Program-made: the position numbers and the translations under genes
Part shown: piece after piece, positions 1 to 64,000 of the stretch
How the letters are laid out: each line of letters begins with the position of its first letter
Position numbering within the stretch: the first letter of the stretch is position 1
Origin: Pontibacterium sinense
Lineage (GTDB): Bacteria; Pseudomonadota; Gammaproteobacteria; Pseudomonadales; Balneatricaceae
Assembly: GCF_015209595.1 (NCBI RefSeq)
Contig: NZ_JADEYS010000004.1
Span: 186,001-250,000, forward strand
DNA: 64,000 bases
Direction: 5' to 3'
The notes under the pieces: model-generated
Told to the model about the DNA's origin: nothing
What the model saw: only the letters and a program-made list of their open reading frames with translations
Databases searched by the model: none

Positions 1-1
1 G

Positions 2-781
2 AAAGGCAAAGTGCCTAACACCTTGTACTTCACCACCATGCCCTTTGGTATGACTGCGCCAGAGCAGTACGGCTGGTTCTACAACGGTGGCGGTATGGAG
101 CTGATGGAGAAGGTTTACAGCAAATACGGCCTGATGAGCTTCCCGGGTGGTAATACCGGTAACCAGATGGGCGGTTGGTTCCAGAAAGAGATTAACTCGC
201 TGGATGACCTGCAAGGTCTGAAAATGCGTATTCCGGGTTTTGCGGGTGAAGTACTGGCAAAACTGGGCGCGAAGCCAACCAACATCCCAGCGGGTGAGCT
301 TTACACCGCACTGGAACGCCGCACCATCGACGCGCTGGAGTGGGTAGGCCCATCTCTTGATCTGCGTATGGGTTTCCACAAAATCGCACCGTACTACTAC
401 ACCGGTTGGCATGAGCCTGCGACTGAGTTGCAGTTCCTTGTGAACGAGCGTACCTGGAAAAAACTGCCTGCCGATCTGCAAGAGATCCTGCGTGTCGCGA
501 TGCGTACAGCGGCGTACGACATGTACATCCAGTCTTACCACATGTCAGCGGAAAACTGGGATCTGATGAAAAAAGCGCATCCTGATATCCAGATCAAATC
601 GTTCCCAGCTGACGTGATCGGTGCGATGAAAACCGCCAACACTGAACTGCTGAAAGAGAAAGCAGCGGCTGATCCGCTGGCGAAAGAGATCATCACCTCT
701 CAGGCGATGTACATGCAGAAATCCCGTGTATGGACCGACATCTCCGATAAGGCCTACTTGAACAGTCTGTCGTCTCAGTAA
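2..781 (+). CDS. TRAP transporter substrate-binding protein, DctP/TakP-like (5' partial)
   Basis: Periplasmic solute receptor of a tripartite ATP-independent periplasmic transporter. The reading frame is open from base 2, so the signal peptide and N-terminal lobe lie outside the window and about 260 residues are seen. The stretch with GGNTG, MGGWF and KEINSLDDLQG, followed by ALERRTIDALEWVGP, is typical of the DctP superfamily branch that contains the 2-oxo acid receptor TakP. The arginine in the KMRIPGF segment is the usual carboxylate-binding position of this family. The small and large permease genes follow on the same strand, completing the transporter. The family assignment is firm. The substrate (a 2-oxo acid or other monocarboxylate) is an inference from resemblance to TakP. 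Confidence 0.92.
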   Translation, partial: KGKVPNTLYFTTMPFGMTAPEQYGWFYNGGGMELMEKVYSKYGLMSFPGGNTGNQMGGWFQKEINSLDDLQGLKMRIPGFAGEVLAKLGAKPTNIPAGELYTALERRTIDALEWVGPSLDLRMGFHKIAPYYYTGWHEPATELQFLVNERTWKKLPADLQEILRVAMRTAAYDMYIQSYHMSAENWDLMKKAHPDIQIKSFPADVIGAMKTANTELLKEKAAADPLAKEIITSQAMYMQKSRVWTDISDKAYLNSLSSQ

Positions 782-788
782 ATCCGCT

Positions 789-948
789 GGAGACTGCGTG
801 AAACCTACTGCGCTGGCTTAGGCGGCGTTAAAGCTTGGCTCAAAATGCTCATTTACGGTTCGTAATACCCTACGGGCACGATGACTGCGCGTTCTCGCCA
901 AGCTTTGCCTTGCCTAAGCTGCGCTCGTGACGCTTTCACGCAGTCTCC
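789..948. repeat. nested inverted repeat between binding-protein and permease genes
   Basis: Perfect 15-bp outer arms GGAGACTGCGTGAAA (789-803) and TTTCACGCAGTCTCC (934-948) enclose further matching arms, GCTTAGGC with GCCTAAGC and AAAGCTTGGC with GCCAAGCTTT. The transcript could fold into one long imperfect hairpin. It may be a dispersed palindromic element. It sits where TRAP operons often need lower permease than receptor expression, so partial termination or mRNA protection is plausible but not shown. Confidence 0.75.
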
Positions 949-975
949 TCCCATCTCTACTCTAGAGGCGCTGTT

Positions 976-1512
976 ATGTTTCTGCTCCGTCTGGAACGCG
1001 CGATCAATACCTTCTCTGACCTGCTGGGTAAGATTGCCGCCCTGTTATTTATCCTGATGCTATTTAACGTCTTCTTCGACGTTGTGATGCGTTACCTGTT
1101 TAACGATGTATCGATCGGTATGCAGGAGCTGGAATGGCACCTGTTTGCGGCCATGTTCATGTTGGGGGTGCCATACACCCTGCGCACGGGTGGCCACGTA
1201 CGTGTCGATCTGATCTATGAACGCCTGACGGGCAACAAAAAGGCGTGGATCGATCTGCTGGGTTCTCTGTTCTTGTTACTGCCGTTTGCCTTGCTGGTGG
1301 CGTGGTACGGCGTAGGTTTTGCCAGCGAAGCGTATGAGCTGGGCGAGACCTCCGGTGATCCGGGTGGTTTGCCGTATCGCTGGATTATCAAGGCGGTGAT
1401 TCCCTTTGCCTTCTTCTCTATCGCCATCAGTGGTGTCGGTCTGATGCTGAAATCAGTCAATACCCTGCTGGGTCATCATCCGGTTGCACGCTACCAGCCT
1501 CCTACGCATTAA
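976..1512 (+). CDS. TRAP transporter small permease (DctQ family)
   Basis: 178-residue integral membrane protein with four predicted hydrophobic segments (about residues 18-40, 52-72, 93-115 and 135-158), the normal length and layout of DctQ. The family-typical FDVVMRYLFN and QELEWHLFAAMFMLG segments are visible. DctQ binds the large permease and is needed for assembly of the transport channel in the inner membrane. It lies between the receptor gene and dctM-type gene of the same operon, only 23 bp before the latter. An AGAGG ribosome-binding sequence precedes the ATG. The family is clear. Confidence 0.93.
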   Translation: MFLLRLERAINTFSDLLGKIAALLFILMLFNVFFDVVMRYLFNDVSIGMQELEWHLFAAMFMLGVPYTLRTGGHVRVDLIYERLTGNKKAWIDLLGSLFLLLPFALLVAWYGVGFASEAYELGETSGDPGGLPYRWIIKAVIPFAFFSIAISGVGLMLKSVNTLLGHHPVARYQPPTH

Positions 1513-1535
1513 ACGCACTAACAGGTAATACAATT

Positions 1536-2825
1536 ATGATCGGTATAGTCATGTTTTTTGTGGCGCTGGGGATGTTGTTGTTTGGCTTCCCGGTGGCCTT
1601 TACGTTTGGCGGCGTTGCGCTGCTGTTTGGAATACTGGCAGAAGGCCCGGAGATGTTTGCCTTCATGCCGTTCCGTATCCAAAGCATTATGGAAAATACG
1701 GTGCTGATGGCCGTGCCTCTGTTTATCTTTATGGGGATCGTGTTGCAGAAAACCCGTCTGGCAGAACAGCTGCTGGAATCCATGGGTAAACTGTTCGGCG
1801 GTGTGCGAGGTGGTCTGGCGATCTCGACCGTCTTAGTTGGCGCACTGCTGGCCGCATCCACCGGCGTTGTAGGGGCATCCGTGGTCGCGATGGGTCTGAT
1901 CTCATTGCCGGTGATGTTGAAGTACAAATACGATAAGTCACTCGCGTGCGGCACCATCTGTGCCTCCGGTACATTGGGACAGATCATCCCGCCGTCCATC
2001 ATTCTGATTATTCTCGGTGACGTGCTGGGTATTCCGGTGGGTGACCTGTTTCAGGCTGCGATTGGACCGGGCTTTGTACTGATCGGCGCCTATATCATCT
2101 ACATCCTGATCTACAGCTGGATGAAACCGGAAGCGGCCCCTGCGCTGCCGATGGATGAGGATGTTGAAAACAAGCGTCAGCAGTATGTGAAAGCGCTGAA
2201 AGCGATTATTCCGCCGCTGGCCCTGATCCTGATCGTACTGGGCTCTATCTTCGCCGGTATCGCCACACCGACTGAATCCTCTGCCTTGGGTGGTATTGGT
2301 GCCATCGCGCTGGCGGCAATGTACCGTCAGTTCAGCTGGAAAATGGTCTTCGACTCCGCCTCAGAAACCGTCAAAGTAACCGCGATGGTCTTCGCCATCC
2401 TGCTGGGTGCCACCGCCTTCTCCATGGCGTTTACCTACACCGGCGGTGACTACATCGTAGAAGAGATTCTGTCCGACCTGCCGGGCGGCGCAACGGGCTT
2501 CCTGCTGCTCTCCATGTTGGCAATTCTGATACTGGGTTTCTTTATCGACTTCGTCGAGATCAGCTTCATCATCGTACCGATTCTGGCACCGGTGGCGGAT
2601 GCACTGGGTATCGCACCTGTTTGGTTCGCCATCCTGATCGCCATGAACCTGCAAACCAGCTTCCTGACCCCACCGTTTGGATTCAGTCTGTTCTATCTCA
2701 AAGGCGTCGCACCGCCTGACGTGCGGACTGTGGATATCTACCGTGGTGTAATGCCATTCATCCTGATGCAGGTGGCGGTAGTGGCTTCGATCCTGTTGTT
2801 CCCAGCGTTTTATGGCCTGACCTAA
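1536..2825 (+). CDS. TRAP transporter large permease (DctM family)
   Basis: 429-residue polytopic membrane protein, the usual DctM size, hydrophobic over nearly its whole length with about 11-12 membrane segments. Conserved DctM features include the glycine-rich LVGALLAASTGVVGASVVAMG region, GTLGQIIPPSI, the TPTESSALGG motif and the C-terminal TSFLTPPFGFSLFYLKG segment. It forms the sodium-coupled transport path for the solute delivered by the upstream receptor. It is the last gene of the receptor-DctQ-DctM operon. No clear intrinsic terminator follows, but a palindromic repeat element begins about 57 bp downstream. Confidence 0.95.
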   Translation: MIGIVMFFVALGMLLFGFPVAFTFGGVALLFGILAEGPEMFAFMPFRIQSIMENTVLMAVPLFIFMGIVLQKTRLAEQLLESMGKLFGGVRGGLAISTVLVGALLAASTGVVGASVVAMGLISLPVMLKYKYDKSLACGTICASGTLGQIIPPSIILIILGDVLGIPVGDLFQAAIGPGFVLIGAYIIYILIYSWMKPEAAPALPMDEDVENKRQQYVKALKAIIPPLALILIVLGSIFAGIATPTESSALGGIGAIALAAMYRQFSWKMVFDSASETVKVTAMVFAILLGATAFSMAFTYTGGDYIVEEILSDLPGGATGFLLLSMLAILILGFFIDFVEISFIIVPILAPVADALGIAPVWFAILIAMNLQTSFLTPPFGFSLFYLKGVAPPDVRTVDIYRGVMPFILMQVAVVASILLFPAFYGLT

Positions 2826-2882
2826 ATGGCCTAATTAACGGGATATAATCTTCGTCCCTTTCGTATCCTAAAAAATACACTC

Positions 2883-2959
2883 TGTAGCAGCGGTCTCCGA
2901 CCGCGACATACCTCCCATTTGGAACGAACAGGCAGTCGCTCTCGGAGCGAGCTGCTACA
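2883..2959. repeat. palindromic intergenic element, TGTAGCAGC type
   Basis: Terminal inverted repeats TGTAGCAGC (2883-2891) and GCTGCTACA (2951-2959) flank internal hairpins such as GCGGTCTCCGACCGC and TCGCTCTCGGAGCGA. The same architecture recurs at 15412-15482. It lies 57 bp after the TRAP operon stop and may serve as its transcription end. Confidence 0.75.
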
Positions 2960-3632
2960 ACCCAGTTCCACCCCGGCAGCCTATCGATTTGATGTGCTGC
3001 CACATCCTTCTGGACTTACCTTGAGTAAGTTTCCCCTCGCTGTGGTTCGTAGCTGCAACGGGGGATTTTTTATGTCCTCTGATTTTGTAGGGCACGCTTT
3101 AGCCTGCCAACGCCCAACGGGCGTTTATGCCTTCACGTTCGTTTCTACATTCGTATCGCTCTGCTGGGATTCCTGCTTGCCCAACTTCAGCTGGACCACG
3201 GTACTTCCAAAAATCCATCGGAACCATTGACCTCACCTCCACGATCCCCATACCGAAATCGCCGCCTATCGATGAATGCCCAAATTACCCAGAGTCCACA
3301 AGTGCTCATCTGCGCAGATGGAGAGAGCTGCTACCAGCCCCAATTTTCGTAGCGTTGATTGACCTAAAGCGCTCGTTTTCCAACGCTCTTTCTGCTAAAA
3401 CTTCATCTAAGTCAAATGGATAGACGTTGGGTGGGGTTAGATAACGAGACCGCCTATTATCTGCACAAAGCGAGAACGCTCGGTTTGTCAGGGAGGAATA
3501 CCGCGATTTTCTGTCAATTATTCCTTTCCGGTCAAACTGTTAGTAGCCCTTAGGTCCTATTTTATCTATGGGGCAAAGAGAGCGGCCTTCTTATACAAAT
3601 GTTGGGTTTCAACCATACGAACAGGGATGAAT
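2960..3632. other. gene-poor intergenic stretch with a decayed palindromic element
   Basis: No convincing gene is seen in this stretch. Short open frames here lack ribosome-binding sites and family features. At about 3086-3131 a degenerate copy of the TGTAGGGC-type two-hairpin element can be seen: its left end and the AACGCCCAACGGGCGTT hairpin are present, and its right end is lost. Composition becomes AT-richer towards 3600, where the low-GC patch begins. Confidence 0.5.
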
Positions 3633-4070
3633 ATGCAGCTGCAACAAATCGATGTCACCGGCTCTCGAATAGTTGGGCCAATCACGGCTCTTGGTCATGT
3701 AGGCCCCAAACATCATGGAATAATTCTTGGGAAAAACCTAGAAGATGGTCATGTGTATGTAGCGGAGAATATGCATACGGGTTACCAAATTGCCACATAT
3801 CATGACTTTTGTAAGCGTTATATGCCAAACGGTGAAATAAAAATTGCAGCAAATGACGGTGCCTATTCCGACTTAACGGTTGCCAATAGAGCTATAGAAG
3901 AGATCAAGCGGGGTGGTAAGGGGATATACAACCTTGTTGCAAATAACTGTGAATCCTTCGCAAATAGAGCTATACACGACAAGTCGATAAGCAAACAAGT
4001 TGTTCATACAGCGATCGGTATTGTGGTAGTGGTCGGAGCTTATTGGGTTATAAAAAACGCGAGAAAGTAA
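3633..4070 (+). CDS. LRAT/NlpC-P60-like acyltransferase or hydrolase family protein
   Basis: 145-residue protein with the hallmarks of the LRAT (permuted papain-like) fold: an early histidine in KHHGIILG (H27/H28) and the catalytic-type cysteine in NNCESFAN (C106). A C-terminal hydrophobic segment (about residues 121-138) could anchor it in a membrane, as in eukaryotic LRAT/HRASLS enzymes. The family performs thioester-mediated acyl transfer or phospholipase A-type chemistry; the bacterial role is unknown. The ATG at 3633 has AGGG six bases upstream; the alternative ATG at 3627 would overlap that site. The gene is AT-richer than the TRAP operon and stands alone between repeat-rich spacers, suggesting acquisition. 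Confidence 0.7.
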   Translation: MQLQQIDVTGSRIVGPITALGHVGPKHHGIILGKNLEDGHVYVAENMHTGYQIATYHDFCKRYMPNGEIKIAANDGAYSDLTVANRAIEEIKRGGKGIYNLVANNCESFANRAIHDKSISKQVVHTAIGIVVVVGAYWVIKNARK

Positions 4071-4112
4071 CCATACAGTCGGCTGTTGTCGCCACTGCGT
4101 GGCTGGGACTGC

Positions 4113-4136
4113 CTTTTCGCCTTTTCGCCTTTTCGT
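4113..4136. repeat. three tandem copies of an 8-bp unit
   Basis: CTTTTCGC occurs at 4113-4120 and 4121-4128, followed by CTTTTCGT at 4129-4136. It is immediately upstream of a terminator-like hairpin. No function is assigned. Confidence 0.7.
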
Positions 4137-4175
4137 AGCTACAAGTCAGCCCCAAAGCAGGGGGTAGCTGTTTTT
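4137..4175 (+). terminator. probable intrinsic terminator of the LRAT-like gene
   Basis: AGCTAC (4137-4142) pairs with GTAGCT (4164-4169), with an inner CCCC/GGGG pairing, and is followed by G and five T at 4171-4175. It separates the LRAT-like gene from the next transcription unit. Confidence 0.55.
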
Positions 4176-4194
4176 ACAAATATGGAAATTTATA

Positions 4195-4599
4195 ATGAAA
4201 AAATGGCCTGATCACTTTCCAGAGCAGTGCCCACCGGGGTGCGCAGAGCCTGTATCTGGTAAGGTATATAGATTCATCAATAGAGCCAATCCAAAAGAAA
4301 AAGACTTCAAATCATTTTTTGAGTTAAAACCAGATCAGGATTGGGGTGAAAAAGCTTGCCAAGCGAGAGGTCTTTCTGTATATAAAAATAAAAATGCTTG
4401 TGAACAAATGGTTGACTTAGTTCCAGCATTAGCCAAGAAAAAATTAGCCGTGGCAGAACTCAATTCTAATGATGGCGTAATAGCTGAAACACCATCAAGG
4501 AATTCTAATGAGCATAACACACTATGGTCATCGGTAGATAAAAAAGAGATGGCTGATAAGTTTACATGTTTAGAAAACGAGGTGGCTTTAAATGCTTAA
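4195..4599 (+). CDS. uncharacterised 134-residue protein, first gene of a low-GC pair
   Basis: Soluble 134-residue protein without a signal peptide. Its N-terminal half has a compact pattern, with CPPGCAEPVSG, VYRFINR, KEKDFKSFFELKP and GEKACQARGLSVY, that I associate with a conserved hypothetical family but cannot name. The C-terminal half is lower complexity. It overlaps the next start by 8 bp, so the two are co-transcribed and probably translationally coupled. The gene is clearly AT-rich compared with the flanking metabolic genes and is preceded by a terminator-like hairpin, so it opens a separate, probably horizontally acquired unit. No function is proposed. Confidence 0.72.
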   Translation: MKKWPDHFPEQCPPGCAEPVSGKVYRFINRANPKEKDFKSFFELKPDQDWGEKACQARGLSVYKNKNACEQMVDLVPALAKKKLAVAELNSNDGVIAETPSRNSNEHNTLWSSVDKKEMADKFTCLENEVALNA

Positions 4600-5785
4600 C
4601 CTCCCAATAAATACAGTTTTAGGAGATCTGAGGTTAGTAAATACATTTCAGTTTTTCGATATTCCTAGAATATTTAGTTGTCGGAATAAGTCAGGTGCAC
4701 AGTATTTAGTGCTATCAACCTTTGATGACTATGATAGCTTCGAGTGGCTATATCTTCCTATTTCAAATGACAGATTATCTTCGGTTGTTAGTAAAAAAAT
4801 AACCTTGCGAGAAGCATTCGAACTACCGGAAGATGGATATCTATTTCACGTAGAATCTAACTTCGAAGGCGAAGCTAAAGTTGACTATAAGTTCTCTGAA
4901 CAAATAAACGTTGAAGATCTTCCAAAGCCGGGTGCATATTTACAAACTGATAGCCCTTATATAGTTGGATTTGGTGCAATCGATGCTACTGAAGCAGCCA
5001 TTTCGTCTAGAAGAGAAACATTTAATATTCATCTTTACCCTACGGATAGCCAGCTTCCAGAATTTGAAATAAAAGGTTTTGGAACAATACTCACATCACT
5101 TCAAAGTTTAGTCGATTCCCTTGGTCAATATTGTGAAGGTGAGCCTACTTTAAAAGGGGCGATTGCAGTCGATATATTAAGTGAAACAAAATTTAAAGCA
5201 ACACAGATTTTTGATGGTTCTTTTGGTGTTCAGCTTAAGTCGGACTCATCTAGCGACTTGTTTAATAGGTCGTTAGCATCGGATGCAATAATGGAACTAA
5301 TAAATCTACTTGAAGCTGGTGATAATGAAGACGTCATAAGTAACAAACTGCATGAATTTCAAGGAAGAGTCGCGTCGAAATATAAAGTCTTTCTGAAGTC
5401 TCTCGCAAAATTAGATACACCATTAAAAGTTGACTGGGGGTCGCCTAATCTCGAGCGAGGAAAGAGTTTGGAGCTAAAAAAAGATACAATATTAAATGCT
5501 TATAAAGCAGTAAGCAAAATTAATATCGATATGTCTGAGGCTGTTATTTTTAAAGCAGAACTTTTAGGTTTGGATGTAAAAACAAAGCGCTATAGAGTTC
5601 GTAATTTATCTGATAATGAAGATTATTTTGGGAAGATATCAGAAGAGTCAATTTGCGAAGTTGAACACTCAGAAATTAATGGGATTTATGAAGTTACTTT
5701 AAAGAAAGTAATTGAAACAAACTCATCATCTGGTGCTGAATATACAAAATGGTTACTCTGTGGCCTGAAACAGCTAACAAAATAA
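4592..5785 (+). CDS. uncharacterised 397-residue protein, second gene of a low-GC pair (possibly DUF6575)
   Basis: Soluble, acidic 397-residue protein. The N-terminal about 110 residues, with FFDIPRIFSCRNKSG, then FEWLYLPISNDRL and ITLREAFE, resemble the domain I recall as DUF6575, an uncharacterised module of accessory regions. That name is from memory and uncertain. The remainder shows no recognisable motif. Its ATG lies inside the end of the upstream gene (8-bp overlap), so the products are probably made together and may interact. Codon use is AT-rich. A stress, toxin-antitoxin-like or defence role is possible from the paired layout but unsupported by motifs. Confidence 0.7.
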   Translation: MLNLPINTVLGDLRLVNTFQFFDIPRIFSCRNKSGAQYLVLSTFDDYDSFEWLYLPISNDRLSSVVSKKITLREAFELPEDGYLFHVESNFEGEAKVDYKFSEQINVEDLPKPGAYLQTDSPYIVGFGAIDATEAAISSRRETFNIHLYPTDSQLPEFEIKGFGTILTSLQSLVDSLGQYCEGEPTLKGAIAVDILSETKFKATQIFDGSFGVQLKSDSSSDLFNRSLASDAIMELINLLEAGDNEDVISNKLHEFQGRVASKYKVFLKSLAKLDTPLKVDWGSPNLERGKSLELKKDTILNAYKAVSKINIDMSEAVIFKAELLGLDVKTKRYRVRNLSDNEDYFGKISEESICEVEHSEINGIYEVTLKKVIETNSSSGAEYTKWLLCGLKQLTK

Positions 5786-5887
5786 TCCAAGTGGCCTGCT
5801 TCGGTGGCACCTGATTTGAGTAGGACCAGTGCACGTTTGAGAGCTTTCTTAGCTCCAATTTGAACGTTCTGAATTCAAGGAGAAGGG

Positions 5888-6184
5888 ATGCCGGGTTTGT
5901 TTTCAGCAGTTTTAGCGTTCGGGCTTCTGATCTATTCGGAAGAATACGGTGCGCTGATTGGTCTAATTTCTCTTTTCCTCGTTGGAGGAATGCTTCATGG
6001 CATGGTCCAGAGATATATCATTTTGCAAACAGATCAAGATGATCCTCTCTTTGAAGCAGCTAGATCAGCCAGAGCTAAGATGATGTGGGGGCTTAGAGTG
6101 TTAGCCATTTACGGGATATATGTTACCTACTCTGATTACAGTAGAGCTGAGCTAATGGAACATCTGGGCATGTACTTCAACTGA
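5888..6184 (+). CDS. small membrane protein of unknown function
   Basis: 98-residue protein with two adjacent hydrophobic segments at the N terminus (about residues 3-17 and 21-40) and a third near residues 66-82, separated by a charged stretch. A strong ribosome-binding sequence, AAGGAGAAGGG, precedes the ATG at a normal distance, which supports real translation. No family was recognised. It stands alone between the low-GC pair and a YdeI-like gene, on the same strand as both. Confidence 0.6.
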   Translation: MPGLFSAVLAFGLLIYSEEYGALIGLISLFLVGGMLHGMVQRYIILQTDQDDPLFEAARSARAKMMWGLRVLAIYGIYVTYSDYSRAELMEHLGMYFN

Positions 6185-6289
6185 GAAGTTACATAATAAG
6201 GGCCTCAAAGATCGTTCACTTTGTGCGCAATTGCGCTAGCCAAGTATCTGCTCTTTGTAGGTCGGAGCAGCCGAAGAGAATCTAGTTCT

Positions 6290-6865
6290 ATGCCAGAACC
6301 CGATCCAGCAAAAATCATAACCTTTACATCACCGAAAAATCTCAGCCAGTGGCTCAAGGTGAATCACGCCACTGAAACAGAGCTGTGGGTGAAGATCTTC
6401 AAGAAGAAGACTGGGATTCCGAGCGTCACTTGGGACGATGTCGTGGTCGAGGCGCTTTGCTGGGGCTGGATCGATGGCGTGAAGAAATCGATTGATGACC
6501 AAGCCTATCTCCAGCGGGTCACTCCAAGAAAGGCGCGAAGCAACTGGTCGAAAAGGAACAGAGAGCATGCGGAGCGTTTGATAAGCGAGGGCCGGATGAC
6601 GGAGTCAGGACTCGTGCACGTTCGTGCCGCCAAAGCAGACGGCCGTTGGGAGAATGCTTATACGGCAAGTGAAATGAAAGTACCGGCTGATTTCCTGGAT
6701 GCACTAGAGAGTAAGCCGAAGGCGAAACAGTTTTTTGAGACGCTCACTAAATCGAGCCGTTATGTTATCGCGCACGGATTGATAAGTGCGAAGAAACCCG
6801 AGACCAGACAGCGGCGGTTTGCAAAATTCATCGACATGCTTGTCTGCAATGAAAAGCCGACTTAG
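6290..6865 (+). CDS. YdeI/OmpD-associated family protein
   Basis: 191-residue cytoplasmic protein of the YdeI/OmpD-associated family, sometimes annotated as bacteriocin-protection protein. Diagnostic features are the N-terminal ELWVKIFKKKTG segment, VVVEALCWGWIDGVKK, RVTPRKARSNWSKRN, and a C-terminal helical region with the typical KPKAKQFFETLTKSSRY pattern. The biochemical role of the family is not established. The ATG at 6290 is chosen because family homology begins just after it; the frame is open further upstream but with unrelated sequence. Single gene, plus strand. Confidence 0.85.
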   Translation: MPEPDPAKIITFTSPKNLSQWLKVNHATETELWVKIFKKKTGIPSVTWDDVVVEALCWGWIDGVKKSIDDQAYLQRVTPRKARSNWSKRNREHAERLISEGRMTESGLVHVRAAKADGRWENAYTASEMKVPADFLDALESKPKAKQFFETLTKSSRYVIAHGLISAKKPETRQRRFAKFIDMLVCNEKPT

Positions 6866-7051
6866 GCTGTGAAAACGAAGCCGGTATAACCCAGCTTTTA
6901 AGCGGAACAAAAACAGTTGGTTTTGTTTCATGCCTCAACAAGTCTAACCAGCGATTTTTGTACGCTTAAGGTGGCGTTGATCGCAACAGGTTCCTCAGAC
7001 GTAAAATGTTCACTACCCCGCAAGCTTGCTGACGTATAAAAAGGAATAACC

Positions 7052-7342
7052 TTGTTTATCGTATCTCTGACCTATGTAGCACCCCTGGAAACCGTTGATC
7101 AGTTTATTCCTGAGCATGTTGAGTTCCTAAACGAACAATACCGCTTGGGAAATTTTCAGCTGTCTGGCCGCAAAGTTCCTCGTACGGGTGGGGTTATTCT
7201 TGCCACGGTAGACGGGCGTGAGCAGCTGGATAAGATCCTTGTGCAAGATCCGTTTCATCGAGAAAGTCTTGCCACGTATGAAGTAACAGAAATCGTGCCT
7301 ACGATGTCTTCTCAAGCCTTGGAATGCTTGGTTGAGATCTAG
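7052..7342 (+). CDS. YciI family protein
   Basis: 96-residue protein of the YciI/YCII dimeric ferredoxin-like (alpha+beta barrel) family. It begins with MFIVSLTYVAPLETVDQFIPEHVEFL and has the expected central glycine-rich strand and DPFHRESLATYEV segment of these proteins, including the DPF motif. The family is related to muconolactone isomerase-like folds, and most members have no assigned reaction. Translation probably starts at TTG (7052): an AAGGA site lies seven bases upstream, and no ATG is suitably placed at the homologous N terminus. Confidence 0.85.
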   Translation: MFIVSLTYVAPLETVDQFIPEHVEFLNEQYRLGNFQLSGRKVPRTGGVILATVDGREQLDKILVQDPFHRESLATYEVTEIVPTMSSQALECLVEI

Positions 7343-7472
7343 AAACAACAACTAGGCGGCTTGAATCTTCTACTAGAGAAGGGCGAGCAGTACGGAGTTG
7401 AGATAGGGTGTGTTTGCGAACTACTTTTCTTCAGCCTCTATCGCTAACGGGTTTGTTTAATCTGGAGTATCC

Positions 7473-8249
7473 ATGAAACTCATTGGAACACTACTACTGG
7501 TCACATGTTCTCTCCTTTCCTCGGCTGCCGCCTATGCTGAGAATGATGTTCGCGTCGAATACGCCAAACCCGAAGGTGCGGTCGAAACCGCCATAAGCAA
7601 AGAACTGAAGACATCTAACACGATTGGATCAGTTACTACCTTTATCGACGGTTACTTTAAGCTGCCTGAATCACTGGTGTTCTTTATCGGGGGGGAAGAG
7701 GGGCCTTTGTATGATGTGGCAGAGAACAGAATCCTGATTCCGTATTCCTTTGTTACCGAGATTAAAGACCGATTTAAACAGGCAAACTATAAAGAAACCG
7801 GTGTAACCGCAGAGGAAGCCACGAAAGATGCGCTGATGCATACGCTGTTTCATGAGTTTGCCCATGCAGCCATAGCGATGTATGAGCTGCCGGTATTGGG
7901 TAAAGAGGAAGATGCAGCCGATGCGCTGGCGACGATTCTGCTGATCGAGTTTTTCGATAATGGACAGGAGATTGCACTGAGTGCTGCTGATCTGTTTGAT
8001 TTGGAAAGTGACGACCGGGATACACTCGGTGATGAAGATTTCTGGGATGAGCACAGCTTAGACGATCAGCGGTATTTCAGTACCTTGTGTCATGTGTACG
8101 GCAGCGATCCCGAGCAATATGCGGCGATTCTTGAGGACGGTGCGCTTTCGGAAGAGAGGGCGGAGCTGTGTATTGAAGAGTATGAATATACGGTGCAAAG
8201 CTGGTTTAAAGTGTTGGAGCCTTATATTCAGGACAATAAGACAGACTAA
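7473..8249 (+). CDS. DUF4344 putative zinc metallopeptidase, exported
   Basis: 258-residue protein with an N-terminal signal peptide (cleavage near AYA-EN, about residue 22). It carries an HExxH zinc-binding motif at residues 127-131 (HEFAH), followed about 16 residues later by GKEEDAAD, whose acidic residues would supply the third metal ligand as in gluzincin-type enzymes. This arrangement is characteristic of DUF4344. The C-terminal part is very acidic and contains two cysteines that could form a disulfide. Expected location is the periplasm. Substrate unknown. An isolated gene with no obvious partner. Confidence 0.8.
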   Translation: MKLIGTLLLVTCSLLSSAAAYAENDVRVEYAKPEGAVETAISKELKTSNTIGSVTTFIDGYFKLPESLVFFIGGEEGPLYDVAENRILIPYSFVTEIKDRFKQANYKETGVTAEEATKDALMHTLFHEFAHAAIAMYELPVLGKEEDAADALATILLIEFFDNGQEIALSAADLFDLESDDRDTLGDEDFWDEHSLDDQRYFSTLCHVYGSDPEQYAAILEDGALSEERAELCIEEYEYTVQSWFKVLEPYIQDNKTD

Positions 8250-8408
8250 CTCGGCGCTTAGAATTTCAGCAAGAAAATGAAGGCGCGTGCGACGAAAACT
8301 GACAAAACTGGGGGAGTGTTATACTCAATTGAGAACGAATCTCAATCTGAGACTTGGCCACAGAAAGCTATTCTCGCACTTAGCAGAGGGTTGCTTAGGA
8401 GTCATACC

Positions 8409-8621
8409 ATGAGTTCTCTCGGGCTGTTATTTATTGCGTTGGTTGCGACCTGGTGTGTCGGTGGTGTGAGTGCGGTGCGGTTGTTGGGCCGTTACTACCA
8501 CCGGAAGGGTGAACAGTTCTGCGATACCCATGCGCTTGCGATTGCTGAGGTGCAAGCTTGTGTGTTTTTCCTCGGTCCCATGGGGTGGTTAGGGGTTTAT
8601 CTACTCACAGAGAAAAAGTGA
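8409..8621 (+). CDS. small membrane protein of unknown function
   Basis: 70-residue protein with two hydrophobic segments (about residues 3-24 and 48-66) separated by a basic loop containing RLLGRYYHRKGEQF. The ATG at 8409 is preceded by TAGGAG nine bases upstream, the best start in an otherwise longer open frame. No family recognised. Confidence 0.55.
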   Translation: MSSLGLLFIALVATWCVGGVSAVRLLGRYYHRKGEQFCDTHALAIAEVQACVFFLGPMGWLGVYLLTEKK

Positions 8622-8725
8622 TGCTGCCAACGGGCATCGGTCCCGCAGGAAAAGCGATCTGTAGCGGCGTTCACGTGTACCGCCCTTGCTATACTTTAGC
8701 CAGCAAACCGACCGGGAGTGCTCTA

Positions 8726-8953
8726 ATGCGCGTTCAGTTACTGGTGACCAGAACGGACTTTTCGGTGCCAAACCTAGAGAAGGAGTTCAAAGACCTGAGG
8801 GTGGGCTATGAAATAGCGTACCTTGAGGATCACCCTGAGCTGGTTGAGACCTACAATATCCGCCATTCCCCCAATATTCTGATCGACGGTAAGTTGGCAT
8901 TTCGTCATCAAGCCTCGGAGCAAGAACTGCGGCAGTATTTCGACACGATGTAA
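8726..8953 (+). CDS. small thioredoxin-fold protein lacking the CxxC motif
   Basis: 75-residue protein that follows the thioredoxin/glutaredoxin pattern: an initial beta-strand (MRVQLLVTRTDF), a helix, a second strand with YEIAYLEDHPELVETYNIRHSPN, and the cis-proline motif SPN before the strand ILIDGKLAF. The usual CxxC active site is absent; TRTDFSV occupies that position. It is therefore unlikely to be a classical disulfide reductase, and it resembles small thioredoxin-like proteins used as scaffolds. GGGAG upstream of the ATG at 8726 supports the start. A terminator follows. Confidence 0.65.
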   Translation: MRVQLLVTRTDFSVPNLEKEFKDLRVGYEIAYLEDHPELVETYNIRHSPNILIDGKLAFRHQASEQELRQYFDTM

Positions 8954-8997
8954 TACGAAGCATCAATCTCTTCTAGCATGCCGATATCTATTGGGCA

Positions 8998-9036
8998 CAA
9001 AAAATCCGGTATTCCTCGCGGTATACCGGATTTTTA
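8998..9036. terminator. bidirectional intrinsic terminator
   Basis: The arms AAAATCCGGTAT and ATACCGGATTTTT flank a short loop, with A and T tracts on the two sides. It lies between the plus-strand thioredoxin-like gene and the minus-strand ald gene and can serve both. Confidence 0.88.
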
Positions 9037-9065
9037 GTTTCAGCGTTTAGCTATTAATCAATAGA

Positions 9066-10181
9066 TTAAGCGATCGCTTCTTCAGCAGGTACGTAGTCGT
9101 AGCCCAGATCTTTCGCGACTGCTTCGTAGTTGATGGTGCCGCGGTGTACGTTCAGGCCGTTTGCCAGATGTGCATCATCACGCAGTGCCTGTTTGTAACC
9201 TTTGTTCGCCAGTGCCAGTGCGAATGGCAGTGTTGCGTTGGTCAGAGCGAAGGTAGAGGTGCGTGCTACGCCGCCTGGCATGTTCGCTACGCAGTAGTGA
9301 ACCACGTCTTCTACGATGTAAGTTGGTTCCTGATGCGTGGTTGCACGAGAAGTTTCGAAGCAGCCACCCTGATCGATTGCAACGTCGACCAGTACCGCAC
9401 CGTCTTTCATCTTCGTCAGCATTTCACGGGTTACCAGCTTAGGTGCTGCTGCGCCCGGAATCAGTACTGCACCAATCACCAGATCTGCGGCAACCACTTC
9501 CTGCTCTACGCTTTCAGCGCTGGAGTACAGGGTTTTCAGCTGTGGGCCGTACAAAGCATCCAGTTCTTTCAAACGTGGCAGGGAGCGATCCAGAATCGTA
9601 ACGTCTGCGCCCATACCCATGGCCATACGTGCAGCGTTGATACCCACAACACCACCGCCGATCACAACAACTTTAGCTGGTGCTACACCCGGTACGCCAC
9701 CCAGCAGGGTGCCGAGGCCAGACTGTGCTTTCTCCAGGGAGTGTGCGCCTGCCTGGATTGCCATACGGCCAGCCACTTCACTCATTGGTGCCAGCAGTGG
9801 AAGACCACGGTTTTCGTCAGTAACAGTTTCGTATGCGATGGCAACTGCGTCGGATTCGACCAGCAGTTTGGTCTGTTCTGGGTCCGGAGCCAGGTGCAGG
9901 TAGGTGAACAAGATCTGTCCTGGGCGCAGCATGCGGCATTCGTTTGGCTGTGGTTCTTTTACCTTAACGATCATGTCAGCGCTGGCAAAGATCTCTTCAG
10001 CCGTGTCGATCAGTTTGGCGCCTGCTGCTTCATACTGTTCGTTGGTCAGGCCGATAGCTGTACCGCCATCACGCTGAACAATAACATCATGGCCCGCAGC
10101 AACCAGCTCGCGTACACCAGCAGGGGTCATACCAATACGGTATTCGTGGTTCTTAATCTCTTTAGGTACACCAATCAACAT
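9066..10181 (-). CDS. ald: alanine dehydrogenase
   Basis: 371-residue cytoplasmic enzyme, full length for the family, catalysing NAD-dependent oxidative deamination of L-alanine to pyruvate and ammonia. The N terminus MLIGVPKEIKNHEYRIGMTPAGV is diagnostic. The pyruvate-site lysine lies in the KVKEPQ segment, the catalytic histidine in TYLHLAPD, and a Rossmann motif GGGVVGINAAR begins near residue 173. The C terminus ends with GTINYEAVAKDLGY, as expected. It is a single-gene unit on the minus strand, closed by the bidirectional terminator. A long divergent spacer separates it from the EAL-GGDEF gene. Metabolically it fits with the large glutamate dehydrogenase in the same window: amino acid use as carbon and nitrogen source. 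Confidence 0.97.
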   Translation of the reverse strand: MLIGVPKEIKNHEYRIGMTPAGVRELVAAGHDVIVQRDGGTAIGLTNEQYEAAGAKLIDTAEEIFASADMIVKVKEPQPNECRMLRPGQILFTYLHLAPDPEQTKLLVESDAVAIAYETVTDENRGLPLLAPMSEVAGRMAIQAGAHSLEKAQSGLGTLLGGVPGVAPAKVVVIGGGVVGINAARMAMGMGADVTILDRSLPRLKELDALYGPQLKTLYSSAESVEQEVVAADLVIGAVLIPGAAAPKLVTREMLTKMKDGAVLVDVAIDQGGCFETSRATTHQEPTYIVEDVVHYCVANMPGGVARTSTFALTNATLPFALALANKGYKQALRDDAHLANGLNVHRGTINYEAVAKDLGYDYVPAEEAIA

Positions 10182-10599
10182 ACGAAATCTCCGGATCTTT
10201 ATTGCTTTTGTTTTTAGGAAGTAAATCTAGGTTATCACTGGTTGTTCGATTTATTTTTTTGAAGATTTTTTATTAGCAGGAAAAAATATCGCAATGCTGC
10301 GGTTTATCCAGAAAATTTAAAGGCGCAAAAAATGTGCCTGATTGGTCAATAAATATACCGCTCTTAAGTCGTATATAACGCATACCACTTAAGAGGGATT
10401 TTCCGAGATTGATCTGTTTTGTCCGCTTCTGAACGCTGCGGTGCAGCATTCAGAGCATGATGCCATCGCGTGCGAACATACTATTTATAGGGATGATTTT
10501 GTTGGGCCGGTGATTCGGGGTGTGATCTCTGCGGGTGTCACCTCACTGCAATCTGCATGTTGTAGCGTGGTTTGAACTGACAGCGCATTGGAGTGAGAC
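10182..10599. promoter_or_regulatory. divergent regulatory region between ald and the EAL-GGDEF gene
   Basis: 418 bp without a gene. AT-rich sequence adjoins ald (10220-10320). A perfect inverted repeat CTCTTAAG (10361-10368) and CTTAAGAG (10388-10395) with a 19-bp spacer lies about midway and may be an operator or a hairpin. No promoter was assigned with confidence. Confidence 0.45.
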
Positions 10600-12408
10600 A
10601 TGGAGAAGAGGTTAGGCTCGGGTTCGGACGAAATGGTTTACCTCAAGAGGATTCTCAATGAGGACCTCCTTCATCCCCACTTTCAACCCATTGTGGATCT
10701 GCGGCGCAATGAAGTGGTTGGCTATGAGGCCCTGATTCGAGGACCTTCTGGTTCTGATCTTGAATATCCTGATGCGTTGTTCCGTGTCGCCATCGAGCAG
10801 GGAATGCAGAATGAGCTTGAACTTGCCTGTCGGCGGGTGACCCTGCAACGTTACGCAGAGCTCAGACCTGACGCTAAGTTATTTCTGAACATCAGCGCCT
10901 CCCTTTTAAGCTCGACGGAACATCAGACCGGCTTCACTGAAGAGCTGTTGCGCGAGTTGGATATCCCGACCCGCGATATTGTTATCGAGATCTCAGAACA
11001 GCATCCGTTTGATCACTATGGCCTGACTGCGGCAGCGGTGCAGCATTACCGTGATATGGGGTTTGCGATTGCGATTGATGATCTGGGAAGCGGTTACTCG
11101 GGTTTGAAGCTCTGGTCGGAGCTACGCCCGGAGTACGTCAAAATCGATAAGCACTTTGTCTCCAATATTGATCAGGACCCGGTGAAAAAGGAGTTTGTGC
11201 GCTCTATCTGTAATATCGCGCAAACGATGCGTTGTAACATCATTGCTGAGGGGATCGAACGCAGTAATGAACTGAGAGCCTTGCAGCAACTGGGTGTGAT
11301 GATTGGTCAGGGCTATTTGCTAGGCCGTCCCGGTGTGGTCCCCACTTTTGAGCCAGATACGTTTTTGCCCGATGCCAGTTATTGGGAGGCCAATGCTGAG
11401 AGTCCGCAAGACATCAGTGATACCGCATTTAGCTTATTGAAATCCTCTCCGACTCTCGCGCCTGATGACAAAATCGGTTTTGTCAGTCAGTTGTTTCGGC
11501 AGAATACAGAACTGACCACAATCCCGGTGCTGGTGGGAGGTAAACCGATCGGTGTGGTGTTAAAAAGCGAATTGCTGGAGATGTTTTCATCACAGTACGG
11601 GCGTGCCCTCTACGAGCACAAACCGGTGAGTAAGATGCTCAGTCAGAACGTGCTGGTAGTTGAAAGCACGACGACGCTGGCCCGCGTCTCTCAGATTGTG
11701 ACCGATCAGGATGAGTTTGCGCTAAAGCAGGACATTATTATTACGCAGGAAGGCAGCTATCTGGGGATGGGCAGTGTGCGCGATCTGTTGAAGCGTATCA
11801 CCGAGCTGAAGATCCGCAATGCGCGTTACGCGAATCCGTTGACGTTGCTGCCGGGCAATGTGCCGATCAACCGTGAGATTGATTTAATGCTGCGCCAGTT
11901 AATTGATTTCCGGGTGGCATACTTTGATCTGAATAACTTCAAACCTTACAACGACTGCTATGGCTACTCAAAAGGTGATCAGGTTATTCGGCTGATGGGC
12001 GAGCTGCTTAACCGGCATGCATCCGGCAACCATAACTTTGTTGGGCATATCGGTGGTGATGACTTCGTGGTGATCTATCGGGGGGATGGCTGGCAGGAAA
12101 GTTGCGAGCGCATCATTAAGGAGTTTGAGGATCTGGTGCGTTCTTTCTATTCGCCTCAGGATCTGCAGCGTAAGGGGATAGAAGCGTTGGATCGTCACGG
12201 AGAACCCCGGTTCTTCCCACTATTGGGGCTGGCGATTGGTGTAGTACACCCGGATGCGGGGCGTTGTGATTCACACAACGAGGTGGCCGAGCTGGCGTCA
12301 CAGGCTAAGAAAGAGGCCAAAGCGCTGCCGGGTAGTGCAATTTTTGTCTCACGGCGACGTGGCGGCGGAGATCTTCCAGAGACGTTGTGTGAGTATGCTG
12401 TGGGTTAG
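10600..12408 (+). CDS. EAL-CBS-GGDEF cyclic-di-GMP protein
   Basis: 602-residue cytoplasmic protein without membrane segments. The N-terminal EAL phosphodiesterase domain (about residues 15-240) has EALIRGP at 43-49, the glutamate of EISEQ, the metal-binding IDDLGSGYSGL loop, YVKIDK and IAEGIE, so it looks catalytically competent. A central region (about 255-395) has the repeat pattern of paired CBS domains. The C-terminal GGDEF-type domain carries GGDDF (485-489), a conservative variant of the active site, so it may synthesise c-di-GMP or only bind GTP. A domain order of this kind usually signifies ligand-switched c-di-GMP turnover. The last codons nearly meet the convergent LysR gene (17 bp apart). 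Confidence 0.9.
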   Translation: MEKRLGSGSDEMVYLKRILNEDLLHPHFQPIVDLRRNEVVGYEALIRGPSGSDLEYPDALFRVAIEQGMQNELELACRRVTLQRYAELRPDAKLFLNISASLLSSTEHQTGFTEELLRELDIPTRDIVIEISEQHPFDHYGLTAAAVQHYRDMGFAIAIDDLGSGYSGLKLWSELRPEYVKIDKHFVSNIDQDPVKKEFVRSICNIAQTMRCNIIAEGIERSNELRALQQLGVMIGQGYLLGRPGVVPTFEPDTFLPDASYWEANAESPQDISDTAFSLLKSSPTLAPDDKIGFVSQLFRQNTELTTIPVLVGGKPIGVVLKSELLEMFSSQYGRALYEHKPVSKMLSQNVLVVESTTTLARVSQIVTDQDEFALKQDIIITQEGSYLGMGSVRDLLKRITELKIRNARYANPLTLLPGNVPINREIDLMLRQLIDFRVAYFDLNNFKPYNDCYGYSKGDQVIRLMGELLNRHASGNHNFVGHIGGDDFVVIYRGDGWQESCERIIKEFEDLVRSFYSPQDLQRKGIEALDRHGEPRFFPLLGLAIGVVHPDAGRCDSHNEVAELASQAKKEAKALPGSAIFVSRRRGGGDLPETLCEYAVG

Positions 12409-12425
12409 GCGCTATCATCCGCGCT

Positions 12426-13277
12426 TCAGCTGTCTTCTTTTTTACCGAATGCGTCTGATATGCGCATCGCGCCCACGGTCGTTAATACGGGGTGGGGGTG
12501 AGGCGCCAGCGCCAACACAATATCGATCGCCGGGAGGTCTGGCAGGTCGCTGCTTTCCAAGACCGTTAAGTCCTTGGAAACCGTTGAGCGTGCCAGCGCG
12601 CTGATCGCGATCCCTTTGTGCAACAAACCTTTCAGAGCGGTAGCGCTGGAGGAGGTGGCGATCAGTTGATAGGCACGGTTCTGTTTTTCCAGTGCATCAA
12701 TGGCGGTACTGTGAAATTTACAGTCGGCGTCATAGAGCACCAGCGGCAGTACATCCCGTGCTAACAGTTCAGGGTACCCGCCGTGAGTCCAGACACCTTT
12801 GTCATGTACCAGCAGGTAACCTTCATCGTTTTCCGGTGCGCGGGTCAGAATCGCCGCGTGGATCTCGCCGCGATCCAATAGGGCACGTAGGCGGGTACTG
12901 CTGGCGCAGAGGATGCTGATCTCCTGTTGAGGATGAGTTTCCAGCAGAAGGGCGATCAGTGTGGGCAGGACAGAATCAGCATAGTCATCGGGGCAGCCGA
13001 GCATCAGTGGCGGGTGATCGCTACGGTGTTTGAGGTCGCTCAGGGCCTGATCGTGAATCGCCAGTAACCGTCGGGCGTAGCTGGCCAGTTTACGGCCATG
13101 TTCGGTCAGACCCAGATTACGGCCTTCTTTGATGAACAGCTCCTTGCCGGTCGCTTCCTCCAGCTTCTTCATCTGCATACTGATCGCACTTTGGGTCCGG
13201 TGGATCTGCTTGGCGGCACGGGTAAAGCTGCCGGTATCCACAAAAGCGATAAAGCTGCGCAGTGCTTCGATATCCAT
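12426..13277 (-). CDS. LysR-family transcriptional regulator
   Basis: 283-residue DNA-binding regulator. The N-terminal winged helix-turn-helix (residues 1-60) is textbook LysR: DIEALRSFIAFVDTGSFTRAA, then HRTQSAISMQMKKLE. The remainder is the periplasmic-binding-protein-like effector domain. Its target is not obvious. It is divergently oriented to the arsenite methyltransferase gene across a 312-bp spacer, which is the classical layout for a LysR regulator controlling its neighbour, but specific regulation is an inference. Confidence 0.92.
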   Translation of the reverse strand: MDIEALRSFIAFVDTGSFTRAAKQIHRTQSAISMQMKKLEEATGKELFIKEGRNLGLTEHGRKLASYARRLLAIHDQALSDLKHRSDHPPLMLGCPDDYADSVLPTLIALLLETHPQQEISILCASSTRLRALLDRGEIHAAILTRAPENDEGYLLVHDKGVWTHGGYPELLARDVLPLVLYDADCKFHSTAIDALEKQNRAYQLIATSSSATALKGLLHKGIAISALARSTVSKDLTVLESSDLPDLPAIDIVLALAPHPHPVLTTVGAMRISDAFGKKEDS

Positions 13278-13589
13278 CGTTTATCCCTTGGTATCCATGT
13301 CGGTGGCGATGATTGCCCGTGTTGTCGCAGTTGTTGTGGCGAGGGTGTCATCCGCTGAAGGTCGTGCGCTGAGTTATAGCCGAATTGAAGGAGGGGAGCA
13401 ATCTCACCCGAATTGTTGTCATTATGTGGTTCGGATGTGGTTAGAGAGTGCAGAGATGATGGCTGACGGTGTTCAAGAACCGCCACAACGGGATATATTA
13501 CCCGCTCTCGATAGTGATCAAATCCAGTATTTTCGATACAGGGGTATCCGTTGGATATCCGTGATGGGCTCAGTAATAAAGGTAGAGTG
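13278..13589. promoter_or_regulatory. divergent spacer between the LysR gene and arsM
   Basis: 312 bp without a convincing gene. Near 13540-13562 the sequence GGTATCC-GTT-GGATATCC forms a short imperfect hairpin ahead of the methyltransferase start. Divergent promoters and a LysR binding site are expected here, but no T-N11-A site could be singled out. Confidence 0.4.
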
Positions 13590-14639
13590 ATGCACGAACA
13601 GGTTCAGGAATACTACGGTGAGGTACTGCAGGGCAGTGATGATCTGCAAACAAACGCCTGCTGCACAGATGATTCAATGCCACGCTTTGTTAAAAATGCC
13701 TTGGCGAAGGTGCACGATGAGGTCATGGCGCGCTACTACGGCTGCGGTCTGGTCGCACCGGAACAGCTGAAAGGCTGTGCAATTCTTGATCTTGGCAGCG
13801 GCAGTGGCCGTGACTGTTATGTGTTGTCGCAGTTTGTGGGCGAATCCGGTCGTGTCGTGGGTGTGGATATGACCGACGCGCAGCTGGAGGTGGCGAACCG
13901 ACATCTGGCCTATCATCAGGACACCTTTGGTTACAGCGAAGGCAATGTCGAATTCCACAAGGGCTATATTGAAAAGTTGGATGAACTGGACCTGCCGGAT
14001 AACAGCTTCGACGTGATCGTCTCCAACTGTGTGATTAACCTGAGTCCGGATAAAGAAGCGGTGTTTCGTGAAGCTTACCGTCTGCTGAAGCCGGGTGGCG
14101 AGTTGTATTTCTCTGATGTTTACGCGGATCGCCGTGTGCCGGAATCACTCAAATCTGATCCTGAGCTTTATGGCGAATGCCTCTCCGGTGCACTGTACTG
14201 GAACGATTTCCTGCGTCTGGCGAAGAAAGCGGGTTTTGCCGATCCGCGTCTGGTGGAAGATCGCCCGATCACCATCGACAATGAACGAATCGAGCAGAAG
14301 ATCGGCCATATCGGGTTTTACTCTGCCACCTACCGTCTGTTCAAAATTGCGGAGCTGGAAGATGCTTGTGAAGATTACGGTCAGGTCGTGGTTTATAAAG
14401 GCACCATCGAGCATATTCCGGAGGTGTTTGAGCTGGATGCGCATCATAGTATCCAAAAGGGTAAGGTGTTTCCGGTGTGCGGAAATACCTGGCGGATGCT
14501 GCACGATACCCGTTTCCAGGAACACTTTGATTACATCGGCAACTGGGACAACCACTACGGTATCTTTGATGGTTGCGGCACCTTGATGCCCTTCGAGACA
14601 GACACTCAGGGTGAGAGCAGTGGCGGCGGTTGCTGCTGA
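13590..14639 (+). CDS. arsM: arsenite methyltransferase (ArsM-like)
   Basis: 349-residue SAM-dependent methyltransferase. The SAM-binding motif I, ILDLGSGSGRD, is at about 65-75, and the post-motif FDVIVSNCVINLS is the signature of ArsM. Its cysteine, that of GECLSGAL and N-terminal cysteines (CC at 24-25) are candidate As(III) ligands. The C terminus ends in GGGCC, a metal- or arsenic-binding-like tail seen in some ArsM proteins. The expected reaction is stepwise methylation of arsenite to volatile or exported methylarsenicals. The ATG at 13590 is preceded by AAGG and AGAG and matches the family N terminus. No arsR, arsB or arsC gene is nearby, so regulation is not by the usual ars operon. 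Confidence 0.9.
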   Translation: MHEQVQEYYGEVLQGSDDLQTNACCTDDSMPRFVKNALAKVHDEVMARYYGCGLVAPEQLKGCAILDLGSGSGRDCYVLSQFVGESGRVVGVDMTDAQLEVANRHLAYHQDTFGYSEGNVEFHKGYIEKLDELDLPDNSFDVIVSNCVINLSPDKEAVFREAYRLLKPGGELYFSDVYADRRVPESLKSDPELYGECLSGALYWNDFLRLAKKAGFADPRLVEDRPITIDNERIEQKIGHIGFYSATYRLFKIAELEDACEDYGQVVVYKGTIEHIPEVFELDAHHSIQKGKVFPVCGNTWRMLHDTRFQEHFDYIGNWDNHYGIFDGCGTLMPFETDTQGESSGGGCC

Positions 14640-14651
14640 TCCATCAGTGTT

Positions 14652-14687
14652 ACGAATAGGTGGCATCAATACTATTCGTTAGTTTTT
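14652..14687 (+). terminator. probable intrinsic terminator of arsM
   Basis: ACGAATAG (14652-14659) and CTATTCGT (14672-14679) form a perfect 8-bp stem, followed by TAG and five T residues ending at 14687. Confidence 0.65.
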
Positions 14688-14741
14688 GCACCAGCGAACG
14701 GTAAGAATACCTGCACTTTCAACGGAAGCAGGTACTTACTC

Positions 14742-15395
14742 ATGGAACTGATTGTTGGCAACAAAAACTACTCTTCATGGTCGTTGCGCGGCTGGCTGAT
14801 GCTGGCCGCATTTAATCTCGACTTCAAAGACACCCGCCTGCTGCTACATACCGATACGTTTTACCGCGAGCTCGAAAAGCTGGGCGTGGCCGGCAAAGTG
14901 CCGGTGCTGCTGGACGGTGATTTGACCGTATGGGACTCTTTGGCGATCTGCGAATACGTCAGCGAAACCTATCTGGATGGCCGCGGCTGGCCTGTGGATA
15001 AAGCCGCCCGTGCTGAGGCGCGCGCTGTGGCGAACGAGATGCACTCCGGCTTTATGGCGTTACGCAGCGAGATGCCAATGAACTGCCGAGCCAAACGCAG
15101 GATCGAGCCATCTGCGGCTGCGATGCAGGATGTGGCACGCATTGATGCGATCTGGTCGGGCTTGCGTGCACGCTTCGCCGATCAAGGTCCTTGGCTGTTT
15201 GGCGAATTCAGTATCGCCGATGTGATGTTTGCCCCGGTGGCATCCCGCTTTGAGACCTATGGGATTGAGGTGTCTGATCTGAGCCGTACTTATATGGCAG
15301 CGGTGCTGAATCATTCCGCCATGCAGGAGTGGATTGAAGCGGGTAAGCGGGAATCCGAGATTGTTGAATCGGATGAGGTAGGAATAGACGTCTAA
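14742..15395 (+). CDS. glutathione S-transferase family protein
   Basis: 217-residue cytoplasmic protein. The N-terminal thioredoxin-like domain begins ELIVGNKNYSSWSLRGWLM, with the serine of NYSSWS at the catalytic position of bacterial GSTs. It continues with the cis-proline segment GKVPVLLDGD and the glutathione-contacting VWDSLAICEYV (ESxAI-like). The C-terminal helical domain contains the FSIADVMFAPV capping-box motif. It resembles the YfcF/maleylacetoacetate isomerase-related group. Detoxification by glutathione conjugation or reduction is the family role; the substrate is unknown. It is followed by repeat elements and faces a convergent gene. Confidence 0.93.
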   Translation: MELIVGNKNYSSWSLRGWLMLAAFNLDFKDTRLLLHTDTFYRELEKLGVAGKVPVLLDGDLTVWDSLAICEYVSETYLDGRGWPVDKAARAEARAVANEMHSGFMALRSEMPMNCRAKRRIEPSAAAMQDVARIDAIWSGLRARFADQGPWLFGEFSIADVMFAPVASRFETYGIEVSDLSRTYMAAVLNHSAMQEWIEAGKRESEIVESDEVGIDV

Positions 15396-15411
15396 CCCTC
15401 TACCCGACCCT

Positions 15412-15482
15412 TGTAGCAGCCCTCTCCAAGGGCGACATATCTTGGTCGTGGGAATGTGTCGCGGTCGGAGACCGCTGCTACA
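15412..15482. repeat. palindromic intergenic element, TGTAGCAGC type (second copy)
   Basis: Terminal inverted repeats TGTAGCAGC (15412-15420) and GCTGCTACA (15474-15482) enclose hairpins GCCCTCTCCAAGGGC and GCGGTCGGAGACCGC and a central imperfect palindrome. It matches the element at 2883-2959 in ends and layout, and lies 17 bp after the GST stop codon. Confidence 0.8.
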
Positions 15483-15521
15483 GATATAGCTCTGATTCCC
15501 GTGCTCCTCTATGGGAATTTG

Positions 15522-15952
15522 TTCTGGTTCCCACGGTCTCCCGTGGGAATCCATACAGTGGTATACGTTACACGCGAGTTTGGCGGTGTACGGAGATGTG
15601 GGTATTTTTCTGGTTCCCACGGTCCCCCCGTGGGAATCCATACAGTGGTTTACGTTACTCGCGAGTTTGGTGATGTGCGACGATCCGGGGCTTTTTCTGG
15701 TTCCCATGGTCCCCCGTGGGAATCCATACAGTAGCTTGCGTTACTCGCGAGTTTGGCGGCGTGCGACGATCCGGGGCTTTTTCTGGTTCCCATGGTCCCC
15801 CGTGGGAATCCATACAGTGGCTTACGTTACCAGAGAGTTTGGCGGCGTGCGACGATCCGGGTATTTTTCTGGTTCCCATGGTCCCCCGTGGGAATCCATA
15901 CAGTGGCTTACGTTACTCGCGAATTTGGCGGTGTGCGAAGAAGCGGGTATGG
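15522..15952. repeat. five tandem copies of an 86-bp palindrome-bearing repeat
   Basis: Units start at 15522, 15608, 15695, 15781 and 15867, with periods of 86, 87, 86 and 86 bp. Each starts TTCTGGTTCCCA and carries an inverted repeat, TTCCCACGG and CCGTGGGAA (T replaces C in copies 3-5, leaving a G-U pair), then CATACAGT. A second palindrome, ACTCGCGAGT, is perfect in copies 2 and 3. Copies differ by point changes, mostly outside the main palindrome. The array fills the convergent spacer between the GST and Ap4A phosphorylase-like genes. Open frames running through it are by-products of the repeat. Confidence 0.92.
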
Positions 15953-15973
15953 GTGAGATATGCACCTCAGGGG

Positions 15974-16843
15974 TTAGCAAACGCTCGCCAACACTTTCAT
16001 CAAACCATGTTCTTTTAGCCTAACCGCTTCCTCTTCTGACCGGACCAGCAAGGCACCGACAAAGGCCAGAGAGTTAAATGAGACGCCCTCGAATGACTCT
16101 TTAGTGCGCGGGACCATCAGCATCCACTTGCGGGTGATCAGCAGATTGTAAGCCGAGGTGGTTTGCAGCCCATCGTCTTTAATCTCCAGTTCTTCGCGCA
16201 GTTGATTGTAGGTGTTTTTCAAGGCATCGGCGGCGTGGGACGGATCATCAAACAAGCCTTCAGGCAGTTGCATTCCCGAATGACGGAAGCCCAGTTCTAG
16301 ACGGCTGTTGGGGTGTCCCGGTTTCAGCTGATTCAGGGCGTCAGAGAAGGGCAGCTCCTGACAGGCGGTCATGGGCAGCGGGATCAGTTGCAGGTGTTTG
16401 TGCGGTTGGCTGGCACCGGCGATTTTGCCGCCGTTATAAAAGGCCAGTCCGTCGATCTCCTGCATCACCTGCGCCAGTGCCTGAAAATCCCGTTGCTTGA
16501 TCTTATCTTGCTGAGATTCCATCTCTCGGGTGACGATCAGCAGGTGGTGATCGACGACGTTAAATTTGTTTAGCAAGCAGATATGGTCATCGCCGAGATC
16601 GCGTACATACAGGGCTTCGTCATAGGGTTTAAAGGGGTTACGGCGGGTATCTCCCGCTTTCTTTAAACGTTGTGCCGCATCTTCTTTGCGTTTCAGGTTG
16701 GAGAGGGTGCGTAGCAAAAAGCTTTGCCCGGCATCCGTGACATGTTCATAGGCTGTGTCGATGGATTGCAATGCACCACTGGCCAGTGCGCCTTGAGTGA
16801 CTCGTTCTACATCCTGCATCAGTGTGGCTGCTGAATCGTTCAT
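15974..16843 (-). CDS. Ap4A phosphorylase / ATP adenylyltransferase-like protein
   Basis: 289-residue cytoplasmic protein of the Apa1/Apa2-type HIT superfamily branch. The catalytic HxHxQ motif is visible in ASQPHKHLQLIPLP, and upstream the HLLIVTREMESQ strand has the family pattern, as does the C-terminal SAYNLLITRKWMLMVPR segment. Members phosphorolyse diadenosine tetraphosphate to ATP (or ADP) and ADP, controlling alarmone levels under stress. The ATG at 16843 is chosen because AGGGA lies upstream at a normal distance; the open frame extends ten codons further with no ribosome-binding site. Transcription is convergent with GST across the tandem repeats. Confidence 0.85.
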   Translation of the reverse strand: MNDSAATLMQDVERVTQGALASGALQSIDTAYEHVTDAGQSFLLRTLSNLKRKEDAAQRLKKAGDTRRNPFKPYDEALYVRDLGDDHICLLNKFNVVDHHLLIVTREMESQQDKIKQRDFQALAQVMQEIDGLAFYNGGKIAGASQPHKHLQLIPLPMTACQELPFSDALNQLKPGHPNSRLELGFRHSGMQLPEGLFDDPSHAADALKNTYNQLREELEIKDDGLQTTSAYNLLITRKWMLMVPRTKESFEGVSFNSLAFVGALLVRSEEEAVRLKEHGLMKVLASVC

Positions 16844-16980
16844 CTGTATTTCCCTGTTATCCCTGCATATCACTGTCGGTTATTCTAATCTGAAAACGAT
16901 GAGTATTAGTACGCAATCTCTACGTATTACTACCTAGAATAGATCGCAGCTGATGGAATTTTACTCAGCTGTCAGGCACG

Positions 16981-18366
16981 ATGAATTCAATTTGGAATTA
17001 TCATTCTCCTATGTCACTCAAGTCCAAAATACTCCTGCTGGCGTTGCTACCTCTGATTCTGATGACAGCCGCGATTACGCTGATCAGTCAGCGGCAGGCG
17101 CATGATCTGTCGGAACAGGAGATCAGCACCTTCGAAGAACAGTTGCTGGCGGCCAAACGTAACGAGTTGCAGAACTATCTCAGCCTGGCGATGACCTCTA
17201 TTGCCCATATTGTTGCGGATTATGAGCCGGGTGATAGGGCGGCGGAGTCTGAAATTAAGCGTATTCTGCACAGTCTGACCTACGGTGATGACGGTTACTT
17301 TTTTGCCTACGATCAGCAAGGTATCAATCTGGTCCATCCCAAGCAGCCGGAGCTGGTGGGCGAAAACCTGATTAACCTACAGGATCAACGCGGCAATTTT
17401 GTGATACGTGAGTTACTGCAAAAGGCACAAGACGGTGGCGGGTATTTTCGTTACCACTGGCGTAAACCCTCAAAAGGCGGACTGGAAGACAAGCTCAGTT
17501 ATGTGGTGAATATTCCTAAGCTGAACTGGATGATGGGCACCGGTCTGTATGTCGACGATATCGCAGAAGAAGTGGCTAAGACGCGTGGGCTAGTTGACCG
17601 AAATATCCGTAACACCTTTTTCACTGTACTGATGATTCTGGCCGGGACGGTGATCATTATTATTCTGATCGGTGTGGCGATTAACGTGCATGCGGGTCAG
17701 TTAGCGGACAAGCGGTTACGCGCGATTATCCACAAGTACGTGCAGTTTCAGGTGAATCAGCGACGCAACTTTGCCCGTGAGCTGCACGATGGGATTAACC
17801 AGTTGATGGTGTCGGTGAAGTTTCGGATTGAGCTGGGCCGTGATCGACTAGAGTCTGACCCGGCGAGTGCGAAAGAAAATCTGGATAAAGCCGGTGATGT
17901 GTTAAATCAGGCGATTCAGGAAGTTCGGCAGATCTCCCATGATCTGCGGCCGAGCCTGCTGGATGATCTGGGGCTGAAAGCTGCGCTGGTGAGTATGCTG
18001 GATGATTTTGCTGAACGCACCGGCATCCATAACAATATCCGTTTAGAGTTGCCTGAGCATCGACTGCCCGATGATATTGAGATCACCCTGTACCGTATCG
18101 TGCAGGAAGCGATTACCAATGTAGAGCGTCATGCGCAGGCAACTGAAGTTGTGCTCAGAATCTGGCCGCAGGACAATACCCTGCGGATTGATCTTAAAGA
18201 TAACGGTTGTGGTTTTGCCTTGCCAAACCGCTCACAGCACGAAGGGATCGGTCTGATGAATATGCGCGAAAGGGCCGAATTGCTGGGCGGTAGTTTTGAG
18301 ATTCGCAGTCGTCCCTCCATGGGCACCCGCGTGCGTGCTATGTTTAGGCTGGAACCTGTAACCTGA
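16981..18366 (+). CDS. sensor histidine kinase, Cache sensor, NarL-partner type
   Basis: 461-residue membrane sensor. A first membrane segment (about residues 16-35) and a second (about 210-230) bracket a periplasmic single-Cache domain with the typical GDDGYFFAYDQQGINLVHPKQPELVG and LNWMMGTGLYVDDI segments. The cytoplasmic part is a HisKA_3 domain with the phospho-acceptor H269 in ARELHDGINQ, then a HATPase domain with EAITNVERHA (N box) and GIGLMNMRERAELLGG (G box). Cache domains of this type bind small organic acids. The response regulator gene follows after 23 bp, and a TAXI binding protein gene comes next, so the signal may be a transported solute. Confidence 0.93.
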   Translation: MNSIWNYHSPMSLKSKILLLALLPLILMTAAITLISQRQAHDLSEQEISTFEEQLLAAKRNELQNYLSLAMTSIAHIVADYEPGDRAAESEIKRILHSLTYGDDGYFFAYDQQGINLVHPKQPELVGENLINLQDQRGNFVIRELLQKAQDGGGYFRYHWRKPSKGGLEDKLSYVVNIPKLNWMMGTGLYVDDIAEEVAKTRGLVDRNIRNTFFTVLMILAGTVIIIILIGVAINVHAGQLADKRLRAIIHKYVQFQVNQRRNFARELHDGINQLMVSVKFRIELGRDRLESDPASAKENLDKAGDVLNQAIQEVRQISHDLRPSLLDDLGLKAALVSMLDDFAERTGIHNNIRLELPEHRLPDDIEITLYRIVQEAITNVERHAQATEVVLRIWPQDNTLRIDLKDNGCGFALPNRSQHEGIGLMNMRERAELLGGSFEIRSRPSMGTRVRAMFRLEPVT

Positions 18367-18389
18367 TCCCAATTTAAGAAGAGAACCTT

Positions 18390-19067
18390 ATGCCTCACAT
18401 CGGAACCCAGGACAATCCGGCAGTCAGCACCATCCGTATCTTGCTGGTGGATGATCATCCGTTAGTGTTGGAAGGGATCAGTGCCCGGCTGGAAAGCGAA
18501 CCCGGTATCGAGGTGATTGGGCAGGCCAACAATGGGCAGCAGGCGCTGGAAAAAGCGGCCGAACTCAAACCTGATGTGGTGTTGATGGATATCTCCATGC
18601 CGGTGATGAATGGGTTGGAAGCGGCAGAGCATTTTAAGAACGATCAGCCGGAAGCGCGGGTGTTGATCCTTAGCATGCATGAGAACCGCGAATATATTGT
18701 CAAGATGATCCAGAGTGGCGCGGCGGGATATGTGTTGAAGGATGTATCATCCGATGAGCTGATTCGTGCGATCCAGACCGTTCATCAGGGTGGGACCTAC
18801 TTTAGCGCGGGGGCTTCCGAGGCGCTGTTCAGTGAGTTCTCCAAAAGTGACCAGCCCGAAAAACCGGATACCGGTCTGACCAAGCGTGAAGAGATGGTGC
18901 TCAAGCTGATCGCCGAAGGGAAAGTAAATAAAGAAGTCGCCCGTGCGTTGGATATCTCCGTGCGTACAGTTGAAACCCACCGTCAGAACATTAAGCAGAA
19001 GCTCAATATTCAAACGGCCGCAGGGCTGACCAAGTATGCGTTGGAGCACAACCTGATCAGTTTGTGA
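18390..19067 (+). CDS. LuxR/NarL-type response regulator
   Basis: 225-residue cytoplasmic regulator, partner of the preceding histidine kinase. The receiver domain has the acidic pair D21-D22, phosphoacceptor D67 in VLMDISMP, and the conserved lysine in GYVLKDVSSDEL. The C-terminal LuxR-type HTH has LTKREEMVLKLIAEGKVNKEVA and SVRTVETHRQNIKQKL. The N-terminal 14 residues precede the receiver proper, and a start at 18390 follows an AGAAGAGAA site. It probably activates transport genes nearby, such as the TAXI receptors. Confidence 0.94.
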   Translation: MPHIGTQDNPAVSTIRILLVDDHPLVLEGISARLESEPGIEVIGQANNGQQALEKAAELKPDVVLMDISMPVMNGLEAAEHFKNDQPEARVLILSMHENREYIVKMIQSGAAGYVLKDVSSDELIRAIQTVHQGGTYFSAGASEALFSEFSKSDQPEKPDTGLTKREEMVLKLIAEGKVNKEVARALDISVRTVETHRQNIKQKLNIQTAAGLTKYALEHNLISL

Positions 19068-19132
19068 TTGTGGAATCGGATGGATGTTGGGAATCGCTTA
19101 GCTCGTCGCCAACCTACATGGTGTTTGTATAT

Positions 19133-19180
19133 TGTAGGGCAGGCTTCCAGCCTGCCGGCACCCTGAAGGGGTGCCCTACA
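19133..19180. repeat. two-hairpin palindromic element, TGTAGGG type
   Basis: TGTAGGG and CCCTACA ends enclose two hairpins, GGCAGGC-TTCCA-GCCTGCC and GGCACCC-TGAAG-GGGTGCC. It is the best preserved member of the family also seen at 32452-32802 and, decayed, near 3086. Located 65 bp after the response regulator gene. Confidence 0.85.
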
Positions 19181-19298
19181 GGTTTGGTTTAGTTGCCCAG
19201 TGTTGGATGCCACTGACGTATTGTTGCTTTCTATGTGACTGGCTCGGAACTTTGATACACTGGCCCATCGCTGATTGTGCAGATCCAAGAGAACAATA

Positions 19299-20279
19299 AT
19301 GAGAGATTGGCTGCAGCAACTGACCGGTTGCGTAGTATTTAGCATTGCATTCAGCCTGTGCGCGCTGAACCCCGCCTATGCGGAAAATCGTCTCGTATCT
19401 TTAGGTACCGGTGGTGTTACGGGTCTTTATTACCCGGCTGGCGGCGCTTTGTGTCGTCTGGTGAATCTGACCCGAGAGCAGCATGGCATTCGCTGTGCGG
19501 TGCGTAATACGCCCGGTTCTGTTACGAATCTTCGAAAAGTCTCCAGCGGCAAGTTGGACATGGGCATTGCTGAAGCGGGCCAGCTTTTCAACGCGGTGAA
19601 CGGTCGCGGTAAATTTGACCGCCCGGACCCACAACTGCGTGCGCTGATCAGCCTGTACCCAGAATACATCTCAGTACTCAGCCGCACCGACAGCGGCATC
19701 AAGAGCTTCGCTGATCTTTACAATAAACGTATCAATATTGGCAAAGAGGGCAGTAGTCAGCGGATCACAATGGCGATGTTGATGACAACACGCAACTGGA
19801 GCCTGGATGATTTCGCTGAGGTGCATCAGCTGGCACCGGCGAATCAGGCCGATGCGCTGTGTGAAAACCGCATCGATGCCACCTTATATGTGGTGGGACA
19901 TCCCAGCGGTGCGATTAAGGAAGCATTGCGTGACTGCGACAGTCAGCTGGTCAGCCTGTCATTGGAAGATATTGAAACCCTGACCACCACCAATCCTCAT
20001 TATCACCCGCTGTCCCTGCGGGGGGATTACTATGATGCGAGTCAGCCTGATGTCACAACTGCGGGTGTGAATGCGACTCTGTTTACCCGTGCTGATCTGC
20101 CGGATGAAGTGGCGTATGCCGTGGTGAAATCCCTGTTCAGTCAGTTCGAGCGTTTCCGCCGCATGCATCCTGCCTTTGTCGACTTAAAGATTGAAGATAT
20201 GGTGAAGCCGTCTTTGGCGGCGCCCATGCATCCGGGCGCGCAACGCTACTTCCAGGACGCTGGACTGCTCCAGCCCTAA
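19299..20279 (+). CDS. TAXI-family TRAP solute-binding protein (first paralogue)
   Basis: 326-residue periplasmic receptor with a signal peptide ending at AYA-EN (about residue 29). The mature N terminus, SLGTGGVTGLYYPAGGALCRLVN, is the hallmark of TAXI receptors, followed by GSVTNLRKVSSGKLDMGIAEAGQ and the conserved VGHPSGAIKEAL segment. It is clearly paralogous to the TAXI receptor at 22590-23579 but more diverged, with no adjacent same-strand permease. It lies directly downstream of a two-component pair, so it could share the downstream permease or act as a sensory co-receptor for a kinase. The ATG at 19299 matches the signal peptide start. Confidence 0.93.
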   Translation: MRDWLQQLTGCVVFSIAFSLCALNPAYAENRLVSLGTGGVTGLYYPAGGALCRLVNLTREQHGIRCAVRNTPGSVTNLRKVSSGKLDMGIAEAGQLFNAVNGRGKFDRPDPQLRALISLYPEYISVLSRTDSGIKSFADLYNKRINIGKEGSSQRITMAMLMTTRNWSLDDFAEVHQLAPANQADALCENRIDATLYVVGHPSGAIKEALRDCDSQLVSLSLEDIETLTTTNPHYHPLSLRGDYYDASQPDVTTAGVNATLFTRADLPDEVAYAVVKSLFSQFERFRRMHPAFVDLKIEDMVKPSLAAPMHPGAQRYFQDAGLLQP

Positions 20280-20296
20280 CACCTCCGGTAAGTGCT

Positions 20297-21883
20297 TTAG
20301 CGGATCGCTTCAGTTGAAGCCGTGGTCACTAATGGCAGATCAATCTGGAAGTGAGCGCCGCTCTCATCGGGTACACAACAGATATGTCCGTTTAAGAGCT
20401 GGCTCACCAGGTTGAAAGTGATGTGCATCCCTAAACCGCTGCAGCCCTGATTCCGTTTGGTGGTCATAAACGGTTCAAACAGCTTGTACTGCCAGCCGTC
20501 TGGAATTCCCACACCGTTGTCCGCGTAATCGATCTTCAGGCTGTCCGTTTGTGGCGTGAGTGTAATGGTGATCTTTCCACCGGGCTGATTTTCAAACCCA
20601 TGCAGCAGCGAATTCAAAATCAGGTTGGTGAAGATCTGATAGAAACTGCCCGGATAGCTGTCGAGCAGAAGATGGTCAGGACCGTTGATGATAACTTCAG
20701 GGTTACAGCGTTTCAGGCGTGGACGCAGGGAGAGCAAAATCTCATCCAGATACTGGATCAGGTCGAACTGACGCTGTTGCTCGCTCGATTGATCGACCGA
20801 TACCTGTTTGAAGGCGCTGATCAGCTGGGCGGCACGCTCCAGATTCTGGCAGATTAACTGGCTGCTCTCCACCGCGGTATCCGCCAGTGGATCGTCTGGG
20901 TGTTGTTGCTTATGCAGTGTGGCCTGATCCGCAAGGAAAGAGGCTGCTGTAAAACCAATGCCTATTGGGGTGTTAATCTCATGGGCAACACCCGCTACCA
21001 GTCCCCCCAGGGCTGCCAGCTTCTTGGATTCAACCAGCTGTTGCTGGGTGGCTTGCAGTTTTTCCAGTGTCTCATGCAGTTCCTGATTACGCTCTTCCAG
21101 CTGCTGGGTGCGATCCGTGACCCTTTGTTCCAGCTCAGTGTTCAGTTTCTCCAGGGCATGTTCAGCTTCGGCACGTTTACTCATATCTTTCAGCATTGAT
21201 TCCCGCATGCCATTCATCGCATCCACCACCTGGCTGAGTTCGTCATCGCGGGCTTTGCCATTGCGCTTGAGAATCAGCGGGCGGTCCAGATGATCCAGTT
21301 TCAGGCGACGGGCATATTGCGCCATCGTGCCCAGATGCTGGGTGATCAGACGGTGGAAGATGGTGAGGATAAAGATCGAGACCAGAAACGTTTTGATCCC
21401 CTGTGAGGCAAGGATCACCAGCACTTTATCACCCAGACGGCGGTAGACCTCATCCAGACTGATAATCAGGGTCAGTTTGCCCACCTCATACACGGTGCTG
21501 TTAGCGGCTTTGTGCTGCAGATCATAGTGTCGCTCAACGATCGGACCGGTTTCCGGTCGCTTACCCGCTGCATAGAAGTCGCCATATTGTGAGCTGATCT
21601 CCAGATACTGGATGTCGGGCAGTTGATAGAGACCGTCCAGCTGAACCTGAATCTGATCCGGGCTGATTTCCCACAGACTGTTAGAGAGGCTGTTCAGCGA
21701 GCTGGCTTCGATCTGTTGCAGGCGTTCATCAATGGCGGAGAGTTCGTAACGGTAGTCGAGCCAGAGCTGTGTGCCGGTGGCGATCAGTGTGATCGCGGAG
21801 CTGCATAGCAAGATTGCCGCCAGCAGGCGAATCCCCAATGGCTTTTGATAACGAAGTTGGTTGATGCGTTGCAGCAGGCTCAT
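20297..21883 (-). CDS. membrane sensor histidine kinase
   Basis: 528-residue sensor kinase. Two membrane segments (about residues 18-40 and 170-195) bracket a periplasmic sensory region. A HAMP-like linker and a coiled coil (about 250-310, rich in E, L, Q) precede the HisKA domain with the phospho-acceptor histidine in VAHEINTPIGIG. The HATPase domain has FTNLILNSLLHGF (N box), DYADNGVGIPDG and GCSGLGMHITFNLV (G boxes). The start at 21883 begins the membrane segment; the upstream extension of the frame only mirrors the SMR gene in another frame. It has no adjacent response regulator. The SMR gene is 11 bp upstream on the same strand. Confidence 0.92.
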   Translation of the reverse strand: MSLLQRINQLRYQKPLGIRLLAAILLCSSAITLIATGTQLWLDYRYELSAIDERLQQIEASSLNSLSNSLWEISPDQIQVQLDGLYQLPDIQYLEISSQYGDFYAAGKRPETGPIVERHYDLQHKAANSTVYEVGKLTLIISLDEVYRRLGDKVLVILASQGIKTFLVSIFILTIFHRLITQHLGTMAQYARRLKLDHLDRPLILKRNGKARDDELSQVVDAMNGMRESMLKDMSKRAEAEHALEKLNTELEQRVTDRTQQLEERNQELHETLEKLQATQQQLVESKKLAALGGLVAGVAHEINTPIGIGFTAASFLADQATLHKQQHPDDPLADTAVESSQLICQNLERAAQLISAFKQVSVDQSSEQQRQFDLIQYLDEILLSLRPRLKRCNPEVIINGPDHLLLDSYPGSFYQIFTNLILNSLLHGFENQPGGKITITLTPQTDSLKIDYADNGVGIPDGWQYKLFEPFMTTKRNQGCSGLGMHITFNLVSQLLNGHICCVPDESGAHFQIDLPLVTTASTEAIR

Positions 21884-21894
21884 AGCGTCTTTAT

Positions 21895-22227
21895 CTAGTG
21901 CAAAGAGGTTTTGGAAAACAGATTGATCACAATCACGCCCAGAACAATAAGGCCGATACCGATGACTGCGGGAAGGTCCAGCTTTTGGTCGTAAATCAGT
22001 AGCGCCAGAACACTCACAAATACAATCCCCAGTCCTGACCAGATCGCATACGCTACCCCCAAAGGTATTGTGTGCAGGGTCATCGACAGTGCATAGAAGG
22101 CAACACCATACCCTGAGATCACCAATAGGGAGGGCCACAGCTTAGAAAAACCATCGCTGGATTTTAGCGCGGTGGTCGCGATGACTTCTGATGCAATGGC
22201 AACACCCAGAAACAGCCAGTTTTTCAT
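21895..22227 (-). CDS. small multidrug resistance (SMR) family exporter
   Basis: 110-residue inner-membrane protein with four transmembrane helices, the canonical EmrE/QacE size. The essential membrane-embedded glutamate is E14 in [16 protein letters not shown], and the [13 protein letters not shown] motif of helix 3 is intact. SMR proteins exchange protons for quaternary cations or guanidinium compounds as dimers. The ATG at 22227 places E14 correctly. The gene overlaps nothing and leaves 11 bp before the histidine kinase, so the two are probably co-transcribed. This pairing is uncommon. Confidence 0.94.
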
Positions 22228-22589
22228 AAATAAGCGTCTTCCTAATAGTGATCGCTGAGGCAGAAAGTTTTTCACAAACCGCTGGCGTTAAACAAGCGGG
22301 AAATAACACCATCGGCCACGGCTTATATAGGCAGACTTTAGCCCTTTTTGGCAACTTAGCGCAGGGTATTGTGAAAAGTGGCACGCGAGGAGGTTTTGTT
22401 GGCATGGAAGGCGGTCTGGGTGGTGCTGCCTTTCCCCTATGTTAGAGGGGTCTCCTTTAAGACGGTATTCCTGTCACATTGATGTGTTTCACATTAGATG
22501 GCAGGGAAAAAGGACAGTAGCGAGTGAGCTGCTGTAAAGAACTTATTTACTGCCCGCATTGCGGGTAAATAACGATAAGAAGGGTTCCC
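22228..22589. promoter_or_regulatory. divergent promoter region, with a leader hairpin before the TAXI receptor
   Basis: 362 bp between divergent SMR and TAXI genes. At 22543-22572 the arms TTATTTAC and GTAAATAA flank an inner CCCGC-ATT-GCGGG stem, making a strong palindrome that ends 17 bp before the ATG at 22590. The ribosome-binding stretch AAGAAGGG follows at 22577-22584. It could stabilise the receptor mRNA or be an operator. No sigma-54 signature (GG-N10-GC in context) was found here. Confidence 0.5.
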
Positions 22590-23579
22590 ATGTCTCTGAA
22601 GAACAAACTCGCAACGACGCTTTTCTCCTCAGCGGTTGGTCTGGCTGCTACTTTCTCTGCAACCACAGTGAGTGCAGAACAAACCTATGTGACTATCGGT
22701 ACGGGTGGTCAGACAGGTGTGTACTACGTTGTAGGCCAGTCTGTTTGCCGTTTGGTAAACCGTGAAACTAAAGACCACGGCATCAAGTGTACTGCGCCTT
22801 CTACCGGCGGTTCTGTAGCGAACATCAACGCTATCCGTCAGGGTCAGCAGGACATGGGCATGGCCCAGTCTGACTGGCAGTTCCACGCGCTGAACGGCAC
22901 TAAGCACAAGACCTTCATGGATCAGGGTAAGTTTGAAAACCTGCGTGCACTGTTCTCCGTACACAACGAGCCATTCACTGTTGTTGCCCGTGCAGACTCC
23001 GGTGTTGAATCTTTCGATGATCTGGTCGGCAAACGTGTCAACCTGAACAACCCAGGTTCCGGTACTCGCGGCACCATGGAAGTGATCATGGCTGAGAAAG
23101 GCTGGACGCGTGATTCCTTCAAGCTGGCAGCTGAGCTGAAAGCTTCTGAGCAGGCTCAGGCACTGTGTGACAACAAGCTGGACGTGATGATCTATTCCGT
23201 TGGCCACCCATCCGGTGCGATCAAAGAAGCAACGACTTCTTGTGATGCAAAAGTGATCCCTGTAACAGGTGCTGCGATCGACAAGCTGATCGCTGAAAAC
23301 GATTACTATGCAAATGCAACCATCAAAGGCGGCCTGTACAAAGGTTCTGACGCAGACGTAGCAACCTTCGGTAACGCTGCAACTTTCGTAAGCTCCGCTG
23401 ACGTTGACGCTGACACTGTATACCAGGTGGTTAAAGCGGTATTCGATAACTTCGATCGCTTCAAGCGTCTGCACCCTGCTTTCAACAACCTGGATCCTAA
23501 GCAGATGATCTCTGGCGGCCTGTCTGCTCCTCTGCATGACGGTGCGGTTCGTTACTACAAAGAAAAGGGTTGGATGTAA
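22590..23579 (+). CDS. TAXI-family TRAP solute-binding protein (second paralogue)
   Basis: 329-residue periplasmic receptor with a signal peptide ending near VSA-EQ (about residue 30). Conserved TAXI features are TIGTGGQTGVYYVVGQSVCRLVN, STGGSVANINAIRQGQQDMGMAQSDWQ, LNNPGSGTRGTMEV and the VGHPSGAIKEA segment. It directly precedes the fused TAXI permease gene, so it is its cognate receptor. Codon use is biased towards preferred codons, consistent with high expression. Known TAXI substrates include glutamate and other dicarboxylates; the substrate here is unknown. Confidence 0.95.
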   Translation: MSLKNKLATTLFSSAVGLAATFSATTVSAEQTYVTIGTGGQTGVYYVVGQSVCRLVNRETKDHGIKCTAPSTGGSVANINAIRQGQQDMGMAQSDWQFHALNGTKHKTFMDQGKFENLRALFSVHNEPFTVVARADSGVESFDDLVGKRVNLNNPGSGTRGTMEVIMAEKGWTRDSFKLAAELKASEQAQALCDNKLDVMIYSVGHPSGAIKEATTSCDAKVIPVTGAAIDKLIAENDYYANATIKGGLYKGSDADVATFGNAATFVSSADVDADTVYQVVKAVFDNFDRFKRLHPAFNNLDPKQMISGGLSAPLHDGAVRYYKEKGWM

Positions 23580-23606
23580 GCCTGCATTCCCGCGCTTTTT
23601 TTAGTT

Positions 23607-23696
23607 AGGAGGCTTTAAGCCTTCTCCAGAGACCTTTGTCTTGCTCACTTTCTGATGTGCAGATCAGCCCGAGTAGGGCAGAGGTCTCTTTTTTTC
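23607..23696 (+). terminator. two consecutive hairpins between receptor and permease genes (attenuator)
   Basis: AGGAGGCTT and AAGCCTTCT form a short hairpin at 23607-23625. AGAGACCT (23628-23635) and AGGTCTCT (23682-23689) pair across a longer loop and run into a T tract ending at 23696. The layout fits partial termination that keeps receptor mRNA in excess over permease mRNA. Confidence 0.6.
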
Positions 23697-23718
23697 ATTC
23701 TGTTTTTTTGGAGCTGAT

Positions 23719-26337
23719 ATGACGAATCTGCAAAGCAGACAGGATCAGGTCGACGAAAAAGAACTTCAGGAGATGGTTGCTGCCAATGATACGGGCGCAC
23801 GAATTCCTGAAGGCTGGCAGGGTAAGCTGTTGTTGGCAGTTGCGCTGTTTTGGTCCCTGTTTCAGCTGTGGATAGCATCTCCACTGCCGTTTTATGACTG
23901 GCCGCTGATTGGCAGCTTTGGCATTTTTAACGACACCGAAGTCCGGGCGATCCATCTGGGATTTGCGACCTTCCTCGCTTTTACCGCGTATCCTGCGCTG
24001 GCCCGATCTCCCCGACACCATATTCCTGTGACCGATACTGTCCTGTGCCTGCTGGGTGCGTTCAGTGCGTCTTATATTTATCTGTTTTACGAGCAGCTGG
24101 TGGGCCGTCCGGGTTTGCCAAATACTCAGGATCTGGTGGTGTCTATCACCGGTTTGATCCTGTTGCTGGAAGCGACCCGTCGTACTTTGGGTCCACCGTT
24201 GATGATCGTTGCAATCGTCTTCCTGACATACTCTCTGGCCGGTCCGTACATGCCGGAGCTGATTGCGCACAAAGGCGTCACACTAAAAGAGCTTGTTAAC
24301 CATCAATGGCTAACCACGGAAGGCGTTTTTGGTATTGCGCTTGGCGTCTCCTCCAACTTTGTATTCCTGTTTGTTCTTTTTGGTGCGCTGCTGGATAAAG
24401 CGGGTGCCGGTAACTACTTCATTCAGGTTGCGTTCTCGCTGCTGGGTCACATGCGTGGCGGTCCGGCAAAAGCGGCGGTGGTATCGTCCGGTCTGACCGG
24501 TTTGATCTCCGGTTCCTCTATTGCCAACGTGGTGACCACGGGTACGTTTACCATCCCGATGATGAAACGGGTGGGGTTCTCCTCCGAAAAAGCCGGTGCG
24601 GTTGAAGTCGCTTCGTCTGTGAACGGACAGATTATGCCACCCGTGATGGGCGCTGCGGCGTTCCTGATGGTGGAGTACGTGGGGATCTCCTACGTGGAAG
24701 TTATCACCCATGCATTTCTGCCTGCGCTGATCTCCTACATCGCGCTGATCTACATCGTGCATCTGGAAGCACTGAAACAGAACATGTATGGCTTGCCACG
24801 TCGTACTGCAGTGAAAGCATGGCAGTTGCGTCTGATCGGTATCCTGACCGGGTTCCTGACCACGGCGGGTATTGCTGCAATTGTGTACTACGGCATTGGC
24901 TGGATTAAACCGGTGTTTGGTGACTTTGCGGGCATGGTGATCGCGGCGTTGCTGGTGGTGGTGTATCTCTACCTGATCCGTTTTGCATCCCGTGTGCCTG
25001 ATCTGGCGCTGGATGATCCAAACGCACCGATGCTGCAGTTGCCGGAAGTTGGGCCAACCGTTAAATCCGGTTTGCACTTCCTGTTGCCGGTCGTCGTGCT
25101 GGTGTGGTGTTTGATGATCGAGCGTTTGTCACCGGGGTTGTCTGCATTTTGGGCAACCATCCTGATGATCGTGATTCTGGTGACTCAGCGTCCGCTGATG
25201 GCGTACTTCCGCCAGCAGGGGAATCTGAGTGCACGTCTGCGTCAGGGTGCCAATGAACTGGTTGACGGTCTGATCGTGGGTGCACGAAACATGATCGGTA
25301 TCGGTATTGCGACCGCGACCGCCGGTATCATCGTTGGCGCGGTGTCTCAGACCGGTGTGGGATCAGTATTGGCTGATCTGGTGGAAGTGTTGTCGATGGG
25401 CAACCTGCTGCTGATGCTGATTCTGACCGCGATTCTCAGTCTGATTCTGGGTATGGGTCTGCCAACTACGGCCAACTATATTGTTGTTTCTTCCTTACTG
25501 GCGCCAGTGGTGATCTCACTGGGTCAGGAATCCGGACTGATCGTACCGTTGATCGCGGTGCATCTGTTCGTGTTCTACTTCGGCATCATGGCAGACGTGA
25601 CCCCACCGGTTGGTCTGGCCTCATTTGCCGCGGCAGCCGTCTCCGGTGGTGATCCTATCCGGACAGGTTTCCAGGCGTTTAGCTACAGCTTACGTACGGC
25701 CGCGCTGCCATTCCTGTTTATCTTCAATACCGACCTGTTGCTGATTGATGTGACCTGGTTGGAAGGTATTCAGGTCTTTATCGTGGCGACCATCGCCATA
25801 CTGATCTTCACCGCGGCCACACAGGGTTACTTCTTTGCCCGTAACCGCTGGTACGAAACCTGTCTGTTGCTGTTGATTGCGTTCTCGTTGTTCCGTCCGG
25901 GCTTCTGGATGGATCGCATCGTAGAGCCGTATCAGCAGATCAGCCCGTCCGCATTGGTGCAGGAAGCAGGGAATCTGCAACCGGGTACCGAGCTGCGTAT
26001 CTGGATTGATGGTGAAGATGATGTGGGTAACGCGCGTTCCTTCCTGGCTATCCTGAATTTGGGTGAAGGTGAAGACGGCGCCGCGCGACTGGCATCAACC
26101 GGTATCGAATTGTTGGACAAAGATGGCAAAACCATCGTCGACTACGTGGGCTTTGACAGTGCGGCGGAACATGCCGGTCTGGCCTTCGATCAAGTGATTA
26201 CCGGAGCGGAAGCGCCACAAGTGCAGCCGCCAAAACAGCTGATCTATATTCCGGCGATCGCCTTGCTGGCTTTGCTGATCGTATTGCAGCGACGTCGTCG
26301 TAAAGAAGAACCTGTGGCACAACCTGCTGCAGCATAA
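23719..26337 (+). CDS. TRAP transporter fused 4TM/12TM permease (TAXI type) with DUF3394
   Basis: 872-residue polytopic membrane protein that fuses the small and large TRAP permease functions. The N-terminal hydrophobic block (about residues 30-190) is the 4TM part. The DctM-like core contains SGLTGLISGSSIANVVTTGTF, NGQIMPPVMGAAAF, GMGLPTTANYIV and ADVTPPVGLASFAAA. The C-terminal about 150 residues form a non-membrane domain of the DUF3394 kind followed by a last membrane segment. It works with the receptor encoded just upstream, using a sodium or proton gradient. The universal stress protein gene follows 56 bp later. Confidence 0.94.
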   Translation: MTNLQSRQDQVDEKELQEMVAANDTGARIPEGWQGKLLLAVALFWSLFQLWIASPLPFYDWPLIGSFGIFNDTEVRAIHLGFATFLAFTAYPALARSPRHHIPVTDTVLCLLGAFSASYIYLFYEQLVGRPGLPNTQDLVVSITGLILLLEATRRTLGPPLMIVAIVFLTYSLAGPYMPELIAHKGVTLKELVNHQWLTTEGVFGIALGVSSNFVFLFVLFGALLDKAGAGNYFIQVAFSLLGHMRGGPAKAAVVSSGLTGLISGSSIANVVTTGTFTIPMMKRVGFSSEKAGAVEVASSVNGQIMPPVMGAAAFLMVEYVGISYVEVITHAFLPALISYIALIYIVHLEALKQNMYGLPRRTAVKAWQLRLIGILTGFLTTAGIAAIVYYGIGWIKPVFGDFAGMVIAALLVVVYLYLIRFASRVPDLALDDPNAPMLQLPEVGPTVKSGLHFLLPVVVLVWCLMIERLSPGLSAFWATILMIVILVTQRPLMAYFRQQGNLSARLRQGANELVDGLIVGARNMIGIGIATATAGIIVGAVSQTGVGSVLADLVEVLSMGNLLLMLILTAILSLILGMGLPTTANYIVVSSLLAPVVISLGQESGLIVPLIAVHLFVFYFGIMADVTPPVGLASFAAAAVSGGDPIRTGFQAFSYSLRTAALPFLFIFNTDLLLIDVTWLEGIQVFIVATIAILIFTAATQGYFFARNRWYETCLLLLIAFSLFRPGFWMDRIVEPYQQISPSALVQEAGNLQPGTELRIWIDGEDDVGNARSFLAILNLGEGEDGAARLASTGIELLDKDGKTIVDYVGFDSAAEHAGLAFDQVITGAEAPQVQPPKQLIYIPAIALLALLIVLQRRRRKEEPVAQPAAA

Positions 26338-26393
26338 ACATGTGCATCCCGACTGCATGGTTATGCAGTCGGGTATTGCCGGAGGAATGGCTG

Positions 26394-26825
26394 ATGTTTA
26401 CAAAAGTACTAGTACCGGTGGATCTGGCTGAGCCAGAGTTCACTAAAAAGTCCCTTCAACTGGCCCTAAGGGAAGTTCGCGAAAACGGGGTAGAGTTACA
26501 TTTGATCACCGTTGTACCGGGTTTCAGTAACTCGCTGGTCGCTTCGTTTTTCAGCGAGAAAGAGCACCAGAAAGCGGTGACCGAAGTCGCACGTCAGTTT
26601 AAGCAGTTTGCCAAGGATGAATTGCCGGAAGAAGTGAAGCCTGTATTGAAAGTGTATGAAGGTTCACCGGCTGAGCAAATTGTGGGATATGTAAAAGATA
26701 AGGCGATCGATCTGGTGGTGATGTCCGCCCATCATCGTTCGCGGGTAGACGAATTTCTACTTGGGTCAGTGTCTGCGCGGGTCGTTGAACGTGCCAATTG
26801 CTCTGTCCTTTTGCTCAAAAACTGA
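26394..26825 (+). CDS. universal stress protein family (UspA-like)
   Basis: 143-residue cytoplasmic protein with the Usp fold: initial strand and loop MFTKVLVPVDLAEPEF, the middle EGSPAEQIVGYVKDKAIDLVVMSAHHRS, and C-terminal LGSVSARVVERANCSVLLLK. The final region retains the GSVS phosphate-loop portion of the ATP-binding motif. Usp genes commonly end TRAP operons, and TeaD of the ectoine TRAP transporter regulates transport activity, so a role in controlling the preceding permease is plausible. GGAGGA lies eight bases before the ATG at 26394. Confidence 0.92.
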   Translation: MFTKVLVPVDLAEPEFTKKSLQLALREVRENGVELHLITVVPGFSNSLVASFFSEKEHQKAVTEVARQFKQFAKDELPEEVKPVLKVYEGSPAEQIVGYVKDKAIDLVVMSAHHRSRVDEFLLGSVSARVVERANCSVLLLKN

Positions 26826-26989
26826 GCTAAAAATCATCCGGTAAGAAAAGGTCATAAAAACGGGAGTTTGTCCTGTTTTGGGGTGGAAATTCGGGAAAAG
26901 AATCTACGTACTGAGCAGCACTAAGTTGTTCATGCTTCTATACTTGCATAACTATAAAATTAACGTCTAAACAGGATAAATAAACGACA

Positions 26990-29900
26990 ATGTCTGACCA
27001 ACTCTGCGACAGCAGTTCGTTGCTGTCACCGCTTACTGACCTTTTACAGCAACGTCTGTCTGCCGATATGGCCACGCAGGTGACCGACTTTTCAAGTCGT
27101 TACTATCAGACCGCGACCCACGAAGAGCTGAATGAACGCTCTCTGGATAACCTCTACGGCGCGACATTGTCGTGTTGGCAGTTCCTGCAGAACTTTAATG
27201 CAGACGCGCCAAAGGTACGTCTCTACAACCCGGATCTGGAACAACACGGCTGGCGTGCTCAGCACACCGTCATCGAGATTGTACAGAGCGATATGCCGTT
27301 TCTGGTTGATTCGGTCCGTATGGCACTGAACCGCCGTGGTCTGGTGATTCACACAATCCATAATTCGATCCTGTTTACCCGTCGTGATGATAACGGTGAT
27401 CTGCTGGAGTTGTGTGACAAGTCCGTAGAAGGTACGTCTGCCGAGTCGTTTATTTATCTTGAAGTCGATCGCACCAGTGATGATGCTGAACTGAAAGCGA
27501 TCCTCTCTGCCCTGCATAAAGTGCTTGAGCATGTCCGTGTGGCAGTCAGCGATTATTCCGAGATGCAGGGCCGTGCAGCAGCGATGCTGGCCGATCTCGA
27601 AAAACAGGGTGAGCAAGCAGAGATTCAGGCGTTCCTGCGCTGGATGCTGGACGATCACTTTACCTTCCTCGGATACGATGAGATCCGTATTGAAGGTGAT
27701 CAGGTGATGACCGTGGCGGGTTCTGAGCTGGGTATCTTTAAGCTAGATAAAGCCGCCGCTTCAGACAGTACTCTGGGTGACCTGCGCGATGCTGAGCGGG
27801 AGTTCCTGTTGGAACCGTCGCCGCTGATGTTTGCAAAAGATGCACGTTACTCACTGGTACACCGTCCGGCCTACATGGACCGTATTGTACTGAAGCAGTT
27901 TGATGCAGACGGCAACGTTGTTGGTAAGATCCGGTTCCACGGTTTGTACACCTCGGCGGTTTATTCCGAGCCGATGCATGCTATCCCTGTTGTGCGTGAC
28001 AAAGCCAAAGCGGTATTGGAAAGTATTGGCTTTGATCCGCGTAGCCACAATGGTAAGCATTTGCTGCAGATCATGAATGATCTGCCACGTGATGAGCTGG
28101 TTCTGACCACTGAAGCACAGCTGCTGGAGATCGCCATGGGCATCTTCAGTTTGAACGAACGCCGTAAAGCCCGTTTGCTGGTACGTGCGGATCGTTGCAA
28201 TCAGTTCATGACGTTCCTCTATTTTGTACCGCGTGACATTTTCTCCACCGAACTGCGTTTGCAGATTCAGGATCTGTTGATGAAGGCCACCGGTGCTACC
28301 GGTACGGACTTCACCACCACATTCAGTGAATCTGTTCTGGCTCGCGTACAGTTTGTACTGCGTATCGACCCGGATAACCCTCCGACGCTGGATATGGCCA
28401 AGCTGGAAGAGGACGTGGTGAATATCTCCCGCGACTGGAGCGATGATCTGCATGCGGCGCTGACCGATGTGTGTGGTGAAGAGCAGGGCAACCGACTGCT
28501 GCACAGCTACCGTTTTGCATTCACCAGCGCGTACCGCGAACACTTTGGCCCAGCCAGCGCGGTATACGATATTCAGCGCATTGAAGCCCTGAGTGCCGAA
28601 CAGCCGATCACGATGAGCTTCTATCGCGTACTGGAACAAAGCTCTGAAATCCTGCGCTTTAAGCTGTTTGTTGCTGATGAGCCGCTGGTGTTGTCCGACG
28701 TGATCCCCGTGCTGGAAAACCTCGGCATGCGCGTGGTGGGTGAGCACCCTTACGCCGTACGCCGTGAAGACGGCCGCCAGTTCTGGATGCACGATTTCAC
28801 GCTGATCTATCAGGGATCTGAGCCGGTAGAACTGGATGAAGTGCAGGATGTCTTCCAGGATGCCTTCGCCAAAATCTGGAGCGGCGGTGCTGAAAATGAT
28901 GAATTCAACCAATTGGTTATCGGTGCGAACCTGAACTGGCGCGAAGTGGCTATGCTGCGTGCGTATTCCCGTTACAGTCAGCAGATCCGTTTTGGTTTCT
29001 CGCAGCCGTATATCGCCGGTGCATTGTCCAGCCACATTCAGGTAACCCGTTTGCTGGTTGCCCTGTTCCGTGCACGTTTTGAGCCTCAGCGTCAGGGCAG
29101 TGACAAGGTTGCTGCGTTGGCTGGTCGTATTGAATCCAGCATCGTGGATGCATTGGATAAAGTGGCGAATCTCAACGAAGACCAGATCCTGCGTCGTTTC
29201 CTTGAGCTGATCAAAGCCACGTTGCGTACCAGCTTCTTCCAGCGTACCGCTGATGGTGAACTGAAAGATTACTTCTCCTTCAAACTGAGCCCGCGTGAGA
29301 TCAGCGATATTCCGCTACCGCGTCCGATGTTTGAAGTGTTTGTCTACTCCGCACGGGTTGAAGGTGTGCATCTGCGTGGCGGTAAAGTCGCTCGTGGTGG
29401 TCTGCGCTGGTCCGACCGTCTGGAGGATTACCGCACTGAAGTACTGGGTTTGGTAAAAGCCCAGCAGGTGAAAAACTCCGTCATCGTACCGGTGGGTGCG
29501 AAAGGTGGTTTCGTTGCGAAACAGCTGCCAACAACAGGTGGTCGTGAAGCCTGGCTGAACGAAGGCATCGCCAGCTACAAGATCTTTATCAGCGCACTGC
29601 TGGATATCACCGATAACCTGGTCGCAGGTGAAGTGGTATCGCCGGTGGATGTGGTCCGTCATGACGAAGACGACCCGTACTTTGTAGTAGCGGCAGATAA
29701 AGGCACCGCGACCTTCTCTGATATCGCGAACGAAATTGCTGAAGACCGTGGCTTCTGGCTGGGTGATGCATTCGCCTCCGGTGGCTCGCAGGGCTATGAC
29801 CATAAAGGCATGGGTATTACCGCCCGTGGCGCATGGGAATCCGTCAAGCTGCACTTCCGTGAACTGGGGCTGGATACGCAGTCTGAAGCGTTCAGTGTGA

Positions 29901-31810
29901 TTGCGGTGGGTGATATGGCCGGTGATGTATTCGGTAACGGCATGCTGCTGTCTGAACACATTCAGATGTGCGCTGCCTTTAACCACCTGCATATCTTTAT
30001 CGATCCAAACCCAGACACAGCGAGCAGCTTTGTTGAACGTAAGCGCATGTTTGAACTGCCACGTTCCAGCTGGGAAGACTACAACGCCGAGTTGATCTCT
30101 GCCGGCGGCGGTATCTTCAGTCGTGCTGCGAAGTGGATCGATATTACGCCTGAAATGAAAAAACGCTTTGCGATTGAAGCGGACCGTCTGAACCCGAATG
30201 ATCTGATCAATGCGTTGCTGAAAGCACCGGTCGATCTGATCTGGAACGGTGGTATCGGCACGTACGTGAAAGCGACCCACGAAAGCCATGCGGATGTCGG
30301 TGACAAGGCCAACGATGGTTTGCGTGTGAACGGTAATGAGCTGCGTTGTCGTGTACTGGGTGAGGGCGGTAACCTCGGCTTTACTCAGCTGGGCCGTATG
30401 GAGTTCTGTGCCAACGGCGGTAAGTCCAACACCGACTTTATCGATAACGCCGGTGGTGTGGATTGCTCCGACCACGAGGTCAACATCAAGATCCTGCTGA
30501 ACGAAGTGGTGGCCAATGGCGACCTGACCGTGAAGCAGCGTAACGCGCTGTTACGCGAGATGACTGACGAAGTGGCTGACCTGGTATTGCAGAACAACTA
30601 CGAGCAGGCACAGGCGATCAGTATCGCGCATAACCATGCCCGTAACTCGATGGATGAATACACTCGCCTGATTAACCGTTTGGAAGATGACGGTAAGCTG
30701 GACCGTGAGCTGGAATTTATCCCGCAGGAAGAACAGCTGCAGGAGCGTAAGCAGGCCGGTTTAGGTCTGACGCGTCCGGAACTGTCGGTTCTGATCTCCT
30801 ACATCAAGGCTGAACTGAAAGAAGGACTGAGCGATTCCTGGATCACCGAAGACGACTACCTGAGTCAGGAAGTGATGACCGCTTTCCCTCAGCGTCTGAT
30901 CGACGGTTACGATCAGCAGATCGATCAGCACCGTCTGCGTCGCGAAATCATCGCTACCCAGATTGCCAACGGCATGGTGAATACCGTGGGTATTACCTTT
31001 GCTGACCGCCTGAGCCAGATGTCCGGTTCAGCGGCTGCTGAGGTGGCTGCGTCTTATGTCATCGCACGTGATGTGTTTGGCGTCCAGCAGCTGTGGCGTG
31101 ATATCGAAGCATTGGATAACCAGGTTGAAGCGGCACTGCAGCAGCAGATGATGGCTGACCTGATCCGCATGGTGCGTCGTGCGACATACTGGTTCCTGCG
31201 TCATCAGCGTCCATCCATGGATGTGGCGGGTGCGGTGTCTCAGTTCCGCCCAGCGGTACAGCAGATCAGCAGCCAGTTGCAGTCCTTGCTTAACGGTGAG
31301 CCGCTGGAACGCTGGCAGCAGAAACACAATGATCTGGTCACTGCCGGTGTGCCAACCGAACTGGCCACTGTGGTGGCGGGCGCGGACAGCCTGTATGCCC
31401 TGCTGGGTGTGATTCAGGCGGCGGAAGAGACCAATCAACCGCTGGAGAAAGTTGCACAGATCCACTTTGGTCTGGGCGATCGTCTGCAGCTGCACTGGTT
31501 CGACCATCAGGTGAAAGAGCTGGAAACCAGCAACCATTGGGAAACTATGGCGCGTGACGGTTTCCGCGAAGACCTGACCCGCCATCAGCAAGCAATCACT
31601 GTCAGCGTCTTGAGTGCTGATGTTGAAGATGTTGAAGCGGATACCGATGAGAGCGGAGAAGCACTGGTCAGCCGTTGGTTCGAGAGCAACGAAGTGTTGC
31701 TGAACCGCTGGCAGCGTCTGTTGCTCGACATCCGTAACAGCGCCCAGCAGGATTTCGCTATCTATACCGTCGCAATCCGTGAACTGTTGGAACTGGCACA
31801 GGCAAAATAA
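26990..31810 (+). CDS. gdhB: NAD-specific glutamate dehydrogenase, large (about 180 kDa) type
   Basis: 1606-residue cytoplasmic enzyme, the size of the L-GDH180 class, oxidatively deaminating glutamate to 2-oxoglutarate and ammonia with NAD. The N-terminal half contains the regulatory ACT-like regions (for example DMPFLVDSVRMALNRRG). The catalytic core (about residues 770-1240) has RGGLRWSDRLEDYRTEVLGLVKAQQVKNSVIVPVGAKGGF in pieces typical of the class, with the active-site lysine in the GAKGGF segment, and VGDMAGDVFGNGML in the nucleotide-binding domain. The C-terminal helical domain is complete. It stands alone, followed by a hairpin. It suits growth on amino acids and fits with ald. Confidence 0.97.
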   Translation: MSDQLCDSSSLLSPLTDLLQQRLSADMATQVTDFSSRYYQTATHEELNERSLDNLYGATLSCWQFLQNFNADAPKVRLYNPDLEQHGWRAQHTVIEIVQSDMPFLVDSVRMALNRRGLVIHTIHNSILFTRRDDNGDLLELCDKSVEGTSAESFIYLEVDRTSDDAELKAILSALHKVLEHVRVAVSDYSEMQGRAAAMLADLEKQGEQAEIQAFLRWMLDDHFTFLGYDEIRIEGDQVMTVAGSELGIFKLDKAAASDSTLGDLRDAEREFLLEPSPLMFAKDARYSLVHRPAYMDRIVLKQFDADGNVVGKIRFHGLYTSAVYSEPMHAIPVVRDKAKAVLESIGFDPRSHNGKHLLQIMNDLPRDELVLTTEAQLLEIAMGIFSLNERRKARLLVRADRCNQFMTFLYFVPRDIFSTELRLQIQDLLMKATGATGTDFTTTFSESVLARVQFVLRIDPDNPPTLDMAKLEEDVVNISRDWSDDLHAALTDVCGEEQGNRLLHSYRFAFTSAYREHFGPASAVYDIQRIEALSAEQPITMSFYRVLEQSSEILRFKLFVADEPLVLSDVIPVLENLGMRVVGEHPYAVRREDGRQFWMHDFTLIYQGSEPVELDEVQDVFQDAFAKIWSGGAENDEFNQLVIGANLNWREVAMLRAYSRYSQQIRFGFSQPYIAGALSSHIQVTRLLVALFRARFEPQRQGSDKVAALAGRIESSIVDALDKVANLNEDQILRRFLELIKATLRTSFFQRTADGELKDYFSFKLSPREISDIPLPRPMFEVFVYSARVEGVHLRGGKVARGGLRWSDRLEDYRTEVLGLVKAQQVKNSVIVPVGAKGGFVAKQLPTTGGREAWLNEGIASYKIFISALLDITDNLVAGEVVSPVDVVRHDEDDPYFVVAADKGTATFSDIANEIAEDRGFWLGDAFASGGSQGYDHKGMGITARGAWESVKLHFRELGLDTQSEAFSVIAVGDMAGDVFGNGMLLSEHIQMCAAFNHLHIFIDPNPDTASSFVERKRMFELPRSSWEDYNAELISAGGGIFSRAAKWIDITPEMKKRFAIEADRLNPNDLINALLKAPVDLIWNGGIGTYVKATHESHADVGDKANDGLRVNGNELRCRVLGEGGNLGFTQLGRMEFCANGGKSNTDFIDNAGGVDCSDHEVNIKILLNEVVANGDLTVKQRNALLREMTDEVADLVLQNNYEQAQAISIAHNHARNSMDEYTRLINRLEDDGKLDRELEFIPQEEQLQERKQAGLGLTRPELSVLISYIKAELKEGLSDSWITEDDYLSQEVMTAFPQRLIDGYDQQIDQHRLRREIIATQIANGMVNTVGITFADRLSQMSGSAAAEVAASYVIARDVFGVQQLWRDIEALDNQVEAALQQQMMADLIRMVRRATYWFLRHQRPSMDVAGAVSQFRPAVQQISSQLQSLLNGEPLERWQQKHNDLVTAGVPTELATVVAGADSLYALLGVIQAAEETNQPLEKVAQIHFGLGDRLQLHWFDHQVKELETSNHWETMARDGFREDLTRHQQAITVSVLSADVEDVEADTDESGEALVSRWFESNEVLLNRWQRLLLDIRNSAQQDFAIYTVAIRELLELAQAK

Positions 31811-31825
31811 ACCTGTGTATGAAGT

Positions 31826-31855
31826 CAGTAACGGTTCAGCTCTGGGCCGTTACTG
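31826..31855 (+). terminator. hairpin downstream of the glutamate dehydrogenase gene
   Basis: A perfect 9-bp stem, CAGTAACGG (31826-31834) with CCGTTACTG (31847-31855), starts 15 bp after the stop codon. No T tract follows, so it may protect the 3' end or act with Rho rather than being a classical terminator. Confidence 0.5.
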
Positions 31856-31949
31856 TGATGAACACTCTGAAATACATGCTGCTGTGCACTCGGGCGAGGG
31901 CGCAGCGTTTAATTTTTACTTTGGACCCTAAAAAATACACGACGCTATC

Positions 31950-32177
31950 ATGACTTCCACAAATCCGTTCCGCCCGGCCGCTCTGATTCATTTTGCACTG
32001 AAAGTTCGCCAGATTGCTGACAACAGCTGGTGGGTATACCGCCACGAAATTGGCCGCAATGGCACATTGAGCATCACGTCACGTGTGGTGTTCTTTAGCC
32101 ACAGCCGTGAAGACGCTGATCTATGGATCGACCGTCAGCGAGAAGAAGCGACGATTTACATGTTGTCTGAAAACTAA
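31950..32177 (+). CDS. hypothetical 75-residue protein
   Basis: Small basic protein of unknown function, with two aromatic-rich stretches (NSWWVYRHEIG and ADLWIDRQREEA) and no membrane segment or cysteine. The pattern suggests a folded alpha/beta domain, and an ATG follows a pyrimidine-rich spacer with no strong ribosome-binding site. It stands alone, convergent with the response regulator gene across repeat elements. I do not recognise a family. Confidence 0.5.
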   Translation: MTSTNPFRPAALIHFALKVRQIADNSWWVYRHEIGRNGTLSITSRVVFFSHSREDADLWIDRQREEATIYMLSEN

Positions 32178-32877
32178 GCGTCAATCAGACCACTACCGAG
32201 CTCAACCGCTTTGATATGCGCAGATATCAGAGCGGCGGGAAACAGCTGAAGCCCTGTTGTTTTCTACCCCAAGCAGCTGCTATGCAGCTGCTGCCCCTCC
32301 TTTTGCGTTTTTTATCCCGAATCCCCACCCATCCCGCCTGAATTGATCAGCATCCGTGCGTGCGATTTGTGTTTCTGTATCCTTTTTCCCGAAGTAGGTG
32401 ATTCAAGAGAGACCAATTCGTGTTATCCGCTGATCTGAATTGCACGCACATTGTGGGGTAGTCTTCAGACTACCGGCAGCTTAAAAGCGGCCCTACAGGC
32501 GTATCGGCTGGTAATCAGAGACATTTGTGTGCGTGGTTTGCGTATCCGACTTCCTAGTAGAGGTAATTCAAGAGATACCGTTTGGTGTTATCCGCTGATC
32601 TGAATTACGCACACATTGTAGGGTAGTCCTCCAGACTACCGGCAGCTTAAAAGCTGCCCTACAGGTATATCTTTTGGCCGGATAGCACGTATCCAGCCTT
32701 TTGAGGTGGGCAAGAGAACTAGGTTGGTGTCTGAATTTATCGCGGAAAAATTGTAGGGCAGTCTTTAGGCTACCGGCAGCTGAACAGCTGAACAGCTGCC
32801 CGAGGGCGAGGAACAGATCTGCAGGTTGGGTCGAGCTAAAGGCGATACCCACACACTGACGAAGATAGATGAGTCCG
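32178..32877. repeat. three copies of the TGTAGGG two-hairpin element in a gene-free convergent spacer
   Basis: 700 bp without a gene. Copies lie at 32452-32497, 32617-32663 and 32752-32802. Copies one and two share the hairpins GGTAGTC-TTCA-GACTACC (variant in copy two) and GGCAGCTT-AA-AAGCTGCC, within TGTRGGG and CCCTACA ends. Copies one and two also share flanking sequence (TTATCCGCTGATCTGAATT), so a roughly 165-bp segment was duplicated. The third copy has extra CAGCTGAA repeats and a lost right end. Open frames across this stretch are not considered genes. Confidence 0.82.
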
Positions 32878-33924
32878 CTACAACGGTAAAACACAGCGCA
32901 GCGCGCCGTTGTCTTCCACTTCCAGCAGTTGTCCATGAAGCTGTTGTGCTAACAATTCGATCTGTACCAACAAATGCGCAGCCCAGGTATCACGGCTAAA
33001 TACTGTCCGCCCATTGGTTTGTTCGACCGAGAAGATGAACTGATCGTTCTGAGGCGCGCGTTGCATAGTGAGCTTCAGGTCGTGGCCGTGAGCTTGCACA
33101 ATCGCCAGTTCAACCGCACTCATCATTAAACGCCGTAACAGTTTCGGATCGGCTTTGATCTGCGCAGGAAGTGCGCTATCGATGCTGTAATCCAGCAACC
33201 AGCCATCGCTTCGGCTTTGTGGCAGGAAGGTGTGTAACATTTCATCCATCAGCTTAACCGGCTCGATCAGGTCGGTACTGTGATCGGTATCGTGCTCCTG
33301 AAGCAGGTTGATGCTGTTATGCAAACGCTGGTGCTGGGCGTGAAGGTTAGCACTTAGGTCTTTGGCGACCGGGTTCAGATCAAACTGTTGCAGGCGCTGG
33401 CTCTGTTTCAAAATCGGCTGTATTTGGCTGTTCAGCTGATCCGCAGCGGATTGCAGTAGTTGATTGTCAGTCGCTGAGGATTCCGGATGGGCTGCGGCTT
33501 GCTGCCGTGCTGATTTGATATCCCGGAAAGAACGCAGGGCGACAACCACAGAGGTCAGCAGGCGTGATGCTGATAGTTCCGCTTTGCTCAGGTAATCGTT
33601 GATATCGTAGTTCACAATCACTTGGGCTTCAGGTGCGTACCCCGGGTGGCCAGTGCGCAGAACGATACGGATATCCTGATTATTGAGATGGTTGCGGATA
33701 TGTTCCACCAACAATAAACCTTCATTGTCGGTTTCCATCACTACATCGAGCAGCGCTAGGGCAGTATCGGGATGTTGTGTCAGCATCTGTTTGGCTTCGG
33801 CGCTGCTCATGGCGCTGATCAGCTCAATGGGACGCTGCTCGAACTCGTAACCACGGAAAATCATCCGGGTAATGCCGTGGATACCTTCTTCGTCATCTAC
33901 GACCAATACTTTCCAGGGTGTCAT
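32878..33924 (-). CDS. response regulator with degenerate kinase-like C-terminal domain
   Basis: 348-residue cytoplasmic protein. The receiver domain (residues 1-130) has acidic D10-D11, phosphoacceptor D60 in LALLDVVME, and the conserved lysine of DYLSKAELSA. The pattern VLRTGHPGYAPE is typical of receivers attached to DUF3369-type proteins. The C-terminal half (about 150-348) has the helical-then-beta arrangement of HisKA/HATPase regions (DPKLLRRLMMSAVELAIVQAHG resembling an N box) but lacks a phospho-histidine box and canonical G boxes, so it is probably not an active kinase. It has 30 bp between it and the upstream giant AraC-TPR gene, and probably shares its transcript. Confidence 0.8.
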   Translation of the reverse strand: MTPWKVLVVDDEEGIHGITRMIFRGYEFEQRPIELISAMSSAEAKQMLTQHPDTALALLDVVMETDNEGLLLVEHIRNHLNNQDIRIVLRTGHPGYAPEAQVIVNYDINDYLSKAELSASRLLTSVVVALRSFRDIKSARQQAAAHPESSATDNQLLQSAADQLNSQIQPILKQSQRLQQFDLNPVAKDLSANLHAQHQRLHNSINLLQEHDTDHSTDLIEPVKLMDEMLHTFLPQSRSDGWLLDYSIDSALPAQIKADPKLLRRLMMSAVELAIVQAHGHDLKLTMQRAPQNDQFIFSVEQTNGRTVFSRDTWAAHLLVQIELLAQQLHGQLLEVEDNGALRCVLPL

Positions 33925-33954
33925 ACGCTACTGCAATTCTTGTTATTTGAATGA

Positions 33955-36900
33955 CTATTTTGCCAGCAAAGCGAGGCGCTGTGCCAGCTGTTTTAACTTG
34001 GCGTCTGCCCCCCATTTTTCGTAGAACCAACGAGCTTCATTGAGGCAGAATCGGGCCAGATGGTTTTGCTCATCTGCGCTGAGATAGTCAGCATAACGTT
34101 CGTAGATCAGCGCGCGGTGAAAGCTGAAGTTCTGACGTTCGGTTGCATTCAGCGCTTGCTCAAAAAATCGTCCCGGAGATTCGTCGTTCAACCGGGCCAG
34201 TTCTGCCCGTAACAGGTATAGCTGACCGTTGAAGTTATCCGGGCAGTGGCGGGCCCAAATTTCCATGCGTGATTCAAGATGGGCCACCTCCAGTTGACGG
34301 CGGCGGCTTAAGGCTTGTTGTTGCTGAGCCTGAATCAGCCGCATCATCGCAGTACAGAACAGCGCTTCGCTGACACTGAAGTAGCCCGCCAGCTCATTCT
34401 CCAGAGGGGCTTCCCACGGATAAAGCTGAGGCCAGAGGTGTTGCTGGTCCAGTAACAGGGCGCTGATGATGGTGCTGACGGCTTGCCAGCCGTCTTTGTA
34501 TTGCACATTTGATGGGACGGGTTGTTGATCGGTGAGCTGATCGATCAACCTCAGAACAGAATCCTGTAAGCGGTCGGCCTGATGTTGCTGTTGTTGGTCC
34601 AGCATCTGTTGATGTTGTGCCTGAAGGTGTTCCCGTTGTTCTCTGAGTGGTTTGGCGCTAAACAGGTTCAGCTGTGCCTGCAGCAAGCGACATTCACTTT
34701 GTTGCAGCCATTGTCCTTCGCTACCGGTTAGCGAATCGATGTGTTCCAGCTGTTCCTGCACCTTTTCCAGCGGCGTGAACCAGTGCTGCACCTGACTGCT
34801 GTGGATTAGGGCTGCGCTGGTGGTGAGATTGCCACTCTTGTAGGTAGACAGATGGTTTTCCGGTTGGGGTACGCCGCCGAACTGAGAGGCCAGTTGCATG
34901 CCTTGTGCTGAGAAGGTCTGCGCCAAAGAGAAGTCGGCACAGAACCAGCTGGCAACCCAGGCATAGCTGACGAAGGCAAATGCGGTTTGGGGGGTACGAC
35001 CGTGGTGCAAGCTCAGCTCAGTCATCCGGCCGATGGCACAAGCGGACAGTAGCGGTTGGCTTTGCTGGCGGGCAAGCAGACTAACCTGTTCCAGCAGCTG
35101 GAGGCGGATATGTTGCTGATCATCCGTTGACTCCCCCATCTCTGTCAGCGCCTGAGCGCTGAACTGTGCCGTGATAAACGTGAGCTGTTTAAGCAGCAGT
35201 GACAGCTGATCGTTGGCGTGATCAGGCAGTGGCAGATCAAGTTGTATTAGCTGTTCAAGCAGATACTTTAGCGCTTTAGCGTGTTGTCCCTGATGTTGAT
35301 ATATCCGTGCACGAATCAAAGCAATCTGACCTGCTTCGGTGACGTTAAGGTCAGAGATCGTAAGTGCGTTTATCGTATGCTCGGCCTCAGCAATATCACC
35401 CGCGAGTAGCAGAAGATCGGCACACTGCAGCCTGCGTGTTTTAAGGGAGGGTAGTCCCTCTACCTCAGGTAGCCTGCTGGCGACGCTCATATAGTGGCTG
35501 GCTGATTGATAATCCTGGACCTCTCTGGCCAGTGAGGCTGCATCTAGTGTGAGTTTCAGCCGTTGGCGCAATGCATCAGGTGTGCAGGTGTCGACGGGGC
35601 TTTGGTCCAGATGAAGCAGCACTTCGCTGATCCGTTCTAAGCCTGCATCTGCCGGTAACGCGTCATGCAACGATTCGCCGTAACGCTGATGCCGGTGTTG
35701 GCGATCGTCTATCTGAATGTGTTCGTAGGTGTGTGACCATATCTCGTCATTTGCGAAGCGGTAACGGGTCTTATCCTCGTTATCGTTCAGAGCGATGATC
35801 AATCCGGCTTGTTCTGCGGGCCAAAAGTGAATAGCCAGTCGGGCGAGTGGATTTCCCGTGACATCGGTGAGTTGATTAAGATCGAAAACGTGTCCTGAAA
35901 TGGCAGCCCATTCGAGCAGCTCCCGACTGAAATGACTGAGGCTGCGGAGTTTTTGCTTCAGTATCAGCTCACGATCATCGCCCTGGAGCCAGTCTACATC
36001 CTGTGTTTGGGGTGTCTGCACGGCCATGGCATCAATTTCAGCAGGTTTAACCTGTTGGCGATATTCGCTGGGCGCCATGCCCATCCAGCGCTTGAAGGCC
36101 TTTTGAAAAGCAGACTGGTTGGAAAAACCGAGCTGAAAGGATATCTCTCCGAAACTCAACTGTCCTCGCTGGATTAGCTGAAGACACACCTCGCGACGGG
36201 TCTGGTCATAAATGTCCTGAAAGTTACTACCTTGCTGGCCGAGTTTTCGTTGCAGAGTGCGAAGACTTAAACCTACTTCAGCAGCGATCTGTTCGCGACG
36301 CACCGAACCGCCGCCTTCGGCTAACTGCTGACGGATCAGGTTGCGAGTCTGTGCGGTGAGCGCGTTTTGCAGTGCCGCTTTGCTCAGCAGAGAATCGGCA
36401 AACTCCCGATGCAGTTGATGCATCTCACTGTTGGCATCAAGACAGATCAGGCTGAGGTATTCACTGCTGAGCATCAACTGATTGCGCGGCGCGCCAAAGG
36501 TCACCTCAGCAGCGAAAAACTGCTGGTAAGGCTGAATATTCTCCGGTTCCGATAGCGTTAGATGCACCGCGCGGGCAGGTACCTGATGGCCGGTTAACCA
36601 GCGTGGCCAATTGATCAGACATGCGAGAAAGTATTCCACCGCCCGTGGATCGTTATGATTCAGTTCAAGCGTCAGCTGCGTGCCTTCAACGGTCTGTTCC
36701 ATCTGCAACACCGCGCCTTCGAACAGCAGCGGCAGATAATCGATCAGTGTCTGATACGCCAATTCAAGCGTTTGCGCTGTGGACATCAAGAAGCCGATCG
36801 AGCCCAGCATTCGGGGCTGAGTTGCTTCACCAAGGTTAAGCGCTATGAGCGGGTTATTGCTGACGGTGGCTAATGTTTCCAGTACGGCGGGATAACGTGC

Positions 36901-37059
36901 TGCCGGAAAACGAGCACCGGGTTTGGTAAACTCCTGCTCAGAGAGCGCAGCAATGTCCAGAATCTGTTTCTGTAGATCCTGACCTGCTGCCTGACGGAAG
37001 TGGCGTGCCAGTTGCAGTACCGGCTCGAGCAGTTTTGCGGAGACTGTTGTTACGTGCAC
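33955..37059 (-). CDS. AraC-family regulator fused to a long TPR-like helical domain
   Basis: 1034-residue cytoplasmic regulator, about three times the size of a normal AraC protein. Residues about 15-205 match the Arabinose_bd-type ligand domain of OruR-like regulators. Residues about 255-335 are an AraC HTH pair with IAAEVGLSLRTLQRKLG and FQLGFSNQSAFQKAFKRWMGMAPSEYR. The remaining about 690 residues are all-helical, with an initial segment (LSHFSRELLEWAAISGHVF) like the winged-helix and TPR region that follows the ATPase in MalT/PknK-type proteins, but with no Walker motif. TPR-like repeats probably mediate protein contacts. It is transcribed with the downstream response regulator, and a divergent solute-binding protein gene starts 117 bp away. 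Confidence 0.85.
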   Translation of the reverse strand: MHVTTVSAKLLEPVLQLARHFRQAAGQDLQKQILDIAALSEQEFTKPGARFPAARYPAVLETLATVSNNPLIALNLGEATQPRMLGSIGFLMSTAQTLELAYQTLIDYLPLLFEGAVLQMEQTVEGTQLTLELNHNDPRAVEYFLACLINWPRWLTGHQVPARAVHLTLSEPENIQPYQQFFAAEVTFGAPRNQLMLSSEYLSLICLDANSEMHQLHREFADSLLSKAALQNALTAQTRNLIRQQLAEGGGSVRREQIAAEVGLSLRTLQRKLGQQGSNFQDIYDQTRREVCLQLIQRGQLSFGEISFQLGFSNQSAFQKAFKRWMGMAPSEYRQQVKPAEIDAMAVQTPQTQDVDWLQGDDRELILKQKLRSLSHFSRELLEWAAISGHVFDLNQLTDVTGNPLARLAIHFWPAEQAGLIIALNDNEDKTRYRFANDEIWSHTYEHIQIDDRQHRHQRYGESLHDALPADAGLERISEVLLHLDQSPVDTCTPDALRQRLKLTLDAASLAREVQDYQSASHYMSVASRLPEVEGLPSLKTRRLQCADLLLLAGDIAEAEHTINALTISDLNVTEAGQIALIRARIYQHQGQHAKALKYLLEQLIQLDLPLPDHANDQLSLLLKQLTFITAQFSAQALTEMGESTDDQQHIRLQLLEQVSLLARQQSQPLLSACAIGRMTELSLHHGRTPQTAFAFVSYAWVASWFCADFSLAQTFSAQGMQLASQFGGVPQPENHLSTYKSGNLTTSAALIHSSQVQHWFTPLEKVQEQLEHIDSLTGSEGQWLQQSECRLLQAQLNLFSAKPLREQREHLQAQHQQMLDQQQQHQADRLQDSVLRLIDQLTDQQPVPSNVQYKDGWQAVSTIISALLLDQQHLWPQLYPWEAPLENELAGYFSVSEALFCTAMMRLIQAQQQQALSRRRQLEVAHLESRMEIWARHCPDNFNGQLYLLRAELARLNDESPGRFFEQALNATERQNFSFHRALIYERYADYLSADEQNHLARFCLNEARWFYEKWGADAKLKQLAQRLALLAK

Positions 37060-37176
37060 GGCAGTGTCACCGACATTAGTACCGACATAGGCGGTTGAGC
37101 TGAATGGGTTGGCATGTAAAGATCAATTATGTTCTAAGCCATCTGAAATAAGACTAACACAGAGTATATTTGAAAT

Positions 37177-37941
37177 ATGTCCTTGCGTGCCATTTTGGGG
37201 AGGTGTTCCCCCGTTCAGGTGTTAGCGTATCTGCTGCTGGGGAGTGTGTGTGGCACTGCACTTGCCGAAACATTGCGCGTGGGGATGCCGTTACCGGGGC
37301 AGATTCCGTTCTTCTGGCGTGATGACGGTGGTGAATATCAGGGTGTGTACGTTGATACGTTACGGTTGGTGGCCGCCGACCTGGACGTAGATTTGGAGTT
37401 TGTGCCGCTTTCACAGGCCCGTTTGCGCCGCCACTTTGTATCAGGAGAAATCGACATTGAAGCGGGAGTGTCGGTGAATTTGGAAGTACCTCCTGAACTA
37501 AAGCAAGTATCCCTTTATAGCCGTCCGTTTGGCATTGTGAATGAAGTGATTATCTACAGTCCGGAACTCTCTTTTCCGGTGTTTATCCTCAAAGACCTGG
37601 AGAACCGTCGTGTGGCTACCGTTCGTGGTACCTCCGTCCCGGATGACCTGATTCGCGAAGACTTCTCTAACCAGTGGCAGATTGCTCAACGGGTGCACCG
37701 AGGATGGAATGAGGTCGGACTGATGAAGGAAGTTCTGGCCCTGCGTTACCAGCGTGAAGGAAATCTAAAGTACGAAATCTCACTGCCGTACGAAAGTAAT
37801 CCCGTGATGTTTCGTTTACATGTGGATAAAAAGGCACTGCTAAAACCGATGAACGAGAGTATCACGCGTCTTGAAGACCAGGGAGAGCTGGACCGATTGG
37901 TGTGTAAATATCTCTGTGGCAAGGGCGAGCCTAGAAACTGA
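37177..37941 (+). CDS. periplasmic solute-binding protein, SBP_bac_3 family
   Basis: 254-residue exported protein. The signal peptide ends at ALA-ET (about residue 30). The fold features are RVGMPLPGQIPFFWRDDGGEYQGVYVDTLRLVAADL and the VATVRGTSVPDDLI hinge region, with two C-terminal cysteines in CKYLCGKG that may form a disulfide. It is shorter and more diverged than amino-acid ABC receptors, and no ABC transporter genes are adjacent, so a sensory role is as likely as transport. It is divergent from the AraC-TPR regulator, which may control it or use it as a signal receptor. Confidence 0.8.
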   Translation: MSLRAILGRCSPVQVLAYLLLGSVCGTALAETLRVGMPLPGQIPFFWRDDGGEYQGVYVDTLRLVAADLDVDLEFVPLSQARLRRHFVSGEIDIEAGVSVNLEVPPELKQVSLYSRPFGIVNEVIIYSPELSFPVFILKDLENRRVATVRGTSVPDDLIREDFSNQWQIAQRVHRGWNEVGLMKEVLALRYQREGNLKYEISLPYESNPVMFRLHVDKKALLKPMNESITRLEDQGELDRLVCKYLCGKGEPRN

Positions 37942-38008
37942 GATGTAAGTATCGTGCTTTGAATTGTGCTCTGCTACAACATTGTTGCCAAAAAATTGAA
38001 AATTGGGC

Positions 38009-38036
38009 TTGCGTCAGCAACAAAGAAATCTATAAT
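38009..38036 (+). promoter_or_regulatory. sigma-70 promoter of the tRNA-Val gene
   Basis: -35 TTGCGT (38009-38014), a 16-bp spacer and -10 TATAAT (38031-38036), followed by a GC-rich discriminator typical of growth-rate-controlled stable RNA promoters. Confidence 0.8.
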
Positions 38037-38048
38037 ACGCGGCACTTC

Positions 38049-38125
<77 letters not shown>

Positions 38126-38136
38126 AAATTATTAAC

Positions 38137-38176
38137 AAAAACAGCCGCTTACGGATCATGCCGAGCGGCTGTTTTT
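38137..38176 (+). terminator. intrinsic terminator of the tRNA-Val gene
   Basis: AAAAACAGCCGCT (38137-38149) pairs with AGCGGCTGTTTTT (38164-38176), giving a strong GC stem with flanking A and T tracts, and can work in both directions. Confidence 0.93.
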
Positions 38177-38570
38177 GTTTGTGTCTGAATTAGGGTCAGT
38201 ATAGGGTCATGCGTTCACTGGCTTTCTATAAGGCTAGAACGGATAGCCTAACTGGCACTAACTTTGGTAAGGGCGATGCATTGGGAGGTTAGTGGCGTTT
38301 AGGTTCGCTGAGTGGGTTATTAGTTTACAAATAGCTGGTTAACTTCGAGTGCTCAATCCCCATTGCTTAGATAGAAGTGAGGTCTGCTTTTTGATGTACT
38401 TCTTTCTTCCTGGAGAAGGGGGGAGGGTTGAAAGTTAGCTTCTCTCGTTCAGTGAGAGTGCGTATCAAAAGTGCCGGTGGTTTTTGAGAAAAATGCGTAA
38501 CTGATCAGAAATGAGTGGGTAATACGGCTCTATAATGAATATGTGTGGTTGAACCTGGGCAGGCATTCTC
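38177..38570. other. gene-free start of the accessory region
   Basis: 394 bp with no gene I can support. A TATAAT-like box is at 38531-38536, upstream of the small Cys-rich gene. No att-like repeat of the tRNA 3' end and no integrase fragment were recognised. Confidence 0.4.
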
Positions 38571-38801
38571 ATGGGCATCTCAGAAAAACGTTGTCTGGAA
38601 TCGGGCCACTGTTGTTGGCATTGTCGCTACTACATCCGGCCCAGTAATGAACTGAGGCTCGATGGTCCGAAATCTGCTGTGTGTTTTGTAAATCGCCCCC
38701 CTCTAATCTATCCGATGTTGTGTGATCTGGTTGCCGGAGAACGCCATACAAAGCCCGATGACTGGTGTGAACAGTTTGAAATGGATATGCCTCCTACGTG
38801 A
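38571..38801 (+). CDS. small cysteine-rich protein, possible zinc-binding
   Basis: 76-residue protein with seven cysteines. The pattern is CLESGHCCWHCRYY near the N terminus, a central cysteine in KSAVCFVNRPP, and C-terminal MLCDLVAGE and DDWCEQFE. The CxxC spacing within CCWHC plus the later cysteines suggests one metal site. The overall layout resembles small Cys-pattern proteins found in phage and accessory regions, but I cannot name a family. It is the first gene after the tRNA and lies 397 bp before the sigma-54 regulator. The start ATG lacks a strong ribosome-binding site. Confidence 0.55.
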   Translation: MGISEKRCLESGHCCWHCRYYIRPSNELRLDGPKSAVCFVNRPPLIYPMLCDLVAGERHTKPDDWCEQFEMDMPPT

Positions 38802-39198
38802 TTAATCATCATTTTCTTTTTATCCTGATATATCGAGTATCAACAAATTCAAATGTGGACGCCTCTACTTCTTGATAGAAGGTGCAGGGATAGGTTTGGC
38901 GGATGTGAGGGGTGATATAAAAGGCGTTAACTTAAGCCAAGAAAGGAGTGTTGATTAAGCTGTAGAAATCTGGCGGCAATACTAGGGGCTATTTGTGTTG
39001 GCGTGTTGGTAAGTTTCTCCTGTTACGCTTGATGATTTTGGTTGGCAATATATGTTGGTTCTATCCTCACCGCTAATGCAGTAGCATTGCATCATAAAGA
39101 AACTGCTCAGAAAATTGATCTGGACGCAATCGTACAACTCTGTGAGTTATTCATTTGTGGATTGTCCGATCTGCTGCAGCGAGTCAAGGATCATATTC
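38802..39198. other. spacer upstream of the sigma-54 activator gene
   Basis: 397 bp without a supportable gene. A short open frame from 39042 overlaps the regulator start and has no family features. The ribosome-binding site AAGGA (39186-39190) for the regulator is at its end. No sigma-54 signature was found, so the activator is probably expressed constitutively from a sigma-70 promoter that I could not define. Confidence 0.4.
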
Positions 39199-40683
39199 AT
39201 GGAACGAACACTGGTCAGCTGGATCGGTGGCCACGATCTAAAATGCAACGACGCTGAAGACGCTGACCGTGGGCCACTCATTGCTACGCTGTCTGCACAA
39301 TCCTACGATTGTGTTGAGCTACTTTATAATTACCCTGAGCAAGAAGTTGAGCCTTACCTTCGCTGGTTACAACAGCAGACTGGGAAGAGTATCAATGCGC
39401 GTCGGGTAGACCTTTCATCACCCATTCACTTCGGTGAGATATATCAAAGCGCTGAGTCGTTACTGGCCGAGGTGATAGGCCGCGATAACGAACATCAGCT
39501 GCACATCCTATTAAGCCCCGGAACCCCCGCCATGCAGGCGGTATGGATTCTGTTGGGCAAGACGCGTTATACCGCGACTTTCTGGCAGTCTTCCCGGGAA
39601 CAGGGTGTCGAGCAGGCAGTTATCCCCTTCGACATTTCCGCAGAGTATGTGCCCGCTGCAGATAAATTGTCGGCGGCGACCTTAAGTCGACTTGCTGCGG
39701 CTGAGGTGCCGATTGATGCCGCCTTTGATGACATCATCACGCATAATCCACAGATGCAAACCCTCAAATCGCAAGCCACTGTGCTGGCTGAGCGTGAAGT
39801 TCCTGTGCTGATTTACGGTGAGTCCGGCACGGGCAAGGAGTTGTTTGCGCGGGCGATTCATAACGCCAGTCAGCGTGCTGGCAAGCCGTTTATTGCGGTT
39901 AACTGCGGCGCTTTTCCAACTGATCTGGTGGATTCCGTTTTGTTTGGGCATAAGAAAGGCGCATTCACAGGCGCCAATGTCGATAAAGCCGGGGTGTTTG
40001 CGCAAGCCAATGGTGGCACTCTGTTTCTGGATGAGTTTGGTGAGCTGGAAGCATCCGTGCAAGTGCGCTTGTTACGTGTCTTGCAAGACGGCTCGTTTAC
40101 GTCAATAGGTGCTGAGAGTGAGCAGCAGGTTGATGTACGTATTATCACCGCAACCAATCGAAATCTGATGTTGGAGGTAAGTGAAGGTCGTTTTCGGGAG
40201 GATCTGTTCTATCGTGTGGCAGTGGGGGTGTTGCACCTTCCACCATTGCGAGAGCGGCAGGGGGATATATCCCGGTTAACCGATTACCTATTGGCGGCGA
40301 TTGGCCAGTCTGACTCACACCTGAAAGATAAAAAAGTGTCTGTCGAGGGAAGAAATCTTATTTTAAGGCAGCCCTGGCAAGGTAACATACGCGAGTTGCA
40401 CTCTACATTGCTTCGCGCAGCCCTGTGGAGCCAGTCTGATGTGATTACACGGGCCGATATCGATCAGGCATTGTTTCGTATGCCTGAGCGGGAATCCGAT
40501 CTCTTAGGCCAGGATGTCTCGCAAGGTATTGATGTTCAGGCATTATGTGATGATGTCATGCGCCACTATATTCCTCTGGCGCTGGAAGTAGCACAGGGTA
40601 AAAAGAAAAAAGCGGCCGAGCTGTTGGGATTAAATAACTACCAGACGCTCAGCAACTACATAGAGAAATTAGACATCAATTAA
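39199..40683 (+). CDS. CARF-domain sigma-54-dependent activator, RtcR-like
   Basis: 494-residue regulator. The N-terminal about 150 residues form a Rossmann-like CARF domain: it starts TLVSWIGGHD, and LLSPGTPAMQ (residues 104-113) is the glycine/threonine ligand loop of CARF proteins such as RtcR and Csm6. The AAA+ core has Walker A GESGTGKE (207-214), GAFTGA (254-259), which contacts sigma-54, and Walker B TLFLDEF (274-280). A Fis-type HTH (about 455-494, KKKAAELLGLNNYQTLSNYI) completes it. Ligand binding to CARF should relieve inhibition of the ATPase and open sigma-54 promoters. ATG 39199 is chosen for its AAGGA site; two sigma-54 promoters follow in the same island. The ligand is unknown. 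Confidence 0.9.
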   Translation: MERTLVSWIGGHDLKCNDAEDADRGPLIATLSAQSYDCVELLYNYPEQEVEPYLRWLQQQTGKSINARRVDLSSPIHFGEIYQSAESLLAEVIGRDNEHQLHILLSPGTPAMQAVWILLGKTRYTATFWQSSREQGVEQAVIPFDISAEYVPAADKLSAATLSRLAAAEVPIDAAFDDIITHNPQMQTLKSQATVLAEREVPVLIYGESGTGKELFARAIHNASQRAGKPFIAVNCGAFPTDLVDSVLFGHKKGAFTGANVDKAGVFAQANGGTLFLDEFGELEASVQVRLLRVLQDGSFTSIGAESEQQVDVRIITATNRNLMLEVSEGRFREDLFYRVAVGVLHLPPLRERQGDISRLTDYLLAAIGQSDSHLKDKKVSVEGRNLILRQPWQGNIRELHSTLLRAALWSQSDVITRADIDQALFRMPERESDLLGQDVSQGIDVQALCDDVMRHYIPLALEVAQGKKKKAAELLGLNNYQTLSNYIEKLDIN

Positions 40684-40687
40684 CAGT

Positions 40688-40702
40688 TGGCACGGCTTTC
40701 GC
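40688..40702 (+). promoter_or_regulatory. sigma-54 promoter upstream of hsdM
   Basis: TGGCACG-GCTT-TCGC matches the consensus TGGCACG-N4-TTGC at 10 of 11 defined positions, with the invariant GG (40689-40690) and GC (40701-40702) exactly ten bases apart. Transcription should start near 40713, leaving a short leader before hsdM. It begins five bases after the stop codon of the sigma-54 activator gene. Confidence 0.85.
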
Positions 40703-40741
40703 CTTTACCTGTATATCAATACTTACCAGGTAATAAATATT

Positions 40742-42427
40742 ATGCAGCTGCTGCCATCGTCAAAAGCAATAAATGCTGAACGTAATGAACAAGCTGTTCA
40801 GCAGATAAGGTATAAGAAACAGATGCTAACAGGTAAAATTCGCGGTCAGATCGATCAGGTATGGGAGATGTTCTGGACGGGAGGCGTGGCCAATCCGATC
40901 TCAGTTATCGAACAAATTTCCTACCTGCTTTTTATTCGCCGTTTGGACGAGCTGCAACGTACCGCAGAACGCCGATCACAGGCAACTGGCCTGCCGCTGA
41001 AAGATCCGACCTTTGGCCCGGATGAGCAAACGCTGCGCTGGAACAACTTCAAAGATAAAGATCCAGACGTGATGCTGGATATCGTACAGAACAAAGTCTT
41101 TCCTAAGATCAAAACACTACAGGCAGAGGGTAGTTTTGCTGAGCATATGAAAGACGCGATCTTTATGATCCCGTCTGCCAAGCTACTGGATCAGGTGGTG
41201 CAGTTACTCAGCGCCATTGATATGAACGACAAAGACACCAAAGGTGATCTGTACGAATACCTGTTAAGTAAGCTACAACAGTCGGGTGTGAACGGTCAGT
41301 TCCGTACCCCACGTAATATCATCGGCATGATGGTTGAGCTGATGCAGCCTAAGCCGGGCGACACGATCTGTGACCCTTCTTCGGGCACCTGTGGCTTCCT
41401 AATGGCTGCCGTAGAGTATGTCGAGACGCATCACAGCAAGGAGATTAACCAGCCGGTGAACCGCGTGCGTTTTAACAACGATATGTTTACCGGTTACGAT
41501 TTCGATAAACATATGTTGCGCATCGGTGCTATGAACATGCTGCTGCATGGGATTGAAAACCCTGCCGTGCACTACCGCGACAGCCTGCAAGATCAGGGCG
41601 ACGACAATATCAGCGAAGCCTTCAACCTGATATTGGCCAACCCGCCATTTAAAGGCTCTGTGGATTTCGATATTGTCGCGCCGGATCTGCTGCGCGCCTT
41701 GGGTAAAAGCCCCGTCACCAAAAAACCTAAGCCCACCTTTAAAATCGAGCTTGATGAAGATGGCAACGAAATACAGGTTGAGGTGAAGAAAAAGAAACCG
41801 ACCGAAAAGTCCGAGCTGCTGTTTCTGGCGTTGATACTGCGGATGCTCAAAGTCGGTGGCCGTGCAGCGGTGATTGTGCCGGATGGTGTACTTTTTGGTT
41901 CCACCAAATCCCATAAAGCGATTCGGCAGAAGATCGTTGAAGGCCAGAAACTGGAAGCGGTGATCTCGCTGCCTTCCGGTGTATTTAAGCCTTACGCGGG
42001 TGTCAGTACCGCGATTCTGATCTTTACCAAAACCAACTCCGGCGGCACCGATAACGTCTGGTTTTACGATATGCAGGCCGACGGTTATTCGCTGGATGAT
42101 AAACGCACTCAGCTCTGTAAAGAGGGTGAAACCCCCACCCATAAACAGAGCAATATCAGCGATATTATCAGCCGCTATCAAAGCCTGACGGATAACGGGC
42201 GGGTTAATCCAGACGGTCCAGAATACTCACGTAAGCGTACCGAGCAGAGTTTTATGGTGCCGGTGGCGGATATCGAAAGTAACGATTTTGACCTGAGTTT
42301 GAATCGCTATAAAGAAGTGGTGTATGAAGAGATTCAGTACGACAGCCCGAAGGAGATTCTGACGCGGATTAAGGCGTTGCAGAATAAGATGGCGGCGGGT
42401 GTGAAAGAATTGGAGGGATTGTTGTGA
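40742..42427 (+). CDS. hsdM: type I restriction-modification methyltransferase subunit HsdM
   Basis: 561-residue N6-adenine DNA methyltransferase subunit. The HsdM_N helical domain (about residues 28-160) starts with the typical LTGKIRGQIDQVWEMFWTGG and SVIEQISYLLFIRRLD. The SAM-binding motif I is DPSSGTCGFL (about 209-218), and the catalytic motif IV is NPPF (about 300). Together with HsdS it methylates a bipartite recognition site; with HsdR it forms the restriction complex. The start at 40742 may be too early: an ATG at 40823 matches the family N terminus. Either start lies downstream of the predicted sigma-54 start site. The stop overlaps the hsdS start (GTGA). Confidence 0.96.
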   Translation: MQLLPSSKAINAERNEQAVQQIRYKKQMLTGKIRGQIDQVWEMFWTGGVANPISVIEQISYLLFIRRLDELQRTAERRSQATGLPLKDPTFGPDEQTLRWNNFKDKDPDVMLDIVQNKVFPKIKTLQAEGSFAEHMKDAIFMIPSAKLLDQVVQLLSAIDMNDKDTKGDLYEYLLSKLQQSGVNGQFRTPRNIIGMMVELMQPKPGDTICDPSSGTCGFLMAAVEYVETHHSKEINQPVNRVRFNNDMFTGYDFDKHMLRIGAMNMLLHGIENPAVHYRDSLQDQGDDNISEAFNLILANPPFKGSVDFDIVAPDLLRALGKSPVTKKPKPTFKIELDEDGNEIQVEVKKKKPTEKSELLFLALILRMLKVGGRAAVIVPDGVLFGSTKSHKAIRQKIVEGQKLEAVISLPSGVFKPYAGVSTAILIFTKTNSGGTDNVWFYDMQADGYSLDDKRTQLCKEGETPTHKQSNISDIISRYQSLTDNGRVNPDGPEYSRKRTEQSFMVPVADIESNDFDLSLNRYKEVVYEEIQYDSPKEILTRIKALQNKMAAGVKELEGLL

Positions 42428-43656
42428 GTTTAATGTCTTTTCCAATAGGGGAACATGTCGAAAAAGTAAAAACCTGGAACCCCAAGAGTTCGGACCTCCA
42501 AAACTGGTTTAAATATATAGATCTAAGTTCTGTCGATAAAAATGACAAGAACGTAGATGTTTCAGCAGTTCTCAATTTACTTCCGTCAGAGGCTCCAAGT
42601 CGCGCGAGACAGTTAGTCCAGCGGGATGATGTATTGGTTTCAACCGTCAGGCCAAATCTTAATGGTGTAGCGATGGTTCCAGATGAGTTGGACGGTGCTA
42701 CAGCCTCAACGGGATACAGTGTATTACGAGCGAATAACAAAACACTTTGTCCTAACTATCTGAAGTTTTGGGTGCAGTCCGCTCAGTTCATATCAGATAT
42801 GGTTAGGAAAGCTACGGGTGCTAACTATCCTGCCGTAACTGATAAGGTGATTAAGGAGAGTAGAATCCCACTCCCCCCACTAGAAACCCAAAAGCAGATT
42901 GCCGCGGTCTTAGAAAAAGCCGATCAACTGCGTAAAGACTGCCAGCAGATGGAGCAGGAGCTAAACAACCTCGCCCAGTCTGTCTTTATTGATATGTTTG
43001 GTGATCCAGTGAACAATCCGAAAGGATGGGATAAAGTGCCTCTGTCTACCATCGTTTCTGATTATGTTGGGGGTAAGAGTCTGGTAGCGGCAGATGACGA
43101 TAGCACTGAATATAGGAATAAGGTTCTAAAAATTAGTGCAGTTACTTCTGGAGAGTTTAAGTCTCAGGAGGTTAAACCGTTGCCAAATGACTATGAGCCG
43201 CCTGAAGAGCATTTTGTACGAAAAAATGATCTGTTGTTTAGTCGAGCAAATACGACAGAGTTGGTTGGTGCAACGACGATGGTTTTTGACGAGTTTTCAG
43301 GTTTAGTTTTGCCAGATAAGTTATGGCGGCTTGTTTGGGTTGATGAAGAGAATATCTCATCAGTTTTTGTATGGCAGCTTTTAACGAATATTGGTATGCG
43401 AGCAGAAATTAGTAAGCTTGCTAGCGGTTCTGGAGGCTCAATGAAAAATATATCTAAGGGCAAACTGAAAACTCTTGAGGTAATCCTTCCGCCAAAGGAT
43501 GTTCAAGAGAAGTACGAAGAGATATACCTTAAGCTGAGAGCAGAAAAGTTGATGAATAAGTCAATGAAAGTCCTAGTTAGTGATGGTTTCTCTTCCCTCA
43601 TGCAACGTGCCTTCAAAGGTGAACTTAACCTAAACCCCGCTCAACAGGTCGCTTAA
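42424..43656 (+). CDS. hsdS: type I restriction-modification specificity subunit HsdS
   Basis: 410-residue DNA-recognition subunit with two target-recognition domains (about residues 5-155 and 205-365). They are separated and followed by the conserved helical spacers: PLPPLETQKQIAAVLEKADQLR with LAQSVFIDMFGDPVNNPKGW in the centre, and QRAFKGEL near the C terminus. Each recognition domain reads one half of the bipartite site, which cannot be predicted by eye. It probably starts at GTG 42424, overlapping the hsdM stop; an ATG twelve bases downstream is an alternative. Composition drops in GC within both recognition domains, as expected for exchangeable modules. Confidence 0.95.
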   Translation: MSLMSFPIGEHVEKVKTWNPKSSDLQNWFKYIDLSSVDKNDKNVDVSAVLNLLPSEAPSRARQLVQRDDVLVSTVRPNLNGVAMVPDELDGATASTGYSVLRANNKTLCPNYLKFWVQSAQFISDMVRKATGANYPAVTDKVIKESRIPLPPLETQKQIAAVLEKADQLRKDCQQMEQELNNLAQSVFIDMFGDPVNNPKGWDKVPLSTIVSDYVGGKSLVAADDDSTEYRNKVLKISAVTSGEFKSQEVKPLPNDYEPPEEHFVRKNDLLFSRANTTELVGATTMVFDEFSGLVLPDKLWRLVWVDEENISSVFVWQLLTNIGMRAEISKLASGSGGSMKNISKGKLKTLEVILPPKDVQEKYEEIYLKLRAEKLMNKSMKVLVSDGFSSLMQRAFKGELNLNPAQQVA

Positions 43657-43693
43657 ACAACAGCTATCGTGATCAGAAACTAAGGACGGTTTT

Positions 43694-46600
43694 ATGGCTC
43701 AGCAATCCAATTTTGTATTTCTCTCTCAAATGGCGGTGGAATTACCCGCTTGTGATGAGTTATTGGTTCGGGCGCAAGAGGCGGAAGTGGCGATTAAACG
43801 CGATCCGCGTGTCAGTGCCTTTTATGCCCGCAACTGTCTGGAGCTGATGGTCGAAACCGTCTTTGATATCGATAACTGGCTCCAGCGTCCGCGCCACGAT
43901 ACTACCTTGATGAGCCTGATCCACGATAAGGACTTTAAGCAGAACCTGAAGCATGGACTGTTCGCCAAGCTCAAACTGATTATCCAGATCGGTAATGCGG
44001 CGGTGCACGATAAAAAACCGCCGCCGCAACGTGCTGCCCTGCAAAGTGTGAAAGATCTGCACCATGTGTTGTACTGGTTTGTCCGCACCTATATGCCGCT
44101 GCCCGCGGGCATACTGCGCAGTGAATTCAGCATTCCTGCCTTTGATGAGGCCCTGATTCCGCAACGCGTCGAACTCGAACTTGAGCTGGCCCAGCAGGCC
44201 ATTAAGAGCATTGAAAAGGTTAAGGCGCTGGAGGAAAAGTTAGCCAACGCCGATCAGGCTAAGCGCGAAGAACATGAGAGACTCTTAAAGGAAAACGCTG
44301 AGCAGCGCGCGCAAAACGAAGCACTGCTGGCGCAGATAGAACAAATCAAACAAACCGCACAAGCCAGTGAAGACAAACACGACTATAACGAAGCGGAAAC
44401 CCGTCACTACCTGATTGATGCGCTGCTGCATGAAGCAGGCTGGCCGCTGGATAAAGAGCGTGACCGGGAATACAACGTCACCGGTATGTCAATCTCCAAG
44501 GCAAATCCTAACGGCAACGGCTATGTGGATTATGTGCTTTGGGGGGATGATGGTACCGCCTTAGCGGTGGTAGAAGCGAAACGTACGCAACGTAGCCCGG
44601 AAGATGGGCAGCATCAGGCGAAACTCTACGCCGATTGTTTAGAAAAACAGTGTGGCGTCCGCCCGATCATCTTTTACAGCAATGGCTATGAAACCCGCCT
44701 TTGGGATGACTGCCAGTATCCGCCGCGCAGCGTGCAGGGTTTTTACACGCAGGCAGAGCTGGCGTTGATGATTAAGCGGCGACATGATCGCCAGCCGTTT
44801 TTTGCGCCTGAATCCGGTAGCCTCAGCGCCAAAATCAACGACGATATTACCAACCGTCATTACCAGAAGGCGGCGATCACCCATATTTTGCAGCACTTCG
44901 AGCAGGAGCGGGAGCGTAAAGCCCTGTTGGTCATGGCAACCGGCACCGGTAAAACCCGCACTGTGATCAGTCTGGTAGATCTGCTGGTTAAACATGACTG
45001 GATCAAAAATATCCTCTTTCTGGCGGATCGCAATGCACTGTTAACGCAGGCGAAAAAGAACTTCGTCAAACAGCTGCCACGTATCAGCTGCACGATTCTG
45101 GATTCAGGCTTGCAGAAAGACAGCCTGAAAAATCGGCTCTACTTCTCTACCTATCCCACCATGAAAAACCTGCTTGATCGGCCCGCCGACGAGCGTCCGT
45201 TTGGCGTCGGGTATTTTGACCTGATTGTGGTGGATGAGGCGCATCGCTCGGTTTATGCCAAATACCGGCAGATATTTGAGTACTTCGATGGCCTGCTGGT
45301 GGGTTTAACCGCCACTCCTAAAGATGAAGTGGAAAAGAACACCTACGATATCTTTGATCTGCAAGATGGTATGCCCACCTATGCGTATGAAGATGAAAGT
45401 GCGTACGCCGAACATTATCTGGTACCGCCGACCAAAATATCCGTCGCAACTCAATTTATCCGTGAAGGTATTCAGTACAACAAACTGAGTAAGGCAGAGC
45501 AGGCGGAGTGGGAAGCTAAATCTGAGCTGGAAGGGCGGGATGAGGTGCTGCCGTCTGAATTGAATAAGTTCCTGTTCAACGAAGACACCGCCGAGAAGAT
45601 GTTTGCCCAGCTGCTGGGTAAAGATGAGCACGGTGGTATTCATGTGGAAGGCGGAGATGTGATCGGTAAAACGATCATTTTTGCGGCGAACAACGACCAT
45701 GCTGAATTTCTACAAAAGATGTTCGACAAGAACTACCCCAAGTGGAAAGGAAAGCTGGCACAAGTTATCACCTATAAGAACTCTTATGCCCAAAGCTTGA
45801 TTGATGCGTTTAGTGAAGATGATGGCAAGGATTTTGATCAGGAGAATCCGGCACTCAGGATTGCGATCTCGGTTGATATGCTGGATACCGGTATTGATGT
45901 GCCGGAAGTGGTTAATCTGGTGTTGTTTAAAGTGGTGCAATCCAAGGTGAAGTTCACCCAGATGATCGGTCGCGGCACGCGTTTATGTCCCAACCTGTTT
46001 GGGCCTCGGGACGATAAAACCACTTTTAAGGTGTTTGATTACTGTCAGAACTTTGAATTTTTTGATGCCAACCCTAACGGTGTGCCCACTCATATTGCGA
46101 AACCAGTGACACAGCAGGTGTTCGAAAAGCGGGTGCGTTTAAGTACTTTGCTTAATGGGCGGCTGCGCGACGCGAAGTATCGGCAGGAGCATCCAGAGGA
46201 TTGTGAGCTGCTCACCACATTGAATGGCTATCAGTTGGATATGCTGCACCATCAGGTGAGCGGGATGAATCTGGATAACTTTATCGTCCGTCCAAAGCGC
46301 AAAGCGGTGGAACCTTTTCTACAGCGCCCCCACTGGGATGATATTGATGATACCAAACACACGGAGCTGGAAAACCAGATCTCACAGCTGCCGACTGAAG
46401 CGCAGGCGTTCAATGAAGATGAGCAGGTGAACAACCTGGCGAATCGCTTCGACAATATTGTACTGACTATGCAACTGGCACAGCTGGAAAAAGGGATGAT
46501 TCCAGACGCGAGCCGAACACGGGTGATGGAGTTTGCTCAACAGTTGGAGGCGAAAACCACCATTCCTGATGTATTGGCACAACTGGAGCTGATTCAGTCC

Positions 46601-47266
46601 GTGCAAACCATCGCATTCTGGCAGGATGTGCATGTCAGCACCTTGGAGGATATGCGCCGTCGCCTGCGTAATCTGATGTTTGCGCTGGATAAAGAGCAGA
46701 AAGAGGTGGTGTATACCGATTTCGAAGATGAGATCACGGGTATACGTGATGTCACGGGTGTTTATGCCTCACCGGGTATCGATCTGGCCCAATACCGGAA
46801 GAAAACCGAGCTCTATATCAAAGAACATCAAGACCAAATCACCATCCAAAAGCTGAAACGTAACAAGCCGATTACCCAATCTGATCTGGATGTGCTGGAA
46901 GGCTTGTTGCTGGATGTCAGCGGTATGTCTGATGTTGAGGCGTATCGTGAAAAAGTCCTTGAAGATAAGCCACTGGGCAGCTTTATCAGGCAGCTGGTGG
47001 GGCTGGATATGCAAGCCGCCAAAGAAGCCTTCAGTGATTTCCTGGATGAGGGTATCTATAACGCTGAGCAGATCAACTTCGTCAATAAGGTGATCGATCA
47101 TCTGATGGATAACGGCATTCTGGATATGGGACATATCTTTGAGCCGCCGTTTACCGATGATCACTCTGAAAGTGCTTACGGCTTCTTTGACGAAGATAAG
47201 GTGGTTGAGCTATTTAGCCGCATTCGGAAGGTGAATGCTAATGCTATGGCAGAGAGTGTGGCTTAG
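43694..47266 (+). CDS. hsdR: type I restriction endonuclease subunit HsdR
   Basis: 1190-residue restriction and translocation subunit. Residues about 1-140 form a DUF4145-like helical domain, and residues 180-235 are coiled coil. The PD-(D/E)xK nuclease is visible as YVDYVLWG (about 279-286) and VVEAKR (about 292-297). The helicase motor has Walker A ATGTGKT (about 415), DEAH-type box VVDEAHRS (about 514), LTATPKDE, and late motifs including QMIGRGTRLC. The C-terminal helical region binds HsdM. The order M-S-R and the domain content resemble the EcoKI/EcoEI group. Co-transcribed with hsdS (37-bp gap) from the sigma-54 promoter upstream of hsdM. Confidence 0.96.
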   Translation: MAQQSNFVFLSQMAVELPACDELLVRAQEAEVAIKRDPRVSAFYARNCLELMVETVFDIDNWLQRPRHDTTLMSLIHDKDFKQNLKHGLFAKLKLIIQIGNAAVHDKKPPPQRAALQSVKDLHHVLYWFVRTYMPLPAGILRSEFSIPAFDEALIPQRVELELELAQQAIKSIEKVKALEEKLANADQAKREEHERLLKENAEQRAQNEALLAQIEQIKQTAQASEDKHDYNEAETRHYLIDALLHEAGWPLDKERDREYNVTGMSISKANPNGNGYVDYVLWGDDGTALAVVEAKRTQRSPEDGQHQAKLYADCLEKQCGVRPIIFYSNGYETRLWDDCQYPPRSVQGFYTQAELALMIKRRHDRQPFFAPESGSLSAKINDDITNRHYQKAAITHILQHFEQERERKALLVMATGTGKTRTVISLVDLLVKHDWIKNILFLADRNALLTQAKKNFVKQLPRISCTILDSGLQKDSLKNRLYFSTYPTMKNLLDRPADERPFGVGYFDLIVVDEAHRSVYAKYRQIFEYFDGLLVGLTATPKDEVEKNTYDIFDLQDGMPTYAYEDESAYAEHYLVPPTKISVATQFIREGIQYNKLSKAEQAEWEAKSELEGRDEVLPSELNKFLFNEDTAEKMFAQLLGKDEHGGIHVEGGDVIGKTIIFAANNDHAEFLQKMFDKNYPKWKGKLAQVITYKNSYAQSLIDAFSEDDGKDFDQENPALRIAISVDMLDTGIDVPEVVNLVLFKVVQSKVKFTQMIGRGTRLCPNLFGPRDDKTTFKVFDYCQNFEFFDANPNGVPTHIAKPVTQQVFEKRVRLSTLLNGRLRDAKYRQEHPEDCELLTTLNGYQLDMLHHQVSGMNLDNFIVRPKRKAVEPFLQRPHWDDIDDTKHTELENQISQLPTEAQAFNEDEQVNNLANRFDNIVLTMQLAQLEKGMIPDASRTRVMEFAQQLEAKTTIPDVLAQLELIQSVQTIAFWQDVHVSTLEDMRRRLRNLMFALDKEQKEVVYTDFEDEITGIRDVTGVYASPGIDLAQYRKKTELYIKEHQDQITIQKLKRNKPITQSDLDVLEGLLLDVSGMSDVEAYREKVLEDKPLGSFIRQLVGLDMQAAKEAFSDFLDEGIYNAEQINFVNKVIDHLMDNGILDMGHIFEPPFTDDHSESAYGFFDEDKVVELFSRIRKVNANAMAESVA

Positions 47267-47419
47267 CCCTTATTTTAGATAACTGGTTCGTAGTAAATAC
47301 CCGCTTAGGTATAGGCTTCCCAAAGGGGGGTATGCCGGAACTGAGTGTCGGGAAAACTCTCAAGCAGTAGAGATAGGCATGTTTTTGTTTAAGCCCGTTG
47401 ATTATGGAGTGATAGTACG

Positions 47420-49798
47420 GTGCCAAGGGATAATACGCAGTATCAGTTTAATGGGAAAACGTATGGAAAAGGGCCGTTGGTTCTTAACGTGGTTAGGGAA
47501 TATGCTAATCAATCGGGTTTTTCATACTTAGATATACGCGAAAATTTTTTGGATATTTCCAATGCAAAAGATGTTGTTTTGGATGAGGTTGCTTATCAAA
47601 CCAAGCTTGAGAAATCGATAGATGTAGAAAAACGATATTTCTTAAGCGATCCGGTGCTTGATGTTGATGGACAAAAATTCTACGTCAGCAATCAGTGGGG
47701 AAGGGGTAATATCAATGGTTTTATTCTCCGTGCCAGAGAGATGGGTATGGATATAAAAATTATTGCAGATGAAAACAGTGAGCTGATCAGGCTTTTTACT
47801 CAATATAAGAGTAACCCTCGTACTGAATGGATCAATTCCTATCGAAATCGCTGCCAGTCATGTTCTGAAATTGATGTAGGTACGTTTGATTTTACGGCGG
47901 ATGACTTTCTTGAGAACTATTGGCGGTCAGCAAGTAATGGTATTTCAGGTGTTCAGCCGGGAATGCTTAGCACCCATGAATTTACTAACCTCAAGAAGCA
48001 ATTACCGGATATTAGTCGAAAAATAATAAATAACCCTTCAGCTGAAACCTATAAAGAAATTATTAAGTGGGCAAAAAAGGCAAAGGAGGGTGGTCTGTTT
48101 ACGTCAGTAAAACATGGCGTCATTAATCGATTTTTCTGTGCCTGCGCTCCCGATCTATTGTGTACTATTTTAAATCTTAGTCATCTGCAAAATTTCATAT
48201 CTAAATGGAACGAAAAGAAGTATGGGGCTAATGTTGATAGTTCAGGAAATTGGTTTGATTTAAATGCCGGAGTTATGAAAGATATTAGAATGTGCGGCTT
48301 AGAGGAGGAAGATGATTTTCTGGTAAATACGTTTGTTTATTCACTGAAGGAATACCTTCTTGATGGTGCGCCAGAGCCCGGTACTAATGTTCAGACCGCT
48401 CTTATCTATCCCCCGACTATATCCGGTTCCGTGATTAAGCCCTCTTCGGGTTTAACTGGGATAAATCAAATACTCTACGGCCCCCCTGGTACAGGTAAGA
48501 CTTACAGCACCATTGAAAAGGCGGTGAGCATAGCAGACCCGGCGCTGGTCAAATCCCTGTCTGAGTCAGCTCTGCCGGCTAATGAGGTTAGGTTGACCCT
48601 GAAGGGTCGTTTTGATCAGTTGCTTCAGGCAGGACAAATTGTATTTACTACTTTTCATCAGAGTTTTAGCTATGAGGATTTTGTCGAGGGATTAAAGGCA
48701 GAAAGTAATGGCGGCCAGATTAGTTACTCAGTTGAAGATGGGCTCTTTAAGAAAATTTGTGAGCGAGCTGACCCAGTGAGGTATTCAGGCGGGCTTGATG
48801 AGGCTATTGCTCAGGTTAAAGAGCTGTGTTCGGAGGAACCTCTTCGATTATTGACAGCTACAGGTAAACGATTCTCTGTGTCATATCGTGGCGGTAAAAC
48901 ATTTAGTTGTTTGCCAGAGGCTTCGATGGAACAGCGTGAGCTGCCTGCCAATATTGACCATGTAAAGAAGGTTGCCCTCGGTGAGATACCTGAAAATCTT
49001 TATTGTGGAAGCTATGTGAAGTCCATAGCAAAGTATGTATATGATACCTATAACATCGACAAAGGTGTAACCAGCGATTCAGTTGAGGCTTCTCCTCATG
49101 TGTTAATTATCGATGAGATTAACCGAGGTAATATTTCCAGAATTTTCGGTGAGTTAATTACATTGCTGGAGCCTGGTAAGCGTAAGGGGCAGGCAGAGGC
49201 TTTGTCGGTAACACTACCTTATAGCAAAGAGGAGTTTTCGATACCCGCTAACCTGCATGTAATAGGCACAATGAATACCGCCGATACCAGTTTGGCGAAA
49301 ATTGATATTGCCCTGCGCCGCCGGTTTCAGTTTGTTGAAGTGATGCCCGATATGCACCAACTAAGAGGCGTGGTCGTTGCAGGTATTGATGTTCGTCTTC
49401 TTCTGAAAACGATCAACCAGCGTATAGAGCTGTTTTATGACCGGGATCATACCATTGGTCATAGCTATTTTATGGGGCTGTCCTCAAGTTCCGGTATTGA
49501 TGACCTGGCTACTATCTTTAAGACGCAAATTATCCCGCTTTTGGAAGAATATTTCTTTGAAGATTGGGCAATAATCCACCGTGTACTGGGCGATCACCTT
49601 AAGAATAAAAAACATCTTCAATTTATTGTCCAGCGGCACACTGACCAAACGATGCGGCGTTTGATGGGGGCAAATTGGAAAGCGGATACTAATATCCAGT
49701 CAGTGTGGAAACTTAATTCGGAAGCGCTAAAAAATGCTGATGCTTATATCGGTATATATTCGCCGGCCAGTGATACGGCAGCCAAGGCGGATAATTAA
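47420..49798 (+). CDS. mcrB: McrB-like type IV restriction GTPase/ATPase
   Basis: 792-residue AAA+ protein of the McrB family. The N-terminal about 330 residues, which would recognise modified DNA, do not match a domain I can name. The motor has Walker A GPPGTGKT (about 353-360), Walker B LIIDEINRGN (about 561-570) and the McrB signature MNTADTSL (about 617-624). The NTAD core is intact, but threonine replaces the usual arginine of NTADRS. The final ALRRRFQF is standard. It forms rings that drive McrC cleavage of methylated DNA. It uses a GTG start with GGAG upstream. The mcrC gene follows after 2 bp. A 153-bp gap separates it from hsdR, so it may share the hsd transcript. Confidence 0.92.
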   Translation: MPRDNTQYQFNGKTYGKGPLVLNVVREYANQSGFSYLDIRENFLDISNAKDVVLDEVAYQTKLEKSIDVEKRYFLSDPVLDVDGQKFYVSNQWGRGNINGFILRAREMGMDIKIIADENSELIRLFTQYKSNPRTEWINSYRNRCQSCSEIDVGTFDFTADDFLENYWRSASNGISGVQPGMLSTHEFTNLKKQLPDISRKIINNPSAETYKEIIKWAKKAKEGGLFTSVKHGVINRFFCACAPDLLCTILNLSHLQNFISKWNEKKYGANVDSSGNWFDLNAGVMKDIRMCGLEEEDDFLVNTFVYSLKEYLLDGAPEPGTNVQTALIYPPTISGSVIKPSSGLTGINQILYGPPGTGKTYSTIEKAVSIADPALVKSLSESALPANEVRLTLKGRFDQLLQAGQIVFTTFHQSFSYEDFVEGLKAESNGGQISYSVEDGLFKKICERADPVRYSGGLDEAIAQVKELCSEEPLRLLTATGKRFSVSYRGGKTFSCLPEASMEQRELPANIDHVKKVALGEIPENLYCGSYVKSIAKYVYDTYNIDKGVTSDSVEASPHVLIIDEINRGNISRIFGELITLLEPGKRKGQAEALSVTLPYSKEEFSIPANLHVIGTMNTADTSLAKIDIALRRRFQFVEVMPDMHQLRGVVVAGIDVRLLLKTINQRIELFYDRDHTIGHSYFMGLSSSSGIDDLATIFKTQIIPLLEEYFFEDWAIIHRVLGDHLKNKKHLQFIVQRHTDQTMRRLMGANWKADTNIQSVWKLNSEALKNADAYIGIYSPASDTAAKADN

Positions 49799-49800
49799 GT

Positions 49801-51132
49801 ATGACTGGTTTTGTCATACGAGAATATGGCTTGCTGGCTAGGGAGGGCTTGCCATCCTCTATAAGCACTGATCTCAATAGGCAGGTGATACCGGCTTCAG
49901 CTTGGGACTGGCTGCTTACTGAGGCCTGTGGTGACGGCGAGCATAAACAGCTTGTTCGGCCCCGAAAGGCAGATGGGCATTTGCACTTGCAGGTGCTTAA
50001 CTACGTGGGGTCGGTAACCACACCTTGTGGTACGCATATCGAGATTCTTCCTAAGCACAGTGAACACTCTGATGAGGCCAGTTTGTTGTGTGGCCGTCGC
50101 TTGTTAATAAAAATGCTTAACCGGGTGTATGGCCTTAATATGCGCGAGTTTGAGCGCGCTCATCTCCAGTTATTTAAACAGCCCTTACCGGAAGTTTTGA
50201 TTGGCCACTTTCTGTTAGAGGTTAAGCAGTTAGTCAGGCGTGGTATTCGCGCTGACTACCGCAGCCAGCGAGATGAAACCACCTATTTGCGTGGACGGTT
50301 ACAAATAGCGGCTCAGCTGCGCCAGCCACCAGGACGGCAGCATCATTTTCAGGTCGAGTACGATGACTTTCTGCCTGACAGGCCGGAGAACCGACTGCTT
50401 CATTCTTCGCTTAAGCAGGTGTTACGTTGGAGTCAGTCGTTGGAGAATCAGCGCCTTGCCCGTGAATTGTTGTTTGTTTTTGATGACATTCCTGCGTCCA
50501 GTCAATACCGCAACGATTTTAGTCGATGGCAGCTAGATAGAAATATGCAGCACTACCGGGCGTGTAAGCCATGGTGCGAATTTATTCTAAATGAACAAAC
50601 GCCATTTACGCTTGCGGGCGCCCATTTTGGCCAGTCCTTTTTATTTCCTATGAACGATCTGTTCGAGAAGTATGTAGCGCGTGTACTTGAGCGACAGTTG
50701 GCTACCGGGTTTCAGCTGAGGGAGCAGGCGGCTAGTCGTTATCTTATCGATTCACATAATGACAAAAGTCTATTTCAGCTTCGGCCGGACCTTTTAATTA
50801 GGACCAGAGCTAAGCCGGTTGCAGTGCTGGACTGTAAATGGAAGTTACTTGATCAGAATAAAAATCATGTGGCGGGTAACGATGAAAAAACTTATGGCCT
50901 GAGTCAGGCAGATATATACCAACTTTATGCCTATGGTCAGAAATATCTGGGGGGCACCGGATGCGTTTATTTGGTTTACCCAAAGCATGGGCGCTTAAGT
51001 CAACCGTTACCGGTATTTCATTATGATAAATACCTGAGTTTGCACGTTATCCCATTTTGCCTGGACGACGATCATTTTTGTCTGCCTTCGGGGGATGCCC
51101 CTGAATGGATTTTTCAGGATGAGTTAAGTTGA
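49801..51132 (+). CDS. mcrC: McrC-like type IV restriction endonuclease subunit
   Basis: 443-residue McrC family protein. The N-terminal part contains the family pattern (IEILPKHSEHS, LLIKMLNRVYG, ADYRSQRDETTYLRGRLQI). The C-terminal PD-(D/E)xK nuclease has the metal-binding aspartate in LRPDLLI (about 328) and the catalytic DCKWK (343-347), then QLYAYGQKY. Together with the upstream McrB-like motor it would cleave DNA bearing modified cytosines. The start codon ATG follows the mcrB stop after two bases, so translation is coupled. The gene ends at a repeat-bearing, AT-rich spacer. Confidence 0.95.
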   Translation: MTGFVIREYGLLAREGLPSSISTDLNRQVIPASAWDWLLTEACGDGEHKQLVRPRKADGHLHLQVLNYVGSVTTPCGTHIEILPKHSEHSDEASLLCGRRLLIKMLNRVYGLNMREFERAHLQLFKQPLPEVLIGHFLLEVKQLVRRGIRADYRSQRDETTYLRGRLQIAAQLRQPPGRQHHFQVEYDDFLPDRPENRLLHSSLKQVLRWSQSLENQRLARELLFVFDDIPASSQYRNDFSRWQLDRNMQHYRACKPWCEFILNEQTPFTLAGAHFGQSFLFPMNDLFEKYVARVLERQLATGFQLREQAASRYLIDSHNDKSLFQLRPDLLIRTRAKPVAVLDCKWKLLDQNKNHVAGNDEKTYGLSQADIYQLYAYGQKYLGGTGCVYLVYPKHGRLSQPLPVFHYDKYLSLHVIPFCLDDDHFCLPSGDAPEWIFQDELS

Positions 51133-51166
51133 CATGGCGTTACTCATTAGGACTGAGTACAAGACT

Positions 51167-51205
51167 AGGTACTCAGGTACTCAGGTACTCAGGTACTCAG
51201 GTACT
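51167..51205. repeat. 4.9 tandem copies of an 8-bp repeat upstream of a sigma-54 promoter
   Basis: AGGTACTC occurs at 51167-51174, 51175-51182, 51183-51190 and 51191-51198, then AGGTACT at 51199-51205. Each junction contains the symmetric core GGTACC-like GTACTCAGGTAC. It lies 161-200 bp before the sigma-54 promoter, within the usual range for enhancer sites of activators. Confidence 0.85.
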
Positions 51206-51324
51206 GGGTGTCTGGGGATGGGAGGTAGATAAGGGACTAGGTAACGATCTTGTGGGGTAAATTTATTTATCTTTGGGTAATTTTTTGTATTGGTTGGTTG
51301 TCTTTTGTTTTATTTTTATTTTGT

Positions 51325-51337
51325 TAACTGATTGATA
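51325..51337 (-). promoter_or_regulatory. predicted IHF binding site
   Basis: On the minus strand, TATCAATCAGTTA matches the IHF consensus WATCARNNNNTTR at every position. It lies between the 8-bp repeat array and the sigma-54 promoter, where IHF bending is needed to bring an activator to the polymerase. The surrounding sequence is AT-rich, so a chance match is possible. Confidence 0.6.
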
Positions 51338-51365
51338 TTAAATGGATAATTTTATTTTTTGTAGG

Positions 51366-51380
51366 TGGCACGCTATCTGC
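51366..51380 (+). promoter_or_regulatory. sigma-54 promoter upstream of the DUF4258/TerY-P operon
   Basis: TGGCACG-CTAT-CTGC matches TGGCACG-N4-TTGC at 10 of 11 defined positions; GG (51367-51368) and GC (51379-51380) are ten bases apart. The expected transcription start is near 51391, which excludes the upstream GTG (51385) and supports ATG 51418 for the first gene. Confidence 0.87.
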
Positions 51381-51417
51381 AATAGTGGTAGTAAATATCA
51401 CTGCTGGGATAAATATT

Positions 51418-51771
51418 ATGAGAGACGTCATTGTTGACACCAATCTTACCCAAGCCGATAAAACGGATAATGATGAACACTTTGAGTTGTCTCACCATGC
51501 CCAGACACGGATGTCGCAACGATCAATTAACCTGGGGGAGGTTCAATCGGTGTTGCAGCATGGCAGGGTTATTCATAGTCGTAGAGCTCGTTTTTATGTA
51601 GTCGGTCATAAAGATGTAGAACGCTTTAGTCATGCGGGTATCGATGTTAGAGCGTTGGAAAATATTCAGGTGGTTGTGGATGAGATCTCAAATAGAATTT
51701 TGACCGTCTACCGAAATAGAAATTTTCGCCAGATTCGTCCCACGAGTCGTCGTGAGAGAGGCTTACACTGA
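51418..51771 (+). CDS. DUF4258 family protein
   Basis: 117-residue protein whose central part fits DUF4258: SHHAQTRMSQRSINLGEVQSVLQHGRVI, then FYVVGHKDV and VVVDEISNRILTVYRNRNF. This family has a RelE/BrnT-like small alpha/beta fold related to ribonuclease toxins, though most members are uncharacterised. It is the first gene downstream of the second sigma-54 promoter, 130 bp before the TerY-like gene, and so probably the first product of the induced defence operon. No obvious antitoxin accompanies it. The role could be an RNase effector or an RNA-binding accessory; neither is proven. Confidence 0.8.
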   Translation: MRDVIVDTNLTQADKTDNDEHFELSHHAQTRMSQRSINLGEVQSVLQHGRVIHSRRARFYVVGHKDVERFSHAGIDVRALENIQVVVDEISNRILTVYRNRNFRQIRPTSRRERGLH

Positions 51772-51901
51772 TTCACGGTGATGAGAGTAATAAGTGGTAT
51801 CACTTTCTGTCATTTGTACTCGAAAAACGGCCGCTCTGGAACTGGCATGAATAGACTTAAACAATCTATATATTCAAAACTTTATAAGGACATAGATAAA
51901 C

Positions 51902-52570
51902 ATGAAAAAATTTGCGGCTAAGAGTGCGCGTCCAATTCCGGTTATTATCTTGGCTGATACCTCGGGAAGCATGAGCGTCGACGGAAAAGTTGATGCTATG
52001 AATCAGGCAATTCGCGGAATGATTGCCAGCTTTGCCGAAGAGAGTCGACTAAATGCTGAGATACACCTTTCGGTTATCACTTTTGGCGGGAACGCTGAGA
52101 CACACCTTGCTTTAACCCCTGCTCATCAAATCACCCATTTTGAAGACTTTTACGCAACTGGTGGCACACCTATGGGGGAGGCGCTGACTATTGCTAAAGA
52201 GCTTATTGAAGATAAAGAGAAAATTTCTTCACGTGCATACCGTCCGGTAATTGTGCTGATTTCCGATGGCCATCCAACTGACGACTGGGAGGGGCAGTTC
52301 AGTGCGTTCTGCAGTGCTGAACGAGCACAAAAGGCAACGCGCATGGCGATGGCCATTGGCAGCGATGCTGATGAAGTGATGATGAATGACTTCATCAACG
52401 ATCTGGAGGCGCCATTGTTTAGAGCCAGTAATGCACAGGACATTATTAAGTTCTTCCGGGCTGTGAGTATGAGTGTTACCAGTCGTTCGCGTAGCACGAC
52501 GCCTAATCAACCAGTTGCTATTACCTACGATGAGATCCCAGAAGATGATGAATTAGATTTGGATTTCTAG
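51902..52570 (+). CDS. TerY-like von Willebrand factor A domain protein
   Basis: 222-residue single vWA-domain protein of the TerY type. The MIDAS metal site is complete: DTSGS at residues 19-23, the threonine in GGTPMGEAL, and the aspartate in LISDGHPTDDW. It is cytoplasmic, without a signal peptide. In TerY-P triads the vWA protein is thought to be a substrate or scaffold regulated by the associated phosphatase and kinase, which follow immediately here. The ATG has AAGGA upstream. The stop is one base from the phosphatase start. Acidic C-terminal tail. Confidence 0.92.
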   Translation: MKKFAAKSARPIPVIILADTSGSMSVDGKVDAMNQAIRGMIASFAEESRLNAEIHLSVITFGGNAETHLALTPAHQITHFEDFYATGGTPMGEALTIAKELIEDKEKISSRAYRPVIVLISDGHPTDDWEGQFSAFCSAERAQKATRMAMAIGSDADEVMMNDFINDLEAPLFRASNAQDIIKFFRAVSMSVTSRSRSTTPNQPVAITYDEIPEDDELDLDF

Positions 52571-52571
52571 A

Positions 52572-53267
52572 GTGGGATTTTATTTACAGGCGGCCTCTGT
52601 CCGGGGCCCCGGTCATATTGTTCAAAACCTGTCCAATCAGGATGCGGTTCTCACCCGTCGCTGGAGGACGGGTTGGTTAGCGGTTGTCAGTGATGGAATG
52701 GGATCCAGGCCTCATTCAGATATTGGCTCCCGATCTGTTTGTAAGGCGGTGTTGATGGCGGTAAAGGCGTTGCCATTTGACGTACCCGATCGGGAGCTTA
52801 TTCACTGCATTTACAAAAACTGGTTGGCTCTTCTCGGTTCTATTGCAGCGAACGATGCCGTTGCTACCAGTCTGATTGCTTGGGGTAAAAATACAGGCGA
52901 AACACGATTGCTACAGCTAGGGGACGGTGCGGTTCTATATCAGGCTAATGATGGACGTGGTTTGCTGTCAGGACGTTCTGAAAATACCTTTGGTAACGAG
53001 ACGACGGGCCTAGGGGTATCGCGTAAGTACAGTGATTGGGTCTGTCGCACAATTTGGTTAACGAAGCCGAAACAAGGCTTAGCGCTGATGACCGATGGTA
53101 TTAGTGATGATCTTGAACAAATGGATACATTTGTTCCTGAGGTGATCATGAAGATGAGGCATATGGGGCGGCGCTATGGAAAACAGTGGATAACTAATGA
53201 GTTGGAGTCTTGGCCTACTCCGTCTCATTCTGACGATAAGACAATCGCGCTGATTTACAGGATGTAA
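52572..53267 (+). CDS. PP2C-family Ser/Thr phosphatase of a TerY-P triad
   Basis: 231-residue cytoplasmic phosphatase. The metal-binding aspartates of PP2C are visible: NQDAV (D24), VVSDGMGS (D41, G42), the LLQLGDGAVL strand, LALMTDGISDDLE, and the final SDDKTIALIY. It is expected to reverse phosphorylation carried out by the kinase encoded next. It starts at GTG 52572, one base after the vWA stop; translation coupling explains the poor start codon. The three genes (vWA, PP2C, kinase) form the conserved TerY-P triad described by Anantharaman, Iyer and Aravind. Confidence 0.9.
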   Translation: MGFYLQAASVRGPGHIVQNLSNQDAVLTRRWRTGWLAVVSDGMGSRPHSDIGSRSVCKAVLMAVKALPFDVPDRELIHCIYKNWLALLGSIAANDAVATSLIAWGKNTGETRLLQLGDGAVLYQANDGRGLLSGRSENTFGNETTGLGVSRKYSDWVCRTIWLTKPKQGLALMTDGISDDLEQMDTFVPEVIMKMRHMGRRYGKQWITNELESWPTPSHSDDKTIALIYRM

Positions 53268-53268
53268 G

Positions 53269-54738
53269 ATGACAGAAGAAGCGAAGGTACAGGCGAGTAC
53301 TCAAAAGAAAAAAGTGGGAAATCGTAAAGTTGCAGACCGTAAGGGCACGGTTTACACCCTAAAAGCTAAAATTGGGCAGGGTGGGCAGGGTGTTGTTTGC
53401 GCGACGGATATGCCTGGTGTACTGGTGAAAATTCAGACAGAAAAAGTCCTGGAAAAGCGAAAGTCTTGGTTACGTCACGTTAGATGGTTAATGCAGCAGG
53501 ATTTGGATGGACTAAACATTGCCCGCCCGGTTGAGGTGATTACTAAGCCTGCTAGCCAAAATGGTTATGTGATGGAGTTGATGGATGGTCTGGAACCATT
53601 AACGCAGTCCTTGGAAAAGGCGCATCTTGCATTAGCTGAAAACGAAGATACCCCGTTGGAAGGGTATAACCAGACGGGTGGCCTCAAGCGGCGATTATTA
53701 CTGCTTAAAGAGTTGGCCCGAACCATGGCCAATCTCCATGCCAGAGGGTTGGCGTACGGTGATCTATCTCCGGCCAATATCTTTATTTCCGAATCGACAG
53801 AACATCATCAACTGTGGTTGATCGATTGCGACAATATTTGTGTTAGCGAGCGTGGTGGTTACGGGGACTATCACACGCCAGGTTATGGGGCTCCCGAAAT
53901 TATGCGGGAGGAATCTGGTGTGAATATGTCCACCGACTGCTGGAGCTTTGCCGTGATTGCGCTGCAACTGCTTGCGCATTGCCATCCTTATAATTCTGGT
54001 TTGGTCATGGAAGATGCTGAATTGGATGATGGTGAGATGGAAAGGGCTCAGGAAAAATCTGAGCGCGGTGAGCTTCCCTGGATTTACGATGAAGGTGATG
54101 ACAGCAATGCTTGGATACCTGGAAATGGATTACCTTGGGAAGTTGTCACCACTCAAAAGCTAAGGAAATTGTTCAATCGGTGTTTCAGCGTTGGGCGTGA
54201 CTGCTTATCCGAACGCCCGGATATGAGTACATGGGCTGACGCCTTAGATGAAGCATCTGGTTCAACACTGGTGTGTAGTAACAAAACAGAGTGTGGTGCT
54301 ACATTTATTTACAATACGGCTCTTGAATGTCCTTTTTGTGAAACCGTGCAACCTGAGCGTTCTCATCTGTGTTTGCACCATTATTTCTACAATGAAGACG
54401 CCCTTTCAGGTGAATCTCCCTGGATATCTACCCCCTCGGTACAGCTACTGAATCTTGACCAAAAAACTGATTTTCACCTAGCGCCTTTAGGCACGGAGCT
54501 GTATAGCGAGTCTCCGATAATCTGTTCCATCATACTTCGTGGCGATGGTGTTTTTATTGTGCCGGCCCCTGATGGCTATGTTGAGTTACAGCGGAAACGA
54601 GATGGAAAAGCATACGTGCTGGACAGGTTGCAGCGCTTAAAAAATGAAAGTCGTGCTGGTGAGGAATATGCGCTTCATCTGCGTCACAAGGATGAGGCGG
54701 GTTACAGTTCCCACCCGGTCTGGAAATTTGTCTGGTAG
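53269..54738 (+). CDS. Ser/Thr kinase-like protein of a TerY-P triad, with zinc ribbon
   Basis: 489-residue cytoplasmic protein. The N lobe has the glycine loop GQGGQGVV (36-43) and a lysine, K54, in VLVKI. The catalytic loop is YGDLSPANIF (163-172), with D165 and N169 retained although HRD has become YGD. The metal loop is DCD (186-188) instead of DFG. The APE-type motif is GAPEIM. An active kinase is likely in spite of the changed motifs. Residues about 340-360 carry four cysteines (TECG and CPFCE among them) suggesting a zinc ribbon, followed by a beta-rich C-terminal domain that I do not recognise. It starts one base after the phosphatase stop. Confidence 0.88.
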   Translation: MTEEAKVQASTQKKKVGNRKVADRKGTVYTLKAKIGQGGQGVVCATDMPGVLVKIQTEKVLEKRKSWLRHVRWLMQQDLDGLNIARPVEVITKPASQNGYVMELMDGLEPLTQSLEKAHLALAENEDTPLEGYNQTGGLKRRLLLLKELARTMANLHARGLAYGDLSPANIFISESTEHHQLWLIDCDNICVSERGGYGDYHTPGYGAPEIMREESGVNMSTDCWSFAVIALQLLAHCHPYNSGLVMEDAELDDGEMERAQEKSERGELPWIYDEGDDSNAWIPGNGLPWEVVTTQKLRKLFNRCFSVGRDCLSERPDMSTWADALDEASGSTLVCSNKTECGATFIYNTALECPFCETVQPERSHLCLHHYFYNEDALSGESPWISTPSVQLLNLDQKTDFHLAPLGTELYSESPIICSIILRGDGVFIVPAPDGYVELQRKRDGKAYVLDRLQRLKNESRAGEEYALHLRHKDEAGYSSHPVWKFVW

Positions 54739-54746
54739 GAGGTGGT

Positions 54747-57700
54747 ATGAAGTTAGGGACATTTTCAGGCCTGGCTCCGCGGGCCATACAGTTATCCAGT
54801 TGTGATAAACAACGGATAGACACTAAGGCCTGGTCTATTGGCGATGAAATAACGGTAACAGAAGAAGGCGGTTATTTTTATCTGTTTCAGAACGATCAGA
54901 ATTTAAAGGTAAAGCCTACTCAATCTGCCGAAGATCTGCGCTTTAAAATCACTAGAGCACAGGCTTTATGGACGCTGACATCTATTAAGAAAGGGCGCTT
55001 TTATATACGCAGTGTCGAGATTGCAGATGCGCCGACAGTGCTCAATATTGATATTGGTATCAGTACTCGAAATGCACAGGTGCTTAGAAAGAGTAATGAA
55101 ATTGCCGATGACTCTATCGAGGCTGCCTCGAAGTGGTTGACTGATGAGTTCATCTTGGAAGGGGATGATCAGCCACGGCTTTTTGTATCAGTTTATGCTG
55201 GCAGTCAAGAGGGGACGCTGGAGATTCGCGGCCGAGAATGGATAGCGACTCTGGATGAGCTGGATGGTTACTGGACGCTGACTAAGCTCTCCCGCTCCCG
55301 GCGCAGTGGAGCTGCACTAAGGTTGTTAACAGGTGATATAAAATTTGTTGATGCATCCGTTGCCGGTCAGCTTAGTAATCCGATTCATCGGCACGCACTG
55401 GAAGAAACGGTGCGAAGCCACGGTGGTTATATGCAGCTCTGGCAGCAGTACAGCGATATGGAATGGGTGATGAACCTCGAAGCGGCTACCCAGTTAGGCG
55501 CGCTGTCATTCAAAGAGTGTGACAAAGGAGAGCAATCGAGGGAATGGATTTTCAGTGTCATATCCGAAAGAGGTAAAGCGTTCCTTGAAAAATGGAAAAT
55601 CTTGCTGGGAAAGGAGAAAAGTGCACGGGGTGATCTGATGCTCGAAGTGATGCGGGATCTCCCAGATTGGTTAGAGCACACTCAAGATCTAGAAGGTACC
55701 GGTTTGGGCAAAGCGGGAGGAGTTCCTTGGCTTTGTGAGCTTATCGATATTGATGATGGGATGGTAACACTTCGCCTGGATGCGGATAGAGATAAACCAC
55801 CACCGAAAGAGGGAGTGATATGCATTTCTATGCGTGGTGACCGCACTGTGCGCTCAAGGCGCCAACAGGCCGTTAACAGTATTCAGCAACGTAATAACCC
55901 TATGCCTCAACTGCATTACTTACTGGAAGGGAGCGCAATACCCTATGAGCGACCTAAAAAGATAAGACCGCTCAGTGCCGCAGCACGTAAACGTTTTAAA
56001 GGGGAGCCAACGCCTAAGCAGAGAGAGGCGTTGAAGGTCGCTATGAATACTCCCGATGTTGCTATCATTATCGGCCCGCCCGGAACCGGTAAAACCCAGG
56101 TCATCACCGCATTACAAGTACGTTTGTCAGAAGAGCAAAAGGATCAGCCCATACAGCATCAGATGCTGGTCTCGAGTTTTCAGCATGATGCTGTTGATAA
56201 CGTGATGGAGCGATCAAATGTATTTGGCCTCCCTGCCATTAAAGTAGGTGGCAAACGTCGTAAATACGGTGATCAGAATGAAAACCCGATAACGGGTTGG
56301 TGCCGGGAAAAAGTAAATGCACTAGATGCTAGTTTGACTCCCCTGTTGGCTGATGAACCGGTGTTTTCTGAAATGAAAACCTTGCAAAAGCAGCTGACTG
56401 TTTTGAGGGTTTCCAAACCGGATTTCCAGCAAAAGCAGGAGCTGATTAAACGTATCAATAGTTCCTTAGATAGGCTGGAGGAGCAGTTTCAGATCAGGCT
56501 GTCTCCGTCAGTTGAACAGCGCTGGCAAACATGGACGGACGCTTTTTTGGAGGGAGTGTCCACCGCTACAGCGGCAGATAATAGACTGTTGATTTGCAGA
56601 GTCAGAGCGTTACGAACAACAGCCAAGTCTTTTGATGACGATGGTGTTATTCAGTGCATCCGGCTACTGGATAGTTGTGAACGTCAGGGTTTCAGCCTGG
56701 CTGAACCGAACCGGCAGTTACTTGAGTTTTTTGTAAATGGAGGTCGGGTTGGTGGCGAGCAGCTTGCTAGGCTGAAGCGGTTGAAGAAAGTGCTAATTGA
56801 TCAACTGATGCCGGATTATCGCCCCCGCCACGTTCAACAGGTCATCAGCGCAGAGTCGTGCCAGCTGCTCAATGACATACATGATGAAATTAAGCAGCAG
56901 ATTAAATCCACCCGCTCATTAGCGTATCTGACCGTGTTGGATGAATATCGCTCGGCACTGAAACATACACCAGACACCATCAGACAAGCTGTTGCAGAAT
57001 ACTCCTCGGTATTAGGGGCTACCTGCCAGCAGGCGGCAGGTGAGCAAATGACGAATTTAAAGCAGGTTTCTTATCAAGATGGACTGAAGTTTAACGCAGT
57101 GATCGTGGATGAGGCCGCACGAGCTAACCCTCTCGATTTAATGGTACCTATGTCCATGGGTAAACAGCGTATTGTGCTTGTCGGAGATCATCGTCAGCTG
57201 CCACATCTTCTTGAGCCCAAAGTGGAAAATGAGCTGGCTGAAAAATTTGAACTTAGTGAGGTGCATAAGGAGATGCTCAACACCAGCTTGTTCCAGCGTA
57301 TGATGCAGAATTTAAAAGAGCTGGAGGATAAAGGACAACCAAAACGGGTTGTTATGCTCGATACCCAGTTCCGAATGCACCCGATGTTAGGGAAGTTTAT
57401 CAGTGAGCAGTTCTACGAAAGATACGGGCTTGATGAAGTCAAACCAGGACTGGAAGAAAGTGACTTTCAACACCATGTCCCCGGTTACGAAGGCAAGGTG
57501 TGTGGCTGGATTGATGTGCCGGTATCACATGGTAAAAGTTACCGTTACAAGGGAAGTTTGCAGCGGGATGCAGAAGCCGGGGCTATAGCCAGAGAGGCGA
57601 AACAAATACTAAAAAGCTGCCCTGATTTGAGCGTGGGAGTGATTACTTTTTACAGTGCGCAAGTGAATCATATTCTTAAGGCGATGATATCTGAAGGGCT

Positions 57701-58079
57701 AACGGAAGCTGGAAAAGGCAATACGCCCCAGATTAAACCGGAATGGCAATCTCTCAGCGATGAGCAGGGAAAGCAAAAAGAGCGGTTACGGGTGGGGTCA
57801 GTGGATGCCTTTCAAGGTAAAGAATTTGATGTGGTGTTGTTGTCGATCGTTCGGACATCTCAGGGGCATATAGACCCGGATGATGACGATGCGCTGACCA
57901 AAGCTTATGGATTCCTGCGATTAGATAATCGTCTCAATGTGGCTATGAGCCGGCAACACCGATTGTTGATCCTGGTGGGAGACAAGGCAATGGCTACTCA
58001 TCCCGCTGCGGAGAGAGCGGCCCCATCATTACCAGCATTCTATAAGTTGTGTGAAGGATCTCATGGACAGGTTTACTAA
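54747..58079 (+). CDS. UPF1-like superfamily 1 helicase
   Basis: 1110-residue helicase. The N-terminal about 400 residues are beta-rich and likely an RNA- or DNA-binding and regulatory part. The motor motifs are Walker A GPPGTGKT (443-450), motif II VDEAARAN (about 787-794), motif III GDHRQLPH, motif IV DTQFRMHP, motif V VDAFQGKEFDVV and motif VI RLNVAMSRQ. These place it with UPF1/AAA_11-AAA_12 helicases. A coiled insertion separates motifs Ia and II. Helicases of this type accompany TerY-P and CoCoNuT systems (named CnuH there, as I recall). Eight bases after the kinase stop, ATG with GGAGG upstream; its stop overlaps the next gene by 17 bp. Confidence 0.93.
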   Translation: MKLGTFSGLAPRAIQLSSCDKQRIDTKAWSIGDEITVTEEGGYFYLFQNDQNLKVKPTQSAEDLRFKITRAQALWTLTSIKKGRFYIRSVEIADAPTVLNIDIGISTRNAQVLRKSNEIADDSIEAASKWLTDEFILEGDDQPRLFVSVYAGSQEGTLEIRGREWIATLDELDGYWTLTKLSRSRRSGAALRLLTGDIKFVDASVAGQLSNPIHRHALEETVRSHGGYMQLWQQYSDMEWVMNLEAATQLGALSFKECDKGEQSREWIFSVISERGKAFLEKWKILLGKEKSARGDLMLEVMRDLPDWLEHTQDLEGTGLGKAGGVPWLCELIDIDDGMVTLRLDADRDKPPPKEGVICISMRGDRTVRSRRQQAVNSIQQRNNPMPQLHYLLEGSAIPYERPKKIRPLSAAARKRFKGEPTPKQREALKVAMNTPDVAIIIGPPGTGKTQVITALQVRLSEEQKDQPIQHQMLVSSFQHDAVDNVMERSNVFGLPAIKVGGKRRKYGDQNENPITGWCREKVNALDASLTPLLADEPVFSEMKTLQKQLTVLRVSKPDFQQKQELIKRINSSLDRLEEQFQIRLSPSVEQRWQTWTDAFLEGVSTATAADNRLLICRVRALRTTAKSFDDDGVIQCIRLLDSCERQGFSLAEPNRQLLEFFVNGGRVGGEQLARLKRLKKVLIDQLMPDYRPRHVQQVISAESCQLLNDIHDEIKQQIKSTRSLAYLTVLDEYRSALKHTPDTIRQAVAEYSSVLGATCQQAAGEQMTNLKQVSYQDGLKFNAVIVDEAARANPLDLMVPMSMGKQRIVLVGDHRQLPHLLEPKVENELAEKFELSEVHKEMLNTSLFQRMMQNLKELEDKGQPKRVVMLDTQFRMHPMLGKFISEQFYERYGLDEVKPGLEESDFQHHVPGYEGKVCGWIDVPVSHGKSYRYKGSLQRDAEAGAIAREAKQILKSCPDLSVGVITFYSAQVNHILKAMISEGLTEAGKGNTPQIKPEWQSLSDEQGKQKERLRVGSVDAFQGKEFDVVLLSIVRTSQGHIDPDDDDALTKAYGFLRLDNRLNVAMSRQHRLLILVGDKAMATHPAAERAAPSLPAFYKLCEGSHGQVY

Positions 58080-59541
58080 TCGCTACCTTAATTTTTTTGA
58101 AGGAAAAAGGGCTCCCCGAGGGACGTCTTTTCTTTGGCCAGTGTGGGTCTGGGAGGTGCTTGCACCAGATGCTAGCCGCAATCATCTGAACCTTTTTCAG
58201 CGCACGATCTTGGGTTTGATACAGGCGGGTAAATCAAATGCTGATGAGATAGCGGGCTGGATGGGTATAGAGAAGGAGATGGTGCTTTATATTACCGTCT
58301 CTCAATTACAGCCTAATGGGTGGTTGGATTCAAAAGGTCAACTCACGGATGAAGGTTGCCGGTTACTCGAAAATGATTTGGAGGCCCGTCGTAGTCTGAC
58401 TACTGCGTATGTATTTCAGGATGTATTCAGCCTGAAACTCTGGCCGAGGGTGGCTCATTCACTGCCTTATATCGATCCGGAACCAGCAGCAACTGAAGGG
58501 TATCCTGTATTTATGGCTAACCGGGAAACGGGCTGGGAGGAAAAACCTTTTGTGCTGAGTTGTCACGTCAGTACCCCTGATAGGCCCGACATCCGATCGT
58601 TTTGGGAAGCCGTTCAGCAAGGAAACAATGCTATCCACAATCAGAAGGTACGTGGTGAGCTGGATTGTCGGCAGAAGGAATTTAAAGCTGACGAAATTGA
58701 TCTTATCGAGTTTAAACCGCTTAAGGCCTATGTGTTTTGCTGGGCGATTGAAGATCAAACCGAGCACTGGGCCGTTACTGATCCTTTGGCCATTACACCC
58801 AAGGCTGAGTTTTTGCGTGAAGAAGTGTTCATGCAAGCGCGAAAAAATCAGGGTTTTGCCAGAAAATTAAGTAAATTCATTGGAGAGATTCCTGAGAAGG
58901 AAACCTGGGAAGAGATGAACCGGCGGTTGGCCGCTGAAGTCGATTTTAAAGCGTTTACGCACTTTAACCAGGCTCATAAGATTCCTCATTTGATGATGTA
59001 CCTTGGTGCTTTACTGCGTCGGGAACAGATATTGTCAGAAACCAAGGAAGATAAGGATATTCGGGTTGAAGACTGTAATGATTTGATCGTACAGGCACAA
59101 AAAGTATTTGAATGCTGCTTTAAGTGGATGTTGGATGATTGGCCTGTGGCCAATAAGCATTTCATTAAACGCAACTGGCAGCGGGATGATATACGCAGCG
59201 CTTTAGAGGAAATTGGGCGTGCATTCCTAGCAGATTCTGATCTGGATAACTTGGCATCCCAGAAATCAGGCAGTATTCATCATGCCGCGACCAGCCGTGA
59301 ATACAAGGGCTCACTACGACCGCTGTTGGCCGCGACTCTCTTTACTCTGCCTTCACAAAATGCACATCCGCTCTTTGGTTTTGAGCCAGAAGAGTTAGCT
59401 ATCTCAAAAATTCTAGATATAGCAGATGCCCGCAATGCGGTATCTCATGCTTCAGGGAAGCAATCAAACAGAGAGCAGGCACTTGAGTGTGCTCGTTTCA
59501 CCTCACAATGGATTCAAACTTTATTAGGGAATATGAAGTAA
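58063..59541 (+). CDS. winged-helix protein with C-terminal HEPN-like motif
   Basis: 492-residue cytoplasmic protein with no family I can name. Residues about 40-110 look like a winged helix-turn-helix (FQRTILGLIQAG, then SNADEIAGWMGIEKEMVLYITVSQL). The middle is alpha/beta without motifs. The C-terminal about 100 residues are helical and end with RNAVSH (R457 to H462), which fits the RNxxxH motif of HEPN ribonucleases and is followed by ASG as in several HEPN families. This suggests an RNase effector or an RNA-binding partner. The ATG at 58063 lies inside the helicase stop region with AAGGA upstream. The next gene starts three bases after the stop. Confidence 0.72.
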   Translation: MDRFTNRYLNFFEGKRAPRGTSFLWPVWVWEVLAPDASRNHLNLFQRTILGLIQAGKSNADEIAGWMGIEKEMVLYITVSQLQPNGWLDSKGQLTDEGCRLLENDLEARRSLTTAYVFQDVFSLKLWPRVAHSLPYIDPEPAATEGYPVFMANRETGWEEKPFVLSCHVSTPDRPDIRSFWEAVQQGNNAIHNQKVRGELDCRQKEFKADEIDLIEFKPLKAYVFCWAIEDQTEHWAVTDPLAITPKAEFLREEVFMQARKNQGFARKLSKFIGEIPEKETWEEMNRRLAAEVDFKAFTHFNQAHKIPHLMMYLGALLRREQILSETKEDKDIRVEDCNDLIVQAQKVFECCFKWMLDDWPVANKHFIKRNWQRDDIRSALEEIGRAFLADSDLDNLASQKSGSIHHAATSREYKGSLRPLLAATLFTLPSQNAHPLFGFEPEELAISKILDIADARNAVSHASGKQSNREQALECARFTSQWIQTLLGNMK

Positions 59542-59544
59542 GTT

Positions 59545-62130
59545 ATGTCTAAGAAATCAAGGAATTCACGAAATAGAACGTCGCCACCTAAGAAAAATAC
59601 AGAGGCTAATAGTGGCGTTCTTGAGCAGCTGAAGCAGAAAATAAACTCTGCTCTACCCAGCGATCAAAACTTAAAGCCGTTGGGAGCAGATATAACAGTC
59701 CTTCAAGATGCGAATACAGAGGATAAGCAAAAGGCTGAAGCCGCTTTGACTGAAATTCTTCATCTGCTGGAGGCAGTTAAACTGGCCATTTATGAGCATG
59801 AAACTGCCAAAAATAACTATGAAAAACTTTCCATGCAAGCGGAAAAACTCAGGGAAGAATTAGAACAGAGGGAGCGAGAGTTAGTTAGCCAGCAGGATTG
59901 CCTTGTAGAGGAAAAAGCTGCGTTATCTGATAAGCAGTTGGACCTTAGTGAACAGATGAAAGCCCAGGTCCAGTGGCAGGATGAGCTTGAAACCTTGCAG
60001 TCTGAAGCCTCAGCAGGGTTTGTTAATATGCAGAGAGAGGCGCTGGAGGCGAAACGGAAGTCGCTTACTGAGCTTGAAAAAGAGCATAACCAGAAGCTGC
60101 AAAATGATTGGGAATCTCTGAGGCAACTCGAGAGAACCTTACTGGAAAAAGAACGTGAGTTGGGTAAACGTGAAGCTGATGCTAAAGCTGGTTTTGTTTC
60201 TGAACAGAAGGCGGCGTTGTTGCAGGTCGAAGACCTGAAAAGCAGTCTGGAGCATGAGCTGCTTGAACTGTATAAGCTAATTGAATCTGAGCAAACTGAG
60301 CACCAGAATAACTTAAAGTGTGAGAGGGAATTATTTGAGGCAGACAGGTCTCGACAGAGTTCCGAACAGCAAGCTTTATTAAATGCTGAACGTAAGAATT
60401 TGGAGCGTGAAAAAGCCAGCGTGGAACATAGTCAACAAGCCTTGTTGCAAGAGCGGCTGATTTTGGAGGCTAGAAAGCGGGCACAGCAAGAATGGGAAAG
60501 CGAGCTTGAAAGCAAAGTTAAAGATGGCTTCAGTTCTGAAATTATCTGCCTCCAGAGTCAGCTCGAACAGGAGCGGGATAATCGGCGACAGGATCAGAAC
60601 AAGCTCGCAAGGTTACAAAAGGAGCTGATTCAGTTTAAGGATCTTCAACGATCTTTAGATGATGCAGATATCAAAGACGTTCAGGATGAACTTGAAGAGT
60701 TACGACAGAAAAATAAGGCGCTTAAAGCAAAACTGCATACATCAGATCAGGATGACCTAGAAGAAAAGTGTGAAGCTCTGGAGGAGCTGGTTGGTGATCA
60801 GCGCGATACCCTTTCAGAGCTGCGTCGTGATTTAGAAGAAGCCAACAATGAATTACACAAAACCAGGTTAAGTACAGCTGCAAAACACAACCTGGAGAAA
60901 GAAAAAAGAATATTAGAGTTGCACAACAAAACGCTGGATTCTGCTATTTCAGGGCTGCAAGTCCAGTTGGATGATCTGATTGAAAAACAACAAGGAAGTG
61001 AGGTCTTTCCTGCACTTTCAATGATGGATAAAAAACATAAGAGGGAGGCTGTTAATCTTCAGCCTATTCCAGGACTTAAGGGCTTTGCTGACCAGTTACG
61101 CTTTGGCATAGCGTGTATTTATCCTAAAGCACCGCTCTATTACCGGGAAAAAGATATTCGGCTGTTTCTGGGTGGTTTGGCTATGAGTAATCTACATATC
61201 CTTCAGGGAATGTCCGGAACTGGCAAGACAAGTTTGGCAAAGGCTTTTGCTAAAGTGGTGGGTGGGAATTGTACAGATATCGCAGTCCAGGCTGGTTGGC
61301 GGGATAAAGATGATCTGCTGGGACACTATAACGCGTTTGAGAAGAAATATTATGAACGTGAGGTTCTACAAGCGTTATATCGTGCTCAGCTCCCGGAGTA
61401 TAAAGACAGAATTAATATTATTCTGCTGGATGAAATGAACCTGTCACGCCCGGAACAGTACTTTGCTGACTTTCTTTCCGCTATGGAAAAGCAGCCGCAG
61501 GACCGTGAGATCGTCCTACTTGAAAATGATCAGAAAAATTCACCTCACCTGCTTAAGGATGGGAGAGTTCTAAAGGTCCCGGAGAATATCTGGTTTGTTG
61601 GTACGGCTAACCATGATGAAACCACGAATGAGTTTGCGGATAAAACATACGACCGTTCCCATGTGATGGAATTAGTCAGAAATGAAGATCGCTTTAATGC
61701 TGATGCCTACGAGCCGAATGTACTTTACAGCTTCAATTCGCTGGTTGAAGCCTTTGATACCGCTTGCCTGAAGAATAAAGGCGGTATAGATCAATTGCTC
61801 AAGGGGTTGATTGAGAGCGAACTGTTAATGACTCTGGAAGATCGTCTTGATTTAAATTGGGGCAATCGCCTTGAGCGTCATGCTAGTCGGTTTATTCCGG
61901 TGGTAATGGAGGCGGGCGGAACGATGGAGGAAGGGCTTGATCATTTACTCGCTACCAAGCTATTCCGACGCGGTAAGGTGACGGGGCGTTTTGACATTAA
62001 CATCAGTGACTTGGATGCGATTGAAGATGCACTACTAAGTACTTGGAAGACGCTCAAGCTCACAGGTGTACCTGAAGGTTCTTTGGATTGTATAACTAAA
62101 GACAAGAAGCGAATGGAGCGTAACTTCTAA
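59545..62130 (+). CDS. coiled-coil McrB-like AAA+ ATPase (CoCoNuT CnuB-like)
   Basis: 861-residue protein. Residues about 50-490 form a very long coiled coil (runs of E, K, L, Q with heptad spacing). The C-terminal AAA+ domain has Walker A GMSGTGKTSL (555-564), Walker B ILLDEMNLSRPE (about 628-639) and a sensor region with GTANHDETT in the place of McrB's NTAD motif. This ATPase class is the motor of coiled-coil nuclease tandem (CoCoNuT) systems, a branch of type IV restriction predicted to act on RNA. Its stop overlaps the start of the McrC-like gene by one base (TAATG), so motor and partner are translationally coupled. Confidence 0.88.
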   Translation: MSKKSRNSRNRTSPPKKNTEANSGVLEQLKQKINSALPSDQNLKPLGADITVLQDANTEDKQKAEAALTEILHLLEAVKLAIYEHETAKNNYEKLSMQAEKLREELEQRERELVSQQDCLVEEKAALSDKQLDLSEQMKAQVQWQDELETLQSEASAGFVNMQREALEAKRKSLTELEKEHNQKLQNDWESLRQLERTLLEKERELGKREADAKAGFVSEQKAALLQVEDLKSSLEHELLELYKLIESEQTEHQNNLKCERELFEADRSRQSSEQQALLNAERKNLEREKASVEHSQQALLQERLILEARKRAQQEWESELESKVKDGFSSEIICLQSQLEQERDNRRQDQNKLARLQKELIQFKDLQRSLDDADIKDVQDELEELRQKNKALKAKLHTSDQDDLEEKCEALEELVGDQRDTLSELRRDLEEANNELHKTRLSTAAKHNLEKEKRILELHNKTLDSAISGLQVQLDDLIEKQQGSEVFPALSMMDKKHKREAVNLQPIPGLKGFADQLRFGIACIYPKAPLYYREKDIRLFLGGLAMSNLHILQGMSGTGKTSLAKAFAKVVGGNCTDIAVQAGWRDKDDLLGHYNAFEKKYYEREVLQALYRAQLPEYKDRINIILLDEMNLSRPEQYFADFLSAMEKQPQDREIVLLENDQKNSPHLLKDGRVLKVPENIWFVGTANHDETTNEFADKTYDRSHVMELVRNEDRFNADAYEPNVLYSFNSLVEAFDTACLKNKGGIDQLLKGLIESELLMTLEDRLDLNWGNRLERHASRFIPVVMEAGGTMEEGLDHLLATKLFRRGKVTGRFDINISDLDAIEDALLSTWKTLKLTGVPEGSLDCITKDKKRMERNF

Positions 62131-63980
62131 TGCTTTTTGACCGGTTGACGCAACAAAAGATAAGCGAGAGGGACGTGCCCTCTCCGTTTATCGCTGCGAG
62201 ATACAAACTATTAGCTAACAATAGAATCAATGACCATACAGAGTTGGCTTCCGGCAGTATTTTGGCTGAAGACGGTTCCGAGCGGGTTACGCTGGAGGAT
62301 TGTAGCTTTGCATGCAGCATGAACGAAGGGGATAAAGATCAGCAAAATGTTGAACTGGCGCTACTGCAGATAAGTGAACTTATTGATTTTGAAGGGCGGC
62401 ACTTTCCGTCACCTTTACTTCCGTCTCGACTCTTTAATGAAAAGGGAGTTTTGAACGAGCTGGAGGTGTTGCTGGGTAATGTTATTGACAGGGGGCACTT
62501 ACATGAAATCAGTTGTCGCCCTCGTTTTGACATGCGGTACGATGAAATGGTACTGCCAGTCAGTAGAGCCAAACGCTTGGCTCATACTGCCGAAAGACAT
62601 CTTGCAGCACATTCCGAGTGTTGGCAGCGTAGAACGCTAACCGGAATTCAGCCACGCAAAATTATGGGTATGGTTAGTGAGGATGAGTTTCACCTTTATG
62701 AGAATAGGGTCTACGTGAGGCTACTGGATCGCTTGGAGCAGTTTTTAGCCAGGCGCATTCAGGAAATTGAGGCTTTAACTAAAAACCTGACAGATGCACT
62801 TAGATTAGAGGGTTCAGATCAGATCAACTATCGGCTTAGCCGAAAGCTCTATTCAATCTGGGGTGAAACCTTTACGAATGATGGTGCAGCGCTCGAGGCC
62901 TTAGACAGCCTTGAAAAAACTCTAAAGCAACTCCAGAAACAGCATCAAAGCATTAGGGGTTTGATACAACAGAAGTTCTACCGGCTGATTCCAAAATCAG
63001 CTCAAGTTGCGGGTCAAGTAGAGCAGACGAATATTCTTTCACATGACCAGCATTACCGGCACCTACCAAAAATCTGGAATACCCTACGCAAAGAAAATCA
63101 CAACGATAACCTCACACCTGAAGAGACGCTTGAGGCTAATGTAAGGAAGCAAGCGGCATACTTTGACTATTGTGGCTCTGTTGTATTTCGGGCATTGAAA
63201 GAGCTTGGTTACAACATAGTGCAGAGCTCAGATAGTAGTTTTGACCTTACACGATTATCAAACTTGTTAAGGGTTAGTTCTGACGGGTCTCATTGGGAGG
63301 TTACTAGCGAAAAGACTGGGGCCTGTATCAGGCTAGTCCCTATTGTCTCTTGGGTTTCAGAGGGGCTCCGTAGCTATACCAAGGGCAGTGACCTCAGCAT
63401 CCCCTGTTGTTTGTACAGCGATCATGCAGTACCTCACCCTTCCGCTTGGATAGATGGAGCCGATGATGGTCCGTTGGTACTTTCGCCTCTTGATTTTTAT
63501 GTCGAGGAACGGGTTGTTTCGCTATTCAGTGTTTGGCTACTGAAGCAAACGGCGCAGAAGTATGGGCAGGAAATCGACCTGATTCCCAAGTCTGTGATGA
63601 AAATGATGGCTGATAGTTCAGCGTTTGAGTACTTATCATCAAAGAGTTGCCGCTTGGTATCCCTTCCTTCCTGTGAAGAGCTGGGTAAAATAGGAAGTCA
63701 GCTGAAAACCGAAAATGCGAGTCTAAGTCTGGCAGTATTGAATACTAGTGTAGATATAATAAAAGAGCTTGAGCAATGCCCCTGTTGCCAGCGGCGCGGG
63801 AGCTTTACTCAACGTGACGATCGTTGCTTTATTGGTCAATGCGACAACATCGATTGCAAGTTAGAGTGGGAAGCGTCTTTGGATGGTTCACGGCGGATTC
63901 TCAGCTTTAAAATGACTGATCAGACTGATGTGTCATTTTGTGTAAATGGCAGGTGGAGCGCATCCATTGGGCTTGACTAG
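62130..63980 (+). CDS. DUF2357/McrC-like partner with C-terminal zinc ribbon (CoCoNuT CnuC-like)
   Basis: 616-residue protein. Its position right after the McrB-like motor, and the segment with DEFHLYENRVYVRLLDRLEQFL (the conserved ENRF-type core of DUF2357 proteins), place it with McrC-type partners. Residues 225-290 are helical or coiled. I cannot see a classical PD-(D/E)xK pair such as that in the McrC at 49801. The C terminus (from about residue 549) is a zinc ribbon with CPCCQ and CDNIDC. It might recruit substrate or a separate nuclease such as the HEPN-like protein two genes upstream. The stop lies 20 bp before the window end, so the operon may continue. Confidence 0.78.
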   Translation: MLFDRLTQQKISERDVPSPFIAARYKLLANNRINDHTELASGSILAEDGSERVTLEDCSFACSMNEGDKDQQNVELALLQISELIDFEGRHFPSPLLPSRLFNEKGVLNELEVLLGNVIDRGHLHEISCRPRFDMRYDEMVLPVSRAKRLAHTAERHLAAHSECWQRRTLTGIQPRKIMGMVSEDEFHLYENRVYVRLLDRLEQFLARRIQEIEALTKNLTDALRLEGSDQINYRLSRKLYSIWGETFTNDGAALEALDSLEKTLKQLQKQHQSIRGLIQQKFYRLIPKSAQVAGQVEQTNILSHDQHYRHLPKIWNTLRKENHNDNLTPEETLEANVRKQAAYFDYCGSVVFRALKELGYNIVQSSDSSFDLTRLSNLLRVSSDGSHWEVTSEKTGACIRLVPIVSWVSEGLRSYTKGSDLSIPCCLYSDHAVPHPSAWIDGADDGPLVLSPLDFYVEERVVSLFSVWLLKQTAQKYGQEIDLIPKSVMKMMADSSAFEYLSSKSCRLVSLPSCEELGKIGSQLKTENASLSLAVLNTSVDIIKELEQCPCCQRRGSFTQRDDRCFIGQCDNIDCKLEWEASLDGSRRILSFKMTDQTDVSFCVNGRWSASIGLD

Positions 63981-64000
63981 AGAGGTACTGAAAATCTAAC

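Follow-up and report, generated by a model that had tools for sequence, protein, structure and literature searches.

A predicted CARF–sigma-54 regulon with one promoter head per defence module in Pontibacterium sinense

How might a single sensor command several unrelated anti-virus modules that lie side by side in a genome? The question is raised by a stretch of 64,000 nucleotides from Pontibacterium sinense (hereafter, the window), in which the gene for a CARF-domain activator of sigma-54 polymerase is followed by type I restriction–modification (R-M), McrBC-like, TerY-P and CoCoNuT genes. The initial annotation proposed that two matched sigma-54 promoters place this entire island under the activator, keeping it off until a ligand appears. 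Our analysis upholds two sigma-54-type promoters, one before hsd (and probably mcrBC) and one before the DUF4258/TerY-P/CoCoNuT genes, that recur in relatives; the ‘off’ wording does not survive. We consider it probable that the island is a CARF–sigma-54 regulon, predicted here from sequence comparison, with one promoter head for each defence module.

The activator and the modules behind it

The activator gene (39199–40683, + strand) encodes a CARF–AAA+–HTH protein of the RtcR_PspF2 family according to profile matches. Its full-length match to the PADLOC profile RtcR_PspF2 CARF_AAA_HTH (695 bits, residues 3–493) is far better than that to the canonical RtcR profile (206 bits), and Sigma54_activat is matched at 223 bits. 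A Walker A motif (GESGTGKE) is found at residue 207, and the GAFTGA motif at residue 254 is intact, as annotated, being unchanged across all 15 aligned sequences. The Fis-type HTH matches HTH_8 with an E-value of 8e-4 and 19.5 bits, under the Pfam cut-off of 22; the region is covered by the PADLOC profile. No CARF-domain relatives were found in viral contigs, and GGTAA-N6-TTACC, considered upstream of the activator gene as a sign of autoregulation, gave scattered matches and no consistent site.

The arrangement resembles that of RtcR in the rtcBA operon, which likewise pairs a CARF–AAA–HTH activator with a sigma-54 promoter, an upstream activating sequence and an IHF site (PMC7790460, PMC9650030). 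RtcR, however, regulates rtcBA, whereas here the activator has no linked rtcBA repair genes, and a search that recovered RtcB in E. coli and eight other controls found none in this genome. Since RtcR activation in E. coli needs RtcAB (PMC9650030), the RNA-end ligand suggested for the present activator is a mere analogy with RtcR.

Downstream, profile searches agree with the genes originally described. All three type I R-M components are present on the + strand, as hsdM (methyltransferase, 40742–42427), hsdS (42424–43656) and hsdR (43694–47266), each with profile matches. These are followed, also on the + strand, by an mcrB-like AAA gene (47420–49798, profile match), an mcrC-like gene (49801–51132) with a terminator-like hairpin near its end (51087–51105), a DUF4258 gene (51418–51771, profile match) and the VWA, PP2C phosphatase and protein kinase genes of a TerY-P triad (51902–54738, profile matches). 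The CoCoNuT genes (54747–63980, + strand) comprise CnuH-like helicase, CnuE-like, CnuB-like AAA and CnuC-like members, named by order and resemblance after PMC11090510; the CnuE-like protein carries one RNAVSH motif, at 59431. A type II CoCoNuT (Bell 2024) combines a TerY-P triad with a helicase, a HEPN protein, and an McrBC-like ATPase and its partner; Pfam support in the TerY-P/CoCoNuT region of the window comes from general profiles (VWA, PP2C, kinase, SF1 helicase and AAA), and homologous clusters occur in annotated plasmids.

The co-directional succession of activator, type I R-M with other restriction modules, BrnT-like gene, TerY-P triad and CoCoNuT is that of the RtcR–type I R-M–CoCoNuT superoperons, for which both control by the activator and cyclic-phosphate feedback from RNA ends were proposed (Bell 2024, PMC11090510). 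The DUF4258 gene is probably the BrnT-like RelE-family gene placed there before RtcR-associated CoCoNuTs, an equation of our own, as the main text of that paper does not use the name DUF4258. Earlier still, an RtcR-like NtrC–AAA–HTH family, the same kind of protein, was linked to R-M and sigma-54 control of restriction was predicted (Makarova 2014, PMC4012209). The placing of type I R-M under such a switch, which the initial annotation believed undescribed, had therefore already been proposed. The account of the family in PMC4012209, however, includes no cis-elements, no per-module promoters and no CoCoNuT, and the account of the superoperons in PMC11090510 gives no promoter or enhancer sequence, its main text using the word ‘promoter’ once, for supposed internal RtcR-independent promoters. 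The internal promoter of the window, in contrast, looks activator-dependent and has an enhancer candidate of its own.

Two sigma-54-type promoters and their recurrence

The first predicted –24/–12 promoter, P1 (40688–40703, + strand), contains the site TGGCACGGCTTTCGC at 40688–40702 and has a predicted start near 40713. The second, P2 (51366–51381, + strand), contains TGGCACGCTATCTGC at 51366–51380, with a predicted start near 51391. Both TGGCACG-N4-YNGC sites lie exactly where first annotated, both have the GG-N10-GC spacing of –24/–12 elements, and they score 10/12 (P1) and 11/12 (P2) against the sigma-54 promoter consensus, TGGCACG-N4-TTGCW. The T of TGG stands 54 nt before the hsdM ATG (40742) at P1 and 52 nt before the DUF4258 ATG (51418) at P2, and rpoN was found in the host genome. 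Recent duplication of one promoter from the other is unsupported, since the leaders, compared without gaps, share just 15 of 41 positions.

Could these sites simply be chance matches to a short consensus? They are the sole TGGCACG-N4-YNGC matches in the window, where 0.26 would be expected; nevertheless, shuffling the window 100 times gave two or more matches on 4 occasions, the 4.64-Mb genome has 29 matches where the reversed control has 24, and a looser pattern was not enriched (12 matches against 12.4 expected). The motif alone is weak evidence. Comparison with relatives points the other way. A weight matrix built from 29 loci of other genomes, with the window excluded and duplicate sites counted once, ranked P1 and P2 first and second over all window positions on both strands, scoring the two sites 15.3 and 14.7 and the next best position 12.4. 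In a set of 33 loci, whose activators are 39–64% identical to that of the window in the relatives, 29 carry a sigma-54 site where the activator gene ends or beyond it (28 of these being training sites and one the window), and co-directional intergenic sites outnumber those on the opposite strand by 37 to 1, the training set accounting for 28 of the 37. Of 21 held-out loci, 13 have a site scoring at least 11 no more than 250 nt from the activator stop, against a chance expectation of 0.014 per locus; of the eight activators lacking P1 at this threshold, two show a lower-scoring site immediately at the stop codon and six nothing recognisable. With position, spacing and partner elements the same in relatives, held-out loci included, and with so marked a strand asymmetry, chance matching is a very improbable explanation, already contradicted by the comparative sequence data.

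The 33-locus set excluded L015 (contig ending 26 nt past the stop), L021 (match spanning residues 2–430 only) and, as distant, L019, L022–L025, L029, L051 and G122 (L095); the held-out set excluded G946, whose gene is cut at the contig start. A downstream sigma-54 site is nonetheless present in L019, L023, L024 and L029 and overlaps the end of the gene in L051, whereas none was seen in L021 or L022 at the thresholds used; in L025 the sequence stops soon after the activator gene.

The second promoter recurs as well. Each of the five loci found to combine PspF2, type I R-M and CoCoNuT (the window, G542, G756, P. ceruminis and G954) has a further site ahead of the CoCoNuT operon, degenerate in G954, and where no R-M lies between PspF2 and CoCoNuT a candidate site is present in four of four, that of Polaromonas being weak. 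Second sites in G555 (11526), L178 (10013) and G189 (5777) fall where ORFs begin and were not taken as promoters, and in G739 a site (22514) has two long ORFs on its opposite strand. The initial annotation had staked its proposal on GG-N10-GC sites persisting in relatives that keep the layout and, since both promoters recur there, the proposal came through.

Candidate enhancers and IHF-like sites

A pair of GYAA-N6-TTRC palindromes 20 bp apart, found 88–118 nt upstream of eight module promoters and often separated from them by an IHF-like site, is probably the enhancer. The best five of 886,605 positions scanned for this motif all lie upstream of sigma-54 sites. Joint enhancer and promoter sites at 13/16 or better number eight on the + strand and none on the – strand in 1.17 Mb, three of the eight having helped to define the motif; in the held-out loci the joint scan returned two + strand hits, each from G1257, and a single – strand hit. 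The motif accompanies the sigma-54 site before Druantia III, and as a search key, an enhancer and promoter about 100 nt apart, it pointed also to promoters before an MBL module.

In the window, P2 possesses all three parts. Its candidate enhancer (51257–51290, + strand, two GYAA-N6-TTRC at a 20-bp period) scores 13/16 at 109 nt upstream, a score also attained at two unrelated places in the window and, when the 236-nt region was shuffled with its composition kept, in 44 of 5000 trials. The IHF-like site between enhancer candidate and P2 (51325–51337, – strand) matches the IHF consensus WATCAANNNNTTR at 9/9, as did 307 of 20000 shuffles of the 75-nt P2 segment. P1 has a promoter and an IHF-like site, with an enhancer score of 10/16 that equals background; elsewhere, G189 has no clear enhancer and G492 reaches 12/16. 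A tandem AGGTACTC repeat upstream of P2 (51167–51205) and an adjacent inverted repeat, CTGAGTAC/GTACTCAG, were dropped as enhancers of P2 because neither is among the repeats listed for eight other loci.

For P1, many relatives appear to have the enhancer within the activator ORF itself, towards its 3′ end. Element A (40328–40361, + strand; 10/16 in the window) is the top window of synonymous constraint among 33 homologues, with a synonymous identity of 0.678 against a mean of 0.38, equalled in 6 of 5000 permutations, and its GC3 is lower than that of the gene in 31 of 33 loci, although just 19 of the 33 reach 12/16 or better to the palindrome. Element B (40522–40534, – strand) is an in-ORF IHF-like site, 8/9 to WATCAANNNNTTR and also under synonymous constraint; an IHF-like site at –165 to –187 of P1 is absent in 14 of 33 loci. 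By these scores, only G303 is a clear loss of element A from the ORF, and there a 16/16 enhancer stands behind the gene, beside the promoter. The Polaromonas ORF still holds element A at 11/16, with a GC3 of 0.5, despite a 16/16 intergenic enhancer.

Of course, real promoters might be served by another enhancer-binding protein, the CARF protein regulating something else; the genome holds other sigma-54 AAA proteins (four matches at 1e-100 and 34 first-look candidates). Yet the promoter adjoins the PspF2 activator in most relatives examined, in all four CoCoNuT loci whose fetched stretch lacks PspF2 the coding strand has no joint site, and in G303 the enhancer gone from the ORF reappears next to the promoter. 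We thus regard a different activator as quite unlikely; the neighbouring CARF protein is the most likely driver of P1 and P2.

A predicted low-to-high switch and its consequences

In the mechanism that we propose, an infection-linked ligand would de-repress the CARF domain, whereupon the activator would bind the tandem palindromic enhancers, IHF would bend the intervening DNA and the AAA+ ring would open sigma-54 polymerase at the –24/–12 promoter. P1 would boost hsdMSR, and probably mcrBC too, with P2 separately boosting the DUF4258/TerY-P/CoCoNuT genes. In many relatives the activator and first promoter would form one compact cassette, because the P1 enhancer and IHF site appear inside the activator's own coding sequence, and later modules (CoCoNuT, Druantia III, the MBL pair) would bring an intergenic enhancer–promoter head of their own.

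It may be argued that the sigma-54 sites are real but add little to a superoperon running on the activator's own and internal housekeeping promoters. Indeed, P1 begins 5 nt downstream of the activator stop codon, nothing resembling a terminator showed up in a simple scan of the interval from activator to hsdM, P2 has a sigma-70-like sequence (9/12) close upstream at 51321–51350, and internal promoters independent of RtcR were supposed by Bell 2024 (PMC11090510). On the other hand, shuffles contain more sigma-70-like sites (20.6 on average) than the real sequence (9), and the site, enhancer geometry and spacing recur in many genomes and several module types. We judge this explanation unlikely and retain the CARF–sigma-54 regulon. 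Nevertheless, with P1 adjoining the activator stop and no terminator-like site found, basal read-through into hsd is likely and probably keeps up a low level of R-M protein. Together with the sigma-70-like site near P2, it makes ‘off until the ligand appears’ too strong; a rise from low to high expression is likelier than a change from off to on. An inducible promoter for type I R-M also bears on the safety of the cell: hsdR comes first among the R-M genes downstream of the promoter in 28 of 33 loci, so that induction where maintenance methylation is absent could turn the enzyme on the host chromosome.

On balance we lean towards modular regulons in which the activator ORF doubles as enhancer and IHF site and unrelated modules, namely type I R-M, Druantia III, the MBL pair and CoCoNuT, join through a portable head. 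If so, DNA restriction and the predicted RNA attack would be raised in parallel from separate promoters, and not serially along one transcript. That CoCoNuT carries its own head argues against strictly serial expression, with timing dictated by the position of each gene along a single long transcript. A published guess on RtcR-like switching thereby becomes a base-level map of promoter, enhancer code, IHF site and predicted starts. The idea of a network was predicted earlier; its DNA wiring, partly hidden within the sensor gene, appears to be new. Taken together, the island seems to form a small network through which a single sensor would raise separate anti-virus modules, each with a matching sigma-54 promoter.

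The activator and the two predicted promoters of the window

The ORF at 39199-40683 encodes a CARF-AAA-HTH sigma-54 activator with GAFTGA present, which matches the PADLOC family RtcR_PspF2 (hereafter PspF2) at 695 bits, as against 252 bits for PspF1 and 206 bits for RtcR. The genome contains rpoN; RtcB was not found in it, which argues that the activator is not an rtcBA regulator. The two TGGCACG-N4-YNGC sites were confirmed where the initial annotation had placed them, before hsdM (P1, 40688-40703) and before the DUF4258/TerY-P/CoCoNuT operon (P2, 51366-51381), and they are the sole two matches within the 64 kb. Genome-wide, the pattern occurs 29 times versus 24 for a reversed control, and a looser version of the sigma-54 pattern shows no enrichment; the motif on its own is weak evidence. 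The case for P1 and P2 as predicted promoters is built on comparison with relatives, and a weight matrix trained without the window places them at ranks 1 and 2 within it.

Upstream of P2 lie a candidate enhancer (51257-51290, 13/16) and an IHF-like site (51325-51337, 9/9). Shuffling the 236-nt region 5000 times gives an enhancer score as high in 44 cases, two unrelated positions of the window also reach it, and 307 of 20000 shuffles reach the IHF score; the weight for P2 as a putative module head comes from order and distances that agree with relatives. P1 combines a promoter with an IHF-like site of 8/9. Because the in-ORF enhancer position (element A, 40328-40361) scores 10/16, the background level, and the gene order of the R-M operon differs from that of relatives, P1 of the window may be weakened, or may be served by another enhancer that we did not find. 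About five tandem copies of AGGTACTC occupy 51167-51205, between mcrC and P2.

Candidate promoters at module heads in relatives

We compared 33 loci, the window included, drawn from genome contigs, genome searches and plasmids. At the activator end, most have TGGCAYG-N4-TYGCT or a close variant of it, and the gene that follows varies: hsdR comes first in 28 loci, hsdM in the window and, in the four that lack R-M, DUF4258 or VWA. A P1-type site scoring at least 13.5 is present in 29/33 loci, 28 of these having been matrix training sites; the other four (L018, L020, G410 and Polaromonas L177) each hold a weaker candidate. Counting weak sites, the start lies 1-20 nt past the activator stop codon in 29/33; in Rhodoferax the site and the gene end overlap, and in G189, G303 and Polaromonas the distance past the stop is 84-166 nt. 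A fairer test was provided by 21 held-out activators, fetched later, among which 13 show a site scoring 11 or higher no more than 250 nt from the activator stop (0.014 expected per locus), several held-out sites being near-identical and therefore not independent. Weaker sites stand directly at the stop codon in G1236 and G953, and six activators from five genomes (G1257, G1007 twice, G854, G998 and G897) have no site within 250 nt. In G1007 (C6 1042081-1057407), a single type I R-M cluster lies between two convergent PspF2 activators, with a P1 site found after neither.

Across the 33 loci, 37 co-directional intergenic sigma-54 sites compare with one on the opposite strand over equal length. 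Eight of the 37 are other than P1; three of these fall within ORF starts, and five look real, namely window P2 and those of G542, G756, G492 and the P. luteola plasmid. The promoter pair raised in the initial annotation recurs in relatives: all five loci found to combine PspF2, type I R-M and CoCoNuT (the window, G542, G756, G954 and P. ceruminis, the last fetched only after the model was built) have a second candidate just before the VWA gene, or before DUF4258 in the window, that of G954 being degenerate with GA in place of GC in the -12 element. Where CoCoNuT follows PspF2 without intervening R-M (G303, G189, Rhodoferax and Polaromonas), a site lies between the activator and the first CoCoNuT-side gene in 4/4, weakly so in Polaromonas (12.2). 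In the four CoCoNuT loci without PspF2 in the fetched stretch (G1059, G392, G518 and G224), no combination of enhancer and promoter was seen on the coding strand; the opposite strand gave one in G224, at threshold, and in G1059 it encodes a sigma-54 AAA domain at a distance of about 22 kb.

A probable tandem-palindrome enhancer, between genes and apparently also within the activator ORF

Inverted repeats upstream of P2-type promoters first suggested GGTAA-N6-TTACC, which was narrowed by visual inspection, chiefly of the P. luteola, Polaromonas and G756 loci, to a pair of GYAA-N6-TTRC palindromes with a 20-bp period. The five best matches (15-16 of 16) among 886,605 positions all lie upstream of sigma-54 sites, at 88-100 nt in Polaromonas, G303, P. 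luteola and G756, and at 384 nt, within the activator ORF, in G954. A gap of 6 separating the two palindromes yields 18 matches of at least 14; other gaps yield 0-10. Joint scanning of 1.17 Mb (promoter score 9 or above, enhancer score 12 or above, spacing 80-125 nt) returned 11 sites on the plus strand versus 3 on the minus strand, and 8 versus 0 with the enhancer at 13 or more. In the held-out loci, none showing a VWA match, the scan found two plus-strand sites, both of them from G1257, and a single minus-strand site. The scan further indicated a candidate promoter before an MBL gene (PDC-M48B) of G542 (12.7; 12/16), and a module of this kind in G954 shows a 14/16 enhancer together with a degenerate TGGCATAACTCGTGAA. 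A second head in P. luteola (15.1; 15/16) precedes DruH3-DruE3 of Druantia III. Of the 12 module promoters examined, 8 are separated from their enhancer by a stretch with an IHF-like site of 8/9 or better.

Further candidates were observed. Site 32175 of G542 (L137, joined coordinates; 12.7; 12/16 at 86 nt) lies after CoCoNuT and before three genes (L137:12412-18192) weakly matching LeoA/LeoBC. In the G1257 locus, where no P1 follows the activator, a strong sigma-54 site at 13859 (joined coordinates; 17.3) with a 13/16 enhancer precedes a 107-aa ORF and a helicase-like gene. At 9516 in G492 (L142), a 12/12 sigma-54 site with enhancer 12/16 and IHF-like site 8/9 precedes a 262-aa ORF that matched nothing in Pfam or PADLOC. 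In a distant clade of PspF2 (440-471 bits; L023, L024 and L029) the palindrome is a different one, of the TTTCAACC-N2-3-GGTTGAAA type (L023 2561-2578; L024 2889-2906; L029 upstream of 4921); in L023 and L024 its start lies 93-94 nt ahead of the sigma-54 site. It seems that the activator and its enhancer code diverged together.

Since P1 sits close behind the stop codon, its enhancer must lie within the ORF or further away. Synonymous codon identity along the activator gene has two peaks in 13 sequences (the window's order plus Pseudomonas or Azotobacter records). Element A, some 360 nt upstream of P1, has the highest identity of all segments across 33 homologues (0.678 versus a mean of 0.38; z 4.2; 6/5000 column permutations). 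It ranks top in two separate groups, of 8 and of 5 sequences, though only marginally in the second (0.612 versus 0.611), and comes third in another, of 7. GC3 is lower in element A than in the whole gene in 31/33, falling in Pseudomonas-like loci from about 0.6-0.7 to 0.2-0.5. The in-ORF tandem fit reaches at least 13 of 16 in 11/33 loci and at least 12 in 19/33, and is clear only in part of the loci because 400 nt give 10-11 by chance. Element B (40522-40534, minus strand, in the window) is a minus-strand IHF-site match at -165 to -187 of P1 in 19/33; in G303, G189 and Polaromonas an IHF-like site adjoins the promoter instead. The ORF copy of the enhancer is gone in G303 (8/16, GC3 0.93), where a 16/16 tandem starts at the stop codon and the promoter follows 88 nt further on; we read this as probable enhancer relocation. 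Polaromonas has an intergenic 16/16 tandem yet keeps 11/16 in the ORF (GC3 0.5), and may be at most a partial case.

Proposed regulation and relation to prior work

Sequence establishes the activator, the promoters, the elements and their conservation; from these we infer binding, bending by IHF and induction. A simple scan of the activator-hsdM interval found no terminator-like site, and read-through should therefore supply HsdMSR at a basal level, as would be fitting for an R-M system obliged to maintain the methylation of its host. The presence of P2, and of a terminator-like hairpin at 51087-51105 close to the end of mcrC, suggests a separate CoCoNuT unit, for which a sigma-70-like site at 51321-51350 could provide basal expression. 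A possible ligand can be suggested by analogy with RtcR, which binds tRNA 5' fragments with cyclic phosphate (PMC7790460), but such fragments proved insufficient in E. coli, where RtcAB were required (PMC9650030).

While the observation made in the initial annotation stands, its view that the idea was undescribed does not, since Makarova 2014 (PMC4012209) already describes RtcR-like CARF-AAA-HTH proteins as often linked to R-M, probably by a sigma-54 route. Searches of the openly licensed literature for RtcR with an upstream activating sequence or Druantia gave only the eLife paper and its preprint; nothing was found on enhancer-binding proteins with anti-phage defense and CARF, on sigma-54-dependent promoters in phage defense and restriction-modification from 2018, or, by title or abstract start among the papers listed, on the promoters of such islands. 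The wiring of one promoter per module looks new, as does an enhancer placed within the coding sequence of the activator, and both can be tested.
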